Assembly: GCF_000340215.1 (NCBI RefSeq)
Contig: NW_006921545.1
Span: 711,522 to 775,521 of the forward strand
Direction of reading: 5' to 3'
DNA from: Pseudocercospora fijiensis CIRAD86
Lineage: Eukaryota; Ascomycota; Dothideomycetes; Mycosphaerellales; Mycosphaerellaceae
DNA length: 64,000 bases
Part shown: one piece after another, positions 1 through 64,000 of the stretch
Layout: the number at the start of each line of letters is the position of its first letter
Position numbering within the stretch: position 1 is the stretch's first letter
The notes under the pieces: model-generated
Told to the model about the DNA's origin: nothing
Database searches by the model: none
What the model saw: the letters and a program-made list of their open reading frames with translations, nothing else
Translations under genes and position numbers: made by a program

Positions 1-984
1 TAACTATAGAAGCAATATTATACTAGATCTAGGCACTTTAGTTAGCGCCCTTATTAACTATCGCCTAGCTAAGCAATTATACCTCCGATAACTAAATAGG
101 ACTAATATACTAATCCTTGCTTAATTTAATAACGCTCGGTACTTAACCTATAGAGCCTACTATATTTATATAGTTCTAATAGACGACCTCGGTAATAAGC
201 GCCTATTAGACTTTACTACCTACGTAGTAGATATAGACAACCTTCTAGCTAACATTGTTCTTAGTAACCCTATTCTTAAGTAATACGCTATAACTGTAGA
301 CTTAGGCAGCTAATAGTAGCGATTTAGAATCGCTAGAAAGGAGGATGATAAATATATTAATATTAGCGAGTATCCTAATAATATTAAGGTTCTGTTTATT
401 AGCAACCTAATATACGCACTAGCCTCCGCCTTAGCTAATCCGACTACCGACCTACTCGGTAGTAATAACGATAAGCCTATAGCCCCTAATAGTATGTACC
501 CTAATTAGCTTCCTCGTATACCCTAACCTATTTAAGAAACCTATATTAAGGTATTTAAATACTACCTAGTATCGATATTGCCTATATTTAAAGAGACGGA
601 CTATAAGACTAATATTACAGAGAATAAGGAGGTTCCTTTCAGGCTACTCCACAACCTTAGTAACCGTAAGCTTGCTACACCACGCAAATACCTAGATAAG
701 TACCTAGCTAATAGTCGAATTTAGTATAGCAAAAGCCCTACTAGCATACTAACCTGCTGGTCCTGCTTGTTCTAAAGAAGGATAGTAGCCTACGCTTGTG
801 TATTGGTTGCCGTAGACTTAACGCTGTTACTATTAGGGACCGTTATCTACTTCCGCTTATTAATAAGACCCTCGATCGCCTATCTAGCGCCTACTTTTAT
901 ACTATATTAGATATTAAGGATACGTACTATCGTATCTGTATTCGTTAGGGCGACGAATAGAAGATAGCCTTCCGTACTCGCTAC
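1..984 (+). pseudogene. Gypsy-1a part 1: end of protease and N-terminal half of reverse transcriptase
   Basis: This is the pol region of a Ty3/Gypsy retrotransposon, broken by RIP stops. After about 600 the reading resembles the start of a Gypsy RT: a stretch like VDYRRLNAVTIRDRYPLP around 800-860 and an AFRTRY-like stretch just before 984. It aligns with the reverse complement of Gypsy-1b near 53990-54960; for example, bases 310-340 match the complement of about 54620-54650. By comparison with the 7.1 kb Gypsy-1b, roughly 1.8 kb (5' LTR, gag, start of protease) lies upstream of the window. The RT is interrupted at 984 by hAT-A and resumes at 15566. Confidence 0.85.
977..984. repeat. hAT-A target-site duplication, left copy (CTCGCTAC)
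   Basis: Identical to 15558-15565. Gypsy-1b has a single related octamer at the equivalent point of its RT gene. Confidence 0.88.
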
Positions 985-1004
985 TAGACCCTATAGTAGT
1001 TCGG
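985..1004 (+). repeat. hAT-A left terminal inverted repeat
   Basis: Twenty bases match the right end at 18 positions. Inside it, up to about 1100, are repeated subterminal motifs of the form GTTTAGTTTGCTAAG and GGTTGGTTTACTAAG. They have a counterpart at the right end (GTTTGGTTTCTTAGC, read inward) and are plausible transposase-binding sites. The same arrangement starts hAT-B at 43367 and the hAT-like end at 29373. Confidence 0.88.
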
Positions 1005-1319
1005 GTTAGTTTAGTTTAGTTTGCTAAGCCGAAGATCTAGTTTAGTTTAGGTTGGTTTACTAAGCAACTATAGGATTAGCTAGTTCGAACTATAGAATTT
1101 ATCGGTTTCTAAGAAGTATAAGAATGTCTACGTAACTCGAAGCAAGCCCTTTATAAGATACGAGAGTATAGCCGGTAGCGTAGCCGGTATTTTTCAGTTA
1201 TAGGAAGGTACTTATATAACCCTAAATCTATAGACAATTAGCTAAGGGCACTAACTAATTAAAAGCATATATATACATAAGCTATTATAGTTTAGTTTAG
1301 AAACTGTACTTATTAGGTA

Positions 1320-1860
1320 TAAATTTTATCCTTTCGCTCGCTATTTAATTCCCTAACTACTCGGTAGAATATTATTATCTAGATCTAGGTAGAACTTATT
1401 GATTTCCCTAGAAGCCCTCCTTAAAAAGTTCTAATACTTTCTAACTAAACCATTCTCTAATATTAAGTACTAGGATAGCTCCTCCCTAGGGATCGGTATA
1501 ATATATAAAAGAGCTATAAGGCAGCTCTATACAACGTTCTACTAGTTACTCGCTATACTAAGGCCGAATACTAGTTCGTTCCTTAGAACTCTTAGTTATT
1601 TAGGAGATATTAAGGGTAGGGTAGGCAGTAACTTTGTATTCTATAAGGAGGTAGAGGCTACTATAGAGGAGTCCTTTAACCTATAGAAGATAGTAAAAGA
1701 TATAGAGGCAGCTATAGGTCTAGGTACCTAGTTAAACTTCTAGTAGGTAGAGTATAAGGATATTTAGAGGGAGTGTTAGGTAGAGTTACGAAGGTAGGTA
1801 TATAATATAGTCTAGAAAATAGGGATAATGCCTATAACTATAAGCATTAGGCTCTTTAAC
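1320..1860 (+). pseudogene. hAT cargo gene Z, unrecognised, copy A
   Basis: This + strand reading frame near the left end has stops almost only at TAG/TAA positions explained by RIP of CAG/CAA. It is supported by hAT-B (about 43708-44240), where the same frame is kept with mostly conservative changes. Visible residues include a helical stretch around GRVGSNFVFYKEVEATIEES and then KIVKDIEAAIGLG. No family was recognised. It is transcribed opposite to the transposase. A TATA-rich run lies upstream at about 1265-1285. The start and end are not fixed. Confidence 0.4.
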
Positions 1861-2199
1861 CTTCCTTATTTTTCCCTGTTTTCTTTTTATAAAAATCCAA
1901 ACTAATACAAGTTAACCGGAATCTCTATCTTCTTTTAGTTCTTTAAAAAACCTAGTAGCGTAGCTAGTAGCGTAGCCGGTAGCGTAGCCGGCCTTTTTAC
2001 TCCTTAGTACTAACGGGATTTTCGAAGACTTCTATTCCGTACGGCTAATAAAGCATACTATACTCTATGTATATATACTTAGAGAGTATTTAGAGCGCGG
2101 TATATAGCGCCGTATAATAGCGGCTTATTTCGTATATAGAAAAGCGTATAGACGATACTACGAATATCCTTCCTACTAGAATATCTATCCTACCTAGTA

Positions 2200-2880
2200 C
2201 TATCTCGAATATAGATATTCTAGCCTTCTAGAATCTAATCGAGTACTTTAAAATCCTTCTCTATAATCGTTATACGCTTCGCGTAGATAGCTATAAGGTT
2301 AACCGCTAAAATAGTATTAGTATAGTCCGAAAAGAGGTAGAAGAGAAATATATATTCGATAATACGAACTAGGTAGGCTTCTATAGCCTCTTAAAGGGCG
2401 CCTATCGCGGAGGCTTCGAAGCGAAGGTCTAGTCTATAATCCTAGGTAATTTCGCGAATAAGTCGTTAGAAAGGAGCTTTACGGAGTAGGAGATTAGAAC
2501 CCTACTAATACTTCCGAATCTTACGGAGGGCTACGGCTAAAGAAGGATTAGTAAAAAGATAGTAAGAATGCCGGCTACGCTACCGGCTACGCTATTAGCT
2601 ATAAATAGGACTTACTTCCTAGGCGCTATCGACGCTTTATACGATTATTACGACTAGTAGTAGAAGCGCTATTCGTCGTCTTACGTAGAGCCTTATCCGC
2701 CGTTATCTTACGCGGAGCCTTACTCGCGACGCCCTTTCTAGTACCGGATCTAGCGGTAGTAGTAGCAGCCTTCTTACGTTAATATACTATACTCGTTCTA
2801 CTATTTCTAGTCTTATTACGACCCGTAGAAGTAGTAGGTCCCTTCTTAAGAGGCGTTGTAACTTAGTTAAGTAGACTCGG
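2200..2880 (-). pseudogene. Histone H3-like gene 1 (hAT-A copy)
   Basis: Read on minus, exon 1 (to 2616) encodes a basic tail with TRKGVASKAPRK, recalling the H3 tail motif ARKSTGGKAPRK. After an intron (2537-2615), exon 2 encodes the histone fold: ALRKIRKYQ, then RKAPFQRLIREIT, DLRFEASAIGAL, EAIEAYLV and AIYAKRITI. These match the order of H3 alpha-N to alpha-3 (VALREIRRYQ, RKLPFQRLVREIA, LRFQSSAIGALQ, EAYLV, AIHAKRVTI). Splicing joins G-A|CC to give GTVALRKIRKYQ in frame, as in canonical H3. A second intron probably sits after EAYLV, because TACTAAT and TTTTAG precede the next H3 segment; its donor is unclear. Stops are RIP-type. This is a nucleosomal or centromeric H3 relative carried by a transposon; its function is unknown. 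Confidence 0.82.
2537..2615 (-). other. Spliceosomal intron in H3-like gene 1 (copy A) with GC-rich motif
   Basis: The donor GTAAGT (complement at 2610-2615), the branch-like TTTTACTAATCC and the acceptor CTTTAG (complement from 2537) give a 79-base intron. Its removal restores GTVALRKIRKYQ across the junction. Inside it lie two CCGGCTACG-type units at 2573-2597. The hAT-B copy has the same 79-base length at 44904-44982. Confidence 0.8.
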
Positions 2881-2921
2881 TATTCTAAAAGTCGTCGAAT
2901 TAAGGAAAAAAGTACGTTATA

Positions 2922-3243
2922 AAGGTATACGAAGGCGCGCGCGGAGCGAGGGTATTACGGAGGTAGTAGATATAAAGCGTAGAGATATAGGTATCGATAC
3001 GAAGGTTAAATATAGCGAGAGAGGTAGTATCGCGGTATCGCTAGGCAATAGAGTAAGCGTCGCGTAAGCCTATATTATAGTAACGTTAGAGTAAGGAAAG
3101 AAGGTAGGTACGCCTAAAAAAGGCAGGTACGGCAAACTTTGAAATATAGCCGGTATATATAGCCGGTATAGTAGTAGGCGAAAGCCTCCTTTTAATAAAT
3201 AGCCGGCGTAATAATAGTATCCTACTATAGTGTAGATATTCTT
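2922..3243. other. About 320-base segment present in hAT-A, absent from hAT-B
   Basis: hAT-A and hAT-B align directly up to about 2920 and again from about 3244. The intervening segment contains a GC-rich run of CG alternation at about 2935-2950 and two TATAGCCGGTA units at 3144-3167. No clear inverted repeats or TSD were seen, so it may be a deletion in hAT-B rather than an insertion in hAT-A. Confidence 0.55.
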
Positions 3244-3411
3244 TAGTAATTCCCTTACTAGCTATAGTAATCTTATAAGTAACCTAGGCCTATTACTAGG
3301 AAATATAAGAAATATTAGGTAGGCTATACTAAACAAGCTAGTTATTTAGTAGGAAAAGGCCTACTAGCGTCTCTATATGCCGGCTACGAGTACCGGCTAT
3401 TGCTCTAAATT

Positions 3412-4121
3412 TAACTCCGCCCTATCTCGGAGGCTAAGGTACCGAGCGGAAACCCTATAGCTTATATTTTTTAGGTTGTCGCGGAACGCTTATAGGTAAG
3501 GTATTAGAAAAGAGTATAAAAAGTACGAGAAGAGTATCCTAGGATATAGGTCGTAAGTAAATAAGAGTAGTACGCCTAGTTATTTATATAGTACGTTACT
3601 CTATACGACTAAGAGGCTATATTATCTCGTGCTTCGCTTATAAGACCTCGACTCTACTAATATACTATTAATCTCCTCCTCGGTCGCTATCTTAATTCTT
3701 CTTCGAGTTACCGGACTTAATACGTATCTATCGCTATATAATAGCGCTACGTATTATAGGGAATTAACTCCGCCGTATCTTAAAGGCTAAGGTACCGAGC
3801 GGAAATCCTATAGCTTATATTTACTCGGTTGTCGCGGAGCGATTATAGATAAGGTATTAGAAAAGAGTATAAAAAGTACGAGAAGAGCATCCTAGGATAT
3901 AGTTCGTAAGTAAATAAGAGTAGTACGCCTAGTTATTTATATAGTACGTTACTCTAAATAACTAGGAGCCTATATTATCTCGTACTTCGCTTATAAGACC
4001 TCGACTCTACTAGTATACTATCGACCTCCTCCTCGGTCGCTAATACGCCATCTTAATTCTTCTTCGAGTTGCCGGACTTAGTACGTATCTATCGCTATAT
4101 AATAGCGCTACGTATTATAGA
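3412..4121. repeat. Tandem duplication of about 355 bases, two units
   Basis: Unit 1 is about 3412-3765 and unit 2 about 3766-4121. They share the start AACTCCGCC and the end ATAATAGCGCTACGTATTATAG, split here by differences at scattered RIP-type sites. hAT-B has a single unit (45461-45805), so the duplication arose after the two copies separated. Confidence 0.85.
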
Positions 4122-4430
4122 GAATCTCTCGTTAAAGTTTCTCTTTCGTAGGCTTACTATCTACCTCGTAGTATAGAGGATTAAAGTGCTAATACTAAAG
4201 AATCTCCTTATAGTTAGGATACTAGGGCTCCTTAGGACCTTTATATTTTAGGTCTAAATAGAGTCGCATTATAAACGTTCTATCGCCCTTTCGCTTACTA
4301 TCCGCTAGGTCGCGATATACGAAGAAACTAATCTAAATATAGCTCGTCTCTATAATAGCCGGGTAAATATAGAGCGCTAGGTTTCTACTTTGTACCTTAG
4401 ATTTAGGGACGGCGTAGAGATAAAATTAGA
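3412..4430 (-). pseudogene. hAT cargo gene Y, unrecognised, copy A
   Basis: This minus-strand reading, downstream of H3-like gene 2, contains RDLADSKRKGDRTFIMRLYL and then a YVALLYSDRYVLSPATR stretch. The frame is partly kept in hAT-B (45461-46085). Its 3' half has been duplicated in tandem here. A resemblance to the basic patches of fungal tyrosine recombinases was considered but is too weak to assert. It is unclear whether it is a separate gene or a C-terminal extension of the H3-like protein; an intron-like segment with the GC-rich motif (4436-4460) lies between them. Confidence 0.35.
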
Positions 4431-4519
4431 AATATAGCCGGCACCTATAGCCGGTAAAAGGATACGAAAATAGGCCTCCTTCTAGGTTAATCTAACGACT
4501 AAATACAATTTCTAACTAA

Positions 4520-5010
4520 TCCGCTATAATCCGACGCCGAATTTTAGCTAAAAGCTATATATCTTTAGTTTAAAGAGTAATCCGCTTCGTATAGATAGTA
4601 AGGAGGTTTAAAAGCTTAAGCTCGGTTACGAGAAATGCCTCCGTAGCTTCCTAAAGAGTACTAATCGCCTTAGCCGTAAATCGTATACTAGACCGAAAAT
4701 CTAATATAATTTCTCGGACGAGTCGCTAGAAGGGAGTCTTAGGGATTAAAAGCTCGGTCCCTCTTTTATCTTAGAATAGCCGGATCTAGCGAAGGGTAAT
4801 AGTACCTAGTTTAAAGCGCCGCTTCTTTATCGTCGAGTCCTGCCTTATTCCCTTTTTTTTAATAGAAAGATAACTTTTCTTTGCGATAGCCTTCGTCTAT
4901 CTACTCTTTTTAGCCTTCTTCTATCTACCTAAAGCCTTCTTATTTTTCGGTACTATTTTCCGAGGAACCCCCTTCCTTTATATATACTATAGAGAGTCTT
5001 ACTCTTCCTA
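4520..5010 (-). pseudogene. Histone H3-like gene 2 (hAT-A copy)
   Basis: The minus-strand frame starts with a lysine-rich tail (about 5010-4810; AKKS and IKKKGIRQDST visible). Then comes KKRRFKLGTITLR, equivalent to H3 HRYRPGTVALR, followed by GTELLIPKTPFQRLVREI (H3: STELLIRKLPFQRLVREI), IRFTAKAIST, EATEAFLVTEL, TIYTKRIT and TKDI..LLAKIRR near 4530. The order and spacing match the whole H3 fold. It differs from H3-like gene 1 in the alpha-N insert and in its tail, so the two are paralogues rather than a recent duplication. Both are on the transposase strand. The hAT-B copy is at 46190-46640. Stops are RIP-type. Confidence 0.8.
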
Positions 5011-5444
5011 TATCTCGTTCTCGCTACAGTCTCCTTATACTTAGCTAGCTTTACCCTTGCCCTTTAGGCTCTAAAGATATATATCTACGCGTTTAGGCGA
5101 CGAGGGTATATTAGTAGGATCTAGAAAAATAATAAGTATATAATCGTAAGGAGATATTTATACTTCTTACCTTCTAGAACAATTAGTCTTCTATTAAACC
5201 GCCTTAGTAGGCTATCGTTAGATTCGTATAAAGGATAGTAGCTTAAGGAAGAGGAGGTAGCCGGCTTAGGAAGGCCTAAAGAGGCGAATCCTTAAGGTAT
5301 ATTTGTCTTTAAGAATATAGGAAAAGGGAAGAAGGAGAGGAAGAGCGAATAGAGAATTAGAAATAGTCCGTATATAAATCGGGTAGGTTGCTATAGCAGC
5401 TAGTCTATTTAGGTCCTAGGAATTCGAAATATATTAAAGATATA

Positions 5445-5500
5445 TACCGGCTATATACGCTAGCTATATTACCTTCTACGTAAACGCTTTATCTCTTTAA
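5445..5500 (-). other. Probable intron with GC-rich motif upstream of H3-like gene 2
   Basis: On minus the segment begins GTAATATAGC and ends TTCCTAG, with TATAGCCGGTA at 5447-5470 in between. The hAT-B counterpart (47095-47117) keeps the motif. The flanking exons are not identified, so the splice call is weaker than for 2537-2615. Confidence 0.4.
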
Positions 5501-5649
5501 AGCTACTCTAAGCCTATATACGTTTCTACTTCTCGACCTAGTATCGACTTCTACCTCCGCCCTCCTTCTCTTCGTTATTGCTAATTAGGGTTTGCTTAGA
5601 CTAAATTTCGTATTCTCTTCGCGCTCTTAGGTTTTTTTAATCTTAAGGT

Positions 5650-8240
5650 TTTCTAATTCCTCGATTAAGTCCTTTAATATAATCTTTAGTATCCTACCTT
5701 AGCGACTCTAGTAGAGGAGATAGTATCGGAATACTATAATAGATTCGAATATAGTAGGCGAGTATATTCGATTAAAGCGGCCCTAGTAAAGAGCGATACT
5801 AAAAGACCTCTTATAGCCTATATCTACGCTCGGTATAGCGAGGACGTTCCGAGCGACCGATACTATCGTTATAAACTTAGGCTCTAACCGCTACTATATA
5901 GCGAGAATATCGTTTCCGAATTCGTCTAGAAGACTAGTAAGATCTAGAGATTATTAGCCCTCTTTCTAAGCCTACGGATTTAGTACTTACTCGCGCGCCG
6001 ATAGAGATCGAACTTTTCTTTATTTACTTTAGTAGTTACTTCCTCTTCTATCTATACTTTCTACCTACGAAATAGGTATAATATCGGAGCCTTCTAAACC
6101 TTCTTTTTCTTTATAGGAGCTATATTTAAACTACTTTCTTTCCGACGCTCGTAGAATATCTTTTCTAGAATAGTCTAGTAATACTTAGGCTATTCCTCGT
6201 CCCCCTTCTATTCTAGCTTCTACTAGTATATATCCTTTTCTACCGGGTTAAGTAAGTATATAACGCTATAGATAACCCCGAACGACTAAAAGGTAGTACT
6301 ATAATATTAATATAATATAGTATAGGAGGTATCTATAGCTTTCGTTATAGCTACTTTCTAGAGAACGCTCTTCTTAGCTAGCTTAGCTACGGTTTCCTCG
6401 AGCTCGTTAAAGAGCTAGTTATAGTACGTAAAGATAAGGTAGATCGTCGGTCCTTAGGTTCTTCTAATCGTAGTAGTAACCTTCGCGTAATGCTTGCTAA
6501 TATCTACGAGATACTCTACTTAGCGCTATTCGGCGGCGATAAGCCCGAGCTACTTAATACCCTTAGAACTCTAATAGATCTCGAAAGCGGTACGTAAAGT
6601 ATATCCCTTTATAACTCTATAAAAAGTCGAATCGAACCGGGTCTTAACGTCTTAGGGAAAACGGAGTAGGCGCTAAGGAGGCCGCTTTTACTATCGCTTA
6701 TTCTATACGATATTCTAGATATCGGTTTTAGGGCGCTCGATTAGGTTCTTTTAAATAGCCTCGAATTAGTTATATCTCTATAAGCTCGAGGTCGTATATA
6801 TTGCTAGACGACGAAGCTAGAGAAAATAAGTTAGAACTATACTAGGTTACCGGCTATAGGTACTAGCTATAGATAAAAGTTATACCTTATATAAAACGAG
6901 AGCGAGGCTCTCTACCTTATCTCGTCTTATTACTATAACGAGTATCTCGACTTTCGACTTTGCTTTATCCTTATCTAGGATCTTCTATTAGTCGTCGTTT
7001 AATAGTATAATTTTAAGCGTTTTAAAGAGGGCTCGGATCGCAATTTAAACTATATAAGCGAGGTAGGGAAACTTCTATAGGGATATAACTAGCAACGACG
7101 TCGGCTCCGATTTAATAGGGCTAGGGCTATTACTAGGCTCCTCTTTATCGTAATTATCGTACGTATTATCGTACGTATCCGGAATCGTAGCGAGCTTAAT
7201 ATTCGGAAGATTAAGCTAGATTATAGACCTTATAATCTCCTCTACGTATTCGACCCTATCGATACGATTAGTAATTTTAAAGATATATACGAGTGAATTA
7301 TATATATAACGCCTTATATAATGTTCGATTATTACTAGCGTTGTCCGTAGTAATCGAGATTAGTTTCGTTATCACGCTAACCCTATCTATTACCGTATAG
7401 ACAAGCTTCGCTAGATCCTTACTAGTATAGGAACCTAGAATTTTAGGGAATCTAATTATAAGTTTATAGAGTTTCTAATCCGAATTAATAAAGTATAGTA
7501 TAATCGAGAGGAAGGAGGCTCTTATAGTCTAGCTTAACTAGCTATCGATAGTAATAGCTACTCGGCGAGTATTATAGAGGATCTCCCGAATATCGTCTAA
7601 CGTAGCCTCTTTATTCTTTTCGAATATAATATACTATATTATAGCGCCGAGAAATAGGGGAGGGTAGTTTATAAGATATAGGTATGTCTTCTATTATCTA
7701 TATAGACTCCCTTTCGTAGAAGTCTTCCGAAAGACCGTTTATAGCTAGTATTTCGTTTGCTAGTTACTTAAAGTCTTCGGGGGAGAAATCGGTAGCCTTT
7801 AATCCTAGAGCTTCCTTAAGCGTAGCCTATAATAATTAGCTAGATCTCTACGGTTAATTAAAGTAGCCGGTAGCTATAGCCGGTAGCCGTAGCCGGAATT
7901 TTAGAAGACGTACCTCTTTCTAGAACGCTATATCTATATTAACCCTTCGCTCTCCTTCAGATTCCCGATATCGTTTAGAATAGAGATAGTTCGTAGGCAA
8001 TAAGTTCCTATTCCCTAGTTTTAGGTATTTTAAGATTAAACCGTAGAAGTTATAGACAATTACTAGTTAACCTTTAAGTCGAGAAGTCGTATAACGGTAT
8101 AATACCCTCTCTATAAAGAACTTCTAGAATATATCCGTTCGCTCCTTACTACCCTATCGCATCGAGTACTTCCGGAGTTAATACTCCTTCGAACGTAAGT
8201 ATAAAGGGAACTATATCTTATAGACCTATTAATTAAACTG
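5650..8240 (-). pseudogene. hAT transposase, RIP-degraded
   Basis: Read on minus from about 8240, a basic region (8030-8240) could be the remains of a BED zinc finger. The catalytic core follows: VAITIDSWLS (7531-7562), a stretch reading IIRFPKILGSYTSKDLAKL (about 7420-7480, Tyr replacing the usual His of the GxHT motif), then ITTDNASNN (7331-7354). Further on come an LRTAFEIY-like stretch, YYSTT and a VIYLLNP motif (about 6230-6300). The C-terminal hATC dimerisation domain reads SVARNVLAIPSVDIGYKRSFSIAL (split by a codon change; 5762-5870). At least one intron (6817-6885) is evident, and another is likely around 7850-7925. The domain order is that of fungal hAT transposases. Numerous TAG/TAA codons make it non-functional. 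Confidence 0.85.
6817..6885 (-). other. Intron in hAT transposase with GC-rich motif
   Basis: On minus the donor GTATAACT is at 6885, a TTCTAAC branch point and a pyrimidine tract follow, and the acceptor TCTCTAG ends at 6817; the length is 69 bases. Two CCGGCTA-type units lie at 6848-6870. The same intron is cut by the window end in hAT-D. Confidence 0.65.
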
Positions 8241-8689
8241 CTCGGTATACTTAGGTTTCTAAAGATACGCCTAGCTAGCCTTTTCGAAGATATCCGGGTT
8301 AATACTCGATATTCTTATATCTCCGAATAACCTTCTACTTAGACTCCGTAAAGGTAAGGACTAGGTAGTAGTACCCTATAATAAATTCCTACTACTAGGA
8401 TTCGGAGAGAATAAATCTAGCCCTAACCGTCGTTTAGGACTCGATAGGCTCGAAGGTAAGTATACGACCTCCTCTCGACGTTGTCGTAATCTCGCTCGTA
8501 TACTAGACTATTCCGACTATCGTCTCGTTATTACCCTTCCTAGTATAGCGCCTAGTATATATACAATATCGGTCGGTATATTTTAAAGTTTCGTATAGTA
8601 AGGTAAGGACTTAGGAGTAGTAGATATATACTAGTAGCTATAGGGAAGTACCCTTTCTTTTATAGTATCCTATCGTTAGGAATAGCTAG

Positions 8690-8815
8690 GTAGTAAATAG
8701 CTAGCTACCTTTTTTTGTTTCCTAGCTACCTAACTACTAGATTTTTTTTCCTAGCTACCCTAGCTAGCCTAACTACTAGAATTTCTTTCCTAGCTACCCT
8801 AACTACCTAAATTTA
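8690..8815. repeat. Short tandem repeat, about 45-base units
   Basis: Three imperfect units built around TTTCCTAGCTACC and AACTACTAGA lie between the transposase and cargo gene X. They are separated by T-runs. No coding sense was seen. Confidence 0.6.
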
Positions 8816-8824
8816 GCCTTCTAT

Positions 8825-9279
8825 ATAGCGGCGCTCTCCTACTAACGGAACCGAGCTACTATACTTAACGAATCTAAGCTCGTTTTTAGTCTTAATCTAT
8901 CCTCTTTCGGTATAAGATACTCGATAAGCAAATGCTTAGGCCGAGTCTAACTACGAAACCTAAGACTAACTAATAGCTCTATTAACTAATCCTAATCCTC
9001 GAACTCCTTCCGCTTTTTAGTAAAGACCTTAAAGAGCGCTTAAGCTTCGTCGGGTATCTACGGAGTAGTCGAGATAAAGTCGTATCGCTAAAATAGGTAA
9101 TCCTTCGGAGGCTTATATAGAGATTTAGAGAATTCTAACGCTAACCTATCCTACTAGTAGCTTAGATTCCGGATATAAGCCCTCTCTACCTTACTAAAGA
9201 TTTTATATAGTAGTAGTACTCTACCCTCGAGAAACGCTTTCTATTTAAGTATTAGTATCTACCGGCTACGAACGCCGGC
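8825..9279 (-). pseudogene. hAT cargo gene X, C-terminal part
   Basis: The minus-strand reading after an intron at 9241-9288 includes FLEGRVLLLYKIFSKVERAY, then PPKDYLF, RYDFISTTP and RPKHLLIEYLIPKEDRLRLK. It ends near 8825. Only RIP-type stops interrupt it over about 140 codons. The upstream part of the gene lies at 14212-15110, beyond LINE-1. No family was recognised. It sits upstream of and codirectional with the transposase. Confidence 0.45.
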
Positions 9280-9288
9280 TATATATAC
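9241..9288 (-). other. Intron in cargo gene X with GC-rich motif
   Basis: On minus it runs from GTATATATAG to TTAAATAG, 48 bases, with branch-like TACTAAT. Two CCGGC units occupy 9259-9281. LINE-1 inserted at the donor side, so its TSD overlaps the first bases of the intron. Confidence 0.55.
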
Positions 9289-9295
9289 CGAGTAT
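9280..9295. repeat. LINE-1 target-site duplication, left copy (right copy 14196-14211)
   Basis: The sixteen identical bases TATATATACCGAGTAT flank the element. The variable long TSD and the simple-repeat tail fit target-primed reverse transcription. Confidence 0.88.
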
Positions 9296-9333
9296 CTCTA
9301 TTATAGCCGACGGAGCGGGACCGAAGACGGAAA

Positions 9334-10620
9334 ATAGCAGCGAACAATTAGAGACGAAGGGAAGACAGTTAAGAAGGCAGGGAGGACGAATAGAAAGCAC
9401 TATATACTAGGGCAGAGGAGGTGCTAAAGGCGGAAGATAGAAGAACCCCTAAGAGGGCATATAGGATAATAATCTTAAAACTCCTTAGAGGACTAAAAGC
9501 AATCTACAACCAGGCAAGCTACGTAATTACAAAGGTAGCTAATATAGTCGTAGCAAAGATTACGAAGAAACAATAGGAGACAAGCCTAAACTACCGTACC
9601 TAGGCAGCAGTAGCTAGTTAGGAGGCGCTAAAACCCCCGAGGACAGTAGTCAGAGTCTATATTACGGACCTATAGGAGCAAAAGGAAATCTAAGGACTTA
9701 TAGGGAAAGAGATTGTAGAAAGAATTGCAGTTAAAGAGGTAATTAGGGCTAGGAACGAAGGTAAAGGGGTAATTAAGCTATTTACAGTACAAGAGCAGGA
9801 CAAAAAGAAGCTAGAAACACAAAAAGAATAGACAACCAAGATAGGGAAAACAGCAAAGGTCTCTTAATAGCAGTTTATAATTATAGCCTATAGTATAATA
9901 AGAAGCTTTAAGGAAGAACGGGATATTAAGAGCCTATAGAGACAAAACCAAGCTATATACCTAGGCCTAAAGATTATAAAAGTAGTATAGATTAAAAGGA
10001 AAATCGAAGAGACTAAGAAGCAGTCTTCCCTAATTATCTAGGTAGGGAGTATAGAGCAAGCTAATATAGTGCTAGACTAAGGGTTGTTCTAGGACTTTAA
10101 AAGATTAGAAATAGAGATATATAGAAGCAACTATAGGATAATGCAGTGCTTCAAATATCAACACTATAGACACTTAGCAGCTAAGTATATAAAGACAACT
10201 AACACTTACTCCTATTATATAGGGGATTACTAGGTTAAAGAATGCAAAGTATATAAGGGAGAAGCAAGATGTGTATACTACACTAAAAGACACCCCTCTT
10301 AGGCGAAGGAATGCCCGGTAAGAATATAGGCAGCTAGGAAGGCAAAAGAAGCTAGAATTAATATACTAAAAAGATATACAATAAGCTAGGGCAGCTAGGT
10401 ACAGAAGCAACCTAGCTAAGTGCTACAAAAGAGGTCTAGGCAAGATAAGGGGTTTACATTTAGGGCCTTACTAGCATAAGAGAGTTACTAGCAACTAGGG
10501 AGACTAAGATACCTTAATATTATAGGAAAGGAAGCAGGGCAGACAAAGCTTAGTCAAATGTTAGTCTAAAGTAAGGGAAGACTAAAGGAAAACTTATAGG
10601 GAAATAATATAGATAAAACC
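9334..10620 (+). pseudogene. LINE-1 ORF1, gag-like protein with zinc knuckles
   Basis: The frame starts at ATA (9334), which is ATG in LINE-2 and LINE-3, only 38 bases from the element's 5' end. About 10145-10330 encode three Cys/His clusters (CFK-Y-Q, SYYIGDY-VKEC, VYYTKRHPS-AKEC in the partly mutated form), as in ORF1 of Tad1/I-type LINEs, where they bind the element RNA. Lys/Arg-rich stretches surround them. Interrupted by RIP-type TAG/TAA, many at the same positions in all three copies. Confidence 0.8.
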
Positions 10621-10639
10621 TAATAAACATTGCAATATT

Positions 10640-13600
10640 ACTAAATATTATATAGTACAATGTCAATAAGAGCAAAGATAAGGTATAGAGGAGCTTCCTT
10701 TAAGCACTAAACCTAAAAGAACATTACATTATTGCAATCTAAGAGCCCTAGCTCAACCTATATATAAAGAGACTAGCAATAGTTAAAGACCTAAGATACT
10801 ACCTAATTATCTATAACTAGGGAGCCCTAAGGACATACATCTATATTAGTAAGGAGATAGATACAGAAACCTAGTAGGCTATACTATAGGAGGATAGGGA
10901 CCTAACATTAGTTTAAGTAGAGACATCCTAAGGTATACTCTAAGTCTACTACATATACAACCCACTACTAGACTTAAGAAGCAGTACCTAACTGAAAACC
11001 CTTGAAAGACTACCTAGAGTTATCTAGGGGAACACCTACTAAATCCTACTTAGGGATTTCAACCTCTACTACCCCCTCTAAGGCTTAGACTTTACCCTAG
11101 CTTACTACTTCCTAGCAGGAAGACTGATTAATATATTAGAGAGGGAAGGAATAGAAATTGTTACCCTAAAGGGACTAATTACTTAGGAAGCAAGAGGAAG
11201 CAGTAGCATACTAGACCTATGCTTTATATTACATTAGATTAGGAATAGGATTATAAGATACAGGGTTAACTAGGAACTAGAAGAATTATTAGACTACTTC
11301 CCGGTACAGATTGAGCTAAATGTCTAAGCTAATTAGGAAAGGGAACTAGAGGAGAAGCTTAACTAGAAAGGTACTAAATAGGGCAGGATTAGGGAGGAAC
11401 TAGAAAGGGACCTAAAACTAGAGGAACTCTTAATAAAGCACCTACTAAGGCTAAAGGACATTAACAAGGCAGTAGAAGAACTAATAGGAATCCTAAAACA
11501 AGTAGCTAGAAAGTATACCCTAGCAAAGAAACATTTACAGTACTAGTAACTATACTAGACTAGTAAGTATATAAGGAAGGTTAAAGTAGTAAAGAAGGCT
11601 AGGAGGTAGTAGATACAAACCTATACCTAGGAAGCATAGGACAACTATAATAAAGCCTACTAGGAAAAGAAGATCTAGATTAAGAAAGATAAGATACAAG
11701 AATAGAGATCTACAATAGGAATAATTACAAAGAAACTAGAGGAGATGTAGAGGATAGCTAAATAGGCAAGGAGGCCTAAATAGGAAAAGAATATACTACT
11801 ACAATTCCTAGACATTATAGACTAATAAGGACAAATATAGACTATAATAGAAGGGAAAGCAAGAGCCCTAGGCTAACACTTCTTCTATAGAAAAGTATAA
11901 GCAGACCTATTAGATATAAAGGAGGAAGAATAAGAGACTCTACTACTAGGCACACTAAGAGACACCTAGGTCAAACCCGAAACTATTAAAAGGATCCTAA
12001 AGAAAATTCTAGGCAATAAGGCACTAGGAGAAGACAAGATCTATAACAAACTTCTAAAAGCATATAGGAAGGGGCTAGCCCTAGCACTAGCTAATATCTT
12101 TTTATAAAGCCTAGCACTAGGACACTACCTAAGACTATTTAGGAAGTCCCTAACAGTAGTACTAAGGAAGCCCTAGAAGGAAGACTATATACAGCTTAAG
12201 GCCTACAGACTAATAGCCCTACTTGATATAATAGGCAAGGTGCTAGAGAAAATTGTCGCTAAAAGGCTAATAACCTTTACCGAGGAAAGGAACATCCTTC
12301 CTAAAGGCTAAATAGGAGGAAGAAAGAAGAGGTTAATACTAACAGCTATAGAACTAATTATAGAACAGATTAAGTATATCTGGTACTATAGTTAAAACTA
12401 GGTAGCAACCCTCCTCTCCCTTAACATCTTAGGAGCCTTTAACAATATCTCCTATAAAAGACTCCTATATATACTTAAATAGAAAGCTATACTAAACTAG
12501 ATAGTCCAATTTATCCAGTCCTTCCTATAGGAAAGATCGACACAGCTTATTCTAGGCAAATTCAAATTAGACCTAATGCTAACTAAAAAGGGAATCCCCT
12601 AAGGATTAATACTCTCCCTAATCCTCTTCCTTATCTTTATAGTAGACCTACTCCTACTCCTAGAATCAAAAAACACATTAGCATTAAGGTTTGTAGATAA
12701 CACAAATATCCTAGCCTAGTCTAAGATAATAGAAACCAACTGCAAGATCCTAGAAGAGAAGCACTAGAAGTATAAAAAATAGGTAAAGAGGTATAGAGCA
12801 AAATTCGCCCTAGAAAAGTACTAGCTTATCTACTTTAGTAAGGCTAAATCAACCTATAATATAAAGCAATCAATCACTATCTAAGGCTTTAAAACCTAAC
12901 TATTAGCAGAGCTTAGGGTACTAGGGATCTAGCTAGATCCAAAACTGAATTAGGGACTATAAGTAAAGAAGGCAAAGCAGAGGGCAGATACTAATATGCA
13001 ATCTATTAATAGACTTATAGCCTCTATATAGGGGGCTACATTCGAGAAAGCTAAAGTTATATACAAAGCAATTGTTAAGCTAGCAATGCTATATAGAGTA
13101 TAGATATAGACAGCCTAGGAGAAAATACTAAGGAGGATTAAGCAACCAGTTAGTAGGTCCTAAACCTAAAGCCTAAAGAAAATCCTAGGAGCATACAAAA
13201 CTATACTAATAAGGGTAGTAGAAATGGAATTAGGGATCCTACTAGTTAAACAATACTTTAAGGGACTAAGACACTAATATGCGGCAAAGACAATAGAATA
13301 CCTAGTCTAACAGACTATCTAAAAGGCACTAGACAAGATAAAAGCCTAGTATATTAGGACTAGGAGGCGAGACAGACTATAAATAACTCCCTAGAAAGTT
13401 AAAGACCTAGAGCAATATAGAGTCTTAATAAGAGAAATGCTAGAGAAAGAGCTTTAGGGACTAAATATAAGGCTAAAGGAAGACAAGCTAAAGGGAGAGA
13501 AACAAAGCCTAGTAGAGTCAATTACTAGACACCTATAGGAGCAGGAATAGAACAAAACACAAGTTAGACTAGGAACCCTAAAGGTACTAATCAAATTTAG

Positions 13601-14150
13601 TTAATATAACTACTAGCTCTATAAGGACCTAAACAGGGCCGAGGCAAGCCTAGCTATCTAAATTAGATCTAAACACATTAGACTTAGGTCTTACCTATTT
13701 AGAAGAAACGTCCTAGGAATTGAAAGTAGAGCGTACTAATATAGCTACTAATCTTAGAACCCTAAGTATATACTACTAGTCTGCCCTTAGTAGTTAGAAG
13801 GCAGAAGTAATTAGAGACTAAAAGCAATAGAAAGGGAATACGATAAGCTAATCTAGAGCAAAGAAGACCTAAAGAGGATAGTAAAGTGGATTATTAAATA
13901 GGGATTTATACAACAATTCGCACTAGTAAGGGAAACTAAGGAGTAGATAAGAAGGAGGGAAGAAGAGGGGGAAAGAAGGGCAGGGTAGTAGGCAAGGTAG
14001 TTAGAGGGTAACAACTATAACACTAGTATACCCTAGAGGAAGGAAAACAAGGAAACGAGGAAGATTAACACTTATAAATAGGATAGGAGGGAGGTTTTTA
14101 CTAACTAAGTTGGTTTCCTACCTAAAACAATACATAGAAACAGACCTACA
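10640..14150 (+). pseudogene. LINE-1 ORF2, endonuclease and reverse transcriptase
   Basis: The N-terminal part (about 10730-11330) fits an EEP-type endonuclease: an LLQSKSPSST-like start and a G-D/F-N...P-type stretch near 11040-11090. The RT follows (about 12170-12760): LIALLDIIGKVLEKIVAKRL, then GGRKKR, and FVDN at 12690-12701 in place of the FxDD catalytic motif, so the second Asp is lost. A C-terminal region resembles LNRAEASLAI....HIRLRSYLFRR and an IESRAY-Y..NPKY..LVCP Cys cluster, typical of Tad1-clade ORF2. No RNase H was recognised. Confidence 0.82.
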
Positions 14151-14211
14151 TAGGCCGAAAGGCACTACAACAGGCAAATGAAATATCTATCTATCTATAT
14201 ATACCGAGTAT

Positions 14212-15110
14212 AGAAAAATTACCTATACCCCTTCCTCCTTTAGTAACACTTCTACCGTCCCTAGATACCTAGCCCCGATCGTATTAATCGTAAGCTACTT
14301 TGCCTTTATAGACGTAAAGGCTTCGCTCTAATACTAATAAAGAAACTTCTACTCTATATCGAGGATATAAAGACGACTAGTCTCGATTCTAATCCTTACT
14401 AGCTTTTCGTAGTAGCTTTTACTATAATTTTCTAGATTAATAGGACTTATACCTTAGCCCTTTACTAGTATCTCGTCTCTTTAACTATACTCGATCTACT
14501 CCTAGCGCTTATCGTCTATAGCGTTAGGCCCTAAGACTATATCTATTACTAGATTAACGTGTAGTATCTCCTCGCTTTTTTAGTTCCTTTATTCGTAGTA
14601 TTAAGCTCTATCGCGGTATCCTAAACTCTAGTATTATTGTTCTCGGCTATCTAAATATCTCCGTTACTATCGGTCGTATCGATAGAGATAGCGGCTATAG
14701 GTCTAAGTACTATTAGTTAACGTCTTAAAGAAAAATATGCTAGCTATAGCTACTAGCTACGGCCGCTAGCTAGATTAACTTGCACTACTAGAACTTTACG
14801 CTCGAAAACTAGCCGCAATTCTTTCCTCCTCTTAGCCTTCTCTTAGGTTGTCTTCTTATTCTAACCTTTACTTTTTTCTATAGGCGCTAGCTATCGATAG
14901 AATGCCTTATTCCGCGCCTTTCTTCTCTTATCCTTAGCTCTTTTATCCTTATCTATCTTCTCCTTTCTCTCGCGGTCTCGTACGGAATTCTTCTTCGTAG
15001 AGTACTCCTCTTTAGTCTTGCGCTTTTTAGTTAGACGCTTAGGCAAAACAAACTCGCGGTCTTTAGTTCTATCTTCTATTTAGCGCGCGGCGCGCTTCTC
15101 TCTTACTATT
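14212..15110 (-). pseudogene. hAT cargo gene X, N-terminal part
   Basis: The minus-strand reading begins with an extremely basic region (about 15080-14890), including KRLTKKRKTKEEY and RERKEKIDKDKRAKDKRRK, reminiscent of a bZIP basic region or a nuclear-localisation tract. It continues after a probable intron near 14720-14770 with LVIDIVLGPNAIDDKR and INLENYSKSYYEKLVRIRIE to the LINE-1 insertion. Together with 8825-9279 it would make a protein of roughly 400 residues. No domain was recognised; a DNA-binding role is only a guess from its charge. Confidence 0.45.
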
Positions 15111-15255
15111 ATAAGGAAAAAAGGCGGGGGCGTAGCGTATAGTAGTTATTATCGGTATAGGTATAGAGGAAGAAGTTAAAAGGTATAAGAATATCGCGAA
15201 GCCCTAATTGTTGCCGCCTACGTAACGTTATATAGGTAAGCTTTCGTAACTACGG

Positions 15256-15335
15256 CAACTACGCCCCGGTAATAGTAACTACGCCCTAGTAGTAGCAACT
15301 ACGCCCTAGTAACGGCAACTACACCCTAGTAACGG
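15256..15335. repeat. Subterminal tandem repeat, four 20-base units
   Basis: Four consecutive units are of the form CAACTACGCCCTAGTAACGG, with a few C/T and G/A differences, about 220 bases inside the right end of hAT-A. Subterminal repeats are common transposase-binding regions in hAT elements; that role here is inferred. Confidence 0.75.
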
Positions 15336-15537
15336 CAATAGAGCGTAGTCAATATAACCTAGTAACTATTATAGCCGGTAATCGTAGCCGGCAGTCTAAT
15401 AAGAGTGTCCTTATAGTAAAACCAATATAGTCTCTAGTTTAAACTAGGAATCTATATAGTTCGAAAAGACCAAACCGGAACTAGGGAGCTAGTTCGCCGC
15501 TAAGAAACCAAACTATATACGTTTAGTAGTTCGGAAA

Positions 15538-15557
15538 CCGAACTACTACGGGGTCTA
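15538..15557 (-). repeat. hAT-A right terminal inverted repeat
   Basis: Reads CCGAACTACTACGGGGTCTA on +, the complement of the left end except for two RIP-type differences. It is followed by the second CTCGCTAC (15558-15565). Confidence 0.88.
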
Positions 15558-15565
15558 CTCGCTAC

Positions 15566-16589
15566 GGCTATTTCGAGTATTTAGTTATACTATTTAGGCT
15601 AGCTAATACCCCTACTATGTTCTAGTTCTATATTAATAGGGCCCTATCCGGCCTATTAGACTATCTCTATATAGTTTACCTAGATAAAATCCTAGTCTAT
15701 ACGCCCTTAACTAATATTATAGAGTACTAGGCTATAGTCCGTAAGGTACTTAATCGCCTACGGGCCTATAGCTTATATTACAAGCCTTCTAAATATACTT
15801 TTGCTACTAAGGAGGTAGCCTTCCTTAGCTTCCTCGTATTAACTAATAGTGTTAAGGCTAATCCTAATTAGATTAAAACTATTACTAAACAGCTAACCCC
15901 TACTAGCGTAAAGGAGCTTTAATTATTTCTAGGTTTTACTAACTTCTACCGCCGATTTATTAAGGGCTATTCGAGGCATATAATGCTACTAAGTAAGCTT
16001 ACTAAGACTAAGGCTAGCCCTTCTAGAGAGTTTAGATAGACTAATAAAACACAAGCCGCTTTTAACGGTTTAAAGTAACGCTTTACTAAAGTCTCTTTAT
16101 TATATTATTTCGTACTAAGTAAGCAGATCCGTATTAAGACTAACGCTTTATAGTTTGCTATATCGGCTATTATATTATAGCAATTAGATAATAACAATTA
16201 CTAGTATCCGATTGCCTTCTTTTTACGGAAGATAATCGATATAGAACGTCGATACGAGACCTACGAGTAAGAGCTCTTAGCAATCGCAGAAACCTTTAAG
16301 TATTAGCGCTACTATCTCGATAGTGCTTAGCACCCTATTTAGGTCTATACGTACTATAACAACCTACGTAGTATTACTAAGGTTATAAGGGTTATAGATC
16401 GATAGGCTAGATAGGCTATCTACCTCGCCGGGTTTAATTTTAATATATTATATCGGCTAGGCGTAAGTAATCCTACTAATAGCCTATCGAGGCGACCTAA
16501 TTACAATAGCGTAACTTAGTATATTAACTCTTTGTTTCTAACCCTATAGTATAAGATTGCTATAGCCTATATTATTAATAAGTAAGCGT
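15566..16589 (+). pseudogene. Gypsy-1a part 2: reverse transcriptase C-terminal half and RNase H
   Basis: The frame resumes exactly where hAT-A split it: GYFEYLV and an FQFYINRALSGLLDYL stretch, then YLDKILVY at 15677-15688, where Gypsy-1b has the intact YLDDILVY. RNase H follows (about 16100-16480), with LRKIIDIERRYETYE-ELLAI and YRLG motifs. RIP stops are frequent. Gypsy-2 interrupts the element at 16589, just before the integrase region. Confidence 0.87.
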
Positions 16590-16773
16590 TATTAAGGTAC
16601 GTAATTAAGCGAGGGAATAACTTAATTACGTACGATTCTACGAAGAGGTTACAAGGCCCTAGAGGCCTATATCCCCGTTACTACGACGACTGTTTGCCTT
16701 AGCAAACAATGCAATTAAATAAACCTTTGTCTTAGGCAGCTATAGTATATATAGGTAGCTAGCTATAATAGTA
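16590..16773 (-). repeat. Gypsy-2 3' LTR
   Basis: Nearly identical to 23415-23598. The TG/CA ends appear to have become TA/TA by RIP. The differences between the two LTRs are mostly C/T and G/A. Confidence 0.85.
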
Positions 16774-16790
16774 CCCCCCCCCCCTCCCTT
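16774..16790 (-). other. Gypsy-2 polypurine tract
   Basis: A run of eleven C then TCCCTT on + is a G-rich purine tract on the coding strand directly next to the 3' LTR, where plus-strand DNA synthesis is primed. Confidence 0.8.
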
Positions 16791-17284
16791 CTAAACTCGT
16801 AGTCCCTTATAAGTCTAATCCTATCTTGTCCGTATCTCCTAGTTCCGTAGTACGCTCGCCTAATACAATATAGCCGGTACTAGTAATACCTTATATATCC
16901 GTAGACTAGGTCTAATCGCCCTCGTAGTCGCTAAGGTCTACTCGCTTATATAGCTTCTATATAATATTCCTTCCTAAAGTAGGCTCGCGCTATATATATC
17001 TAACCGGCTTATAAGCGACTATATACGTAAGAAGCTCCTTTAAAGTCTTAGAGGCTAGGCGTAACGAATTAGAGGCTTCGCTTAAAGTCTCGGAAGAGGT
17101 AACGACCTATATAGTAATAGGTAACTTATCGTTAGACGAGGTACGCTCGAGTGCGTTATCCGCTAGCGGGTCCTTTATCGTAGAGGCGATACTAGAAGCA
17201 TTAGTAGTGTCTTAATCTACTTACTCGAGAGGAACCTAACTAGGCGGGAGTTCGAAGCTAGCTTAAATAGACTTGTCTAGATAC

Positions 17285-17510
17285 TTGTAATAGAAGTCTA
17301 TAATAGCGGCGGCTATATTAGGTAGGATATTGCTAGCGGGCTCCTATATTATATTATCTTCGGTAACTCTAAATCCTTTCTACTTAACTTAATAAAGCAA
17401 TTCTCGTATCTTACGCTACTTACGGCCCTTAGGTTTGCGACCCTTCGGCTTTAGTTAGTATAAGTCTAGGATAGCTTTAACTATATACTCTTCCTGTTCC
17501 TCTTCTTCTA
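17285..17510 (-). pseudogene. Gypsy-2 integrase C-terminal chromodomain
   Basis: The minus-strand reading has EEYIVKAILD, a K/R-rich linker, then LLY-VK-KGF followed by EDNI..EPASNI and a helical AAAIIDFYYKYL, where the two gaps are stops standing for Trp codons. This matches the chromodomain pattern (YxVExIL, YLVKWKGY, TWEPASNL, terminal helix). Such domains direct integration toward methylated heterochromatin. It lies downstream of the GPY/F part of the integrase near 17650-17760. Confidence 0.72.
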
Positions 17511-17599
17511 TAATTGCGGTAACTAGCGGCGGCGGAGCTTCGTACTACCTAGGTAGCGGTAGCAGGTTCTCGTTCTAGGTAGGCATTAGTAGGCTAGTA

Positions 17600-18930
17600 T
17601 AGAAATAGTTATCTAAAGCCGATAGCTCGAGTCGGAAGGATAACTTCTCCGGTAGGATTTCTATAGTTATATATAGTCCTACGTATTTAAGATCGAGTTT
17701 CTTAGACGGTCGTATTATATAGAAGCTCTTAGTACTTAGGTACACTTTATCGCCGATATTATAGAGTAGAGCGAGGTTGCGGTTTAAATTTGTAGCTTTA
17801 GCTTATATATACTAAGCAAGGGCTAACTGCTAACGTAGGTATATATAAAGGTTATACAAATTACGTACAAACTTGTCTACGGCTTTAGTAGACAGCTTCT
17901 ATAGCGTTGTTTTAATCGTGTCGTATATAGCGGTTTCGAGAACCTTTAGAGTTGCTAGATATTATAGATTTCGGCTAGTATTAGCGTAGAAGGGACTTAT
18001 ACCGGTAGATTCGCTAATATAATTGTTTAGTACGAATTCCGCGAGCGGAAGCTATTCTACCTAGTCGTCTTAGGCTTAATCGATAAAGGCGCGAAGATAT
18101 TGCTCTATACTCTAATTAGTACGCTTAGATTAACTATCGGTCTCTAGATAGTATAAAGATAATATTATCTACTTAATACCGAGAAGCTCGTAGATAAGTT
18201 TCTAGAGTAACGATACGAATTAAAACCCTCGGTCGGAGGTTATACTATTACTAAGACTATAGCGGGCGAATACCTCTTTAACGTAGAGTCGTGCTATATT
18301 GTCTGCCTTTATCGATATAATAGGTATTAGGTAGCATTCTTTAGTTAGACGATCTACAATTATTATAATATTGCGATACTTAATACTCTCTGCTATCTAA
18401 CTTAGAGGAAGGTCGATAACAAAGTTAATAGTAATTTCTCGCTAAGCGTCGAACGGAATCGGTATTAATTAAAGTAGTCCCTAGTACTATAGGTAAGAGG
18501 CCTTTATTATTTAATAAGGGCGATAATTAGTAATATATCGTCGAACCTATTTTCCGATCTATAGCTAGAAGTATTCTCTAGTAACTAGGTCGAATATCTT
18601 CGAAATATCTAGATAACTAGCAGGCGGCGGATTATATCGTTCTTAGATTAGCCTAGTCTTTAATAGTCTATCTTCTAGGATCTATAAGCTAAATCTACTA
18701 TACTTGTTTCGTATAAGTAGGCGGTTATTAAGGATCTTATAGTAAGCTAGGTTAACTTTAGCTTATCGTAGGAGTTATAGAACTAGTCCTATATTAAGAT
18801 CTTTAATAGCTTGCTATAAGACCTTGTCTCTACTATAAGCTTAGTCGATTAGTACTTCGATAGCGCTCGTAGTAGAGATACTAGCTTACTCGATATAGAG
18901 AACCTAGTAAGGTTTAATTAGGACTTGTTA
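17600..18930 (-). pseudogene. Gypsy-2 integrase
   Basis: At about 18240-18480 the minus strand reads INFVIDLPLS and then YRNIIIIVDRLTKECYLIPI, the classic DFVxxLP and VDRxTK signatures around the first catalytic Asp. The GPY/F region (GDKVYLSTKS...RPSKKLD) is at about 17680-17760. Stops are RIP-type. Confidence 0.8.
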
Positions 18931-18939
18931 TTAATAAAC

Positions 18940-20960
18940 AACCCGTAGGTCGTTAGCATCTGCTAGGAGGTCTTGTTTTCTTCTAGTTAGACTATCGGGC
19001 TTAGTGCCCTACTTACTAGGTCGATATTTAATCTAAAAATCAAATTGTAATAGGAATTTAGCCTAGCGTGCCTAGCGTCGATTTAGCTACTTAGTTATTA
19101 TAAAGGTTTCTAAGTTCTTATAATCTAATAAGACTTTAACTAGTAGCCTACCCTCCCCTCCTTTAGAGGCGAGCTCCGAGCGCTATTCCTCGAAAGATTT
19201 AACGATTGCTATTAATTCCTTGTTATAGATATCGTAATTGCATTCTTATAGAGTAAGCTTCTTACTAAAGGAGGCAACTAGTCGAAGTATATTATTATTA
19301 TAGTATTAGGACAGTACTCTAAAGTTAATATAGTTAGAAGAATTAGTCTCGATACCTGTTCTTCGTCTAGAAACGAAGTATACGAGTATTAGTATAGTCG
19401 TAAATCTTCGCTTTAATTCTTCGAAGGCCTTCTAATAATCGCTAGTCTATTTGAATACTAGGAACTTTACTATTTAAGTAAGATTAGTAAGAGGTTTAAC
19501 TACTTTAGAATACCTAGTAATAAATCTTCTATAGAAGTTAGCGAAGCCGAGAAATAAGAGTACCTCCTTTACGTTTCCCGGAGCTTCCTAGTTTAAGATA
19601 TATTCGACTTTAGTAGGGTCTATCTTAATGCCCTTACTAGAGACAATTACTCTAAGATATTTAGTCTCTTAGACGCAGAATTCGCATTTGTTAATATCGA
19701 TAGTAAGGCTAGCATCGATAAGTGCTTATAGAACTGTCTTAATATATTTAATATAATCTTCTAAATTGTCGCTAAAAATAAGTATATCGTTAAGGTAGGC
19801 GGATACGAAGTCGTCGAGCTACTTTTAAAGTACCTTATTAATAAAAGCCTAAAACGTAGAAGGGCCGTTATAAAGCCCGAATAGTAAGACTAAGCTCTCG
19901 AATTGTCTATAGCGGGTAATAAATAAAGTTATCTACTCCTATCCTTCTTTTATACGTATCTTATTAAAGGCAGGTATAATATCTAGTTTCGTAAAAAACT
20001 TTTTATTATATAGGCGATTTATAGTTTCCTCAATTAGCGGAATAGGATAGCGGCTTTTTATAGTAAGTACGTTAATCCCTCTATAGTTAACGCAAACCCT
20101 TAAGCCTCTACCCGGTTTCTTAACGACTATAACGGATAAGGCGTAATTAGCGTAGCTCTTACGGATACGCCCTTATTCTTACTATTTATCTAACTATTTC
20201 TTTACGGCGTTGTTTTGTATTTCTAATATGCCGTAGGCCCTTCGGAAGGGAGGGCGCTAGCCGCCTTTTAACTTAATCTCGTAATCGATACTAGGTCGGT
20301 AAGGAGGCAAGGTCTCTTTATCTTTGCGTTAGAACCTATAGGCGAGGTAATAGTATATAGGAGCAAGCTTCTCTCGAGGATCTATACTAATATCCTTGCC
20401 TTATATATATATCTTGTAATCCGAAGCAGATATAGAATAGATAGAAGGTATTAATTTGCCTAACTCTAAAGGCTAAAGCACGTAGACTTTAGCGCCGGGT
20501 CTTTATACTATTATAGTAATAGACGAGGCCGAGATTTCTACTACTTCTAGGTTAGGAGGCGGAGGAGGATTAGGTACGGTAGATATAGAGTTAATAGCAA
20601 GCGGATGTTCTAGTATAATACTAGTATAGCAGTTAAACAACTTAGGTCCGTATTCTAGTCGGTTGCGATAGTTAATAGATTACAAGGAAGCTAGCGTACT
20701 ATTTATTAGACAGTTACTAAGGCAATAGTCCGAGTTAAAGAGTAACGTGCTAGATTTCTAGTATATAGTAGGTTTATGCTTTTCGAACTACGGTAAGCTA
20801 AGTACGAGATCGTACTACAGATCGGCTACGTAATAGAGGATCTATTCGTAGTAGCTACCTTCTATAGTAACGTCGACTAAGGCTACGTACGTAACTCGTT
20901 ACGTAGAAGCACTTCTATTAGCTAAGTTTAGCTAACGTAACTTAAATAACGGGATACGAG
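18940..20960 (-). pseudogene. Gypsy-2 protease, reverse transcriptase and RNase H
   Basis: The RT core reads FVSAYLNDILIFSDNLEDYI, with YLND at 19786-19797 replacing YLDD (Asp to Asn by RIP). Downstream comes IDINKCEFCV (about 19680), the usual connection. RNase H occupies about 18950-19460 and the protease/linker about 20500-20960; the protease DSG box is not legible. All are on minus and in the usual order. Confidence 0.82.
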
Positions 20961-21199
20961 GAATTTTGTATTAGATACTATAGGCGAGTTTAACAAAGTA
21001 TAAGGTAGTAGCAATATTAGTAAGAGCCTCTACTTTTCTATTAGAAGCTATAATAGGTAGGACGATATAAGGACTAATAGGAGGTAATCCTTAGTTAAGT
21101 CCGATTACTAATACTAATATATTTAAAGAACCCTTATACCTACTACTTCCTAACTCGCTTAAGAAGTAGCGGTGTCTTTTCTCTCCTTAGTCGTCTCGG

Positions 21200-23150
21200 T
21201 AGAGTTAACCTAAAGGTCCTTCGGCCGGGAGTACCTATATATAAGACAATTAGTACTAGTAGGACGATAACCTAAACGACGACAATAGAAACAGCTATTA
21301 GTCTTTATAAGATACTCCTTCTCTACTAGCGTAATAGGCTCTAAGTTACGGAGTTCTTCTAGCAATTTATTCTTAAAGTAGCTAAGTTAGATAAACCCTA
21401 CCGTTGCGAGTGCTATTACTATTACTATTGCCGTTGCCGTTGCCTCTACTACCGTTATTACGGCTAGCGCTCTTGTCCTTATCCTTCTTCTTAGAAGTAT
21501 CTGCTACTTTCTTATCCTCCTCTATCTCTTTATTAGCGATAGCGAAGTTATCTTTAAGGAGCTTGTATTTCTTAATAATCTAACTAATATGTGTTTACTC
21601 TTAACTATCTAGCTTAGCTTTATAGCGTCTGTTTAACTTACGTCGGAATGTCTATACTTTAACTTCCTTACTTATAGGAATATAAGGACGGACCTTAAGG
21701 TACCGGTTATAGAAAATATAGAAGGCTTTACGCTTTTCTTGTTTTATAGTAGTTATATCGTTAAAGGCCTTTCCTTCCTTATTACAAATGCCGTAGTTAT
21801 CCTTTAAGTCTTAGAAGAGGTTATTTACATTCTCGAAGGGGTAATAGATAGTCTTAAACCTGCCTAGAATACGAGGATTAATCTACTACTAGGCGGTTTT
21901 CCGGGTAAACCTTTAGATATACTATATAGCGTCTTCTTCTAAACGGAATGTAATATTCTCGATCTTTAAAAAGAGTACTTAAAACTATTCTTCTAAGGAT
22001 ACGTTAGAGTCTTCTTTACTAGAGAACTTTAGTAGTTCTAGGATATTAGCTATAGACTTCGGATAATAGCTAGTAACTTCTAGCTTTAGGTCGATCTTAA
22101 CTCTTATAGAAGTTATAGAAGTCTATATAGATTTAGCCTTTTTCTTCTTCTAGCCCTTCTTACTAGGAAGGGGCAACTTAGGTATATCGTTATCGTCGTT
22201 AGACGAGTTAGAGTTATCCGAGTTATTTAGATATCCTTATTCTAAGCGCTTATTGCCGGAGTTATTCTTCCGAGCGTTGTCCTTAGATAGAGTAGGAGGT
22301 TCTATACCTTCGCGACGCCGACGTAGGTTAAGAAGGAGAGGATCTTCCTCCTCTTATTCTTCCTCTGAGGTAGAGTCGTTACTATCCGAGGTATTAACCT
22401 TACTACCCTTAGTAGCTTTCTGCTTCTAGCTATTGCGGCTAACCCGAAGTCGTTCGGCGTCGTCCTTTAGCTTCTATAGTTCTTAACTAGTAGTATCCTC
22501 CTATTCCTATAATAATTGTATAATCTTATTCTTACTATCTAACTCTTACTATAAATCCTAAACCTTTAACTTAGCTATAATAAGTAGCTTCTAGAATTCC
22601 CCTATAGCCTTCTTCTACTTTAGTACCTCTTTCGTATTATCTTGTTTTATAAGCCTCTCGTACTCTCTCTTATTATACTCGTTAGCTTTAAGTAGGGCAT
22701 CTCTCTTAATAATAGTAAGCAATAGGTTATTATAGCATTCGAGCTATATAGAATATAAGGTAAAAGGGCGTACTGCTAATTCCTATTAGAAGGCTTCTAT
22801 ATCTAAATTGCGGTATTTAGTTACGTCGAGTAATTTAGGGCTATCGTAGCTATCTTATATATAGATGTATTCGGGTTTATTCTCGACGCCTATAGTAGAC
22901 GCGTCGTCTTCGAGAGACGTAATATTACGCGTCGGAGGCTTATAAGAGGTAACATTAATAGCCTCTTTATATAGATTAGTTCGAGCTTAGTAGTATTATA
23001 CGTTAACTTTTTTTATAAACTAATTATAAGTATTATTAATATCTTCTTACGAGGTTAATATCTAAGAGTAGAGATTAGGGTAAACGGGGAAGAGGGACTC
23101 GCGCTTACTACTACGCTTATCCTTATTTAACTTATTCTTCTTCTACCGAT
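21200..23150 (-). pseudogene. Gypsy-2 gag with CCHC zinc knuckle
   Basis: The best landmark is at 21246-21293: CFYCRRLGYRPTSTNC, a CCHC knuckle whose His has become Tyr while all three Cys codons survive. Upstream to about 23150 is acidic and Lys-rich coding sequence with many Ser/Glu codons, as in gag proteins of this group. Its boundaries are not fixed. Confidence 0.7.
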
Positions 23151-23414
23151 TAAGTATAGTATCGAAAGTGTAATTATCCTCTTCGACGTCGAAACCTCCT
23201 AGTATATCCTAAGAGGTTATCTTGTTATTAGAAGTGCTATAAGCACTTCTTCGATATTATCCTAATACTAATATAGTAGAGGTAACAATCCTAGGCATAA
23301 ATTAACATATCTAGAAGTGCTTTCTAGCGTAAAGGTAACTAATGTCTATATTAGTCCGAGCTAGTATTATATAAGCAAGATAATAGTACGTCCGTTATAG
23401 TAGGTACGTAATAC

Positions 23415-23598
23415 TATTAAGGTACGTAATTAAGCGAGGAAACAACTTAATTACGTACGATTCTACGAAGAGGTTGTAAGGCCCTAGAGGCCTATATCCC
23501 CGTTACTACGACGACTATTTACCTTAGCAAACAGTGTAATTAAATAAACCTTTGTCTTAGGCAGCTATAGTATATATAGGTAGCTAGCTATAATAGTA
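23415..23598 (-). repeat. Gypsy-2 5' LTR
   Basis: Direct repeat of 16590-16773. It is followed on + by resumed Gypsy-1a sequence GATAAGCGG, which matches Gypsy-1b at about 52960. Confidence 0.85.
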
Positions 23599-23599
23599 C

Positions 23600-25260
23600 G
23601 ATAAGCGGACTTCTAGACCCCGCGGCGGCAATAAATACTATAGCGGAGTTATCGTTCTTCTAGTATACGTTAGAAAGGACGTAGATCGCTCGAGCTATAA
23701 TAACTCGATTAAAGACATTGCTATCTATAGTAATAGCCTATATAGCGATAGTACTATAGAAGAGATTGTAGTTATTCTAGTTACTAGTACTATTAGATAT
23801 ATATAATACGTATCTCGTTCGATAGCGAGGGTGCTATTAAATAACCTTATAAATATAGATAGTTAATCGTTTAGAGATAAGCTATTACGTGCTTAGTAGA
23901 GGGACGCCTTTATTATCGAACGTATTAATAAGCTTATAAGTAGGCTAACGACTCGATCTAGTAAGAGTAACTAGACGATAAACGACAAGGGTTACTTAAA
24001 GTTTAAAGGCAGATACTATATCCCCGCTAAACAATCGATTAGATAAGAGCTTTCAAAGCGATACTATAATAGTAAGCTTGCTAGTTACTATAGTATAGAG
24101 AGGTCGTACGAGCTACTATCGCGTATATACTACTAGCTAAATAGTAAGCAGTATATAAAAGAATATATATAGACCTACGTAGTATACTAGCGTATTAAAG
24201 CACTAAAGCACTTACTATTTAGCGAGTTGTCTTTACTTCCTATCCTAAAGAAGCTATTCGTAGAGCTTATAATAGACTTTATTATAGGCCTTCCTCCTAC
24301 TAAGCGTAGGGGTAGCAAGGATATATATAATACTATCCTTATTATAGTAGATCGATTTACTAAAGGCGCTCGATATATTATAGCGCGGAAAGATTAGACT
24401 ACTATTAATATAGTAGAAGCGCTATAGAATAATATCTTCTATACCTATTAGGGAACCCCTAAGGGGAGAGTATCTAATCGTAGGTAGATACTAATATCGC
24501 ACTATTAGAGCGAAATATACCTATAGCTAAAACTAAAGTATCGGCTATTAATAGCCTTTTATCTATAGACTAACGGTTAAATAGAGAGGTAGAATGCTAC
24601 GCTATAGTAGTACCTACGTAGCTATATTAATAAGAACCCTAAAGACTAGGTTAACCTCCTATAGCCTATAGAATTCGTATACAATAATAGCGTATACTCG
24701 TTAACTAATTACTATATATAGCTATAATAGGCTAAAACGCCGCTTTGCTATAATAACTATTTACCTTACTCGAGGCCGAGCGTAAGGAAAGGGAAGCGCG
24801 TTAAGTACTAGAGATACTAGCGGCAATATAGGGTCTTTAGAAGATACGAGAAATCTATACTAAGATAGCTAAGAAGCTAACAAAGGCTTAAGAATACTAA
24901 AAGAGCTACTACGACAAGCGCTATATACTAATAACCTTTAAGTAAGGCAATATAATTATACTTAGTATAAAGAACCTCCGTATCTGTAGATACCTATTAC
25001 CTAATAGCAAAACAAGGCCTAAGCTCGCACTAAGATATATTAGCCTATTCCGTATCCGAGAGGCTAGAGGTATATAGGCTTACTAGTTATAGCTTCTTCC
25101 TTATTATACTATCTATAATACCTTCTACGTATCCTTATTAGACTAATACGAAGAATAAGAAGAAGGCTAAGGGCTTATAATATCGCTAATACCGCTAAAG
25201 AGACCTAGGATTAATAGCACCCCGGGGGTACTATTAGCTAACTAATTCGAGGCAGCAATT
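23600..25260 (+). pseudogene. Gypsy-1a part 3: integrase
   Basis: The + reading has a damaged zinc-binding region (about 24060-24200), where the expected His and Cys positions are largely Tyr. The catalytic core follows: IIDFIIGLPPTKRRGSKD (about 24268) and IIVDRFTKGARYI, then VSNRR instead of VSDRG near 24470 (Asp to Asn). The GPY/F-type C-terminus (NLRICRYLLPNSKTRPKLALRYI) is at about 24970-25040. Compared with Gypsy-1b, about 0.2 kb is missing near 25145, and this removes the chromodomain. Confidence 0.85.
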
Positions 25261-25456
25261 TTTAGAATAAGACTATACTATAATAGTAAACGCGTACCGA
25301 GTGTTAATAAGCGCGCTACGACGCATTAACTAACCGCCTACTCTTTTAAGGATTCTACCTCTTTACTAACGTAATAAGACCCTTCTCTTAGTATTCCGGC
25401 CCCCTTTTATTCCTTTATTCTATCGAAGCCTCGAGGCCTAGGCGATCGACGAGGGC

Positions 25457-25711
<255 letters not shown>

Positions 25712-26640
25712 GTGTCGCGCTACGAGCTAGCGATATATTAGAAGCTAATACGGTTATATTAATGATATTATTATTAGTTAAAGAAGGAAATAGGAAGTAA
25801 GGTAAAGTTAGCGCTAAGACGGCTAGCGCCGCTATTATTAATATTACTTACTATTATTACTATATCTATAGGAACAACCTTACCTATACTATAGGCCTAA
25901 GACCGGAGTACGCTATACTAACTAAGTTAAAAGAACGACTATATTAAGAGTTTAATTAAAACTGTAATACTAGGCTAAAGTTATAGAGAGCCGCCTAAAA
26001 GATTAGGTAGTTAATAGGCTAACTAAGGGCAAAAATATAGAGCTTAGCTAGCGGAGGTCGATCTTACGGATAATAAGTTACTCCTCGATTTTTCCGATCC
26101 TTTAAGCGAGGCGAACCTTAGCTACCGCGCTTATAATAGCTATTACCTATAGAAACTAGACGAACTATGTTTTAGACATTTAACAATTAAAGGCTACTAA
26201 ACCTAACTAATTAGGGCTAGCGAAACTATAAACAATGAATAGCCCTTAGAAACAACGGTAATTAGCACTCGAAACGAATATTACTAAGTCTTTTAGAGTA
26301 GACGCAAAGAACTCGGATAATATTACTTAGAACGGAAGTAGTACTATACTATCTCGTACGCCTACCTATTATAGTAGGGAAGACGCGCTCGTATTGTAAT
26401 TAGTTAATAGCCCTTAATTCTTATAGATATATATTACCTTATTATATATAAGGATAGCGTAGTTAGAGTATTATATTGCTATTAGAAGGTAAGGTTTAAT
26501 AGAGTTATATAATTAGGTAGTTAAGTATTTAATTTAGCGAGGACTAAGTAGCTTATTAGATCTACTAAGTTATCGGTAATAGAGGTCGAGATTAGAATAT
26601 AGAAAGGCTACGAGGGCGCGGCCTTTAGAAGGGAAGCGTA
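25712..26640 (+). other. Gypsy-1a 3' noncoding region
   Basis: It aligns with the complement of 49960-50830 of Gypsy-1b, for example the shared GCGCTAAGACGGCTAGCGCC (25811-25830). No continued reading frame is common to both copies. It ends with a purine-rich AGAAGGGAAGCG next to the LTR, the likely polypurine tract. Confidence 0.7.
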
Positions 26641-26837
26641 TATTAGGGCTAAAGAGGCTATACGTAATTAGTATATAACTAGGCCGAGTAAAGCTAGGGT
26701 CTTAATACCTTAGGTAGGGCTTAGCGCTTAGTATTAGGCTAACTTGCCTACCCTCCTCTCTCTCCTCCTAGATCCTTATCGAATACTACTTATACCTACT
26801 ACTACCCTATCTACCTACTAATATAACCCCTATTATA
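26641..26837 (+). repeat. Gypsy-1a 3' LTR
   Basis: It starts TATTAGGGCTAAAG (TG to TA) and ends CCCCTATTATA, matching the two 196-base LTRs of Gypsy-1b in complement. It fixes the right end of Gypsy-1a. The following five bases, TATAT, would be the TSD, but the partner lies outside the window. Confidence 0.82.
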
Positions 26838-26842
26838 TATAT

Positions 26843-27240
26843 CTACGAGAGGATCTCTACTACTAGGGCTTGTCTTTCAACTTTATAGCTAGCTACTCTT
26901 ACTTATATATACTAGGTTAGCTACTAGGCCTTTTTTCTTTTCTACCTAATTTAGGTAGTCTTTTTACCTATAGTTATAGTTACTTTATAACTTATTTCTA
27001 GTCTATTTCTAAGATATTATAATTAGGTATATTAAGTGAAAAGAATCTTAGTTCCCTTAACTTAATATAGTTAAGGGTCCTATACCCTCCTCCTTTATTA
27101 CTTACGATATCTATTAAGACTCGCTCTAATTGTTATATAAAAGCGTATATATTATATATTAGTAGTACCTAGTTAGGTATATTATTACTATTACTATAGG
27201 TATATCTATAAAGGCCTAAGATTAGAGATATAGAGAGGGG
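26843..27240. other. AT-rich stretch with no recognisable content
   Basis: Many T-runs and TA steps with no sustained frame on either strand. It ends with a purine-rich GAGATATAGAGAGGGGG at about 27217-27233. It could be flanking sequence of the next element. Confidence 0.4.
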
Positions 27241-29364
27241 GTCTTTGAATTTCTGCTGTACAAGTTCCGTTTTACTAACCTCGTTTTCCTTTTAAAGATA
27301 GCGGTACTATAAAAGACTCTCTCGAGTATACTCTCGACGCTATCGAATGTCTAGATACGCTAGATACGTAGCGCTAATATATTAAACCGAGATTAGATAT
27401 CCGGTTAGAAACTATATCTATACTATATAACTAGCTATTAGCCTAGGCGATTAGTTAAGTAGTAAATAGTACCTCGTATACGCGACCTTTAGTAATAGAG
27501 ACATAGTACTAGATATTAGTAAGATAAGTAAAACAAGGCCTATAAGACAGACGAATAAATACTATTTATATATCCTAAGTAGTATAGTACTAAGGCTATG
27601 AAGCCTGCCCTATACACTACCGAAAGTCGTCGCTATATTAATCTAATAGCTGAGATTTGTACTGCTATATAATAGAATACGTCTATCTATTTATATACAG
27701 TATAGATTAGCTGGTAATTTAGTTACTAGTATAGACAAGTAGCTACTAGCGTATCCGGCTACGATCTATCTAGTAGTCTGCTAAAGTAGAGTCCCTTAGT
27801 ATATCGGATAACTGCCTAAGAAGAGTATAATAGCGAATATAACGGTAAAGATACAGAGAATATATACTAGTAGCGGTATAATAGTAGATATAGAAAGCGT
27901 AAGAAGATTCGCTATGCCTAGAAGTAGGGGCGTATTCTCTAATAGTACGAGTCCTATCGTACTACTAATAGTATAAAGAAGAAACGTAAGTAGACTATAA
28001 ACAATATTACCGAGTCTTAGTAGACGCCTTTGGGCCGAAGAGCCTAGATAGTAGCCGCCCTAGTGCTGTACCTTAGGCTTAGAATATATTAATTACTATA
28101 GCATCGTCTCCTATACTAATCTCTTTACTATAGCCGATACCTCCTTAGCTAATACTAACGTCTAGTAGTAGCAAAATCGCTATTGCTTCTCGACCTAGTA
28201 GAGGGCTATAGATCTAACTAGGAAGCCTACGTCCTCGCTATTATAATCGTCTACACCACTATCTCTTTATCTATTATAGTATATAGGACTCTCTGTATTT
28301 AATACAGATTGTCGTCGTCGTTATAGCTACTACAGTAGTAATAATCCCACATCTATAGAGATATACAGAATATAGCGAGATATTTCTTAGAGCTACTATA
28401 TACCTTAGTATACTAGTAAAGAGATATTACAGACTCTAAGTACTAACGCTCTTCTTACTAGTACTATATAGCGGAGATAGAAGGATTATATAGCTAATAG
28501 CCTTTTAGGCGATACTTTTAGAAGCAATACGCTATCTAGCGGTAATATTACCGGTTATCTTAATAGTAGCAATAATAGTAGAGATAGTAACGATCGGACA
28601 TTCTTCTTCTATAATACCTATAAAGCCCCTTATAATATCTCTTAGCTATATAGAATATAAGGAATTCTAGCTCGACGGTATAGTAGTTGCTAGTACTACG
28701 CTAACGGTTTTACTCTAGATAGTCTTTGTACCTTAAAGTAGCATATCGCTAGTAAGTACTAAAGCTAGCGCTTCGAATTCCTTATAAATAGAAATTCTAG
28801 ATATTTGGAAGAAGAGGTTAGGATTCGCTATTAAGGTTACTATATATTACTTAGCTCCTAGTAGGGGTAGCGCTAGGTAGAACGTCTAACTTATCGTTAG
28901 GGTTAGTAGTAGTATATAGAGGGGCGATTATAATAGACTATAATAGAGTAGGAGCGGGAGCGGTGCTTCTATACTAATATAGAACCTAGCTTAATTACTA
29001 ACGAAAATAATGACTAGGACCTAACCGCTATAGCCTTAGATATAATACTAGCTCTCAGTAGGATCGACTTTCGACTAGTGTAGGAATTCTTCGAATAGCT
29101 AGATTATAAGAAAATAGAGTATTACTAGAATAATAACCTCTATAATAAGGATAGTAGATATCTTAGGAGAGATTATTAAGAGCGCTAGTTTAGTATAGCC
29201 TTAATAGCAGTTTAGAATTGCTAATCATTTAATTCTATCGACGCTACTATACTACTCGAGATAGCAAAAGGCCTTATATATCGCCTAACCTAATATTACG
29301 CGATACCTAGATAGATCTCGATATATAGTCTATAGGTTAGGAGACTAGAGAAGATCTTCCGAGA
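27241..29364 (+). pseudogene. Degraded coding region, unrecognised
   Basis: A long + strand frame is interrupted almost only by TAG/TAA. It is unusually rich in codons that read Gln after reversing CAG to TAG, with Ser, Tyr and Arg. In another frame segments such as DSLCLEVGAYSLIVRVLSYY (about 27910-27970) look protein-like, so at least one frameshift is present. No domain was recognised. It is cut at 29372 by the hAT-like end and may be the upstream gene of, or the host interrupted by, the following element. Confidence 0.35.
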
Positions 29365-29372
29365 CTTGTAAT

Positions 29373-29520
29373 TAGACCCTATAGTAGTTTATATTAGTCT
29401 AATTTAGTTTACTAAGCCGAAATTATAGTTCGGTTTAGTTTGGTTTACTAAGGAACTAGTATACGGACCGGTTTACTAGCTACGTACCGGCTATAGATAA
29501 AAAAACTTATCTTAATAGCC
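29373..29520 (+). mobile_element. hAT-C: left end of a hAT-family element
   Basis: It begins TAGACCCTATAGTAGTTTA, as hAT-A does, preceded by a possible TSD octamer CTTGTAAT. It has the subterminal motifs AATTTAGTTTACTAAGCCG and GTTTGGTTTACTAAGG, and a CCGGCTATAG unit at about 29487-29500. No matching right end or second octamer was found before 43366, so its extent is unknown. It may be a truncated element, or the left end of an element carrying the DUF6589-like gene. Confidence 0.6.
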
Positions 29521-30329
29521 TAGGATATAGATACAATCGTATAGTATCTATAATATAGGGCCCCTATCGTATTCTAGAGTTAATCTAAGGTTGTTATATA
29601 TCGTCGTACGTCGTCCCTATCTTAAGACTAGACGAGAATATTAGCGATTCCTACTTTTATATTCTAAAGAGCGTTTTATTATAAGACAATCTACCTTTCG
29701 GAATATAGTAGTCCGCGTCCCGTATATAGACTACTGCGTAGCGGGCTTAGATAAAAAATATATAGAGCTAAGTAAGATTTTCGACTAATTAGGGCGTAGA
29801 ATGTAGGAATCGCTATTCTCGTCTATACTATATCTATTAGGATTTCGACTTCCTATATTAAACATTTATATAGGAGAATCGTATAAACCTAGTTTTAATA
29901 CTAAAACGACTATTTCCTATAGTAAAAACTTCTCTCTATAGTAGGAATATCTTCCTCCTTATCGCTATCTTTTTTCTAAAGTGTTCCGAATACGAAATCG
30001 GATATAAATATATCGACGTCGTAGCGCCCTTAGTACGATATGTACTGGGTAAATACGGCTATATTATCGCGTATTTCTATTACGACTATACCCTCCGTAG
30101 CTTTCTAGCCTAGGTCTGCGGGTCTCTCTCTATCGTCTACTAGAGATAAATATATATCTAGTCGCTCTACTTCTAGCCTATCTGCCTCCTATAGTTCTTC
30201 TAGTCTTATATCTTATGAGTAACTAGGTAACGAGTCTACTAAAGAGAAGGACCTAGTACTACGCCTATAACTAGAAATATATAGTAGTATAGATAGTAGT
30301 AGCGTAAGTAGTAGTAATAATAAGTCGAT

Positions 30330-31301
30330 CCGCTATATACGTCCGACGTCGCTAACCCCGCCCTTATCGCGATAAAAGATAGCGCTATAAAGAAGTACTA
30401 TATAAGATACGCGAAAATAACCTTGCTATAGAGAAGGTCGTATAGTACTAGGCTAGCAAACTACGAAGTAAGTTATATACGTATCGCGTAGGTTAGCTCT
30501 CTACTATATTATATACGGAGCTACGTATATTAAAGCAAGTTAAGCTATCTAGTAGTAAGAATAGTAATATTATTCGTAAGCTCAATTAGCTAATTAGAAA
30601 GAGCTTGTGTAGGAAATAGCGGAGGACTCTTCGATCTACTATAGAGATATTTAATACTGTAGCGGGTAACTAGGCTACTATAGTACTCGAACCTAGTAAC
30701 GGATTCGATAATTAATTCTTCGTCTAGTAGTTTAAAAATATATACGAGGTTATCCGGGACACTACTCTAGCGTAGTATTAATTTACCTATAGCGTATTAG
30801 TTAGATAGCGTAATAAATAGCTACACAACGTCGATATACGAATATTAGTCCTTACTGCCTTTATTCTCTATACTCGCTCTCGGAATAAATCTAATTAGTT
30901 TATAAAGGCATTCGGCTAGTACCTACTATTAAATAGTATAAAGCGGAGGGCACCAGATATCCTATCGGGGATTGGTTTAATCGCTACGTAGATAGTACTA
31001 TACTATAAGGAGAAGCTTTCTAGAAGCGAGTAGATAGTAGCTTTTTAATCGTATTATATTTAACTTATACTTATTCTACGTAGGAAAGACTCGTCCGGCT
31101 AGCGTATAGGATTTCATAGTACGTAGTCTATAATAATGTTAATTTCTAGGATATAGTTTAGAATTAGAGCGTATCTAATTAGTCGGTTATACGTAATCTT
31201 ACGATAGCGCTACTAGTACGTTTTGCTTCGTATATTCGCTATCCCAATATTAGCCTACGTATTAACGATTTTAAAGCGAAGACGCGACTAGACGCTACGG
31301 A
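30330..31301 (+). pseudogene. DUF6589-like transposon protein, part 1
   Basis: The + reading has an N-terminal helical region, then VLTAFILYTRSRNKSN-FIKAFG...KRRAPDILSGIGL (30850-30980). Further on is VVYNNVNF-D (about 31118-31150), equivalent to the DNxN(F) box I associate with DUF6589 proteins. This family is known mainly from fungal, especially basidiomycete, transposable elements, with no established function. Coding probably begins earlier, near 29770. LINE-2 interrupts it at 31320. The match is from memory of the family's pattern, not from a search. Confidence 0.5.
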
Positions 31302-31320
31302 TATCTATAATACCGCTATC
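31302..31320. repeat. LINE-2 target-site duplication, left copy (right copy 36185-36203)
   Basis: TATCTATAATACCGCTATC occurs on both sides. The first few bases may belong to the element's CTAT tail, so the true duplication could be about 15 bases. Confidence 0.85.
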
Positions 31321-31327
31321 GAAGAAA

Positions 31328-32620
31328 ATGGTAGCGAACAATTAGAGACGAAGGGAAGACAGTTAAGAAGGAAGGGAGGACGAATAGAAAGCACTATATA
31401 CTAGGGCAGAGGAGGTACTAAAGGCGGAAGATAGAAGAACCCCTAAGAGGGCATACAGGATAATAATCTTAGAACTCCTTAGAGGACTAAAAGCAATCTA
31501 CAACTAGGCAAGCTACGTAATTACAAAGGTAGCTAATATAGTCGTAGCAAAGATTACGAAGAAATAATAGGAGACAAGCCTAAACTACCGTACCTAGGCA
31601 GCAGTAGCTAGTCAAGAGGCGCTAAAACCCCCGAGGACAGTAGTTAGAGTCTATATTACGGACCTATAGGAGCAAAAGGAAATCTAAGGACTTATAGGGA
31701 AAGAGATTGTAGAAAGAATTATAGTTAAAGAGGTAATTAGGGCTAGGAACGAAGGAAAAGGGGTAATTAAGCTGTTTATAGTATAAGAGCAGGACAAAAG
31801 GAAGCTAGAAACATAAAAAGAATAGACAACTAAGATAGGGAAAACAGCAAAGGTCTCCTAACAGCAATTTATAATTATAGCCTATAGTATAACAAGAAGC
31901 TTTAAGGAAGAACAGGATATTAGGAGCCTATAGAGACAAAACCAAGCTATATACCTAGGCCTAAAGATTACAAAAGTAGTATAGATTAAAAGGAAAATCG
32001 AAGAGACTAAGAAGCAGTCTTCCCTAATTATCTAGATAGGGAGTGCAGAGCAAGCTAATACGGTACTAGACTAGGGGCTGTTCTAGGACTTTAAAAGATT
32101 AGAAACAGAGATATACAGAAGCAACTATAGGATAATGCAGTACTTTAAATGTCAACACTATAGACACTTAGTAGCTAAGTATATAAAGACAACTAATACC
32201 TACTCCTATTATATAGGGGATTACTAGGTTAAAGAATGCAAAGTATACAAGGGAGAAGCAAGATATATATGCTATACTAAAAGACACCCCTCTTAGGCGA
32301 AGGAATGCCTAGTAAGAATATAGGTAGCTAGGAAGGTAAAGGAAGCTAGAATCAATATACTAAAAAGATATACAATAAGCTAAAGTAGCTAGGTATAGAA
32401 GCAACCTAGCTAAGTGCTACAAAAGAGGTCTAGGCAAGATAATAGGTTCATATTTAGGGCCTTACTAGCATAAGAGAGTTACTAACAACTAGGGAGACTA
32501 AGATACCTTAATATTATAGGAAAGGAAGCAGGGCAGACAAAGCTTAGTCAAATATTGGTCTAAAGTAAGGGAAGACTAAAGGAAAACTTATAAGGAAATA
32601 ATATAGATAAAACCTAATAA
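31328..32620 (+). pseudogene. LINE-2 ORF1, gag-like protein
   Basis: The initiating ATG survives here. The zinc-knuckle cluster lies at about 32142-32310, with more Cys codons turned to Tyr than in LINE-1. Several early stops (such as the codon after AANN or VANN) are shared with the other two copies. Confidence 0.78.
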
Positions 32621-32639
32621 ACATTATAATATTACTGAA

Positions 32640-35600
32640 CATTATATAGTATAATATCAATAAGAGTAAAGATAAGGTACAGAGGAGCTTCCTTTAAGCA
32701 CTAAACCTAAAAGAACATTATATTATTGCAATCTAAGAGCCCTAGCTCAACCTATATATAAAGAGACTAGCAATAGTTAAAGACCTAAGATACTACCTAA
32801 TTATCTACAACTAGGGAGCTCTAAGGATATACATCTATATTAGCAAGGAGATAGATATAGAAACCTAGTAGGCTATATTATAGGAGGATAGGGACCTAAT
32901 ATTAGTTTAAGTAGAGACATCCTAGGGTACACTCTAAGTCTACTGTATATACAACCTACTACTAGACTTAAGAAGCAGTACCTAACTAAAAACCCTAGAA
33001 AGACTACCTAGAGTTATCTAGGGGAACACCTACTAAATCCTACTTAGGGATTTCAACCTCTACTATTCCCTCTAAGGCTCAGACTTTACCCTAGCTTACT
33101 ACTTCCTAGTAGGAAGACTAATTAACATATTGGAAAGGGAAGGAATAGAAATTGTTACCCTAAAGGGACTAATTACTTAGGAGGCAAGAGGAAGCAGTAG
33201 CATACTAGACCTATACTTCGTATTATATTAGATTAGGAATAGGATTATAAGATACAGGGTCAACTAGGAACTAGAAGAATTATTAGACTACTTCCCGGTA
33301 TAGATTGAGCTAAATATCTAAGCTAACTAGGAAAGGGAACTAGAGGAGAAACTCAACTAGAAAGGTGCCTAATAGGGTAGGATTAGGGAGGAACTAGAAA
33401 GGGACCTAAAACTAGAGGAACTCTTAACAAAGTACCTACTAAGGCTAGAGGACATTAACAAGGTAGTAGAAGAACTAATAGGACTCCTAAAACAGGTAGC
33501 TAGAAAGCATACCTTAGCAAAGAAACATTTACTATACTAGCAACTATACTAGACTAGTAAGTATATAAGGAAGGTTAAAGTAGTAAGGAAGGCTAGGAGG
33601 TAGTAGATACAAACCTACACCTAGGAAGTATAGGATAACTATAATAAAGCCTACTAGGAAAAGAAGATCTAGATTAAGAAAGACAAGATATAAGAATAGA
33701 GATCTATAATAGGAATAATTATAAAGAAACTAGAGGAGATATAGAGGATAGCTAAATAGGTAAGGAGACCTAAATAGGACAAGGATATACTACTACAATT
33801 CCCGGATATTATAGACTAATAAGGACAGATGCAGACTACAATAGAAGGGAAAGCAAGAGCCCTAGGCTAACACTTCTTCTATAGAAAAGTGTAAGTAGAC
33901 CTATTAGATATAAAGGAGAAAGAATAAGAGACTCTACTACTAGGCATACTAAGAGACACCTAGGTTAAACCCGAAACTATTAAAAGGATCCTAAAGAAAA
34001 TTCTAGGTAATAAAGCACTAGGAGAAGACAAGATCTATAATAAACTTCTAAAAGCATATAGGAAGGAGCTTGCCCTAGTACTAGCTAATATCTTTTTATA
34101 AAGCCTAGCACTAGGACACTACCTAAGACTATTTAGGAAGTCCCTAACAGTAGTGCTAAGGAAGCCCTAGAAGGAAGACTATATACAGCTTAAGGCCTAT
34201 AGACTAATAGCCCTACTTAATATAATAGGTAAGGTGCTAGAAAAAATTGTCGCTAAAAGGCTAATAACCTTTGCCGAGGAAAGGAACATCCTTCCTAAAG
34301 GCTAGATAGGAGGAAGAAAGAAGAGGTTAACACTAACAGCTATAGAACTAATTATAGAACAGATCAAGTATATCTAGTACTATAGTTAAAACTAGGTAGC
34401 AACCCTCCTCTTCCTTAATATCTTAGGAGCCTTTAACAATATCTCCTATAAAAGACTCCTATATATACTTAAATAGAAAGCTATACTAAACTGGATAGTC
34501 TAATTTATCTAGTCCTTCCTATAGGAAAGATCAATATAGCTTATTCTAGGCAAATTCAAATCAGACCTAATACTAACTGAAAAGGGAATCCCTTAAGGAT
34601 TAACACTCTCCCTAATCCTCTTCCTTATCTTTATAGCAGACCTACTCCTACTCCTAGAATTAAAGAACATATTAGCATTAGGGTTTATAGATAATACAAA
34701 CATCCTAGCCTAGTCTAAGATAATAGAAACCAACTGTAAGTTCCTAGAAGAGAAGCACTAGGAGTATAAAAAATAGGTAAGGAGGTATAGAGCAAAATTC
34801 GCCCTAGAAAAGTACTAGCTTATCTACTTTAGTAAGGCTAAATCAACCTATAATATAAAGCAATCAATTACTATCTAAGGCTTTGAAACCTAACTATTAG
34901 TAGAGCTTAGGGTCCTAGGGATCTAGCTAGATCCAAAACTAAATTAGGGACTATAAATAAAGAAGGCAAAGTAGAGGGCAGATGCTAATATACAATCTAT
35001 TAATAGGCTTATAGCCTCTATATAGGGGGCTACATTCGAGAAAGCTAAAGTTATATACAAAGCAATTGTTAAGCTAGTAATGCTATATAGAGTATAGATA
35101 TAGACAGCCTAGGAGAAAACACTAAAGAGGATTGAGTAACTAGTTAGCAGGTCCTAAACCTAAAGCCTAAAGAAAATCCTAGGAGTATATAAAACTATAC
35201 TAACGAGGGTAGTAGAAATAGAATTAGGGATCCTACTAGTCAAACAATACTTCAAGGGACTAAGACACTAATATACAGTAAAGATAATAGAATACCTAGC
35301 CTAATAGACTATCTAAAAGGCACTAGACAAGATAAAAGCCTAGTATATTAGGACTAGGAGGCGAGATAGACTATAAATAACTCCCTAGAAAGTTAAAGAC
35401 CTAGAGCAATATAGAGTCTTAATAAGAGAAATGCTAGAGAAAGAGCTTTAGGGACTAAATATAAGGCTAAAGGAAGACAAGCTAAAGGGAGAGAAACAAA
35501 GCCTAGCAGAATCAATTGCTAGATACCTATAGGAGCAGGAATAGAACAAAATACAAGTTAGACTAGGAACCCTAAAGGCACTAATTAAATTTGGTCAATA

Positions 35601-36140
35601 CAACTACTAGCTCTATAAGGACCTAAATAGGGCCGAGGCAAGCCTAGCTATCCAAATCAGATCTAAATACATTAGACTTAGATCTTACCTATTTAGAAGA
35701 AACGTCCTAGGAATTGAAAGCAGAGCTTACTAATATAGCTACTAATCTTAAACCCTAAGTATATACTGCTAGTCTGCCCTTAATAGTTAGAAGGTAGAAG
35801 TAATTAGAGACTAAAAGTAATAGAAAGGGAATACGATAAGCTAATCTAGAGTAAGGAAGACCTAAAGAGGATAGTAAAGTAGATTATTAAATAGGGATTC
35901 GTATAACAATTCGTACTAGTAAGGGAAACTAAGGAGTAGATAAGAAGGAGGGAAGAAGAGGGGGAAAGAAGGGCAGGGCAGCAGGCAAGGTAGTTAGAGG
36001 GTAACAACTATAATACTAGTATACCCTAGAGGAAGGAAAACAAGGAAACGAGGAAGATCAATACTTATAAATAGGACAGGAGGGAGGTTTTTACTAACTA
36101 AGTCGGTTTCCTACCCAAAACAATATATAGAAATAGACCT
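32640..36140 (+). pseudogene. LINE-2 ORF2, endonuclease and reverse transcriptase
   Basis: It has the same layout as in LINE-1. The catalytic box reads FIDN at 34684-34695. The RT stretch LGKFKSDLILTEKGIP-GLTL (about 34550-34610) retains a Glu that is changed to Lys in the other copies. The Cys-rich C-terminal region is at about 35640-35790. Confidence 0.8.
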
Positions 36141-36203
36141 GCATAGGCCGAAAGGCACTAAAACAGGCAAATGAAATATCTATCTATCTATAATACCGCT
36201 ATC

Positions 36204-37855
36204 TTTAGAGAAAACGAAGAGTCTCGGAAATTATCGATATATTATATATACGCGGCGATTGTAAGTATCTTTAAAAATAAGCTCGTAACTATAGTTAAGG
36301 AGCCTCGTATTAAGTCGATTACGTAGTAGCTAGGACTCTATCCGCTACGGGCCTTTAAAACTAAATTCTACCCTCTTAGTCCTAATTACTATAGCGAGAG
36401 TACTATTAATAGGAACGTAGCGGTATAAGAGGATATTATACTACGTAAGTTACGCCTCAACCTAGTCGTAGACTTTATTATACGGTTGTAGCTTTTCTAC
36501 GGAGATTAATAGTCGGTATAGCGTATACGGAGTAGTAAAGGTAAAAACGTTAAAAGCGTAAGACTATTCTAGCGGCGGGATTGAACAATATCTGTTATAA
36601 GACTCTTCTATACTACTATAAATCTCTATTATATACTAGTTCGCCTTTTCTAGAGTATTAGTTAGGATCCTAGGTTTAAATATAGTCTTTTTTAGGACAA
36701 GTAGGTATTTAGTACGAAAGGATTAACTAAGAAAAAACCAAAATACTAGATACTGCGTCCTATTACGCTTTATAGAGCTACTCTATAAGGCTTATTGTAT
36801 TATTCTTTAAGTAGCTATACTATAGCGAATATATCCCTACGGGCTTACCTCCTAATTTTAGTAGGCTAAGAGTAGTAATACCTACTATAATAGGTCTTAC
36901 TACGGATAAATATCTTTAGTTCTTAGTACTTATATATAATAGGTACTTACGTCGTTCGGTATAGTTATAAATAGAATAAGAACGGGTATATAGTATACTA
37001 AAGACAAGGCTACTCTCTCCGTAATAGATACGCCGGACTCCGCTACGGTTAGAACCTATTCTATAAGTATAGCTTAATATCCGCGATTCTATATAGACTA
37101 TACTTTATCGGCGACTCTATACACCCGAGCTCTAGCGAACTCTCTAAGATACGACTCGGAATAGAGATATTAGTTATATTAAAAGTCTCTTACCGTACCT
37201 CGTAGTAGTATTCTTTAGAGCGAGATAATATAACTATAGGCGCGAGATACTATATATAACTTAGCTACTTAAGGGCGTATCTCTATACCTCCGTAGCGCG
37301 ATTCTAGCCGGTAGCGTCGTAAAAACAATAGATAAGCCCGGGAAAGGAATCGGGGTAGACGAATTACTAGAATTAATTAGCTTACGGTATAAAAGCAATA
37401 TACGAAATTTTAAGAATTCAACGTATAATATAGTAGAAACATTTAATTATGTTTTATATATTTCTTTCGTTATAGTACAAGTAAATAATACTTTCGAGGA
37501 CGAATTCGGGACTTAAAATACTACTAATTATTTCTATAAGGATATAACCTACGAAATTAAGGGTCTCTCCGCTCGTCTATTTATAATTTCCCGTAGTATA
37601 GTAGATCGGTACCGTAGCGTAGATAATTCTCCTATTATACCTAACTCGTACTAGCCCGGTATCGATAAAATCTATAGGTAAGTATAGGTGTTTAATATAA
37701 AATATCTACGTAAGGGCATATAATAATATCTATAGCCGTAGTACCCGATACGGATTTAGATACCTACGATATAGGACTAGATATATATTAAATTATAATA
37801 TTTAAAAATATCGAAGATATAATACTAGATATATTAGACCTACTAATAATTTAAT
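36204..37855 (+). pseudogene. DUF6589-like transposon protein, part 2
   Basis: It continues after LINE-2 with RKLSIYYIYAAIVSI, FKTKFYPLSPNYYSESTI and INRNVAV-EDIILRKL. Then YGD--SV-RIRSSKG follows at 36499-36542, where dashes are RIP stops standing for Gln. The last motif resembles the GDxxTxxRIRSxK box of DUF6589 proteins, as does the preceding PL-P...E.TI.GN..V..DI. A further 400 or so codons run to LINE-3 at 37870 without a recognised domain. Confidence 0.5.
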
Positions 37856-37870
37856 TATATAACGTCTGCT
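37856..37870. repeat. LINE-3 target-site duplication, left copy (right copy 42861-42875)
   Basis: TATATAACGTCTGCT occurs on both sides of LINE-3. Confidence 0.87.
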
Positions 37871-37906
37871 ACTTAACCCCCTAATTATATAACTAGTTAC
37901 GGAAAA

Positions 37907-39300
37907 ATGGCAGCGAACAATTAGAGACGAAGGGAAGACAGTTAAGAAGGAAGGGAGGACGAATGGAAAGTACTATATACTAGGGCAGAGGAGGTACTAA
38001 AGGCGGAAGATAGAAGAACCCCTAAGAGGGCATACAGGATAATAATCTTAGAACTCCTTAGAGGACTAAAAGCAATCTACAACTAGGCAAGCTACGTAAT
38101 TACAAAGGTAGCTAATACAGTCGTAGCAAAGATTACGAAGAAACAATAGGAGATAAGCCTAAACCACCGCACCTAGGTAGTAGTAGCTAGTTAGGAGGCG
38201 CTAAAACCCCCGAGGATAGTAGTTAGAGTCTATATCACGGACCTATAGGAGTAAAAGGAAATCTAAGGACTTACGGGGAAAGAGATTGTAGAAAGAATTA
38301 TAGTTAAAGAGGTAATTAGGGCTAGGAACGAAGGTAAAGGGGTAATTAAGCTGTTTATAGTATAAGAGCAGGACAAAAAGAAGCTAGAAACACAAAAAGA
38401 ATAGACAACTAAGATAGGGAAAACAGTAAAGGTCTCCTAACAGCAATTTATAATTATAGCCTATAGTATAATAAGAAGCTTTAAGGAAGAACAGGATATT
38501 AAGAGCCTATAGAGACAAAACTAAGCTATATACCTAGGCCNNNNNNNNNNNNNNNNNNNNNNNNNNNNNNNNNNNNNNNNNNNNNNNNNNNNNNNNNNNN
38601 NNNNNNNNNNNNNNNNNNNNNNNNNNNNNNNNNNNNNNNNACAAAAGTAGTATAGATAAAAAGGAAAATCGAAGAGACTAAGAAGCAGTCTTCCCTAATA
38701 ATCTAGGTAGGGAGTATAGAGTAAGCTAATATAGTACTAGACTAGGGGTTGTTTTAGGACTTTAAAAGATTAGAAACAGAGATATATAGAAGCAACTATA
38801 GGATAATATAGTGCTTTAAATATCAACACTATAGACACTTAGCAGCTAAGTATATAAAGACAACTAACACCTGCTCCTATTATATAGGGGATTACTAGGT
38901 TAAAGAATGCAAAGTACATAAGGGAGAGGCAAGATATATATACTACACTAAAAGATACCCCTCTTAAGCGAAGGAATACCTAGTAAGAATATAGGCAGCT
39001 AGGAAGGCAAAGGAAGCTAGAATCAATACACTAAAAAGATATATAATAAGCTAGGGCAGCTAGGTGCAGAAGCAATCTAGCTAAGTGCTATAAAAGAGGT
39101 CTAGGCAAGATAATAGGTTTATATTTAGGGCCTTACTAGCACAAGAGAGTTACTAGCAACTAGGGAGACTAAGATACCTTAATATTGTAGGAAAGGAAGC
39201 AGGGCAGACAAAGCTTAGTCAAATATTAGTCTAAAGTAAGGGAAGACTAAAGGAAAACTTATAGGGAAATGATATAGATAAAACCTAATGAATATTGTAA
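37907..39300 (+). pseudogene. LINE-3 ORF1, gag-like protein
   Basis: The start ATG is present. The frame is interrupted by RIP-type stops and by the N gap at 38541-38640. The zinc-knuckle cluster (about 38810-38990) keeps few Cys codons. Confidence 0.76.
38541..38640. other. Assembly gap, 100 N
   Basis: Exactly one hundred Ns. The flanking sequence aligns to LINE-2 such that only eight bases (TAAAGATT) are missing, so the gap length is a placeholder. Confidence 0.95.
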
Positions 39301-39319
39301 TATTACTAAACATTATATA

Positions 39320-42300
39320 GTACAATGTTAATAAGAGTAAAGATAAGGTATAGAGGAGCTTCCTTTAAGCACTGAACCTAAAAGAATATTATATTATTGC
39401 AATCTAAGAGCCCTAGCTCAACCTATATACAAAGAGACTAGCAATAGTTAAAGACCTAAGATACTACCTAATTATCTACAACTAGGGAGCCCTAAGGACA
39501 TATATCTATATTAGCAAAGAGATAGATATAGAAACCTAGTAGGCTATACTATAGGAGGATAGGGACCTAATATTAGTTTAAGTAGAGACATCCTAAGGTA
39601 CACTCTAAGTCTACTATATATACAACCTACTACTAGACTTAAGAAGTAGTACCTAACTAAAAACCCTAGAAAGACTACCTAGAGTTATCTAGGGGAACAC
39701 CTACTAAATCCTACTTAGGGATTTCAACCTCTACTACCCCCTCTAGGGCTTAGACTTTACCCTAGCTTACTACTTCCTAGCAGGAAGACTAATTAATATA
39801 TTAGAGAGGGAAGGAATAGAAATTGTTACCCTAAAGGGACTAATTACTTAGGAGGCAAGAGGAAGCAGTAGTACACTAGACCTATACTTTGCATTATATT
39901 AGATTAGGAACAGGATTATAAGATATAGGGTTAACTAGGAACTAGAAGAATTATTAGACCACTTCCCGGTGCAGATTAAGCTAAATATCTAAGCTAATTA
40001 GGAAAGGGAACTAGAGGAGAAGCTTAACTAGAAAGGTGCCTAATAGGGCAGGATTAAGGAGGAACTAGAAAGGGACCTAAAACTAGAGGAACTCTTAACA
40101 AAGCACCTACTAAGGCTAGAGGACATTAACAAGGCAGTAGAAGAACTAATAGGAATCCTAAAACAGGTAACTAGAAAGCATACCCTAGTAAAGAAACATT
40201 TACTATACTAGCAACTATACTAGACTAGTAAGTATATAAGGAAGGTTAAAGTAGTAAGGAAGGCTAGGAGGCAGTAGACACAAACCTATATCTAGGAAGT
40301 ATAGGACAACTATAATAAAGCCTACTAGGAAAAGAAGATCTAGATTAAGAAAGACAAGATACAAGAATAGAGATCTATAATAGGAATAATTATAAAGAAA
40401 CTAGAGGAGATATAGAGGATAGCTAAATAGGCAAGGAGACCTAAATAGGACAAGAATATACTACTACAATTCCCGGACATTATAGACTAACAAGGACAAA
40501 TATAGACTATAATAGAAGGGAAAGCAAGAGCCCTAGGCTAATACTTCTTCTATAGAAAAGTATAAGCAGACCTATTAGATATAAAGGAGAAAGAATAAGA
40601 GACTCTACTACTAGGTATACTAAGAGACACCTAGGTTAAACCCGAAACTATTAAAAGGATCCTAAAGAAAATTCTAGGCAACAAGGCACTAGGAGAAGAC
40701 AAGATCTACAATAAACTTCTAAAAGTATATAGGAAGGGGCTAGCCCTAGTACTAGCTAATATCTTCTTATAAAGCCTAGCACTAGGATACTACCTAAGAC
40801 TATTTAGGAAGTCCCTAACAGTAGTACTAAGGAAGCCCTAGAAGGAAGACTATATATAGCTTAAGGCCTATAGACTAATAGCCCTACTTAACATAATAGG
40901 TAAGGTGCTAGAAAAAATTGTCGCTAAAAGGCTAATAACCTTTACCGAGGAAAGGAATATCCTTCCTAAAGGCTAGATAGGAGGAAGAAAGAAGAGGTTA
41001 ATACTAATAGCTATAGAACTAATTACAGAATAGATCAAGCATATCTAGCACTATAGTTAAAACTAGGTAGCAACCCTCCTCTTCCTTAATATCTTAGGAG
41101 CCTTTAACAATATCTCCTATAAAAGGCTCCTATATATACTTAAATAGAAAGCTATACTAAACTAGATAGTCCAATTTATCTAGTCCTTCCTATAGGAAAG
41201 ATTAATACAGCTTATCCTAGGCAAATTCAAATCAGACCTAATGCTAACTAAAAAGGGAATCCCCTAAGGATTAATACTCTCCCTAATCCTCTTCCTTATC
41301 TTTATAGCAGACCTACTCCTACTCCTAGAATTAAAAAACATATTAGTATTAGGGTTTGTAGATAATACAAACATCCTAGCCTAGTCTAAGACAATAGAAA
41401 CTAACTATAAGATCCTAGAAGAGAAATACTAGGAGTATAAAAAATAGGCAAGGAGGTATAGAGCAAAATTCGCCCTAGAAAAGTACTAGCTTATCTACTT
41501 TAGTAAGGCTAAATCAACCTATAATATAAAGCAATCAATTACTATCTAAGGCTTTAAAACCCAACTATTAGCAGAGCTTAGAGTACTAGGGATCTAGCTA
41601 GATCTAAAACTAAATTAGGGACTATAAGTAAGGAAGGTAAAGCAGAGGGTAGATGCTAACATACAATCTATTAATAGGCTTACAGCCTCTATATAGGGGG
41701 CTATATTCGAGAAAGCCAAAGTTATATATAAAGCAATTATTAAGCTAGCAATGCTATATAGAGTATAGATATAGACAGCCTAGGAGAAAACACTAAAGAG
41801 GATTAAGCAACTAGTTAGCAGGTCCTAAACCTAAAGCCTAAAGAAAATCCTAGGAGTATATAAAACTATACTAATAAGGGTAGTAGAAATAGAATTAGGG
41901 ATCCTACTAGTCAAACAATACTTTAAGGGACTAAGACACTAATATATAGCAAAGACAATAGAATACCTAGCCTAATAGACTATCTAAAAGGCACTAGACA
42001 AGATAAAAGCCTAGTATATTAGGACTAGGAGGCGAGATAGACTACAAATAACTCCCTAGAAAGTTAAAGACCTAGAGCAATATAGAGTCTTAATAAGAGA
42101 AATGCTAGAGAAGGAGCTTTAGGGACTAAATACAAGGCTAAAGGAAGATAAGCTAAAGGGAGAGAAATAAAGCTTAGTAGAATCAATTGCTAGATACCTA
42201 TAGGAGTAGGAATAGAACAAAACACAAGTTAGACTAGGAACCCTAAAGGCACTAATCAAATTTGGTCAATATAACTACTAGCTCTATAAAGACCTAAATA

Positions 42301-42820
42301 GGGCAGAGGCAAGCCTAGCTATCTAAATTAGATCTAAATACATTAGACTTAGATCTTACCTATTTAGAAGAAACGTCCTAGGAATTGAAAGCAGAGCTTA
42401 CTAATATAGCTACTAATCTTAGAACCCTAAGCATATACTGCTAGTCTGCCCTTAATAGTTAGAAGGCAGAAGTGATTAGAGACTAAAAGCAATAGAAAGG
42501 GAATACGACAAGCTAATCTAGAGCAAGGAAGACCTAAAGAGGATAGTAAAGTAGATTATTAAACAGGGATTCGTACAACAATTCGCACTAGTAAGGGAAA
42601 CTAAGGAGTAGATAAGAAGGAGGGAAGAAGAGGGGGAAAGAAGGGCAGGGCAGCAGGCAAGGTAGTTAGAGGGTAACAACTATAACACTAGTATACCTTA
42701 GAGGAAGGAAAATAAGGAAACGAGGAAGATCAACACTTATAAATAGGATAGGAGGGAGGTTTTTACTAACTAGGTTGGTTTCCTACCTAAAACAATATAT
42801 AGAAACAGACCTGCATAGGC
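39320..42820 (+). pseudogene. LINE-3 ORF2, endonuclease and reverse transcriptase
   Basis: Same architecture as LINE-1. The RT box FVDN is at 41355-41366. The C-terminal Cys region lies around 42320-42460, ending in HILLVCP-like sequence. Confidence 0.8.
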
Positions 42821-42875
42821 CGAAAGGCACTACAACAGGCAAATGAAATATCTATCTATCTATATAACGTCTGCT

Positions 42876-43280
42876 TTCGGAAGTTTAACGTACAGTTCTA
42901 ATATTTACTTCGACTTTAGCGGTTTTTTTTAATAATAAAATATCTCTACCGCGTAACTATATTAATACGGATTAGGTCGAATAATTATACGTATTAGCTT
43001 AAACGCTTAGCCGGCGAACGGCTCCTCTCTAGGCGTAAGCCCTTCGATATACTATACTACTAATATATTCCCGAACCCGTATCCTATATCCTAAAACTCG
43101 AACGAACTAGAAGGTTAAAACCTTTAACTAAAGGTCGAATATTCGTATAAGAGGGAGACTACTACGGAAGTACTTAAGGCCGCTACGGATAAGAGATTAG
43201 TAGTAGAATGCCTTTTATACTTAGACTTATAGTATCTAATAGCTCTACTCGGCTATAGTATCGCATTCTATAATAAAAAG
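42876..43280 (+). pseudogene. DUF6589-like transposon protein, part 3 (C-terminal)
   Basis: The + frame continues past LINE-3 with RKFNVQF-YLLRL-RFFLIIKYLYRV and RRLKPLTKGRIFV, interrupted by RIP stops. It fades before the hAT-B end at 43367. No motif identifies this part; it is assigned by continuity across the LINE-3 insertion. Confidence 0.4.
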
Positions 43281-43707
43281 AATAATACGAGAATAATACT
43301 AATACTACTCGAGAAAGTCTATCTAATCTATCGTACCGATACTAATAGAACTAAAGCCGATAAAATTAGACTCCGTAGTAGTTCGGGTTAGTTTAGTTTG
43401 GTTTGCTAAGCCGAAGATATAGTTTGGTTTAGGTTGGCTTGCTAAGCAACTATAGGAGTAGCTAGTTCGAACTATAGAATTTATCGGTTTCTAAGAAGTA
43501 TACGAATATATACGTAACTCGAAGTAAGCCCTCTATAAGATACGAGAGTATAGCCGGTAGCGTAGCCGGCATTTTTTAGTTATAGGAAGGTACTTATATA
43601 ACCCTAAATTTATAGACAATTAGCTAAGGGCACTAACTAATTCAAAGCATATATATATATGCTATTATAGTTTAGTTTAGAAACTGCACTTATTAGGTAT
43701 AAATTTC

Positions 43708-44240
43708 ATCCTTTCGCTCGCTACTTAATTCCCTAACTGCTTAGTAGAATATTATTATCTAGATTTAGGTAGAACTTATCGATTTCCCTAGAAGCCTTCC
43801 TTAAGAAGTTCTAGCACTTTCCTACTAAACTATTCTCTAATATTAAGTACTAGGATAGCTCCTCCCTCGGTATCGGTATAGTATATAAAAGAGCTATAAA
43901 GCAGCTCTATATAACATTCTACTAGTTACTCGCTATACTAAGGCCGAACGCTAGTTCGTTCCTTAGAACTCTTAGTTATTTAGTAGATATAAAGGGTAGG
44001 GTAGGTAGTAACTTCGTATTATATAAGGAGGTAGAGGCTACTATAGAGGAGTCCTTTAACCTATAGAAGATAGTAAAAGATATAGAGGTAGCTATAGGTC
44101 TAGGTACCTAGTTGAATTTCTAGTAGGTAGACTATAAGGATATTTAGAGGGAGTATTAGGTAGAGTTACGAAGGTAGGTATATAATATAGTCTAGAAAAC
44201 AGGGATAATGCCTATAACTAGGAGTATTAGGCTCTTTAAC
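43708..44240 (+). pseudogene. hAT cargo gene Z, copy B
   Basis: Same + frame as at 1320-1860, with GRVGSNFVLYKEVEATIEES and KIVKDIEVAIGLG. Keeping one frame over about 170 codons in two independently mutated copies is the main evidence that it once coded. Confidence 0.42.
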
Positions 44241-44569
44241 CTTCTTCCTTTTTCCTTATTTTCTATTTATAAAAATCTAAACTAATACAAATTAACTAGA
44301 ATGTCTATCTTCTTTCAGTTCTTTAAAAGACCTAGTAGCGTAGCCGGTAGCGTAGCCGGCCTTATTACTCCTTAGTACTAACGGGATTCTCGAAGACTTC
44401 TATTCCGTACGCCTAAAAGAGTATACTATACTATATATATATACTTAGAGAGTATTTAGAGCGCGGTATATAGCGCCGTATAATAGCGGCTTACTTCGTT
44501 TATAGAAAAGCTTCTAGATAATACTAAGAACATCCTTCCTACTAGAATATCTATCCTACCTAGTACTAT

Positions 44570-45270
44570 CTCGAATATAGATATTCTAGCCTTTTAGAAT
44601 CTAATCGAGGGCTTTAAAATCCTTATCTATAATCGTAATACGCTTCGCGTAGATAGCTATAAGGTTAACCGCTAAAATAGTATTAGTATAGTTTAAAAAG
44701 AGGTAGAAGAGAAATATATATTCGATAATACGAACTAGGTAGGCTTCTAAAGTCTCTTAAAGGGCGTCTATTACGGAGGCTTAGAAGCGAAGGTCTAGTA
44801 TAAAATACTAGGTAATTTCGCGAACAAGTCGTCGGAAAGGAGCTTTACGGATTTAGAGATTATAGTCCTTCCTAATACTTCCGAATCTTACGAAGAGCTA
44901 CGGCTAAAGAGGGATTAGTAAAAAAACAGTAAGAATACCGGCTACGCTACCGGCTAAGCTACCGGGTATAAATAGGACTTACTTCCTAGGCGCTATCGAC
45001 GCTTCGTACGATTATTACTACTAGTAGTAGAAGCGCTATTCGTCGTCTTACGTAGAGCCTTACCTACCGTCGTCTTACGCGGAGCCTTACCTACGACGCT
45101 CTTTCTAGTACTAGAGCTAGCGGTAGTAGTAGTAGCCTTCTTACGTTAATATACTATACTCGTTCTACTACTTCCGGTTTTATTATAATCCGTAGAAGTA
45201 GTAGGTCCCTTCTTACGAGTCGTCGTAACTTAGTTAAATAGACTCGGTATTATAAAAGTCGTCGAATTAA
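44570..45270 (-). pseudogene. Histone H3-like gene 1 (hAT-B copy)
   Basis: Here the tail is closer to canonical H3 than in copy A: STRKSVVGKAPRK, then KALRKTTNSAS (about 45020-45110), against ARKSTGGKAPRK and KAARKSAPS. The intron at 44904-44982 is conserved in length and splice signals. Exon 2 continues into the H3 fold down to about 44580, with the same probable second intron. The two copies differ mostly at RIP-type sites. Confidence 0.8.
44904..44982 (-). other. Intron of H3-like gene 1 (copy B) with GC-rich motif
   Basis: GTAAGT donor and CTTTAG acceptor on minus, 79 bases, with CCGGCTACG, CCGGCTAAG and a third CCGG unit at 44938-44965. Confidence 0.78.
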
Positions 45271-45460
45271 GGAAAAAAGTGCGTTACGAAGTAGTAATTC
45301 CCTTACTAGCTATAGTAATCTTCTAAGTAACCTAGGCCTATTACTAGGAAATATAAGAAATATTAGGTAGGCTATACTAAACAAGCTAGTTATTTAGTAG
45401 GAAAAGGCCTACTACTGTATATATATACCGGCTACGAGGGCCGGCTATCGCTATAAGTTT

Positions 45461-46085
45461 AACTCCGCCCTATCTTAGAGGCTAAGGTACCGAGCAGAAA
45501 TCCTATAGCTTATATTTACTCGGTTATCGCGGAGCGCTTATAGGTAAGGTATTGGAAAAGAGTATAAAAAGTACGAGGAGAGTATCCTAGGATATAGGTC
45601 GTAAGTAAATAAGAGTAGTACGCCTAGTTATTTATATAGTACGTTACTCTATACGACTAAGAGCCTGTATTATCTCGTAGTTCGCTTATAAGACCTCGAC
45701 TCTACTAATATACTATCGATCTCCTCCTCGGTCGCTATCTTAATTCTTTTTCGAGTTGCTAGACTTAGTACGTATCTGTCGCTATATAATAGCGCTACGT
45801 ATTATAGAGAATCTCTCGTTAAAGTTTCTCTCTCGTAGGCTTACTATCTGCCTCGTAGTATAGAGGATTAAAGTACTAATACTAAAGAATCTCCTATAGT
45901 TAGGATACTAGGGCTCCTTAGGACCTTTATATTTTAGGTCTAAATATAGAGGTATTATAAATGTTCTATCGCCCTTTCGCTTACTATCCGCTAGGTCGCG
46001 ATATACGAAGAAACTAATCTAAATATAGAGCGCTAGGCTTCTAATTCGTACCTTAGATTTAGGGACGGCGCGGAGATAAAATTAG
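45461..46085 (-). pseudogene. hAT cargo gene Y, copy B
   Basis: Single-unit counterpart of 3412-4430. A short deletion near 45945-46040 removes part of the region that reads IETSYIQISFFVYRDL in copy A. Unrecognised. Confidence 0.33.
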
Positions 46086-46189
46086 AAATATAGCCGGTAT
46101 CTATAGCCGGTAAAAGGATACGAAAATAGGCCTCCTTCTAGGTTAATCTAACGACTAAAGATAAATTCTAACTAATCCGCTATAAACGG

Positions 46190-46640
46190 ACGCCGAATTT
46201 TAGCTAGAAGCTATATATCTTTAATTTAAAGAGTAACCCGCTTCGTATAGATAGCAAGGAGGTTTAAAAGCTTAAGCTCGGTTACGAGAAATACCTCCGT
46301 AGCTTTCTAAAGAGTACTAATCGCCTTAGCCGTAAATCGTATACTAGACCGAAAATCTAATATAATTTCTCGGACGAGTCGCTAGAAGGGAGTCTTAGGG
46401 ATTAAAAGCTAGGTCCCTCTTTTATCTTAGAATAGCCGGATCTAGCGAAGGGTAATAGTACCTAGTTTAAAGCGCCGCTTCTTTATCGTCGAGTCCTACC
46501 TTATATCCTTTTTTTAAAGAGAAGAATAACTTTTCTTCGCAATAGTCTTCGTCCGTTTACTCTTTTTAGCCTTTTCCTATCTATCTAAAGCCTTCTTATT
46601 TTTTAGTACTATTTTCTAAGGAACCCCCTTCCTTCGTATA
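46190..46640 (-). pseudogene. Histone H3-like gene 2 (hAT-B copy)
   Basis: The histone fold spans about 46462 down to 46190 (GTITLR, GTELLIPKTPF-RLVREI, KAISTL, EATEAFLV, TIYTKRIT). The Lys-rich tail lies upstream to about 46640. Same family and orientation as 4520-5010. Confidence 0.78.
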
Positions 46641-47379
46641 TACTATAGAGAGTTTTACTCTTCCGATATCTCGTTCTAGCTATAGTCTCCCTATACTTAG
46701 CTTACTTTACCCCTGCCTTTTAGGCTCTAAAGGTATCCCTATACGCGTTTAGGTAACGAGGGTATATCGCTAGGACCTAGAAAATTAATAAGCCTATAAT
46801 AGTAAGGAGATATTTATACTTCTTACCTTTCGGATTAAATAGTCTTCTATTAAACCGTCTTAGTAGGTCCTCGTTAGATTTATATAAAGGATAGTAGCTA
46901 AAGGAAGGGGAGGCGGCCGACTAAGGAAGGCCCGAAAAGCTAAATCCTTAAGGTATATTTATCTCTAAAATTATAGGGAAAGGGAAGAAGGAAAAGAAGA
47001 GCGAATAGAGAATTAGAATTAGTTAGTAGGTAAGCGGGGTAGGTTGCTATAGCAACTAGTCTATTTAGGAATTCGAAATATATTAGAGATATATACCGGC
47101 TATATACGCCGGCTATATTACCTTCTACGTAAGCCCTTTACTACTATAGTAACTAGTCTATTTAGGAATTGTAAAGGGCTACTCCCTAGGTAGAAAGCGC
47201 TAGCCTTAGGTATTCGGCCTACGCGACTCTAACCTACTACTTAGCGCTTAGCGTACTATGTAAAACTATTCGGATTTACGTAGATAGACTTAGCTCTTTA
47301 TCGAACCTATTAAGTCTTATATCTAGTATCTACGTACACGTTACTTATCCGTAGTATTAGGTTCGATTTTTATTATAGG

Positions 47380-48473
47380 AAGCGCTAAGGTTTATTAGGA
47401 ACCTAATTAAGATAGCTAGGGGAACGCTACCCCTACTATGCCTAAGATAACTAGGAATAAGATTTATCGTACCTTCGAGAGTCTCTATACTAGGTAATAA
47501 ACGATAGAAGCCTAGCTATAAGCTACGCGCTCCGCGCTCTAATACGCGGGAGTATCTCGCTAGGCCGGGTCTACCTAAGCTAGTATAACGCGAGACTAGT
47601 CTACGAACGAGATCCTAAAGGGACTCCTAGAAACCCTCTCGGCTACCGGCTAAAACGTAATAGCGTTACGCGAATAGAAGCTACTATTATAGGATAGAAA
47701 GGCTAAGTCGTTCCGGGACTACCTACTATAACTAAGGAGTTCGTACCGAGTTCGTTCCGGGCTAAAACCGAAGCTCTCCGAAGATTACTACTAGGATACT
47801 ATTTACGATACCCTACCGGTAAAGGAACGCGCTAAGATATACTACTTCTAGGAAAGAGAAAGCCTTACGAAAGGAAAAGATCCTAAGGCTTTCTTTTAGT
47901 AACTCGAGGACCTCTTTACGGATAGTAATAAAGCTATAAAGGCGCTAGAGTAACTCTAAGCCCTAAAGCACTTTTAGGGACAACCTTAGTACGACTACTA
48001 GCTAGAATTCGATAGCCTCCTACTAAGCGTAGGTAGAGACCGTTAGACCGACGATACGAAAATCGGGTACTTAAAGAATACCTTCTTAAACGCGGCTAAG
48101 ACCTATACCGCCGCTATACTAAAGATTAAGGATTTCTACCTCTATATAAAGGAAGTAGAGCGAATTATAATAAACCTCGAGACGACGGACTAGTTTAAAT
48201 AGGCTACGAAACGCTAGTAAGAAAGGAAGAAAGAGGCCGCGAGCCCTACGGTTATTATTATACCCTATACGGCTCCTACGGCGAATCCGAAGGTCGACTC
48301 CGACGGAGATATAGTTATAAATCTTACTTAAACGAACGTTTTCTATAGAAAGAACCGTAGAGGCTAATAAGGAATAGTAGGGAAGCCTAGAGCTAAATAG
48401 GTCGACTTTATAAAGAGAAAAACGTAAAGAGAAAAGGCTCTACTTCCGCTATAGAGCGAGTAGATACTATATT
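47380..48473 (+). pseudogene. Gypsy-4 gag, up to its zinc knuckle
   Basis: The + reading has LKGLLETLSATG, then RDYLL-LRSSYRVRSGLKPKL and ERAKIYYF-ERE, followed by FFQQLEDLF-like and FDSLLLSVGR stretches (one frameshift near 47870). The last part reads RLYFRYRASRYYI at 48438-48473. That is a CCHC knuckle (CX2CX4HX4C) with its Cys and His codons turned to Tyr, cut by the Gypsy-3 insertion. The final RN-Y is at 62580-62588. The element's left boundary with hAT-B is about 47140; no LTR was recognised. Confidence 0.7.
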
Positions 48474-49185
48474 TGTTATAGTAGCTGCCTAGAAAGCACC
48501 GACAAGTCCTATAAGCTAGCCGCTATACTATAAAGTAATATCGGATTTAAGTTGCCTTAGTAGTAGGGGCCCCTAGCGAAGTAGGTCGCCTAGTTAGCCG
48601 CCTATTTAGCCGTATAACGTAATATCTTAGGGACTCCCGCGGAGGCCGTATAAAGTAGAATAATACGTTATATATTAATATACAAACGACGGGACTATAC
48701 TAAACTACGTATACGTATATACGGACGATAGTAAGCGAGATATATAGAGTCGTAGGATAGATCCGAGTAGTAGGAAGGAACCGGAAGATAGGGAAGAGCT
48801 AGGAGAAACATGTTTGCTTAATTGCTTAAGAGCGGTTAAACGAGTTCGTATACGCGCGCTACGTAAGTTAGCTAGGAGATAAAGGCGCTACGAGATAGCG
48901 GATAAGCGGGATACGCGTGCGTACGCTTAGCGCGTAGGGAAGGACCTAAAAGTAGAGGTTTGCTAAGAAGTTAGCAAGTAGGATATACGTACTTACGCTT
49001 ACGCGTCGGACGCGCTAGACGGCTATAGGGCGGAATACTAAGGAAGGGGCTCTCCCTCTAAGGTACCCTTCTTCCTTTCTTCGTAGTTCGTCTTATATAG
49101 ATAGTAGCTATATTAATTTAGTACTCCCTTTAGTTTAGTTTAAAGTTTCGTATATATTCTTACTACTTAGCCTCTAACGCTTATA
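48474..49185 (+). repeat. Gypsy-3 5' LTR
   Basis: It runs from TGTTATAG to GCTTATA (CA to TA at the end). It is 12 bases longer than the 3' LTR, partly from a doubled TTGCTTAA at about 48815-48830. It holds a TATATAG run near 49095, a candidate promoter. Confidence 0.9.
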
Positions 49186-49229
49186 TTACGAACTGCCTTA
49201 AAAAACGCCTCTATTAAGATACACACTCC

Positions 49230-49758
49230 CGACGAATAGATTTAAAATATAAGAACTAACGAAGTACCCGATTTTTCAAGCTTAGTATAGAATAATATCC
49301 CCGCTACGCGCGAGTAGCTAGATTACGCCTACGCTACCGACCCGGAACTACTCGCTAACCTACTTAAGGCTTATAAAGACGCTACTCGTTTCCCCTCGGT
49401 CTCCCGTACTAGCCTTAGTACGGCTCTTAACGACGCGAATACTTCTATCGCGGAAAAAGAAGATAGGTAGGCCGCCTCTAGTAGTAGCTCGCCTCTACTC
49501 GCCTAGGCGCCGTAGTACTCGCTTCTTACCTATTTATACCTACTTCGAATAAGAGTAAGAAGCTTAGCGACCCCGAACGCTTTACCGGTAAGCGTAAAGT
49601 ATACGAGGAATTTAAGATATAGGTTAAGATCCGCTTTCTCGCTAACGCCGACTAATATCCGACTAAAGCTTTAAAGACCGGATTTATGTTTTCTCTACTT
49701 AGTAGCTCTACCCTCGATTCCTACCGTAGCCTCTTAGAAAATATAGAAACTACTACGA
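49230..49758 (+). pseudogene. Gypsy-3 gag, N-terminal part
   Basis: The + frame ends in KLSDPERFTGKRKVYEEFKI, then a VKIRFLANAD-YPTKALKTGF stretch and STLDSYRSLLENIETTTTA (split by RIP stops). This is typical of the retrotransposon gag domain (L..P..F.G......F). It is cut at 49763 by Gypsy-1b and continues at 56864. Confidence 0.8.
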
Positions 49759-49763
49759 CGGCT

Positions 49764-49959
49764 TGTAAGAAGGGTTATGTTAGCAGGTAGATAGGGTAGT
49801 AGTAGGTGCAGTAGTATTCGATAGAGCTCTAGGAGGAGAAGGAGGAAGGCAGGCTAGTTAGCCTAACGCTAAGCGCCAAGCCCTACCTAAGGTACTAAGA
49901 CCCCGGCTTTACTTAGCCTAGTTATATACCAATTACGTATAGCCTCTTTAGCCCTAATA
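49764..49959 (-). repeat. Gypsy-1b 3' LTR
   Basis: On + it begins TGTAAGAAGGG and ends CCCTAATA (CA to TA). The adjoining AGAAGGGAAGCG on the coding strand is the likely polypurine tract. Confidence 0.92.
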
Positions 49960-51080
49960 TACGCTTCCCTTCTAAAGGCCGCGCCCTCGTAGCCTGTCTA
50001 TATTTTACGACCTCTATTGCTACTAACTTAGCAAGTCTAATAAGCTACTTAGCTCGCGCTAAATTAAACACTTAACTACCTAATTATGTAACTATATCAA
50101 ACCTTACCTTCTGATACAATGTCTAACTCTAACTACGCTATCCCTATATATAACAACCTATAAAGTAATATATATCTATAAGAATTAAGGACTATCGACT
50201 AATTATAATACGAGCGCGTCTTCCCTACTATAATAGGTAGACGTACGAGGTATTATAGTACTGCCTCCGTTCTAAGTAATGTCGTACCGAGTTCTTTGCG
50301 TCTACTCTTAAAAGACCTAGAAATGTCCGCTCCGAGGGTTGTTCTTATTATTACGAGGGCTATTATTTACTATCGTAGTTTTACTAGCCCTAATTAGTTA
50401 GGTTTAGTAGCCTTCAATTGTTAATCTTATCTTATCTTTTTAGAAAAAACATAGCTCGTCTAGTTTCTATAGGTAAAGGCTATTATAAGTGTAATAGTTA
50501 AGGTTCGCTTCGCTTAAAGGGTCGGAAAGATCGAGGAGTAACCTATTATCTATAAGATCGACCCCGGCTAACTTAGCTCTATAGTTTTGCCCTTAGTTAG
50601 TCTATTAGTCGCTTAACCTTTTTAGTCTCTAAGTCCCTCGAACGGCTTAACCCTTTTAACCTAGTTAGTATAGGTAAGGTTGTTTTTACAGGTATAGTAG
50701 CGATAATAGGTAAGGTTAGTAATAGTAGCAGGCAGGTAATATTAATAATAGCGGCGCTAGTCGTCTTAGCGCTAACTTTACCTTGTTTCCGACTTCCTTC
50801 TTCGACTAATAATACACTCCGCAATACTATTACTAATATAGCCGCGCCGGCCGCGCCGTCGTTATTATTATTATTACTATTCGCGCGTACGCGCGCCGTC
50901 CTCGCTAATCGCCTAGGCCTCGAGGCCTCGTTAGAAGGAAGGAATAAAAGGGGGACCTGTAGGGCGCGTTAGTAAAGAGGTAGAATCCTTAAAAGAGTAG
51001 GCGATTAGTTAACGTATTATAGCGCGTTTATTGATACTCGGTACGCGTCCGCTATAGTAGTATAGTCTTATTGTCCTAGT
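49960..51080 (-). other. Gypsy-1b 3' noncoding region
   Basis: It aligns with 25260-26640 of Gypsy-1a. It contains a short AAT run (50858-50880) and the GC palindrome GCGCGTACGCGCGC at 50882-50895. The only open frame of note (50597-50824, minus) is not conserved in Gypsy-1a. Confidence 0.7.
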
Positions 51081-51149
51081 TTGCCGGCCTCTAATTAGTT
51101 AGCTAATAGCACCCCGGGGGTAGCATCAGTTCTAGGGCCTAACGGTAAC

Positions 51150-51330
51150 GTTGTAGGCCCTTAGCCTTCTTCTTGTTCTTTATACTAGCCCGGTGCTTGT
51201 CTAACAACTTAGTTATATCTTTAAAAGAGGCTTTAGCTTCCTACGAGTTCTATTTAGGTAAATAGCCTTGCTACCTTAATAGGTATTCCTTCTTGCCCTA
51301 CCTAGTTCGGTGCTTTAGGATACGTTCTAT
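51150..51330 (-). pseudogene. Gypsy-1b chromodomain
   Basis: On minus it reads KKEYLLR-QGYLPK-NS-EAKASFKDITKLLDKHR, with RIP stops at the Trp and Gln positions. It fits the chromodomain pattern YLVKWxGY...NTWEP followed by a C-terminal helix. It is missing from Gypsy-1a. Confidence 0.72.
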
Positions 51331-51439
51331 AGACTATAGCTCTTTACCGTCGGCTAGTATCTCTTTATGTTTAGTAGGGGCTTCTTTATTAGAGTCTCCG
51401 CGGTAGTAGTATAGTTTAAGGAGGGATATATAGAAGGTA

Positions 51440-52900
51440 TTATAGATAGTATAATAAGGAGGAAGCTACAACTAGTAGGCCTATATACCCTTAGCCTCTC
51501 GAATACGGAATAGGCTAATATATCTTAGTACGAGCTTAGGCCTTGTTTTGCTATTAGGTAATAGGTGTTTGCGGATACGGAGGTTCTTCGTACTAAGTAT
51601 AACTATATCGCCTTATTTAAAGGTTATTAGTATATAGCGCTTATCGTAGTAGGTCTTTTAGTACTCTTAAGCCTTTGTTAGCTTCTTAGCTATCTTAGTA
51701 TAGATTTCTCGTATCTTCTAGACACGTTCTATTGCCGCTAGTGTCTCTAGTACTTAACGCGCTTCCCTTTCCTTACGCTCGGCCTCGAGCGAGGTAAATA
51801 GGTCCCGCGGTAAGGCAGCGTTTTAGCCTATTATAGCTATATATAGCGAAACCTTAGTTAATGAATATATACTGTTGTTATATATAAATTCTATAGGCTA
51901 TAGGAGGTTAACCCAATCCTCGGGGTTCTTATTAATATAGCTACGTAGGTACTGCTATAGGGTAGCATTCTGCCTCTCTATTTAACCGTTAGTCTGTAAA
52001 TAGAAGGCTGTTAATAGCCGATGCTTTAGTCTTAGCTATAGGTATATCTCGCTCTAATAATGCGATGTTAGTGTCGATCTACGATTAGATACTATCCCCT
52101 TAGGGGTTCCCTAATAGGTATAGAAGATATTGTTCTATAGCGCCTCTACTATATTAATAGCAGTCTAATCCTTCCGCGCCGGGATATATCGAGCGCCCTT
52201 AGTAAATCGATCTACTATAATAAGGATAGCATTATACACATCCTTGCTATCCCTACGCTTAGTAGGAGGAAGGCTTGTAATAAAGTCTATTATAAGCTCT
52301 CCGAATAGCTTCCTAGGAATAGGAAGTAAAGACAACTCGCTAAATAGTAGGTGCTTTAGTGCTTTAATACGCTAGTATACTATATAGGTCCGTATATATT
52401 CTTTTATATACCGCTTACTATTTAGCTAGTAGTATATACGCGATAGTAACTCGTGCGACCTCTCTATACTATAGTAACTAGCGAGCTTACTATTATAGTG
52501 CCTCTTTAAAAGCTCTTATCTAATCGATTGTTTAGCGGGGACATAGTATCTGCCCTTAAACTTTAAGTAACCCTTATCGTCGATCGACTAATTGTTATTA
52601 CTCTTACTAGATCGAGTCACTCGCCTACTTATAAGCTTATCGATACGTTTAGTAGCAAAGGCGTCCCTCTACTAAGCCCGTAATAGCTTATCTATAAACG
52701 GTTAACTATCCCTATTTATAAGGTTATTTAATAGCACCCTCGCTATTAAACGAGGTACGTATTATATATATCTAATAGTACTAGCAGCCGGATTAACTAT
52801 AGTAGTGCTTTAATCGCTATTACTATATATAGCGATATCGACTAGGGAGTTATTATAACTTCTCCTATCTGTATCCTTAGCCCTTGCCTTAATACGTACT
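51440..52900 (-). pseudogene. Gypsy-1b integrase
   Basis: On minus: FIT-LPPTKRRDSKDV-NAILIIVDRFTKGARYIPARKD (about 52330-52170). The second Asp box is mutated to VSNRR, and GQIERQNATLQQYLRSYI-type sequence carries the catalytic Glu (about 51980). The C-terminal GPY/F region is near 51500-51600. It is better preserved than Gypsy-1a, though several stops remain. Confidence 0.82.
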
Positions 52901-52949
52901 ATTAATATAGCAAGAGTATTAATATACTTCGAGCCGTCGCGGAGTCCGG

Positions 52950-55050
52950 TAAGCCGCTTATCCTACGCTTGCTTATTAATAACATAGGCTATAGCAATCT
53001 TATACTATAGGATTAGAAACAATAAATTAATAGATTGCTAAGTCTCGCTATTGTAATTAGGTCGCCTCGATAGGCTATTAGTAGGGTTACTTACGCCTAG
53101 CCGATATAATATATTAAAATCGAACCCGGCGAGGTAGACGGCCTATCTAGCCTATCGACCTATAACCCTAGTAACCTTAGTAATACTACGGAGGTTGTTA
53201 TAGTCTGTATAGACCTATATCGTATATTAGGCCCTATCGAGGTAGTGCCTCTAATACTTAAAGGCCTCGATAATAGCTAGCAACTCTTGCTCGTAGGTCT
53301 CGTAGCGACGCTTAGTATTAATTATCTTTCTCGAGAAGAAGGCAATCGGGTACTAATAATAGTCTTTATTAGACTGCTAAGACATAATAGCCGAGATAGC
53401 AAACTGCGAAGCGTTAGTCTTAATGCGAATTGGTTTACTTAGTACGAAATAGTGTAGTAAGGGGACTTTAGTAAAGCGTTGCTTTAGACCGTTAAAAGCG
53501 GCTTATACTCTATTAGTCTATTTAAACTCTCTAGTTAGGTTGGCCTTAGTTTTAGTAAGTTCAGTTAGGGCCATTATATGCCGTAAATAGCTCTTAATAA
53601 AGCGGCGGTAGAAGTTAGTAAAACCTAGGAATAATTGAAGCTCCTTAATACTAGTAGGCGTTAGCTACTTAGTAATAGTTTTAATCCGATTAGGATTAGC
53701 CTTAATACCCTTAGTTAATACGAGGAAGCTAAGGAAGGCTACCTCCTTAGTAGCAAAGGTGCATTTAGAAGGCTTGCAATATAGTCTATAGGTCCTTAGG
53801 CGATCGAGTACCTTACGTACTATAGCCTAGTATTCCGCAATATTAGGTAAGTATATATAGACTAGGATATCGTCTAGGTAAACTATATAGAGGTAGTCTA
53901 ATAGGCCTAATAGGGCCCGATTAATATAGGACTAGAATATAGTAGGGGCATTAGCTAGGCCAAATAGTATAACTAAGTACTTGAAATAGCTCTAACGAGT
54001 ACGGAAGGCTATTTTCTATTCGTCGCCCTTACGGATACGGATGCGGTAGTAGGCATCCTTAATGTCTAGTATAGTATAAAAGTAGGCGCTAGAAAGGCGA
54101 TCGAGGGTCTTATTAATAAGCGGGAGTAGGTAGCGGTCTTTAATAGTAATAGTATTAAGCCTACGATAGTCGACATATAGACGTAGGCTACTATCCTTCT
54201 TTAGTACGAATAGGATAGGTATACTAGTAGGGCTGTTGCTATACTAAATCCGACTATTAGCTAGGTTCTTATCTAGGTACTTACGTAATATAGTAAGTTC
54301 TCGTTTACTAAGCTTGTAGAGGGGCCTAAAGGGGACCTCTTTGCCCTCTATAATATTAATCTTATAATCTGTTTCTTTAAATATAGGCAACGTTAATGCT
54401 AGGTAGTGTTTGAATATATTAATATAGGTTTCTCGAATAGGCTAAGGTATACGAGTAAGCTGTTTAGGGTCTATGCTATTAGGGGGCACAGGTTTATCGT
54501 TATCTCTACTAAGCAGGTTAGCAGTCGGGTTAGCTAAGGCGGAGGCTAGTATTAGGGTACTAATAAACAGAACCTTAATATTATTAGGGCACTCGCTAAT
54601 GTTAATATATTTAATGTCCTCTCTTCTAGCGATTCTAAATCGCTACTATTAACTACCTAAGTCTATAACTATAGTATAGTGCTTGAGAATAGGGTTACTA
54701 ATAACAATATCGGATAGAAGGTTGTCTATATCTACTACGTAGGCAGTGAAATCTAGTAAGCGTTTATTGCCGAAGTCGTCCTTTAGAACTATAGGAATAT
54801 AGTAGGCCCTATAGGTTAAGTGCCGAGCGTTATTAAACTAAGCAAGGGTTAGTATATTAGTTCTAGGCAATTATCGAAGGTCTAATTGCTTAGCTAGGTA
54901 GTAGTTAATAAGGGCGCTAACTAAATTGCCTAGGTCTAGTATAACCTTAGTCTGATAGTTGTCTCTATATGTGTCCTATATAAGACAGGTGCGTATAATA
55001 GCTAGTATAATGTCGATAGTTTTACGCCGTATAAGGCTAACAGTTAGTGC
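52950..55050 (-). pseudogene. Gypsy-1b protease, reverse transcriptase and RNase H
   Basis: The RT catalytic box is intact: VYLDDILVY, with YLDD at 53869-53880. Around it are AFRTRY (about 53990) and FEYLVMPFGLANAPT-type sequence. RNase H is at about 53000-53560. The protease/linker region reaches 55050 and matches bases 1-600 of Gypsy-1a. Stops elsewhere still make it inactive. Confidence 0.85.
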
Positions 55051-55099
55051 GGCGCTTATTCTTTTTTCGAAGGTTAGCCTATAGGGGTAGCGTTAGCTA

Positions 55100-56600
55100 C
55101 TAAAAGGTGTTTCCTATATTTAGCGGAAGCGCGGTTAATCCGGGTCTAATCCTATAGTTTATCGTATTAGCCTAATAGATAGCTAGTACTATTACAGTTG
55201 AAGCACTTCAATTCGGTTAGGGGGTTGCTATAGCTATTACTACTATTGTTAGTCGAGCGGTTAGTATTATAGGGATACGAGCCCCTTCTACGGCCCCTAT
55301 TACGGCCTCCTCTATATAGCCGTCGGCTACGGCCTCTTCTACGGTCGTTGTTACTATTCCTATTATTAGTATTGTTGTTCTAGTAGGAACCTTAGTTTCC
55401 TCCGCGGCTACGATTGCTACGGTTAGTACTAGCTAGTCGGATCCTCGATTCTAGTCGCTATTAGAGCTAAACAGCCCGTTCGGCTGTTTCTACTTCGACT
55501 ATAAATTGAATGCGCGTTAGATTAGCCTGTTCGAATATACGGCGGCGGTCTAATTTAAGGACTAATTCCTACCGCAATTTTAGGCGTATTTCGGAAATCT
55601 AGATAGAGTCGGTCTTAGCTAGCAAATCGTCCTCGAGGGTCTTTAAATAGGCCTTAAATAAGCGAGCCGATTGATTAGTCTTTTGTTTAGCTCGAAGGTA
55701 TTAGTCCTAAGCGTGTTATTGCCTTAGTATAGGGTTTCTAAGGGTGTCTAGTATAATAGTCTTGTAGTCTTGCTACTAAATAGCGGTCTAATTAGTAAGG
55801 GAGTCGAAATGGTTATCCTAGGTGCGTTTTAGGTCTCTATTAATGTATTATATAGTATAGACGACTAACGAGTAATCGTCCGGAAGAGCCCTAGGTACGT
55901 TTCGCTAGTTAAGCTTATAGTTACGAATATAGTCGTTGTATTGCTTTCGGCTAGAGCTATTAAATACGGTATAGTCCTTAAGTTTAGCATCCTTCTTTTA
56001 GACTAAAACGGGTAGTAAAGAAGGCCCTACTATCGGCTTAGTGTTAGTTACTAGGGCTTCCTATAGGCGGCGAATTTCGAGGAGGTTGTCCTTTAGCTAT
56101 TGTTCTTAACGTAGAGTAGCGAGCCTGTTTTAGGTAGCTTCTTAAAGTCTCGCTACTAGCTAGGGGCTAAAGGCTAGCTAGTTATATCGACGGTTAACAA
56201 TATTGCTAAGAATGTCGTTAACGGGCAACGATAGGTTATCCCCCTCGATTATAGGTTCTTTAGTAGGCCCTCTAGTAGGCTCTCTAGTAGGAGGCGTTTT
56301 AGTAGGCAATATGCTACTAGAGTTGTTATTGCTAGCACTACTAGTAGCGCCGCGATTGTTATTATTGTTTCGTAATAAGCCGGCTATTATAATAAGGGGT
56401 AATACTAATAATGTATTATAGGCCCCTATAGTACGGATATAGCGGAATTAGTAGGTATCGACTTAGTGCGATTGACTTAGTATAATAGGCCGTATAGAAG
56501 GCCTTGCTTAATAATTAGTACGGTTGTTTTAGTAGAATAGTACGTATAGGTCCCGTTCTTCGGGCGCAATATAGTTAGATTAACGGTTTTCGTAGCTATA
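55100..56600 (-). pseudogene. Gypsy-1b gag with CCHC knuckle
   Basis: The knuckle is at 55164-55205 on minus: CFNC, four residues, then Tyr for His, LLG-stop, then Tyr for Cys. It keeps perfect CX2CX4HX4C spacing with two ligands lost by RIP. The preceding region to about 56600 is the gag body. The + strand open frame at 56203-56421 is antisense to it and not a gene. Confidence 0.72.
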
Positions 56601-56662
56601 CCGCTAAAAGCTTAAAATAAGGACTATCTAGCTACTGCCCTTAAAGGGTAGATCGAATACTA

Positions 56663-56858
56663 TATAAGAAGGGTTATATTAGCAGGTAGATAGGGTAGTA
56701 GTAGGTATAGTAGTATTCGATAGAGCTCTAGGAGGAGAAGGAGGAAGGCAGGCTAGTTAGCCTAACGCTAAGCGCTAAGCCCTACCTAAGGCACTAAGAC
56801 CCCGGCTTCACTTAGCCTAGTTATATACTAATTACGTATAGCCTCTTTAGCCCTAATA
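56663..56858 (-). repeat. Gypsy-1b 5' LTR
   Basis: 196 bases, nearly identical to 49764-49959; the differences are mostly transitions. The adjacent internal sequence TAGTATTCGATC (minus strand) occupies the primer-binding position, but the tRNA cannot be named after RIP. Confidence 0.92.
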
Positions 56859-56863
56859 CGGCT

Positions 56864-57700
56864 ACTATCTAGAAGGCCCTCGACGCTAGTTTCGGCGACC
56901 TAGACTATAAGCAAACTACGCGCCTAAACTTAGATAAACTTAAGCAAGCAAATAAAACCTACTAAGAATACTATACTGCCTTCTAATATAAGATTAGGTA
57001 CGCCGAATACCCCCCGGACGTCGCTAAGTAGATCTTAGTACGCGGCCTTAGCGAAGAAATAATACTATAAGTCCGCGATAAGGATATAGAGAATCTAAAT
57101 ATTACCGAACTATATACCTTACTTACGCGTATCGATAATACGACTCGAAACTTCGTAAAAATTATCGCTAACCGCGGAGGCGCCCGTACGAATACCGGCC
57201 GCTTTACGTCGCCGTTCGCTATACTACCGTCGAAGTTATAGACAGCTTAGACGCCGGCTTTAGTACTAGCTCCTACTATAGCCCTAATACCGCTAGGCGC
57301 CTAGCCTACCGCCGAACCGATAGATTTAAGCGCTACCTCGCTCGGCGCCCGTCTACGCGCCCCCCTAGTAAATAGCCAGCTTTCGGAAGAAGAGAAGCAG
57401 CGTCGCCGTACGGTAGGAGAATATATCTACTATAGAGTAAAGATATATATTGCTCGCCTCTACCTATCTCTCGTCGGCCGGCTAAATACGCTAACGATAT
57501 AGCGAGTCGCCGCCGCGAATATTACGACTCCAAATACGCCTTTACCGGCTAGCGCTACTCCGAGTAGCTAGGGAAAAGCTTAAACCTTATATATAGTCGC
57601 TTATAAAGTTTATTCGTTCTAAAACTAAGAGTATCTACTACTGCCTTCCCTTTCTCTAGCTTAGCTATAGAGAAAGAGTTAGTCTACTAGCCTTTCGTAG
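56864..57700 (+). pseudogene. Gypsy-3 gag, C-terminal part with zinc knuckle
   Basis: It continues the gag domain (YAEYPPDVAK-ILVRGL, YTLLTRIDNTTRNF). At 57422-57463 it has YIYYRVKIYIARLY, which has exact CX2CX4HX4C spacing with all four metal ligands replaced by Tyr, as expected from RIP of TGT/TGC and CAC/CAT. Confidence 0.8.
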
Positions 57701-57719
57701 TAGAAACGTTAATAGGAAA

Positions 57720-58330
57720 TTAAAAGAAATTCTTAAAAACTATAGCTGTTATTAATAACGGCGTAACCGGCTACTCGTTTATAGATTACAACTATACGAG
57801 AGAGCTCGGCTTAACGTTCTAAGACCTTACGTACGCTTAGGAGTTAGAAATGTTTAATAGTACGACCGCGGCCGCCGGTAAAGTAACCTAGATCTGCTAC
57901 TTATCTATTACTATCGGCCCGTATACCGAATCTATTATATTTTTCCTTACGAAACTCCCGAAGACTTACCCCGTTATTCTTAGTCTTCTTTAGCTTAAAA
58001 AGTACAACCCGGTTATCGACTAGGCCTCCGAATCTCTATCCTTTATAAGCAAGCATTACGCTAAGTACTACTTTAACGAATCTAGTTCTACCTCCGATAC
58101 TCCCCGAGATCGTACCGTATTCGCTATTAGCGCGGCTACCTTCTCGCGTCTTACCCGCGATAAACGTACTTAGATCTTCGCTATAATAATATAGGATATC
58201 GAGAAGGCTATCCGAAAGTTCGACGAAGAACTAACGGATCTAAGAACGAAACTACCGAAGGAGTATTAGTACCGACTCTACTAGTTTTCGAAGAAGAACG
58301 CCGATATTCTACTACCGTACCGGCTAGGTA
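57720..58330 (+). pseudogene. Gypsy-3 protease region
   Basis: VINNGVTGYSFID at 57747-57790 corresponds to the retroviral-type aspartic protease start (IDSGATG.SFID), with the catalytic Asp-Ser now Asn-Asn. The fold continues with KLPKTYPVIL near 57955, equivalent to the hydrophobic strand before the RT linker. Confidence 0.75.
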
Positions 58331-59136
58331 TCGACTATAAAATCGAGCTAATCGATAGTAAGCCGCCGCCGTACGGTCCTCTCTATTCGATATCTCGAAA
58401 TAAGCTTATCGTACTAAAGAAATACTTAGAAGACAACTTATAAAAGGGGTTTATCCGCCCTAGTTCCTCCGAAGCGGCCGTACTAGTTATGTTTACCCGG
58501 AAACCCGGCGGAGGTCTCCGCTTCTACGTAGACTACCGGGGCCTTAACGCGTTAACGAAAAAGAACCGCTACCTAATTCCTCTCGTAAACGAAACGCTCG
58601 AACGTCTTTCGAAAGCTCGCTAGTTTACTAAGCTCGACGTAATCGCCGCCTTTAACGCAATCTATATTGCCGAGGGAGACGAATAGTTAATAGCCTTCCG
58701 AACCTATTACGGCCTTTTTAAATACCTAGTCTTGCCGTTCGGGCTCTATAACGGACCTAGCACGTTCTAATTATATATTAATAATACGCTTAAAGAATTC
58801 CTAGACGCCTTCGTCTCGGTATATATAGACGATATCCTAATTTATAGTAAAACGAAAGCGGAATACTACGAATATATCGAAAAGGTACTTTAGAAACTCG
58901 CGGAAGCTAGACTATATATCGATATCGATAAGTGCGAATTCTATAAGTAAGAGGTAAAATTCCTCGGCCTTATTGTCTCTTTAGAAGGTATTCGAATAGA
59001 TCCCGGCAAGATCGAAGCCGTTCTAAACTAGGGAGTGCTACGAAACGTAAAAGAAGTCTAGGGCTTCCTCGGTTTCGCTAACTTCTACCGGAGATTTATA
59101 CGGAATTTTAGCGGAATCGCCTGTCTACTAAAGGAC
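58331..59136 (+). pseudogene. Gypsy-3 reverse transcriptase
   Basis: Well-preserved [52 protein letters not shown], then YIDDILIYS with YIDD intact at 58822-58833. It continues with CEFYK, VKFLGLIVS and [16 protein letters not shown]. Only a few TAG stops at Trp/Gln positions interrupt it. It ends where a roughly 280-base insertion begins. Confidence 0.9.
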
Positions 59137-59425
59137 GGAAACTAATACTACTACTACTACTAGTAGTAATAGTATAGGCCACCGAGGGTAATATAACCTA
59201 TAACAATATAGGTAGCAATGTTTAGTATAATAGGATAACAAGACCGTTACTTAGGCTAATAACTAGAGCCCTACAATATAGGCATTATAGAAGTGTAATA
59301 TAAACAATATACTATACGAGGTTAGTACTCTATCTATAATATAGAAGGAGGCCTCTTATATAGGCTTAAAACTTAGCCTAGGTATATAGGGCCGGTTACT
59401 AGCTAATACTACTTATAGTACTTAC
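59137..59425. mobile_element. Small insertion in Gypsy-3 pol, solo LTR or MITE
   Basis: It separates the end of RT (ACLL) from the RNase H start (TRKDVKFK-SPA). It contains TACTACTAC repeats at its left end, a TATAATATAG run near 59335, and CTAATACTACT at both sides (about 59141 and 59406). It has no coding frame. Size and content fit a solo LTR or short non-autonomous element; the ends are uncertain by several bases. Confidence 0.5.
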
Positions 59426-61860
59426 GCGGAAAGACGTTAAATTTAAATAGTCTCCGGCCTATTAAGAAGCCTTCGACTAGTTACGGTAAAGTTTTACGAC
59501 CGTACCGATCCTATAGTACTTCGACTTCGATAAAGAAACGCGCCTAGAAACCGATACTTCCGACGGTACGACTAGCGCCGTTCTCTTTTAACGAACGACC
59601 CCGGAAGATACATAGCTACCCGTAGCCTACCTCTCTAAGAAAATGTCCTCTACGGAATACAATTACGATATCTACGATAAGGAGCTCCTCGTAATCGTTA
59701 AGGCTTTCGAAGAATAGCGTCCGGAACTCGAAGGTTCTAAGTTACCGATCTAGGTTAGCTTAGATTATAAGAACCTTATCTACTTTCTTAAGAGTAAAAT
59801 CCTTAGCCGTAGGTAGGTACGCTAGAGTAAGTTTCTTTCCCGGTTTAACTTCGTTATTTAGTATACGCCCGGCAAAGCAAACTTATAGGCCGATATACTT
59901 ACGAGGCGTAACGGAGACTCGCTTTTAGATCGAGGTCCGTAGCGTAAAGAGCAGTCTATCCTTAAAGAGTATAACCTTAGCTAGGAACTATACGAGCTCC
60001 TCGGAGACGACTTTACTAGCCTAGAGCCTCTCGTAGCATCCTTCGTACTAATAGCCGCTCCCGCCTTTCTCGGAGATAATAATAGCTTAGACGACGAAGA
60101 TACGAGTTTAGAAAGCTTAGATAGCGACTAGGAAAGCGAAGAAGAAGTATAGAACCTCCTCGAACCTACCTAGCTCGAATAGTAGCTTACGATAGTATAC
60201 GCCGAAGACGCTTTTACTAAAGGTCTAATTCAAGCTTTATAGAACAAAGAACGGTTATGCGAAAATGTTTCTCTCTCGAAGTACGAGCTCCGTAGAACTC
60301 TACCCCGAGTACCTCGTATAATATTTAGAAACGCCCTCTACGTCCCGGATTTCGAGGATTTACGCGACCGGATTATACGTTCCGCTTACAACCCTCTCGG
60401 AATAGTATATCCCGGTCGAGCTAAGATATTATCTTAGCTCCGGAAGTAGTACTACTAGCCTAATCTATACCGAGATGTCGACCGATTCGTTAAAAGCTAC
60501 GTAGTATACCGTAGAGCGAAAGCAGATACGCGTAAGCCGTAAGGGCTACTAAAACCTCTTAAAGTCCCTTTACGGCTATAGTAACACATTTTAATAGATT
60601 TTATTATAGGCCTACCGAAAGGATCCGACTTTAACGGCCTCTAGTTTTAAAATATACTAGTCGTAGTTTGCCGCCTTACTAAACGTAAGAAGGTATTAAA
60701 TGCCCGTAGCCTAACCGCAAAGAATACGGCTTAGATCTTCTACCGGGATATATAGAAAGATACAGGCCTACCCAAATTAATTGTATCTAATCGCGGCCCG
60801 AATTTCGTTGCCCGTTTCTAGAAGCGCCTCTACGAGCGACTAAAAATTCAAGCGCGCCTTTTAACGGCTTACTACCCGTAGACCGACGGGTAAACCGAAC
60901 GGGCTAACGCGTAGATCGAGCAAATTATTAGGTACTTCTACAATTACTACTAAAATAACTAGCTAAGATTAACGCCTTCTATTAAATTTGCTATTAACAA
61001 TTAGGAGTCGGCTATAACTTAGACTACGCCCTTCTACGCTTCGACTAGATTTTACCTCCGAACCGGTATAGAACTAGTAGAAATCGAACTAGAGCCCCTA
61101 GTAAACGATCCGGAAAGAGACGCCGATACCTTCGCTCTTTAAATAGCCTAGACCTACTAGGAGCTCTAGGACGAAATAAGGTATACCTAGGAAGTATACG
61201 AATACTATACTAATTAGCGTAGACGCGCCGCGCTAAATTACGAGGTCGGAGATTACGTTTACCTCGACTTACGATATATTAGAACTAACCGACCTTCGAA
61301 AAAGCTCGACTAGAAAAATCTAGGACCCTTCCGAATTATAAAGAAAGTCGGTATATACGTATACGAACTAGACCTCCCCGAGAATCTTAATATTTACCTA
61401 GTTAAATACGTTATTAACCTAAGAACCGCCGGAGAAATCGCGGACTCCGAAGACATTCCGCCGATACCGGAAGCTACCGAGGCTACCGATTAGACTAAAG
61501 ACGAGCCGGAATCTACCTTAGGCATAGTACGGGCGATTATCGGATAGAGCTTTAGTAATATAAACTTCGGAAATCTCAACCCTCCCGGGCCGTAGAGAGA
61601 GGTATAGTAGGAGGGATACTTAGACGAAGATACAACCTAGGAACCTCTACGCTATATTATCTTCGCCCGCGAAGCAATCGAGGAATTCCTACGAGATTAT
61701 ACCGACTATACGACAATAGAAGGAGCTGTCCCGGAACATTTTCTCTAAGAAGCGTACGAATAGAATTTAGATTAAGGGCTCCGACCCGAACTAGGGTAAG
61801 AATACTAGTACCTATTATATATAGACCTCCTTTAGCGTCGTAGGAACTCCGCGTAGAACG
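59426..61860 (+). pseudogene. Gypsy-3 RNase H and integrase
   Basis: RNase [38 protein letters not shown] and LSRFNFVI-YTPGKAN (59430-59880). Integrase: HHCC-type region (about 60380-60530, Cys/His mostly Tyr), LIDFIIGLPKGSDFNG (60593), VSNRGPNFVA (Asp to Asn, about 60785) and TERANA-IE-II with the catalytic Glu (about 60895). GDYVYLDLRYIRTNRPSKKLD is at about 61250-61310. An acidic C-terminal extension runs to 61860 with no chromodomain. Confidence 0.88.
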
Positions 61861-61874
61861 AGGGGGGGGGCTAC
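61855..61874 (+). other. Gypsy-3 polypurine tract
   Basis: Ten consecutive G after GAACGA, four bases before the 3' LTR. Confidence 0.82.
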
Positions 61875-62574
61875 TATTATAGTAGCTGCCTAGAAAGCAC
61901 CGATAAGTCCTATAAGCTAGCCGCTATACTATAAAGTAATATCGGATTTAAGTTGCCTTAGTAGTAGGGGCCCCTAGCGAAGTAGGTCGCCTAGTTAGCC
62001 GCCTATTTAGCCGTATAACGTAATATCTTAGGGACTCCCGCGGAGGCCGTATATAGCAGAACAATACGTTATATCAATATACGAACGACAGGACTATACT
62101 AAACTACGCGTACGCGTATACGGACGATAGTAAGTAAGATATATAGAGTCGTAGGATAGATCCGAGTAGTAGGAAGGAACCGGAAGATAGGGAAGAGCTA
62201 GGAGAAACATATTTGCTTAAGAGCGGTTAAACGAGTTCGTATACGCGCGCTACGCAAGTTAGCTAGGAGATAAAGGCGCTACGAGATAGCAGATAAGCGG
62301 GATACGCGCGCGCGCTTAGCGCGTAGGGAAGGACCTAAAAGTAGAGGTTTACTAAGAAGTTAGCAAGTAGGATATACGTACTTACGCTTACGCGTCGGAC
62401 GCGGTAGACGGCCGTAGGGCGGAATACTAAGGAAGGGGCTCTCCCTCTAAGGTACCCTTCTTCCTTTCTTCGTAGTTCGTCTTATATAGATAGTAGCTAT
62501 ATTAATTTAGTACTCTCTTTAGTTTAGTTTAAAGTTTCGTATATATTCTTACTACTTAGCCTCTAACCCTTACA
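61875..62574 (+). repeat. Gypsy-3 3' LTR
   Basis: 700 bases, starting TATTATAG (TG to TA) and ending CCTTACA. It includes an alternating CG run (about 62300-62320) that is broken by transitions in the 5' LTR. Confidence 0.9.
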
Positions 62575-62579
62575 ATATT

Positions 62580-63548
62580 CGTAACTACCTATACGTACCG
62601 CCGGTTTAGTCTACTAAGATTAGTATCGCCTCCGTATAACCTATTCTAGAAGATATAGAAGAATAGTCGGACTTAAGTAGTTCCGACTCGGGAAAAGAGT
62701 AACTCTCGCTTATAGTTAGGAGTTAAGAGTAGATAGGGTATAGGTAAAGAAATTAGAAGAAGTTAAAAAGGATATAAACGGGAACCTTATATATACTAAT
62801 ATAGTCTTCGAAAATAACGTCGGAACTTCTACTCTTATTAACGAAGGATACTAGTACTACGCTACAATTAATATAGGCCTAGCTAAAGGCCTCGGGCTTA
62901 GCTATATTAGCCGTAAGTCCCGAGAAGTAAAAGGAGCGTCTTCTATAATATCGGACGCGAAAATTATTAGAGTCGTCGCCTTTTAGATAGAAATTAATAG
63001 ATTCCGATAGACGGTATACGCTTATATCGTACCGGGATTAGCTTTCCCTCTTATCCTAGGGAACCTATAGAAGGCGTATAATAAGGTTAGGACTAGGCCC
63101 GAGAAGCGATAGTACTACTATAGGAGGGCTCGGTATTAGGTTAAAGAAGGGCGCTACTACCGTAAATTTAATATAAGCGGGAATATCGCTACTATCGACG
63201 CTATAAGGAGCCTACTTACTACGACAATCGCTAAGGATATTAAGAAGGCTCTAAAAACGAAGGAATACCCGACGATTAAGGAGCTAAAGAAGAAATTGCC
63301 TCTCGAGGTTCGCGATATAGCTACGCTATTTTATTAAAGGGAAGCCGATAAGTTAGCGCCCTATCGTTCTAGTATTAATTATACGATATGACTCCGTAAA
63401 AAACTAGACGGATCCTAGCTATAGCTCCCCTAGGGCCCCTTCTATAGTATATCGAAATAGGAGCTCTTAGTCTTACGAAAGTCGCTTAACGAGCTCTTAA
63501 AGAAGGGGTTTATAAGACCTACGAACTCCGAAGCGGCGGCGCCTATAC
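62580..63548 (+). pseudogene. Gypsy-4 end of gag, protease and start of reverse transcriptase
   Basis: After Gypsy-3 the knuckle is completed (RNY), followed by an acidic linker. The protease-like region (62820-63100) reads NVGTSTLINEG, IGLAKGLGLSYISRK and VPGLAFPLILGNL. RT N-terminal sequence then reads LPLEVRDIATLFY, KLAPYRSSINYTI and SLNELLKKGF-RPTNSEAAAP. It ends abruptly at the hAT-D junction, so the catalytic RT and integrase are missing. Confidence 0.78.
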
Positions 63549-64000
63549 TAGATCGTCGGTCCTTAGGTTAGATCGTCGGTTCTTAGGTTCTTCTAATCGT
63601 AGTAGTAACCTTCGCGTAATGCTTGCTAATATCTACGAGATACTCTACTTAGCGCTATTCGGCGGCGATAAGCCCGAGCTACTTAATACCCTTAGAACTC
63701 TAATAGATCTCGAAAGCGGTACGTAAAGTATATCCCCTTATAACTATATAGAAATTCGAATCGAACTAGGTCTTTACGTCTTAGGTAAAACAGAGTAGGC
63801 GCTAAGGAGGCCGCTTTTACTATCGCTTATTCTATATAATATTCTAGGTATCGGTTTTAGGGCGCTCGATTAGGTTCTTTTAAATAGCCTTAAATCGGTT
63901 ATATTTCTATAAGCTCGAGTTCGTATATATTACTAGACGACGAAGCTAGAGAAAAAGAGTTAGAACTATACTAGGTTACCGGCTATAGGTGCCGGCTACG
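63549..64000 (-). mobile_element. hAT-D: fragment of hAT transposase region
   Basis: It aligns with 6438-6880 of hAT-A in the same orientation (C-terminal third of the transposase) and reaches the transposase intron motif at the window end. It starts with a 20-base sequence (TAGATCGTCGGTCCTTAGGT) present twice in tandem here but once in hAT-A. Neither terminus of the element is in the window. Confidence 0.8.

What the first reader, a model, noticed from the sequence alone, without database searches (positions are those of the whole stretch)
2200..5010. A hAT transposon carrying two different histone H3-like genes
Minus-strand frames at 2200-2880 and 4520-5010 follow the full H3 fold in order (GTVALR, PFQRL(V/I)REI, SAIGAL or KAISTL, EAYLV or EAFLV, AI(H/Y)AKRIT). 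The first also has an H3-like tail. They lie inside an element with clear hAT ends, 8-bp TSD and transposase, and both recur in hAT-B. I know of no established hAT cargo of this kind. A transposon-borne H3 could mark its own chromatin, influence integration or interfere with silencing; those roles are speculation.
Basis: partly seen in the sequence, partly recalled or inferred. Interest (0 to 1): 0.92.

Follow-up and report, generated by a model that had tools for sequence, protein, structure and literature searches.

The report
RIP-killed hAT transposon carrying histone H3
A fungal jumping gene present in hundreds of dead copies carries two different histone H3 genes; this was published in 2019, but one of the two appears to have introns and both look once functional, which the published account did not say.

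Summary
The window lies in a 73.9-Mb fungal genome, by size and H3 location almost certainly Pseudocercospora fijiensis (inferred). A hAT element runs 985-15557 (9.7 kb plus a nested LINE), with 20-bp inverted ends, a perfect 8-bp TSD, a related empty site, a weak but repeated transposase match, and two minus-strand H3 genes. Both genes exceed Pfam's Histone cut-off here and in the second copy (43367-47140).

It is not new. Dhillon et al. 2019 (PMC6710886) described this family: 784 H3-like copies in 471 hAT elements, RIP-inactivated. Manning et al. 2013 (PMC3538342) described an H3-carrying hAT in Pyrenophora. 'No established hAT cargo' is therefore wrong.

What I add: the two H3 genes are as unlike each other (41 of 78 core residues identical) as each is unlike host H3. 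Gene A appears to have two introns, so the published 'intronless transcript' fits only gene B; the published 16-residue insertion looks like a 48-nt intron. In a RIP-blind comparison of subfamilies, gene B's core diverged about five times less than the spacer between the genes. Codon-position bias supports selection in two of three subfamily comparisons, not the third. What the genes did is untested.

The parts
985..15557 (.). hAT element (9,693 bp net of the nested insert)
   Evidence: 20-bp TIRs, 8-bp TSD, related empty site; lengths of 7 fetched TIR-bounded copies 9,565-9,934 bp
977..984 (.). left target-site duplication CTCGCTAC
   Evidence: identical to 15558-15565
15558..15565 (.). right target-site duplication CTCGCTAC
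985..1004 (+). left terminal inverted repeat
   Evidence: 18 of 20 bases match the right end; the pattern occurs 761 times in the genome at up to 1 mismatch, 0 in the reversed control
15538..15557 (-). right terminal inverted repeat
2616..2772 (-). H3-A tail exon (start uncertain)
   Evidence: best hits are H3 tails, but weak, E 0.18; net length a multiple of 3 in 55 of 56 copies
2537..2615 (-). H3-A putative intron 1
   Evidence: GTAAGT 47 of 47, CTAAT 46 of 47, TAG 47 of 47; GT 56 of 56 and AG 56 of 56; tail and core lie in different frames
2354..2536 (-). H3-A core exon 2 (VALR to EAYLV and on)
   Evidence: 36 of 60 residues identical to host H3, no gaps; Pfam Histone
2306..2353 (-). H3-A putative intron 2 (48 nt; the published 16-residue insertion)
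   Evidence: 48 nt in 56 of 56 copies; ends AG in 56 of 56, begins GT in 23 of 56
2244..2305 (-). H3-A core exon 3 (NLIAIYAKRIT...), 3' end uncertain
4516..4974 (-). H3-B, intronless: lysine-rich tail (start uncertain) and full core 4803-4516
   Evidence: Pfam Histone 72.4 bits; PDB H3.3 E 1.4e-24
7334..7606 (-). part of the hAT transposase
   Evidence: tblastn with hAT transposase ORFs of the same genome: best E 1.2e-4 here and 3.7e-7 to 2.7e-5 in the 7 other elements, 8 of 8 matched
9328..14205 (+). nested LINE-like retroelement inside the hAT
   Evidence: RVT_1 5e-15; copies at 31324-36198 and 37899-42866
43367..47140 (.). second, truncated copy of the element
   Evidence: 89-93% identity over its aligned pieces
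44566..45267 (-). H3-A in the second copy
46156..46664 (-). H3-B in the second copy
53993..54001 (-). empty target site in a related repeat
   Evidence: both flanks of the hAT align to it, meeting at the duplicated 8 bases

Best explanation
A RIP-killed copy of the published P. fijiensis hAT family that carries histone H3. Shown: one 9.7-kb TIR- and TSD-bounded element with transposase remains, H3-B and H3-A, all on one strand, the two H3 genes repeated together across copies and three subfamilies. Inferred: the two H3 genes came from separate or very old acquisitions. B fits a processed copy; A appears to carry two introns, one a codon away from the host's second H3 intron. Both stayed protein-coding parts of the element while its subfamilies diverged; RIP then broke the copies. 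Most likely working (inferred, weak): when the element was active, its genes supplied variant H3 to the host's chromatin. In this RIPped copy B's tail shows no recognisable ARKS-type motif (motif recalled), the kind that silencing enzymes modify, so B may have diluted or blocked silencing of the element.
For: Published match in length, TIR length, TSD, two H3 copies per full-length element and the 16-residue insertion. 148 of 150 scored Histone matches in the genome (772 candidates) contain stops; the other two are host H3 and host CENP-A. Element and empty site. Introns. Core aa identity: host-A 47 of 81, host-B 43 of 83, A-B 41 of 78. RIP-blind purine/pyrimidine differences, S1 vs S2: H3-B core 11 of 288, H3-A core 27 of 239, spacer 198 of 1047 (Fisher p 4e-12 and 0.005); codon positions 1+2 18 of 351 vs position 3 20 of 176 (p 0.012). 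H3-B core vs spacer: S1-S3 6 of 288 vs 82 of 904, S2-S3 7 of 288 vs 185 of 846. Core length constant: H3-B 58 of 59, H3-A exons 2 and 3 each 55 of 56.
Against: Between S1 and S3 there is no codon-position bias (positions 1+2 13 of 344, position 3 6 of 170). The tails differ more evenly by codon position (S1-S2: B 4, 4, 4; A 3, 4, 3). The putative introns diverged even less than the exons (1 of 126), which neutral introns should not do; gene conversion between subfamilies could explain low-divergence patches. S2 and S3 rest on 5 and 2 copies. Intron 2 begins GT in only 23 of 56 copies, all in S1, and its 48 nt keep the frame, so it could be a plain insertion. No transcript, no intact copy, no other species compared here. 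The anti-silencing role has no direct evidence.
Confidence: 0.65

Rival explanations
1. Published view: a histone H3 transcript (retrocopy) was captured by the hAT, present once or twice per element, and amplified as a passenger; the copies never mattered and RIP killed them.
For: H3-B is intronless; the authors found exon-exon junctions without introns in ten near-full-length copies. No codon-position bias between S1 and S3.
Against: H3-A's tail and core lie in different frames joined by GTAAGT...TAG in 47 of 47 copies; A and B share only 41 of 78 core residues; B's core diverged about five times less than the spacer.
Confidence: 0.25
2. The low divergence of the H3 segments reflects gene conversion or mosaic recombination between element subfamilies rather than selection on the proteins.
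For: Low divergence also covers the putative introns (1 of 126) and a stretch upstream of H3-A; no codon-position bias between S1 and S3.
Against: Codon-position bias between S1 and S2 (p 0.012) and between S2 and S3 (positions 1+2 15 of 345, position 3 15 of 170), almost no frame-breaking length changes in the cores, and retention of the H3 fold at 52-58% identity to host H3.
Confidence: 0.25
3. Chance resemblance produced by biased RIP composition.
For: The composition is extreme: CpA 0.06 of expectation over 2051-8500.
Against: Pfam E 5e-20 and 2.6e-15, in 4 of 9 frames scanned, one per gene per window copy; 148 further matches with stops in the genome.
Confidence: 0.01

Closest known systems
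H3-carrying hAT family of Pseudocercospora fijiensis (Dhillon et al. 2019, PMC6710886; parts 1-5 of 7 of the text read; supplements not seen)
   Same: Evidently the same family and genome: about 9.5-9.9 kb, 20-bp TIR, 8-bp TSD, two H3-like copies per full-length element, the second with a 16-residue insertion, CpA-to-TpA RIP, one intact three-exon host H3 on scaffold 6.
   Different: The paper concludes that an intronless transcript or retrocopy was captured. Here H3-A appears to have two introns, A and B are as unlike each other as each is unlike host H3, and both look selected before RIP.
H3L hAT element of Pyrenophora tritici-repentis (Manning et al. 2013, PMC3538342; passages seen)
   Same: A hAT with transposase plus a divergent H3 gene between its TIRs, 26 copies. 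Its Figure 5 legend mentions introns in ESTs aligned to the element; which gene they fall in was not seen.
   Different: 5.6-kb and 2.3-kb forms, one H3 gene, copies nearly identical, with ESTs; Dhillon et al. found no nucleotide similarity to the other six species' elements.
Fungal DNA transposons encoding TET/JBP dioxygenases (Kojima 2025, PMC12730594; abstract and 'histone' passages seen)
   Same: DNA transposons, hAT included, carrying chromatin- or DNA-modification genes thought to counter silencing.
   Different: An enzyme, not a nucleosome component; a different gene family.

Membership tests
hAT superfamily | 8-bp target-site duplication | tested here: met
   perfect here; perfect in 5 of 7 other TIR-bounded copies, absent in 2 (L011, L014)
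hAT superfamily | terminal inverted repeats | tested here: met
   18 of 20 bases; 761 genome matches, 0 in the reversed control
hAT superfamily | hAT transposase | tested here: inconclusive
   weak tblastn match, best E 1.2e-4 here, in 8 of 8 elements; no Pfam transposase domain in this copy; the paper reports a hAT domain in 277 of 471 elements, DUF659 but no dimerisation domain
histone H3 | Pfam Histone over cut-off with H3 as best solved match | tested here: met
histone H3 | canonical N-terminal tail | tested here: inconclusive
   A: best hits are H3 tails at E 0.18; B: lysine-rich, only loosely aligned to the H3 tail
CENP-A (CenH3) | longer loop 1 than H3, as in the host CENP-A (four extra residues) | tested here: not met
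   A and B have H3-length loop 1
processed H3 retrocopy | no introns | tested here: inconclusive
   H3-B meets it; H3-A does not
Dhillon 2019 hAT family | length, TIR length, TSD, two H3 copies, 16-residue insertion, same genome | tested here: met
   the paper's TIR letters were not seen, and the species is inferred

The most novel reading that the evidence does not exclude
The hAT element encoded its own pair of H3 variants, one keeping an H3-like tail and introns, the other with a lysine-rich tail lacking the canonical modifiable motifs. Selection kept both because altering the nucleosomes of the element's chromatin helped it transpose or escape silencing. With the Pyrenophora case, transposon-encoded histones would be a recurrent anti-silencing strategy in fungi.
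Probability: 0.22. Interest if true: 0.8.

Novelty: already known. Interest (0 to 1): 0.35.

Why it matters
The phenomenon is in print, so its discovery value is low. The added points would change how the published case is read. If one H3 gene has introns and both were under selection, they were working parts of a transposon rather than an accidental retrocopy. That makes 'can a transposon carry its own histone, and why' testable in relatives with less RIP.

Tried and rejected
Pfam scans of the rest of this copy (5050-9326, six frames; 985-2199, four of six frames; 14206-15557, six frames), stops read as X, gave no transposase domain, only two sub-cut-off matches to unrelated families. Genome searches with DUF659 and the hAT dimerisation domain gave 21 and 47 matches. 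By eye, against the 150 H3 places only, none lies where this element's transposase should be; the nearest (C8:2981575, 4.8 kb off; C9:3351552, 8.3 kb off) are on the other side of the H3 gene. The protein database search with H3-B gave 16 candidates and none at E 1e-10; I did not test whether that database holds fungal H3, so this says nothing. The purine/pyrimidine comparison of host-A, host-B and A-B by codon position (positions 1/2/3: 19/8/24, 20/13/23, 20/14/25) leans towards constraint but cannot separate changes on the host branch. CENP-A identity was considered and rejected. Chance was rejected. Literature searches: (one search found no paper). Of the papers these listed I saw titles and abstract starts, plus parts 1-5 of 7 of PMC6710886, passages of PMC3538342, and abstract and passages of PMC12730594; in what I saw, none reports introns in the P. 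fijiensis transposon H3 or selection on it. Only open-licence full texts are held. Confidence in selection was lowered slightly (0.70 to 0.65; novel case 0.25 to 0.22; gene conversion 0.20 to 0.25) on rechecking, because the S1-S3 comparison shows no codon-position bias. Dropped before counts: loci L002-L008 (same places as L017-L023), L016 (a 3.96-kb piece at one TIR end, without H3 match and not used further), BLAST matches under 600 (A) or 440-450 (B) bases, and for the spacer test the S1 copies outside 1,200-1,300 bases (18 S1, 5 S2 and 2 S3 copies used). Subfamilies were assigned by best BLAST match of H3-B to the window or to L018, and S3 (L057, L058) by hand.

Full report
The window is C14:711522-775521 of a 73.9-Mb, 30-contig genome. 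The genome's size, its H3-like repeats, and an intact three-exon H3 gene on contig 6 match P. fijiensis as described by Dhillon et al.. The sequence is heavily RIPped: over 2051-8500, CpA is 0.06 and TpG 0.08 of expectation.

Element. A scan for an 8-bp duplication next to inverted ends gave one clear pair, 985 and 15557, flanked by CTCGCTAC. The flanks 18-983 and 15556-16589 align to two adjoining stretches of one related repeat at 54944-52965, which is the empty site. A 4.88-kb LINE-like insert with a reverse transcriptase sits at about 9328-14205; without it the element is 9,693 bp. The TIR pattern occurs 761 times in the genome at up to one mismatch, and never in the reversed control. Seven copies chosen only by TIR spacing (7 of the 8 such pairs I saw in the partial list) all carry both H3 genes between their ends; 5 of 7 have perfect TSDs and 2 have none. 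The transposase is badly decayed: Pfam finds nothing, but hAT transposase ORFs from the same genome (one of 805 aa without stops, one 694-aa piece; both loci found by the hAT dimerisation domain) match the minus strand at about 7606-7334 in this and 7 other copies.

Histone genes. H3-B (minus, about 4974-4516) matches PDB H3 over its whole core and loosely over part of the tail (E 1.4e-24) and Pfam Histone at 72.4 bits. H3-A (minus, about 2772-2244) scores 57.2 bits. Both have the H3-length loop 1, while the host's own CENP-A (L037) has four more residues there. H3-B scores 80.9 bits against host H3 and 65.5 against host CENP-A, and H3-A exon 2 scores 77.0 and 50.4; the short exon 3 of H3-A scores slightly higher against CENP-A, 28.1 against 25.8. 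In the core, host-A, host-B and A-B identities are 47 of 81, 43 of 83 and 41 of 78, so the two genes are not a recent tandem duplication.

Introns in H3-A. The tail and the core lie in different frames. Between them, 79 nt in this copy begin GTAAGT and end TAG; this holds in 47 of 47 copies, and GT/AG in 56 of 56. Splicing there would give R-L-G-T-V-A-L-R. The site is one codon from the host's second intron and in the same phase. A second stretch of 48 nt interrupts the core where H3 has no residues. It ends AG in 56 of 56 copies, begins GT in 23 of 56, and carries CTAAT before its end in 47 of 47. This is evidently the published '16-residue insertion'. Intron 1 is well supported, intron 2 less so. 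H3-B has neither. The published statement that the captured copies lack introns therefore fits B but not A.

Were they functional? Fifty-nine copies of H3-B and 56 of H3-A fall into three subfamilies (S1, S2, S3: 52, 5 and 2 by H3-B). To avoid RIP, which makes only transitions, I compared purine/pyrimidine classes. Between S1 and S2, H3-B's core differs at 11 of 288 sites, H3-A's core at 27 of 239, and the spacer between the genes at 198 of 1047; H3-B core against spacer is 6 of 288 and 82 of 904 for S1-S3, and 7 of 288 and 185 of 846 for S2-S3. Within cores, positions 1+2 against position 3 differ at 18 of 351 and 20 of 176 for S1-S2 (p 0.012) and 15 of 345 and 15 of 170 for S2-S3, but 13 of 344 and 6 of 170 for S1-S3, which is no bias. 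Core lengths are constant in 58 of 59 (H3-B), 55 of 56 (H3-A exon 2) and 55 of 56 (exon 3) copies, and the H3-A tail length is a multiple of three in 55 of 56. Against selection, the putative introns differ at only 1 of 126 sites, less than the exons, the tails show no codon-position bias, and within-S1 differences in the H3-B core are too few to use (positions 1/2/3: 6, 2, 5). Selection is the better reading, but gene conversion is not excluded.

Known or new. Dhillon et al. 2019 reported 784 H3-like copies in 471 hAT elements of P. fijiensis and the same event in five relatives. Manning et al. 2013 reported a hAT with an H3-like gene in P. tritici-repentis. The finding is already known. The introns in H3-A, the depth of the A-B split and the RIP-blind evidence for constraint appear to be additions; I did not see them in what I read of the papers listed.

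Noticed in passing
9328-14205, 31324-36198, 37899-42866: Three copies of one LINE-like element (about 4.9 kb, about 95% alike) with strong A-over-T skew; the stretches holding them are less CpA-depleted than the rest. One is nested in the hAT.
   Followed up: partly
3411-3764 and 3764-4125: A tandem duplication of about 360 bp in the spacer between the two H3 genes, present in some element copies and absent in others.
   Followed up: no
1180, 1965-1990, 2575-2600, 3140-3165, 4440-4460 and elsewhere (by eye): A dispersed short motif, TAGCCGGTAGC-type, recurs through the element and seems to make up the length variation of the putative intron 1 of H3-A.
   Followed up: no
H3-A tail exon, about 2720-2650 (L023 and others): A 27-nt in-frame insertion in 21 of 47 copies repeats a KAPRK-type tail unit, so the transposon H3 tail varied by whole repeat units.
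   Followed up: partly
spacer upstream of H3-A, about 2900-3250: A stretch with few purine/pyrimidine differences between subfamilies although not recognisably coding; a promoter or further exon of H3-A is possible.
   Followed up: no
G000:C1:8853279-8853651, C2:175136-175503, C2:581713-582085: Pairs of the same TIR only about 370 bp apart: possible short, non-autonomous derivatives of the hAT.
   Followed up: no
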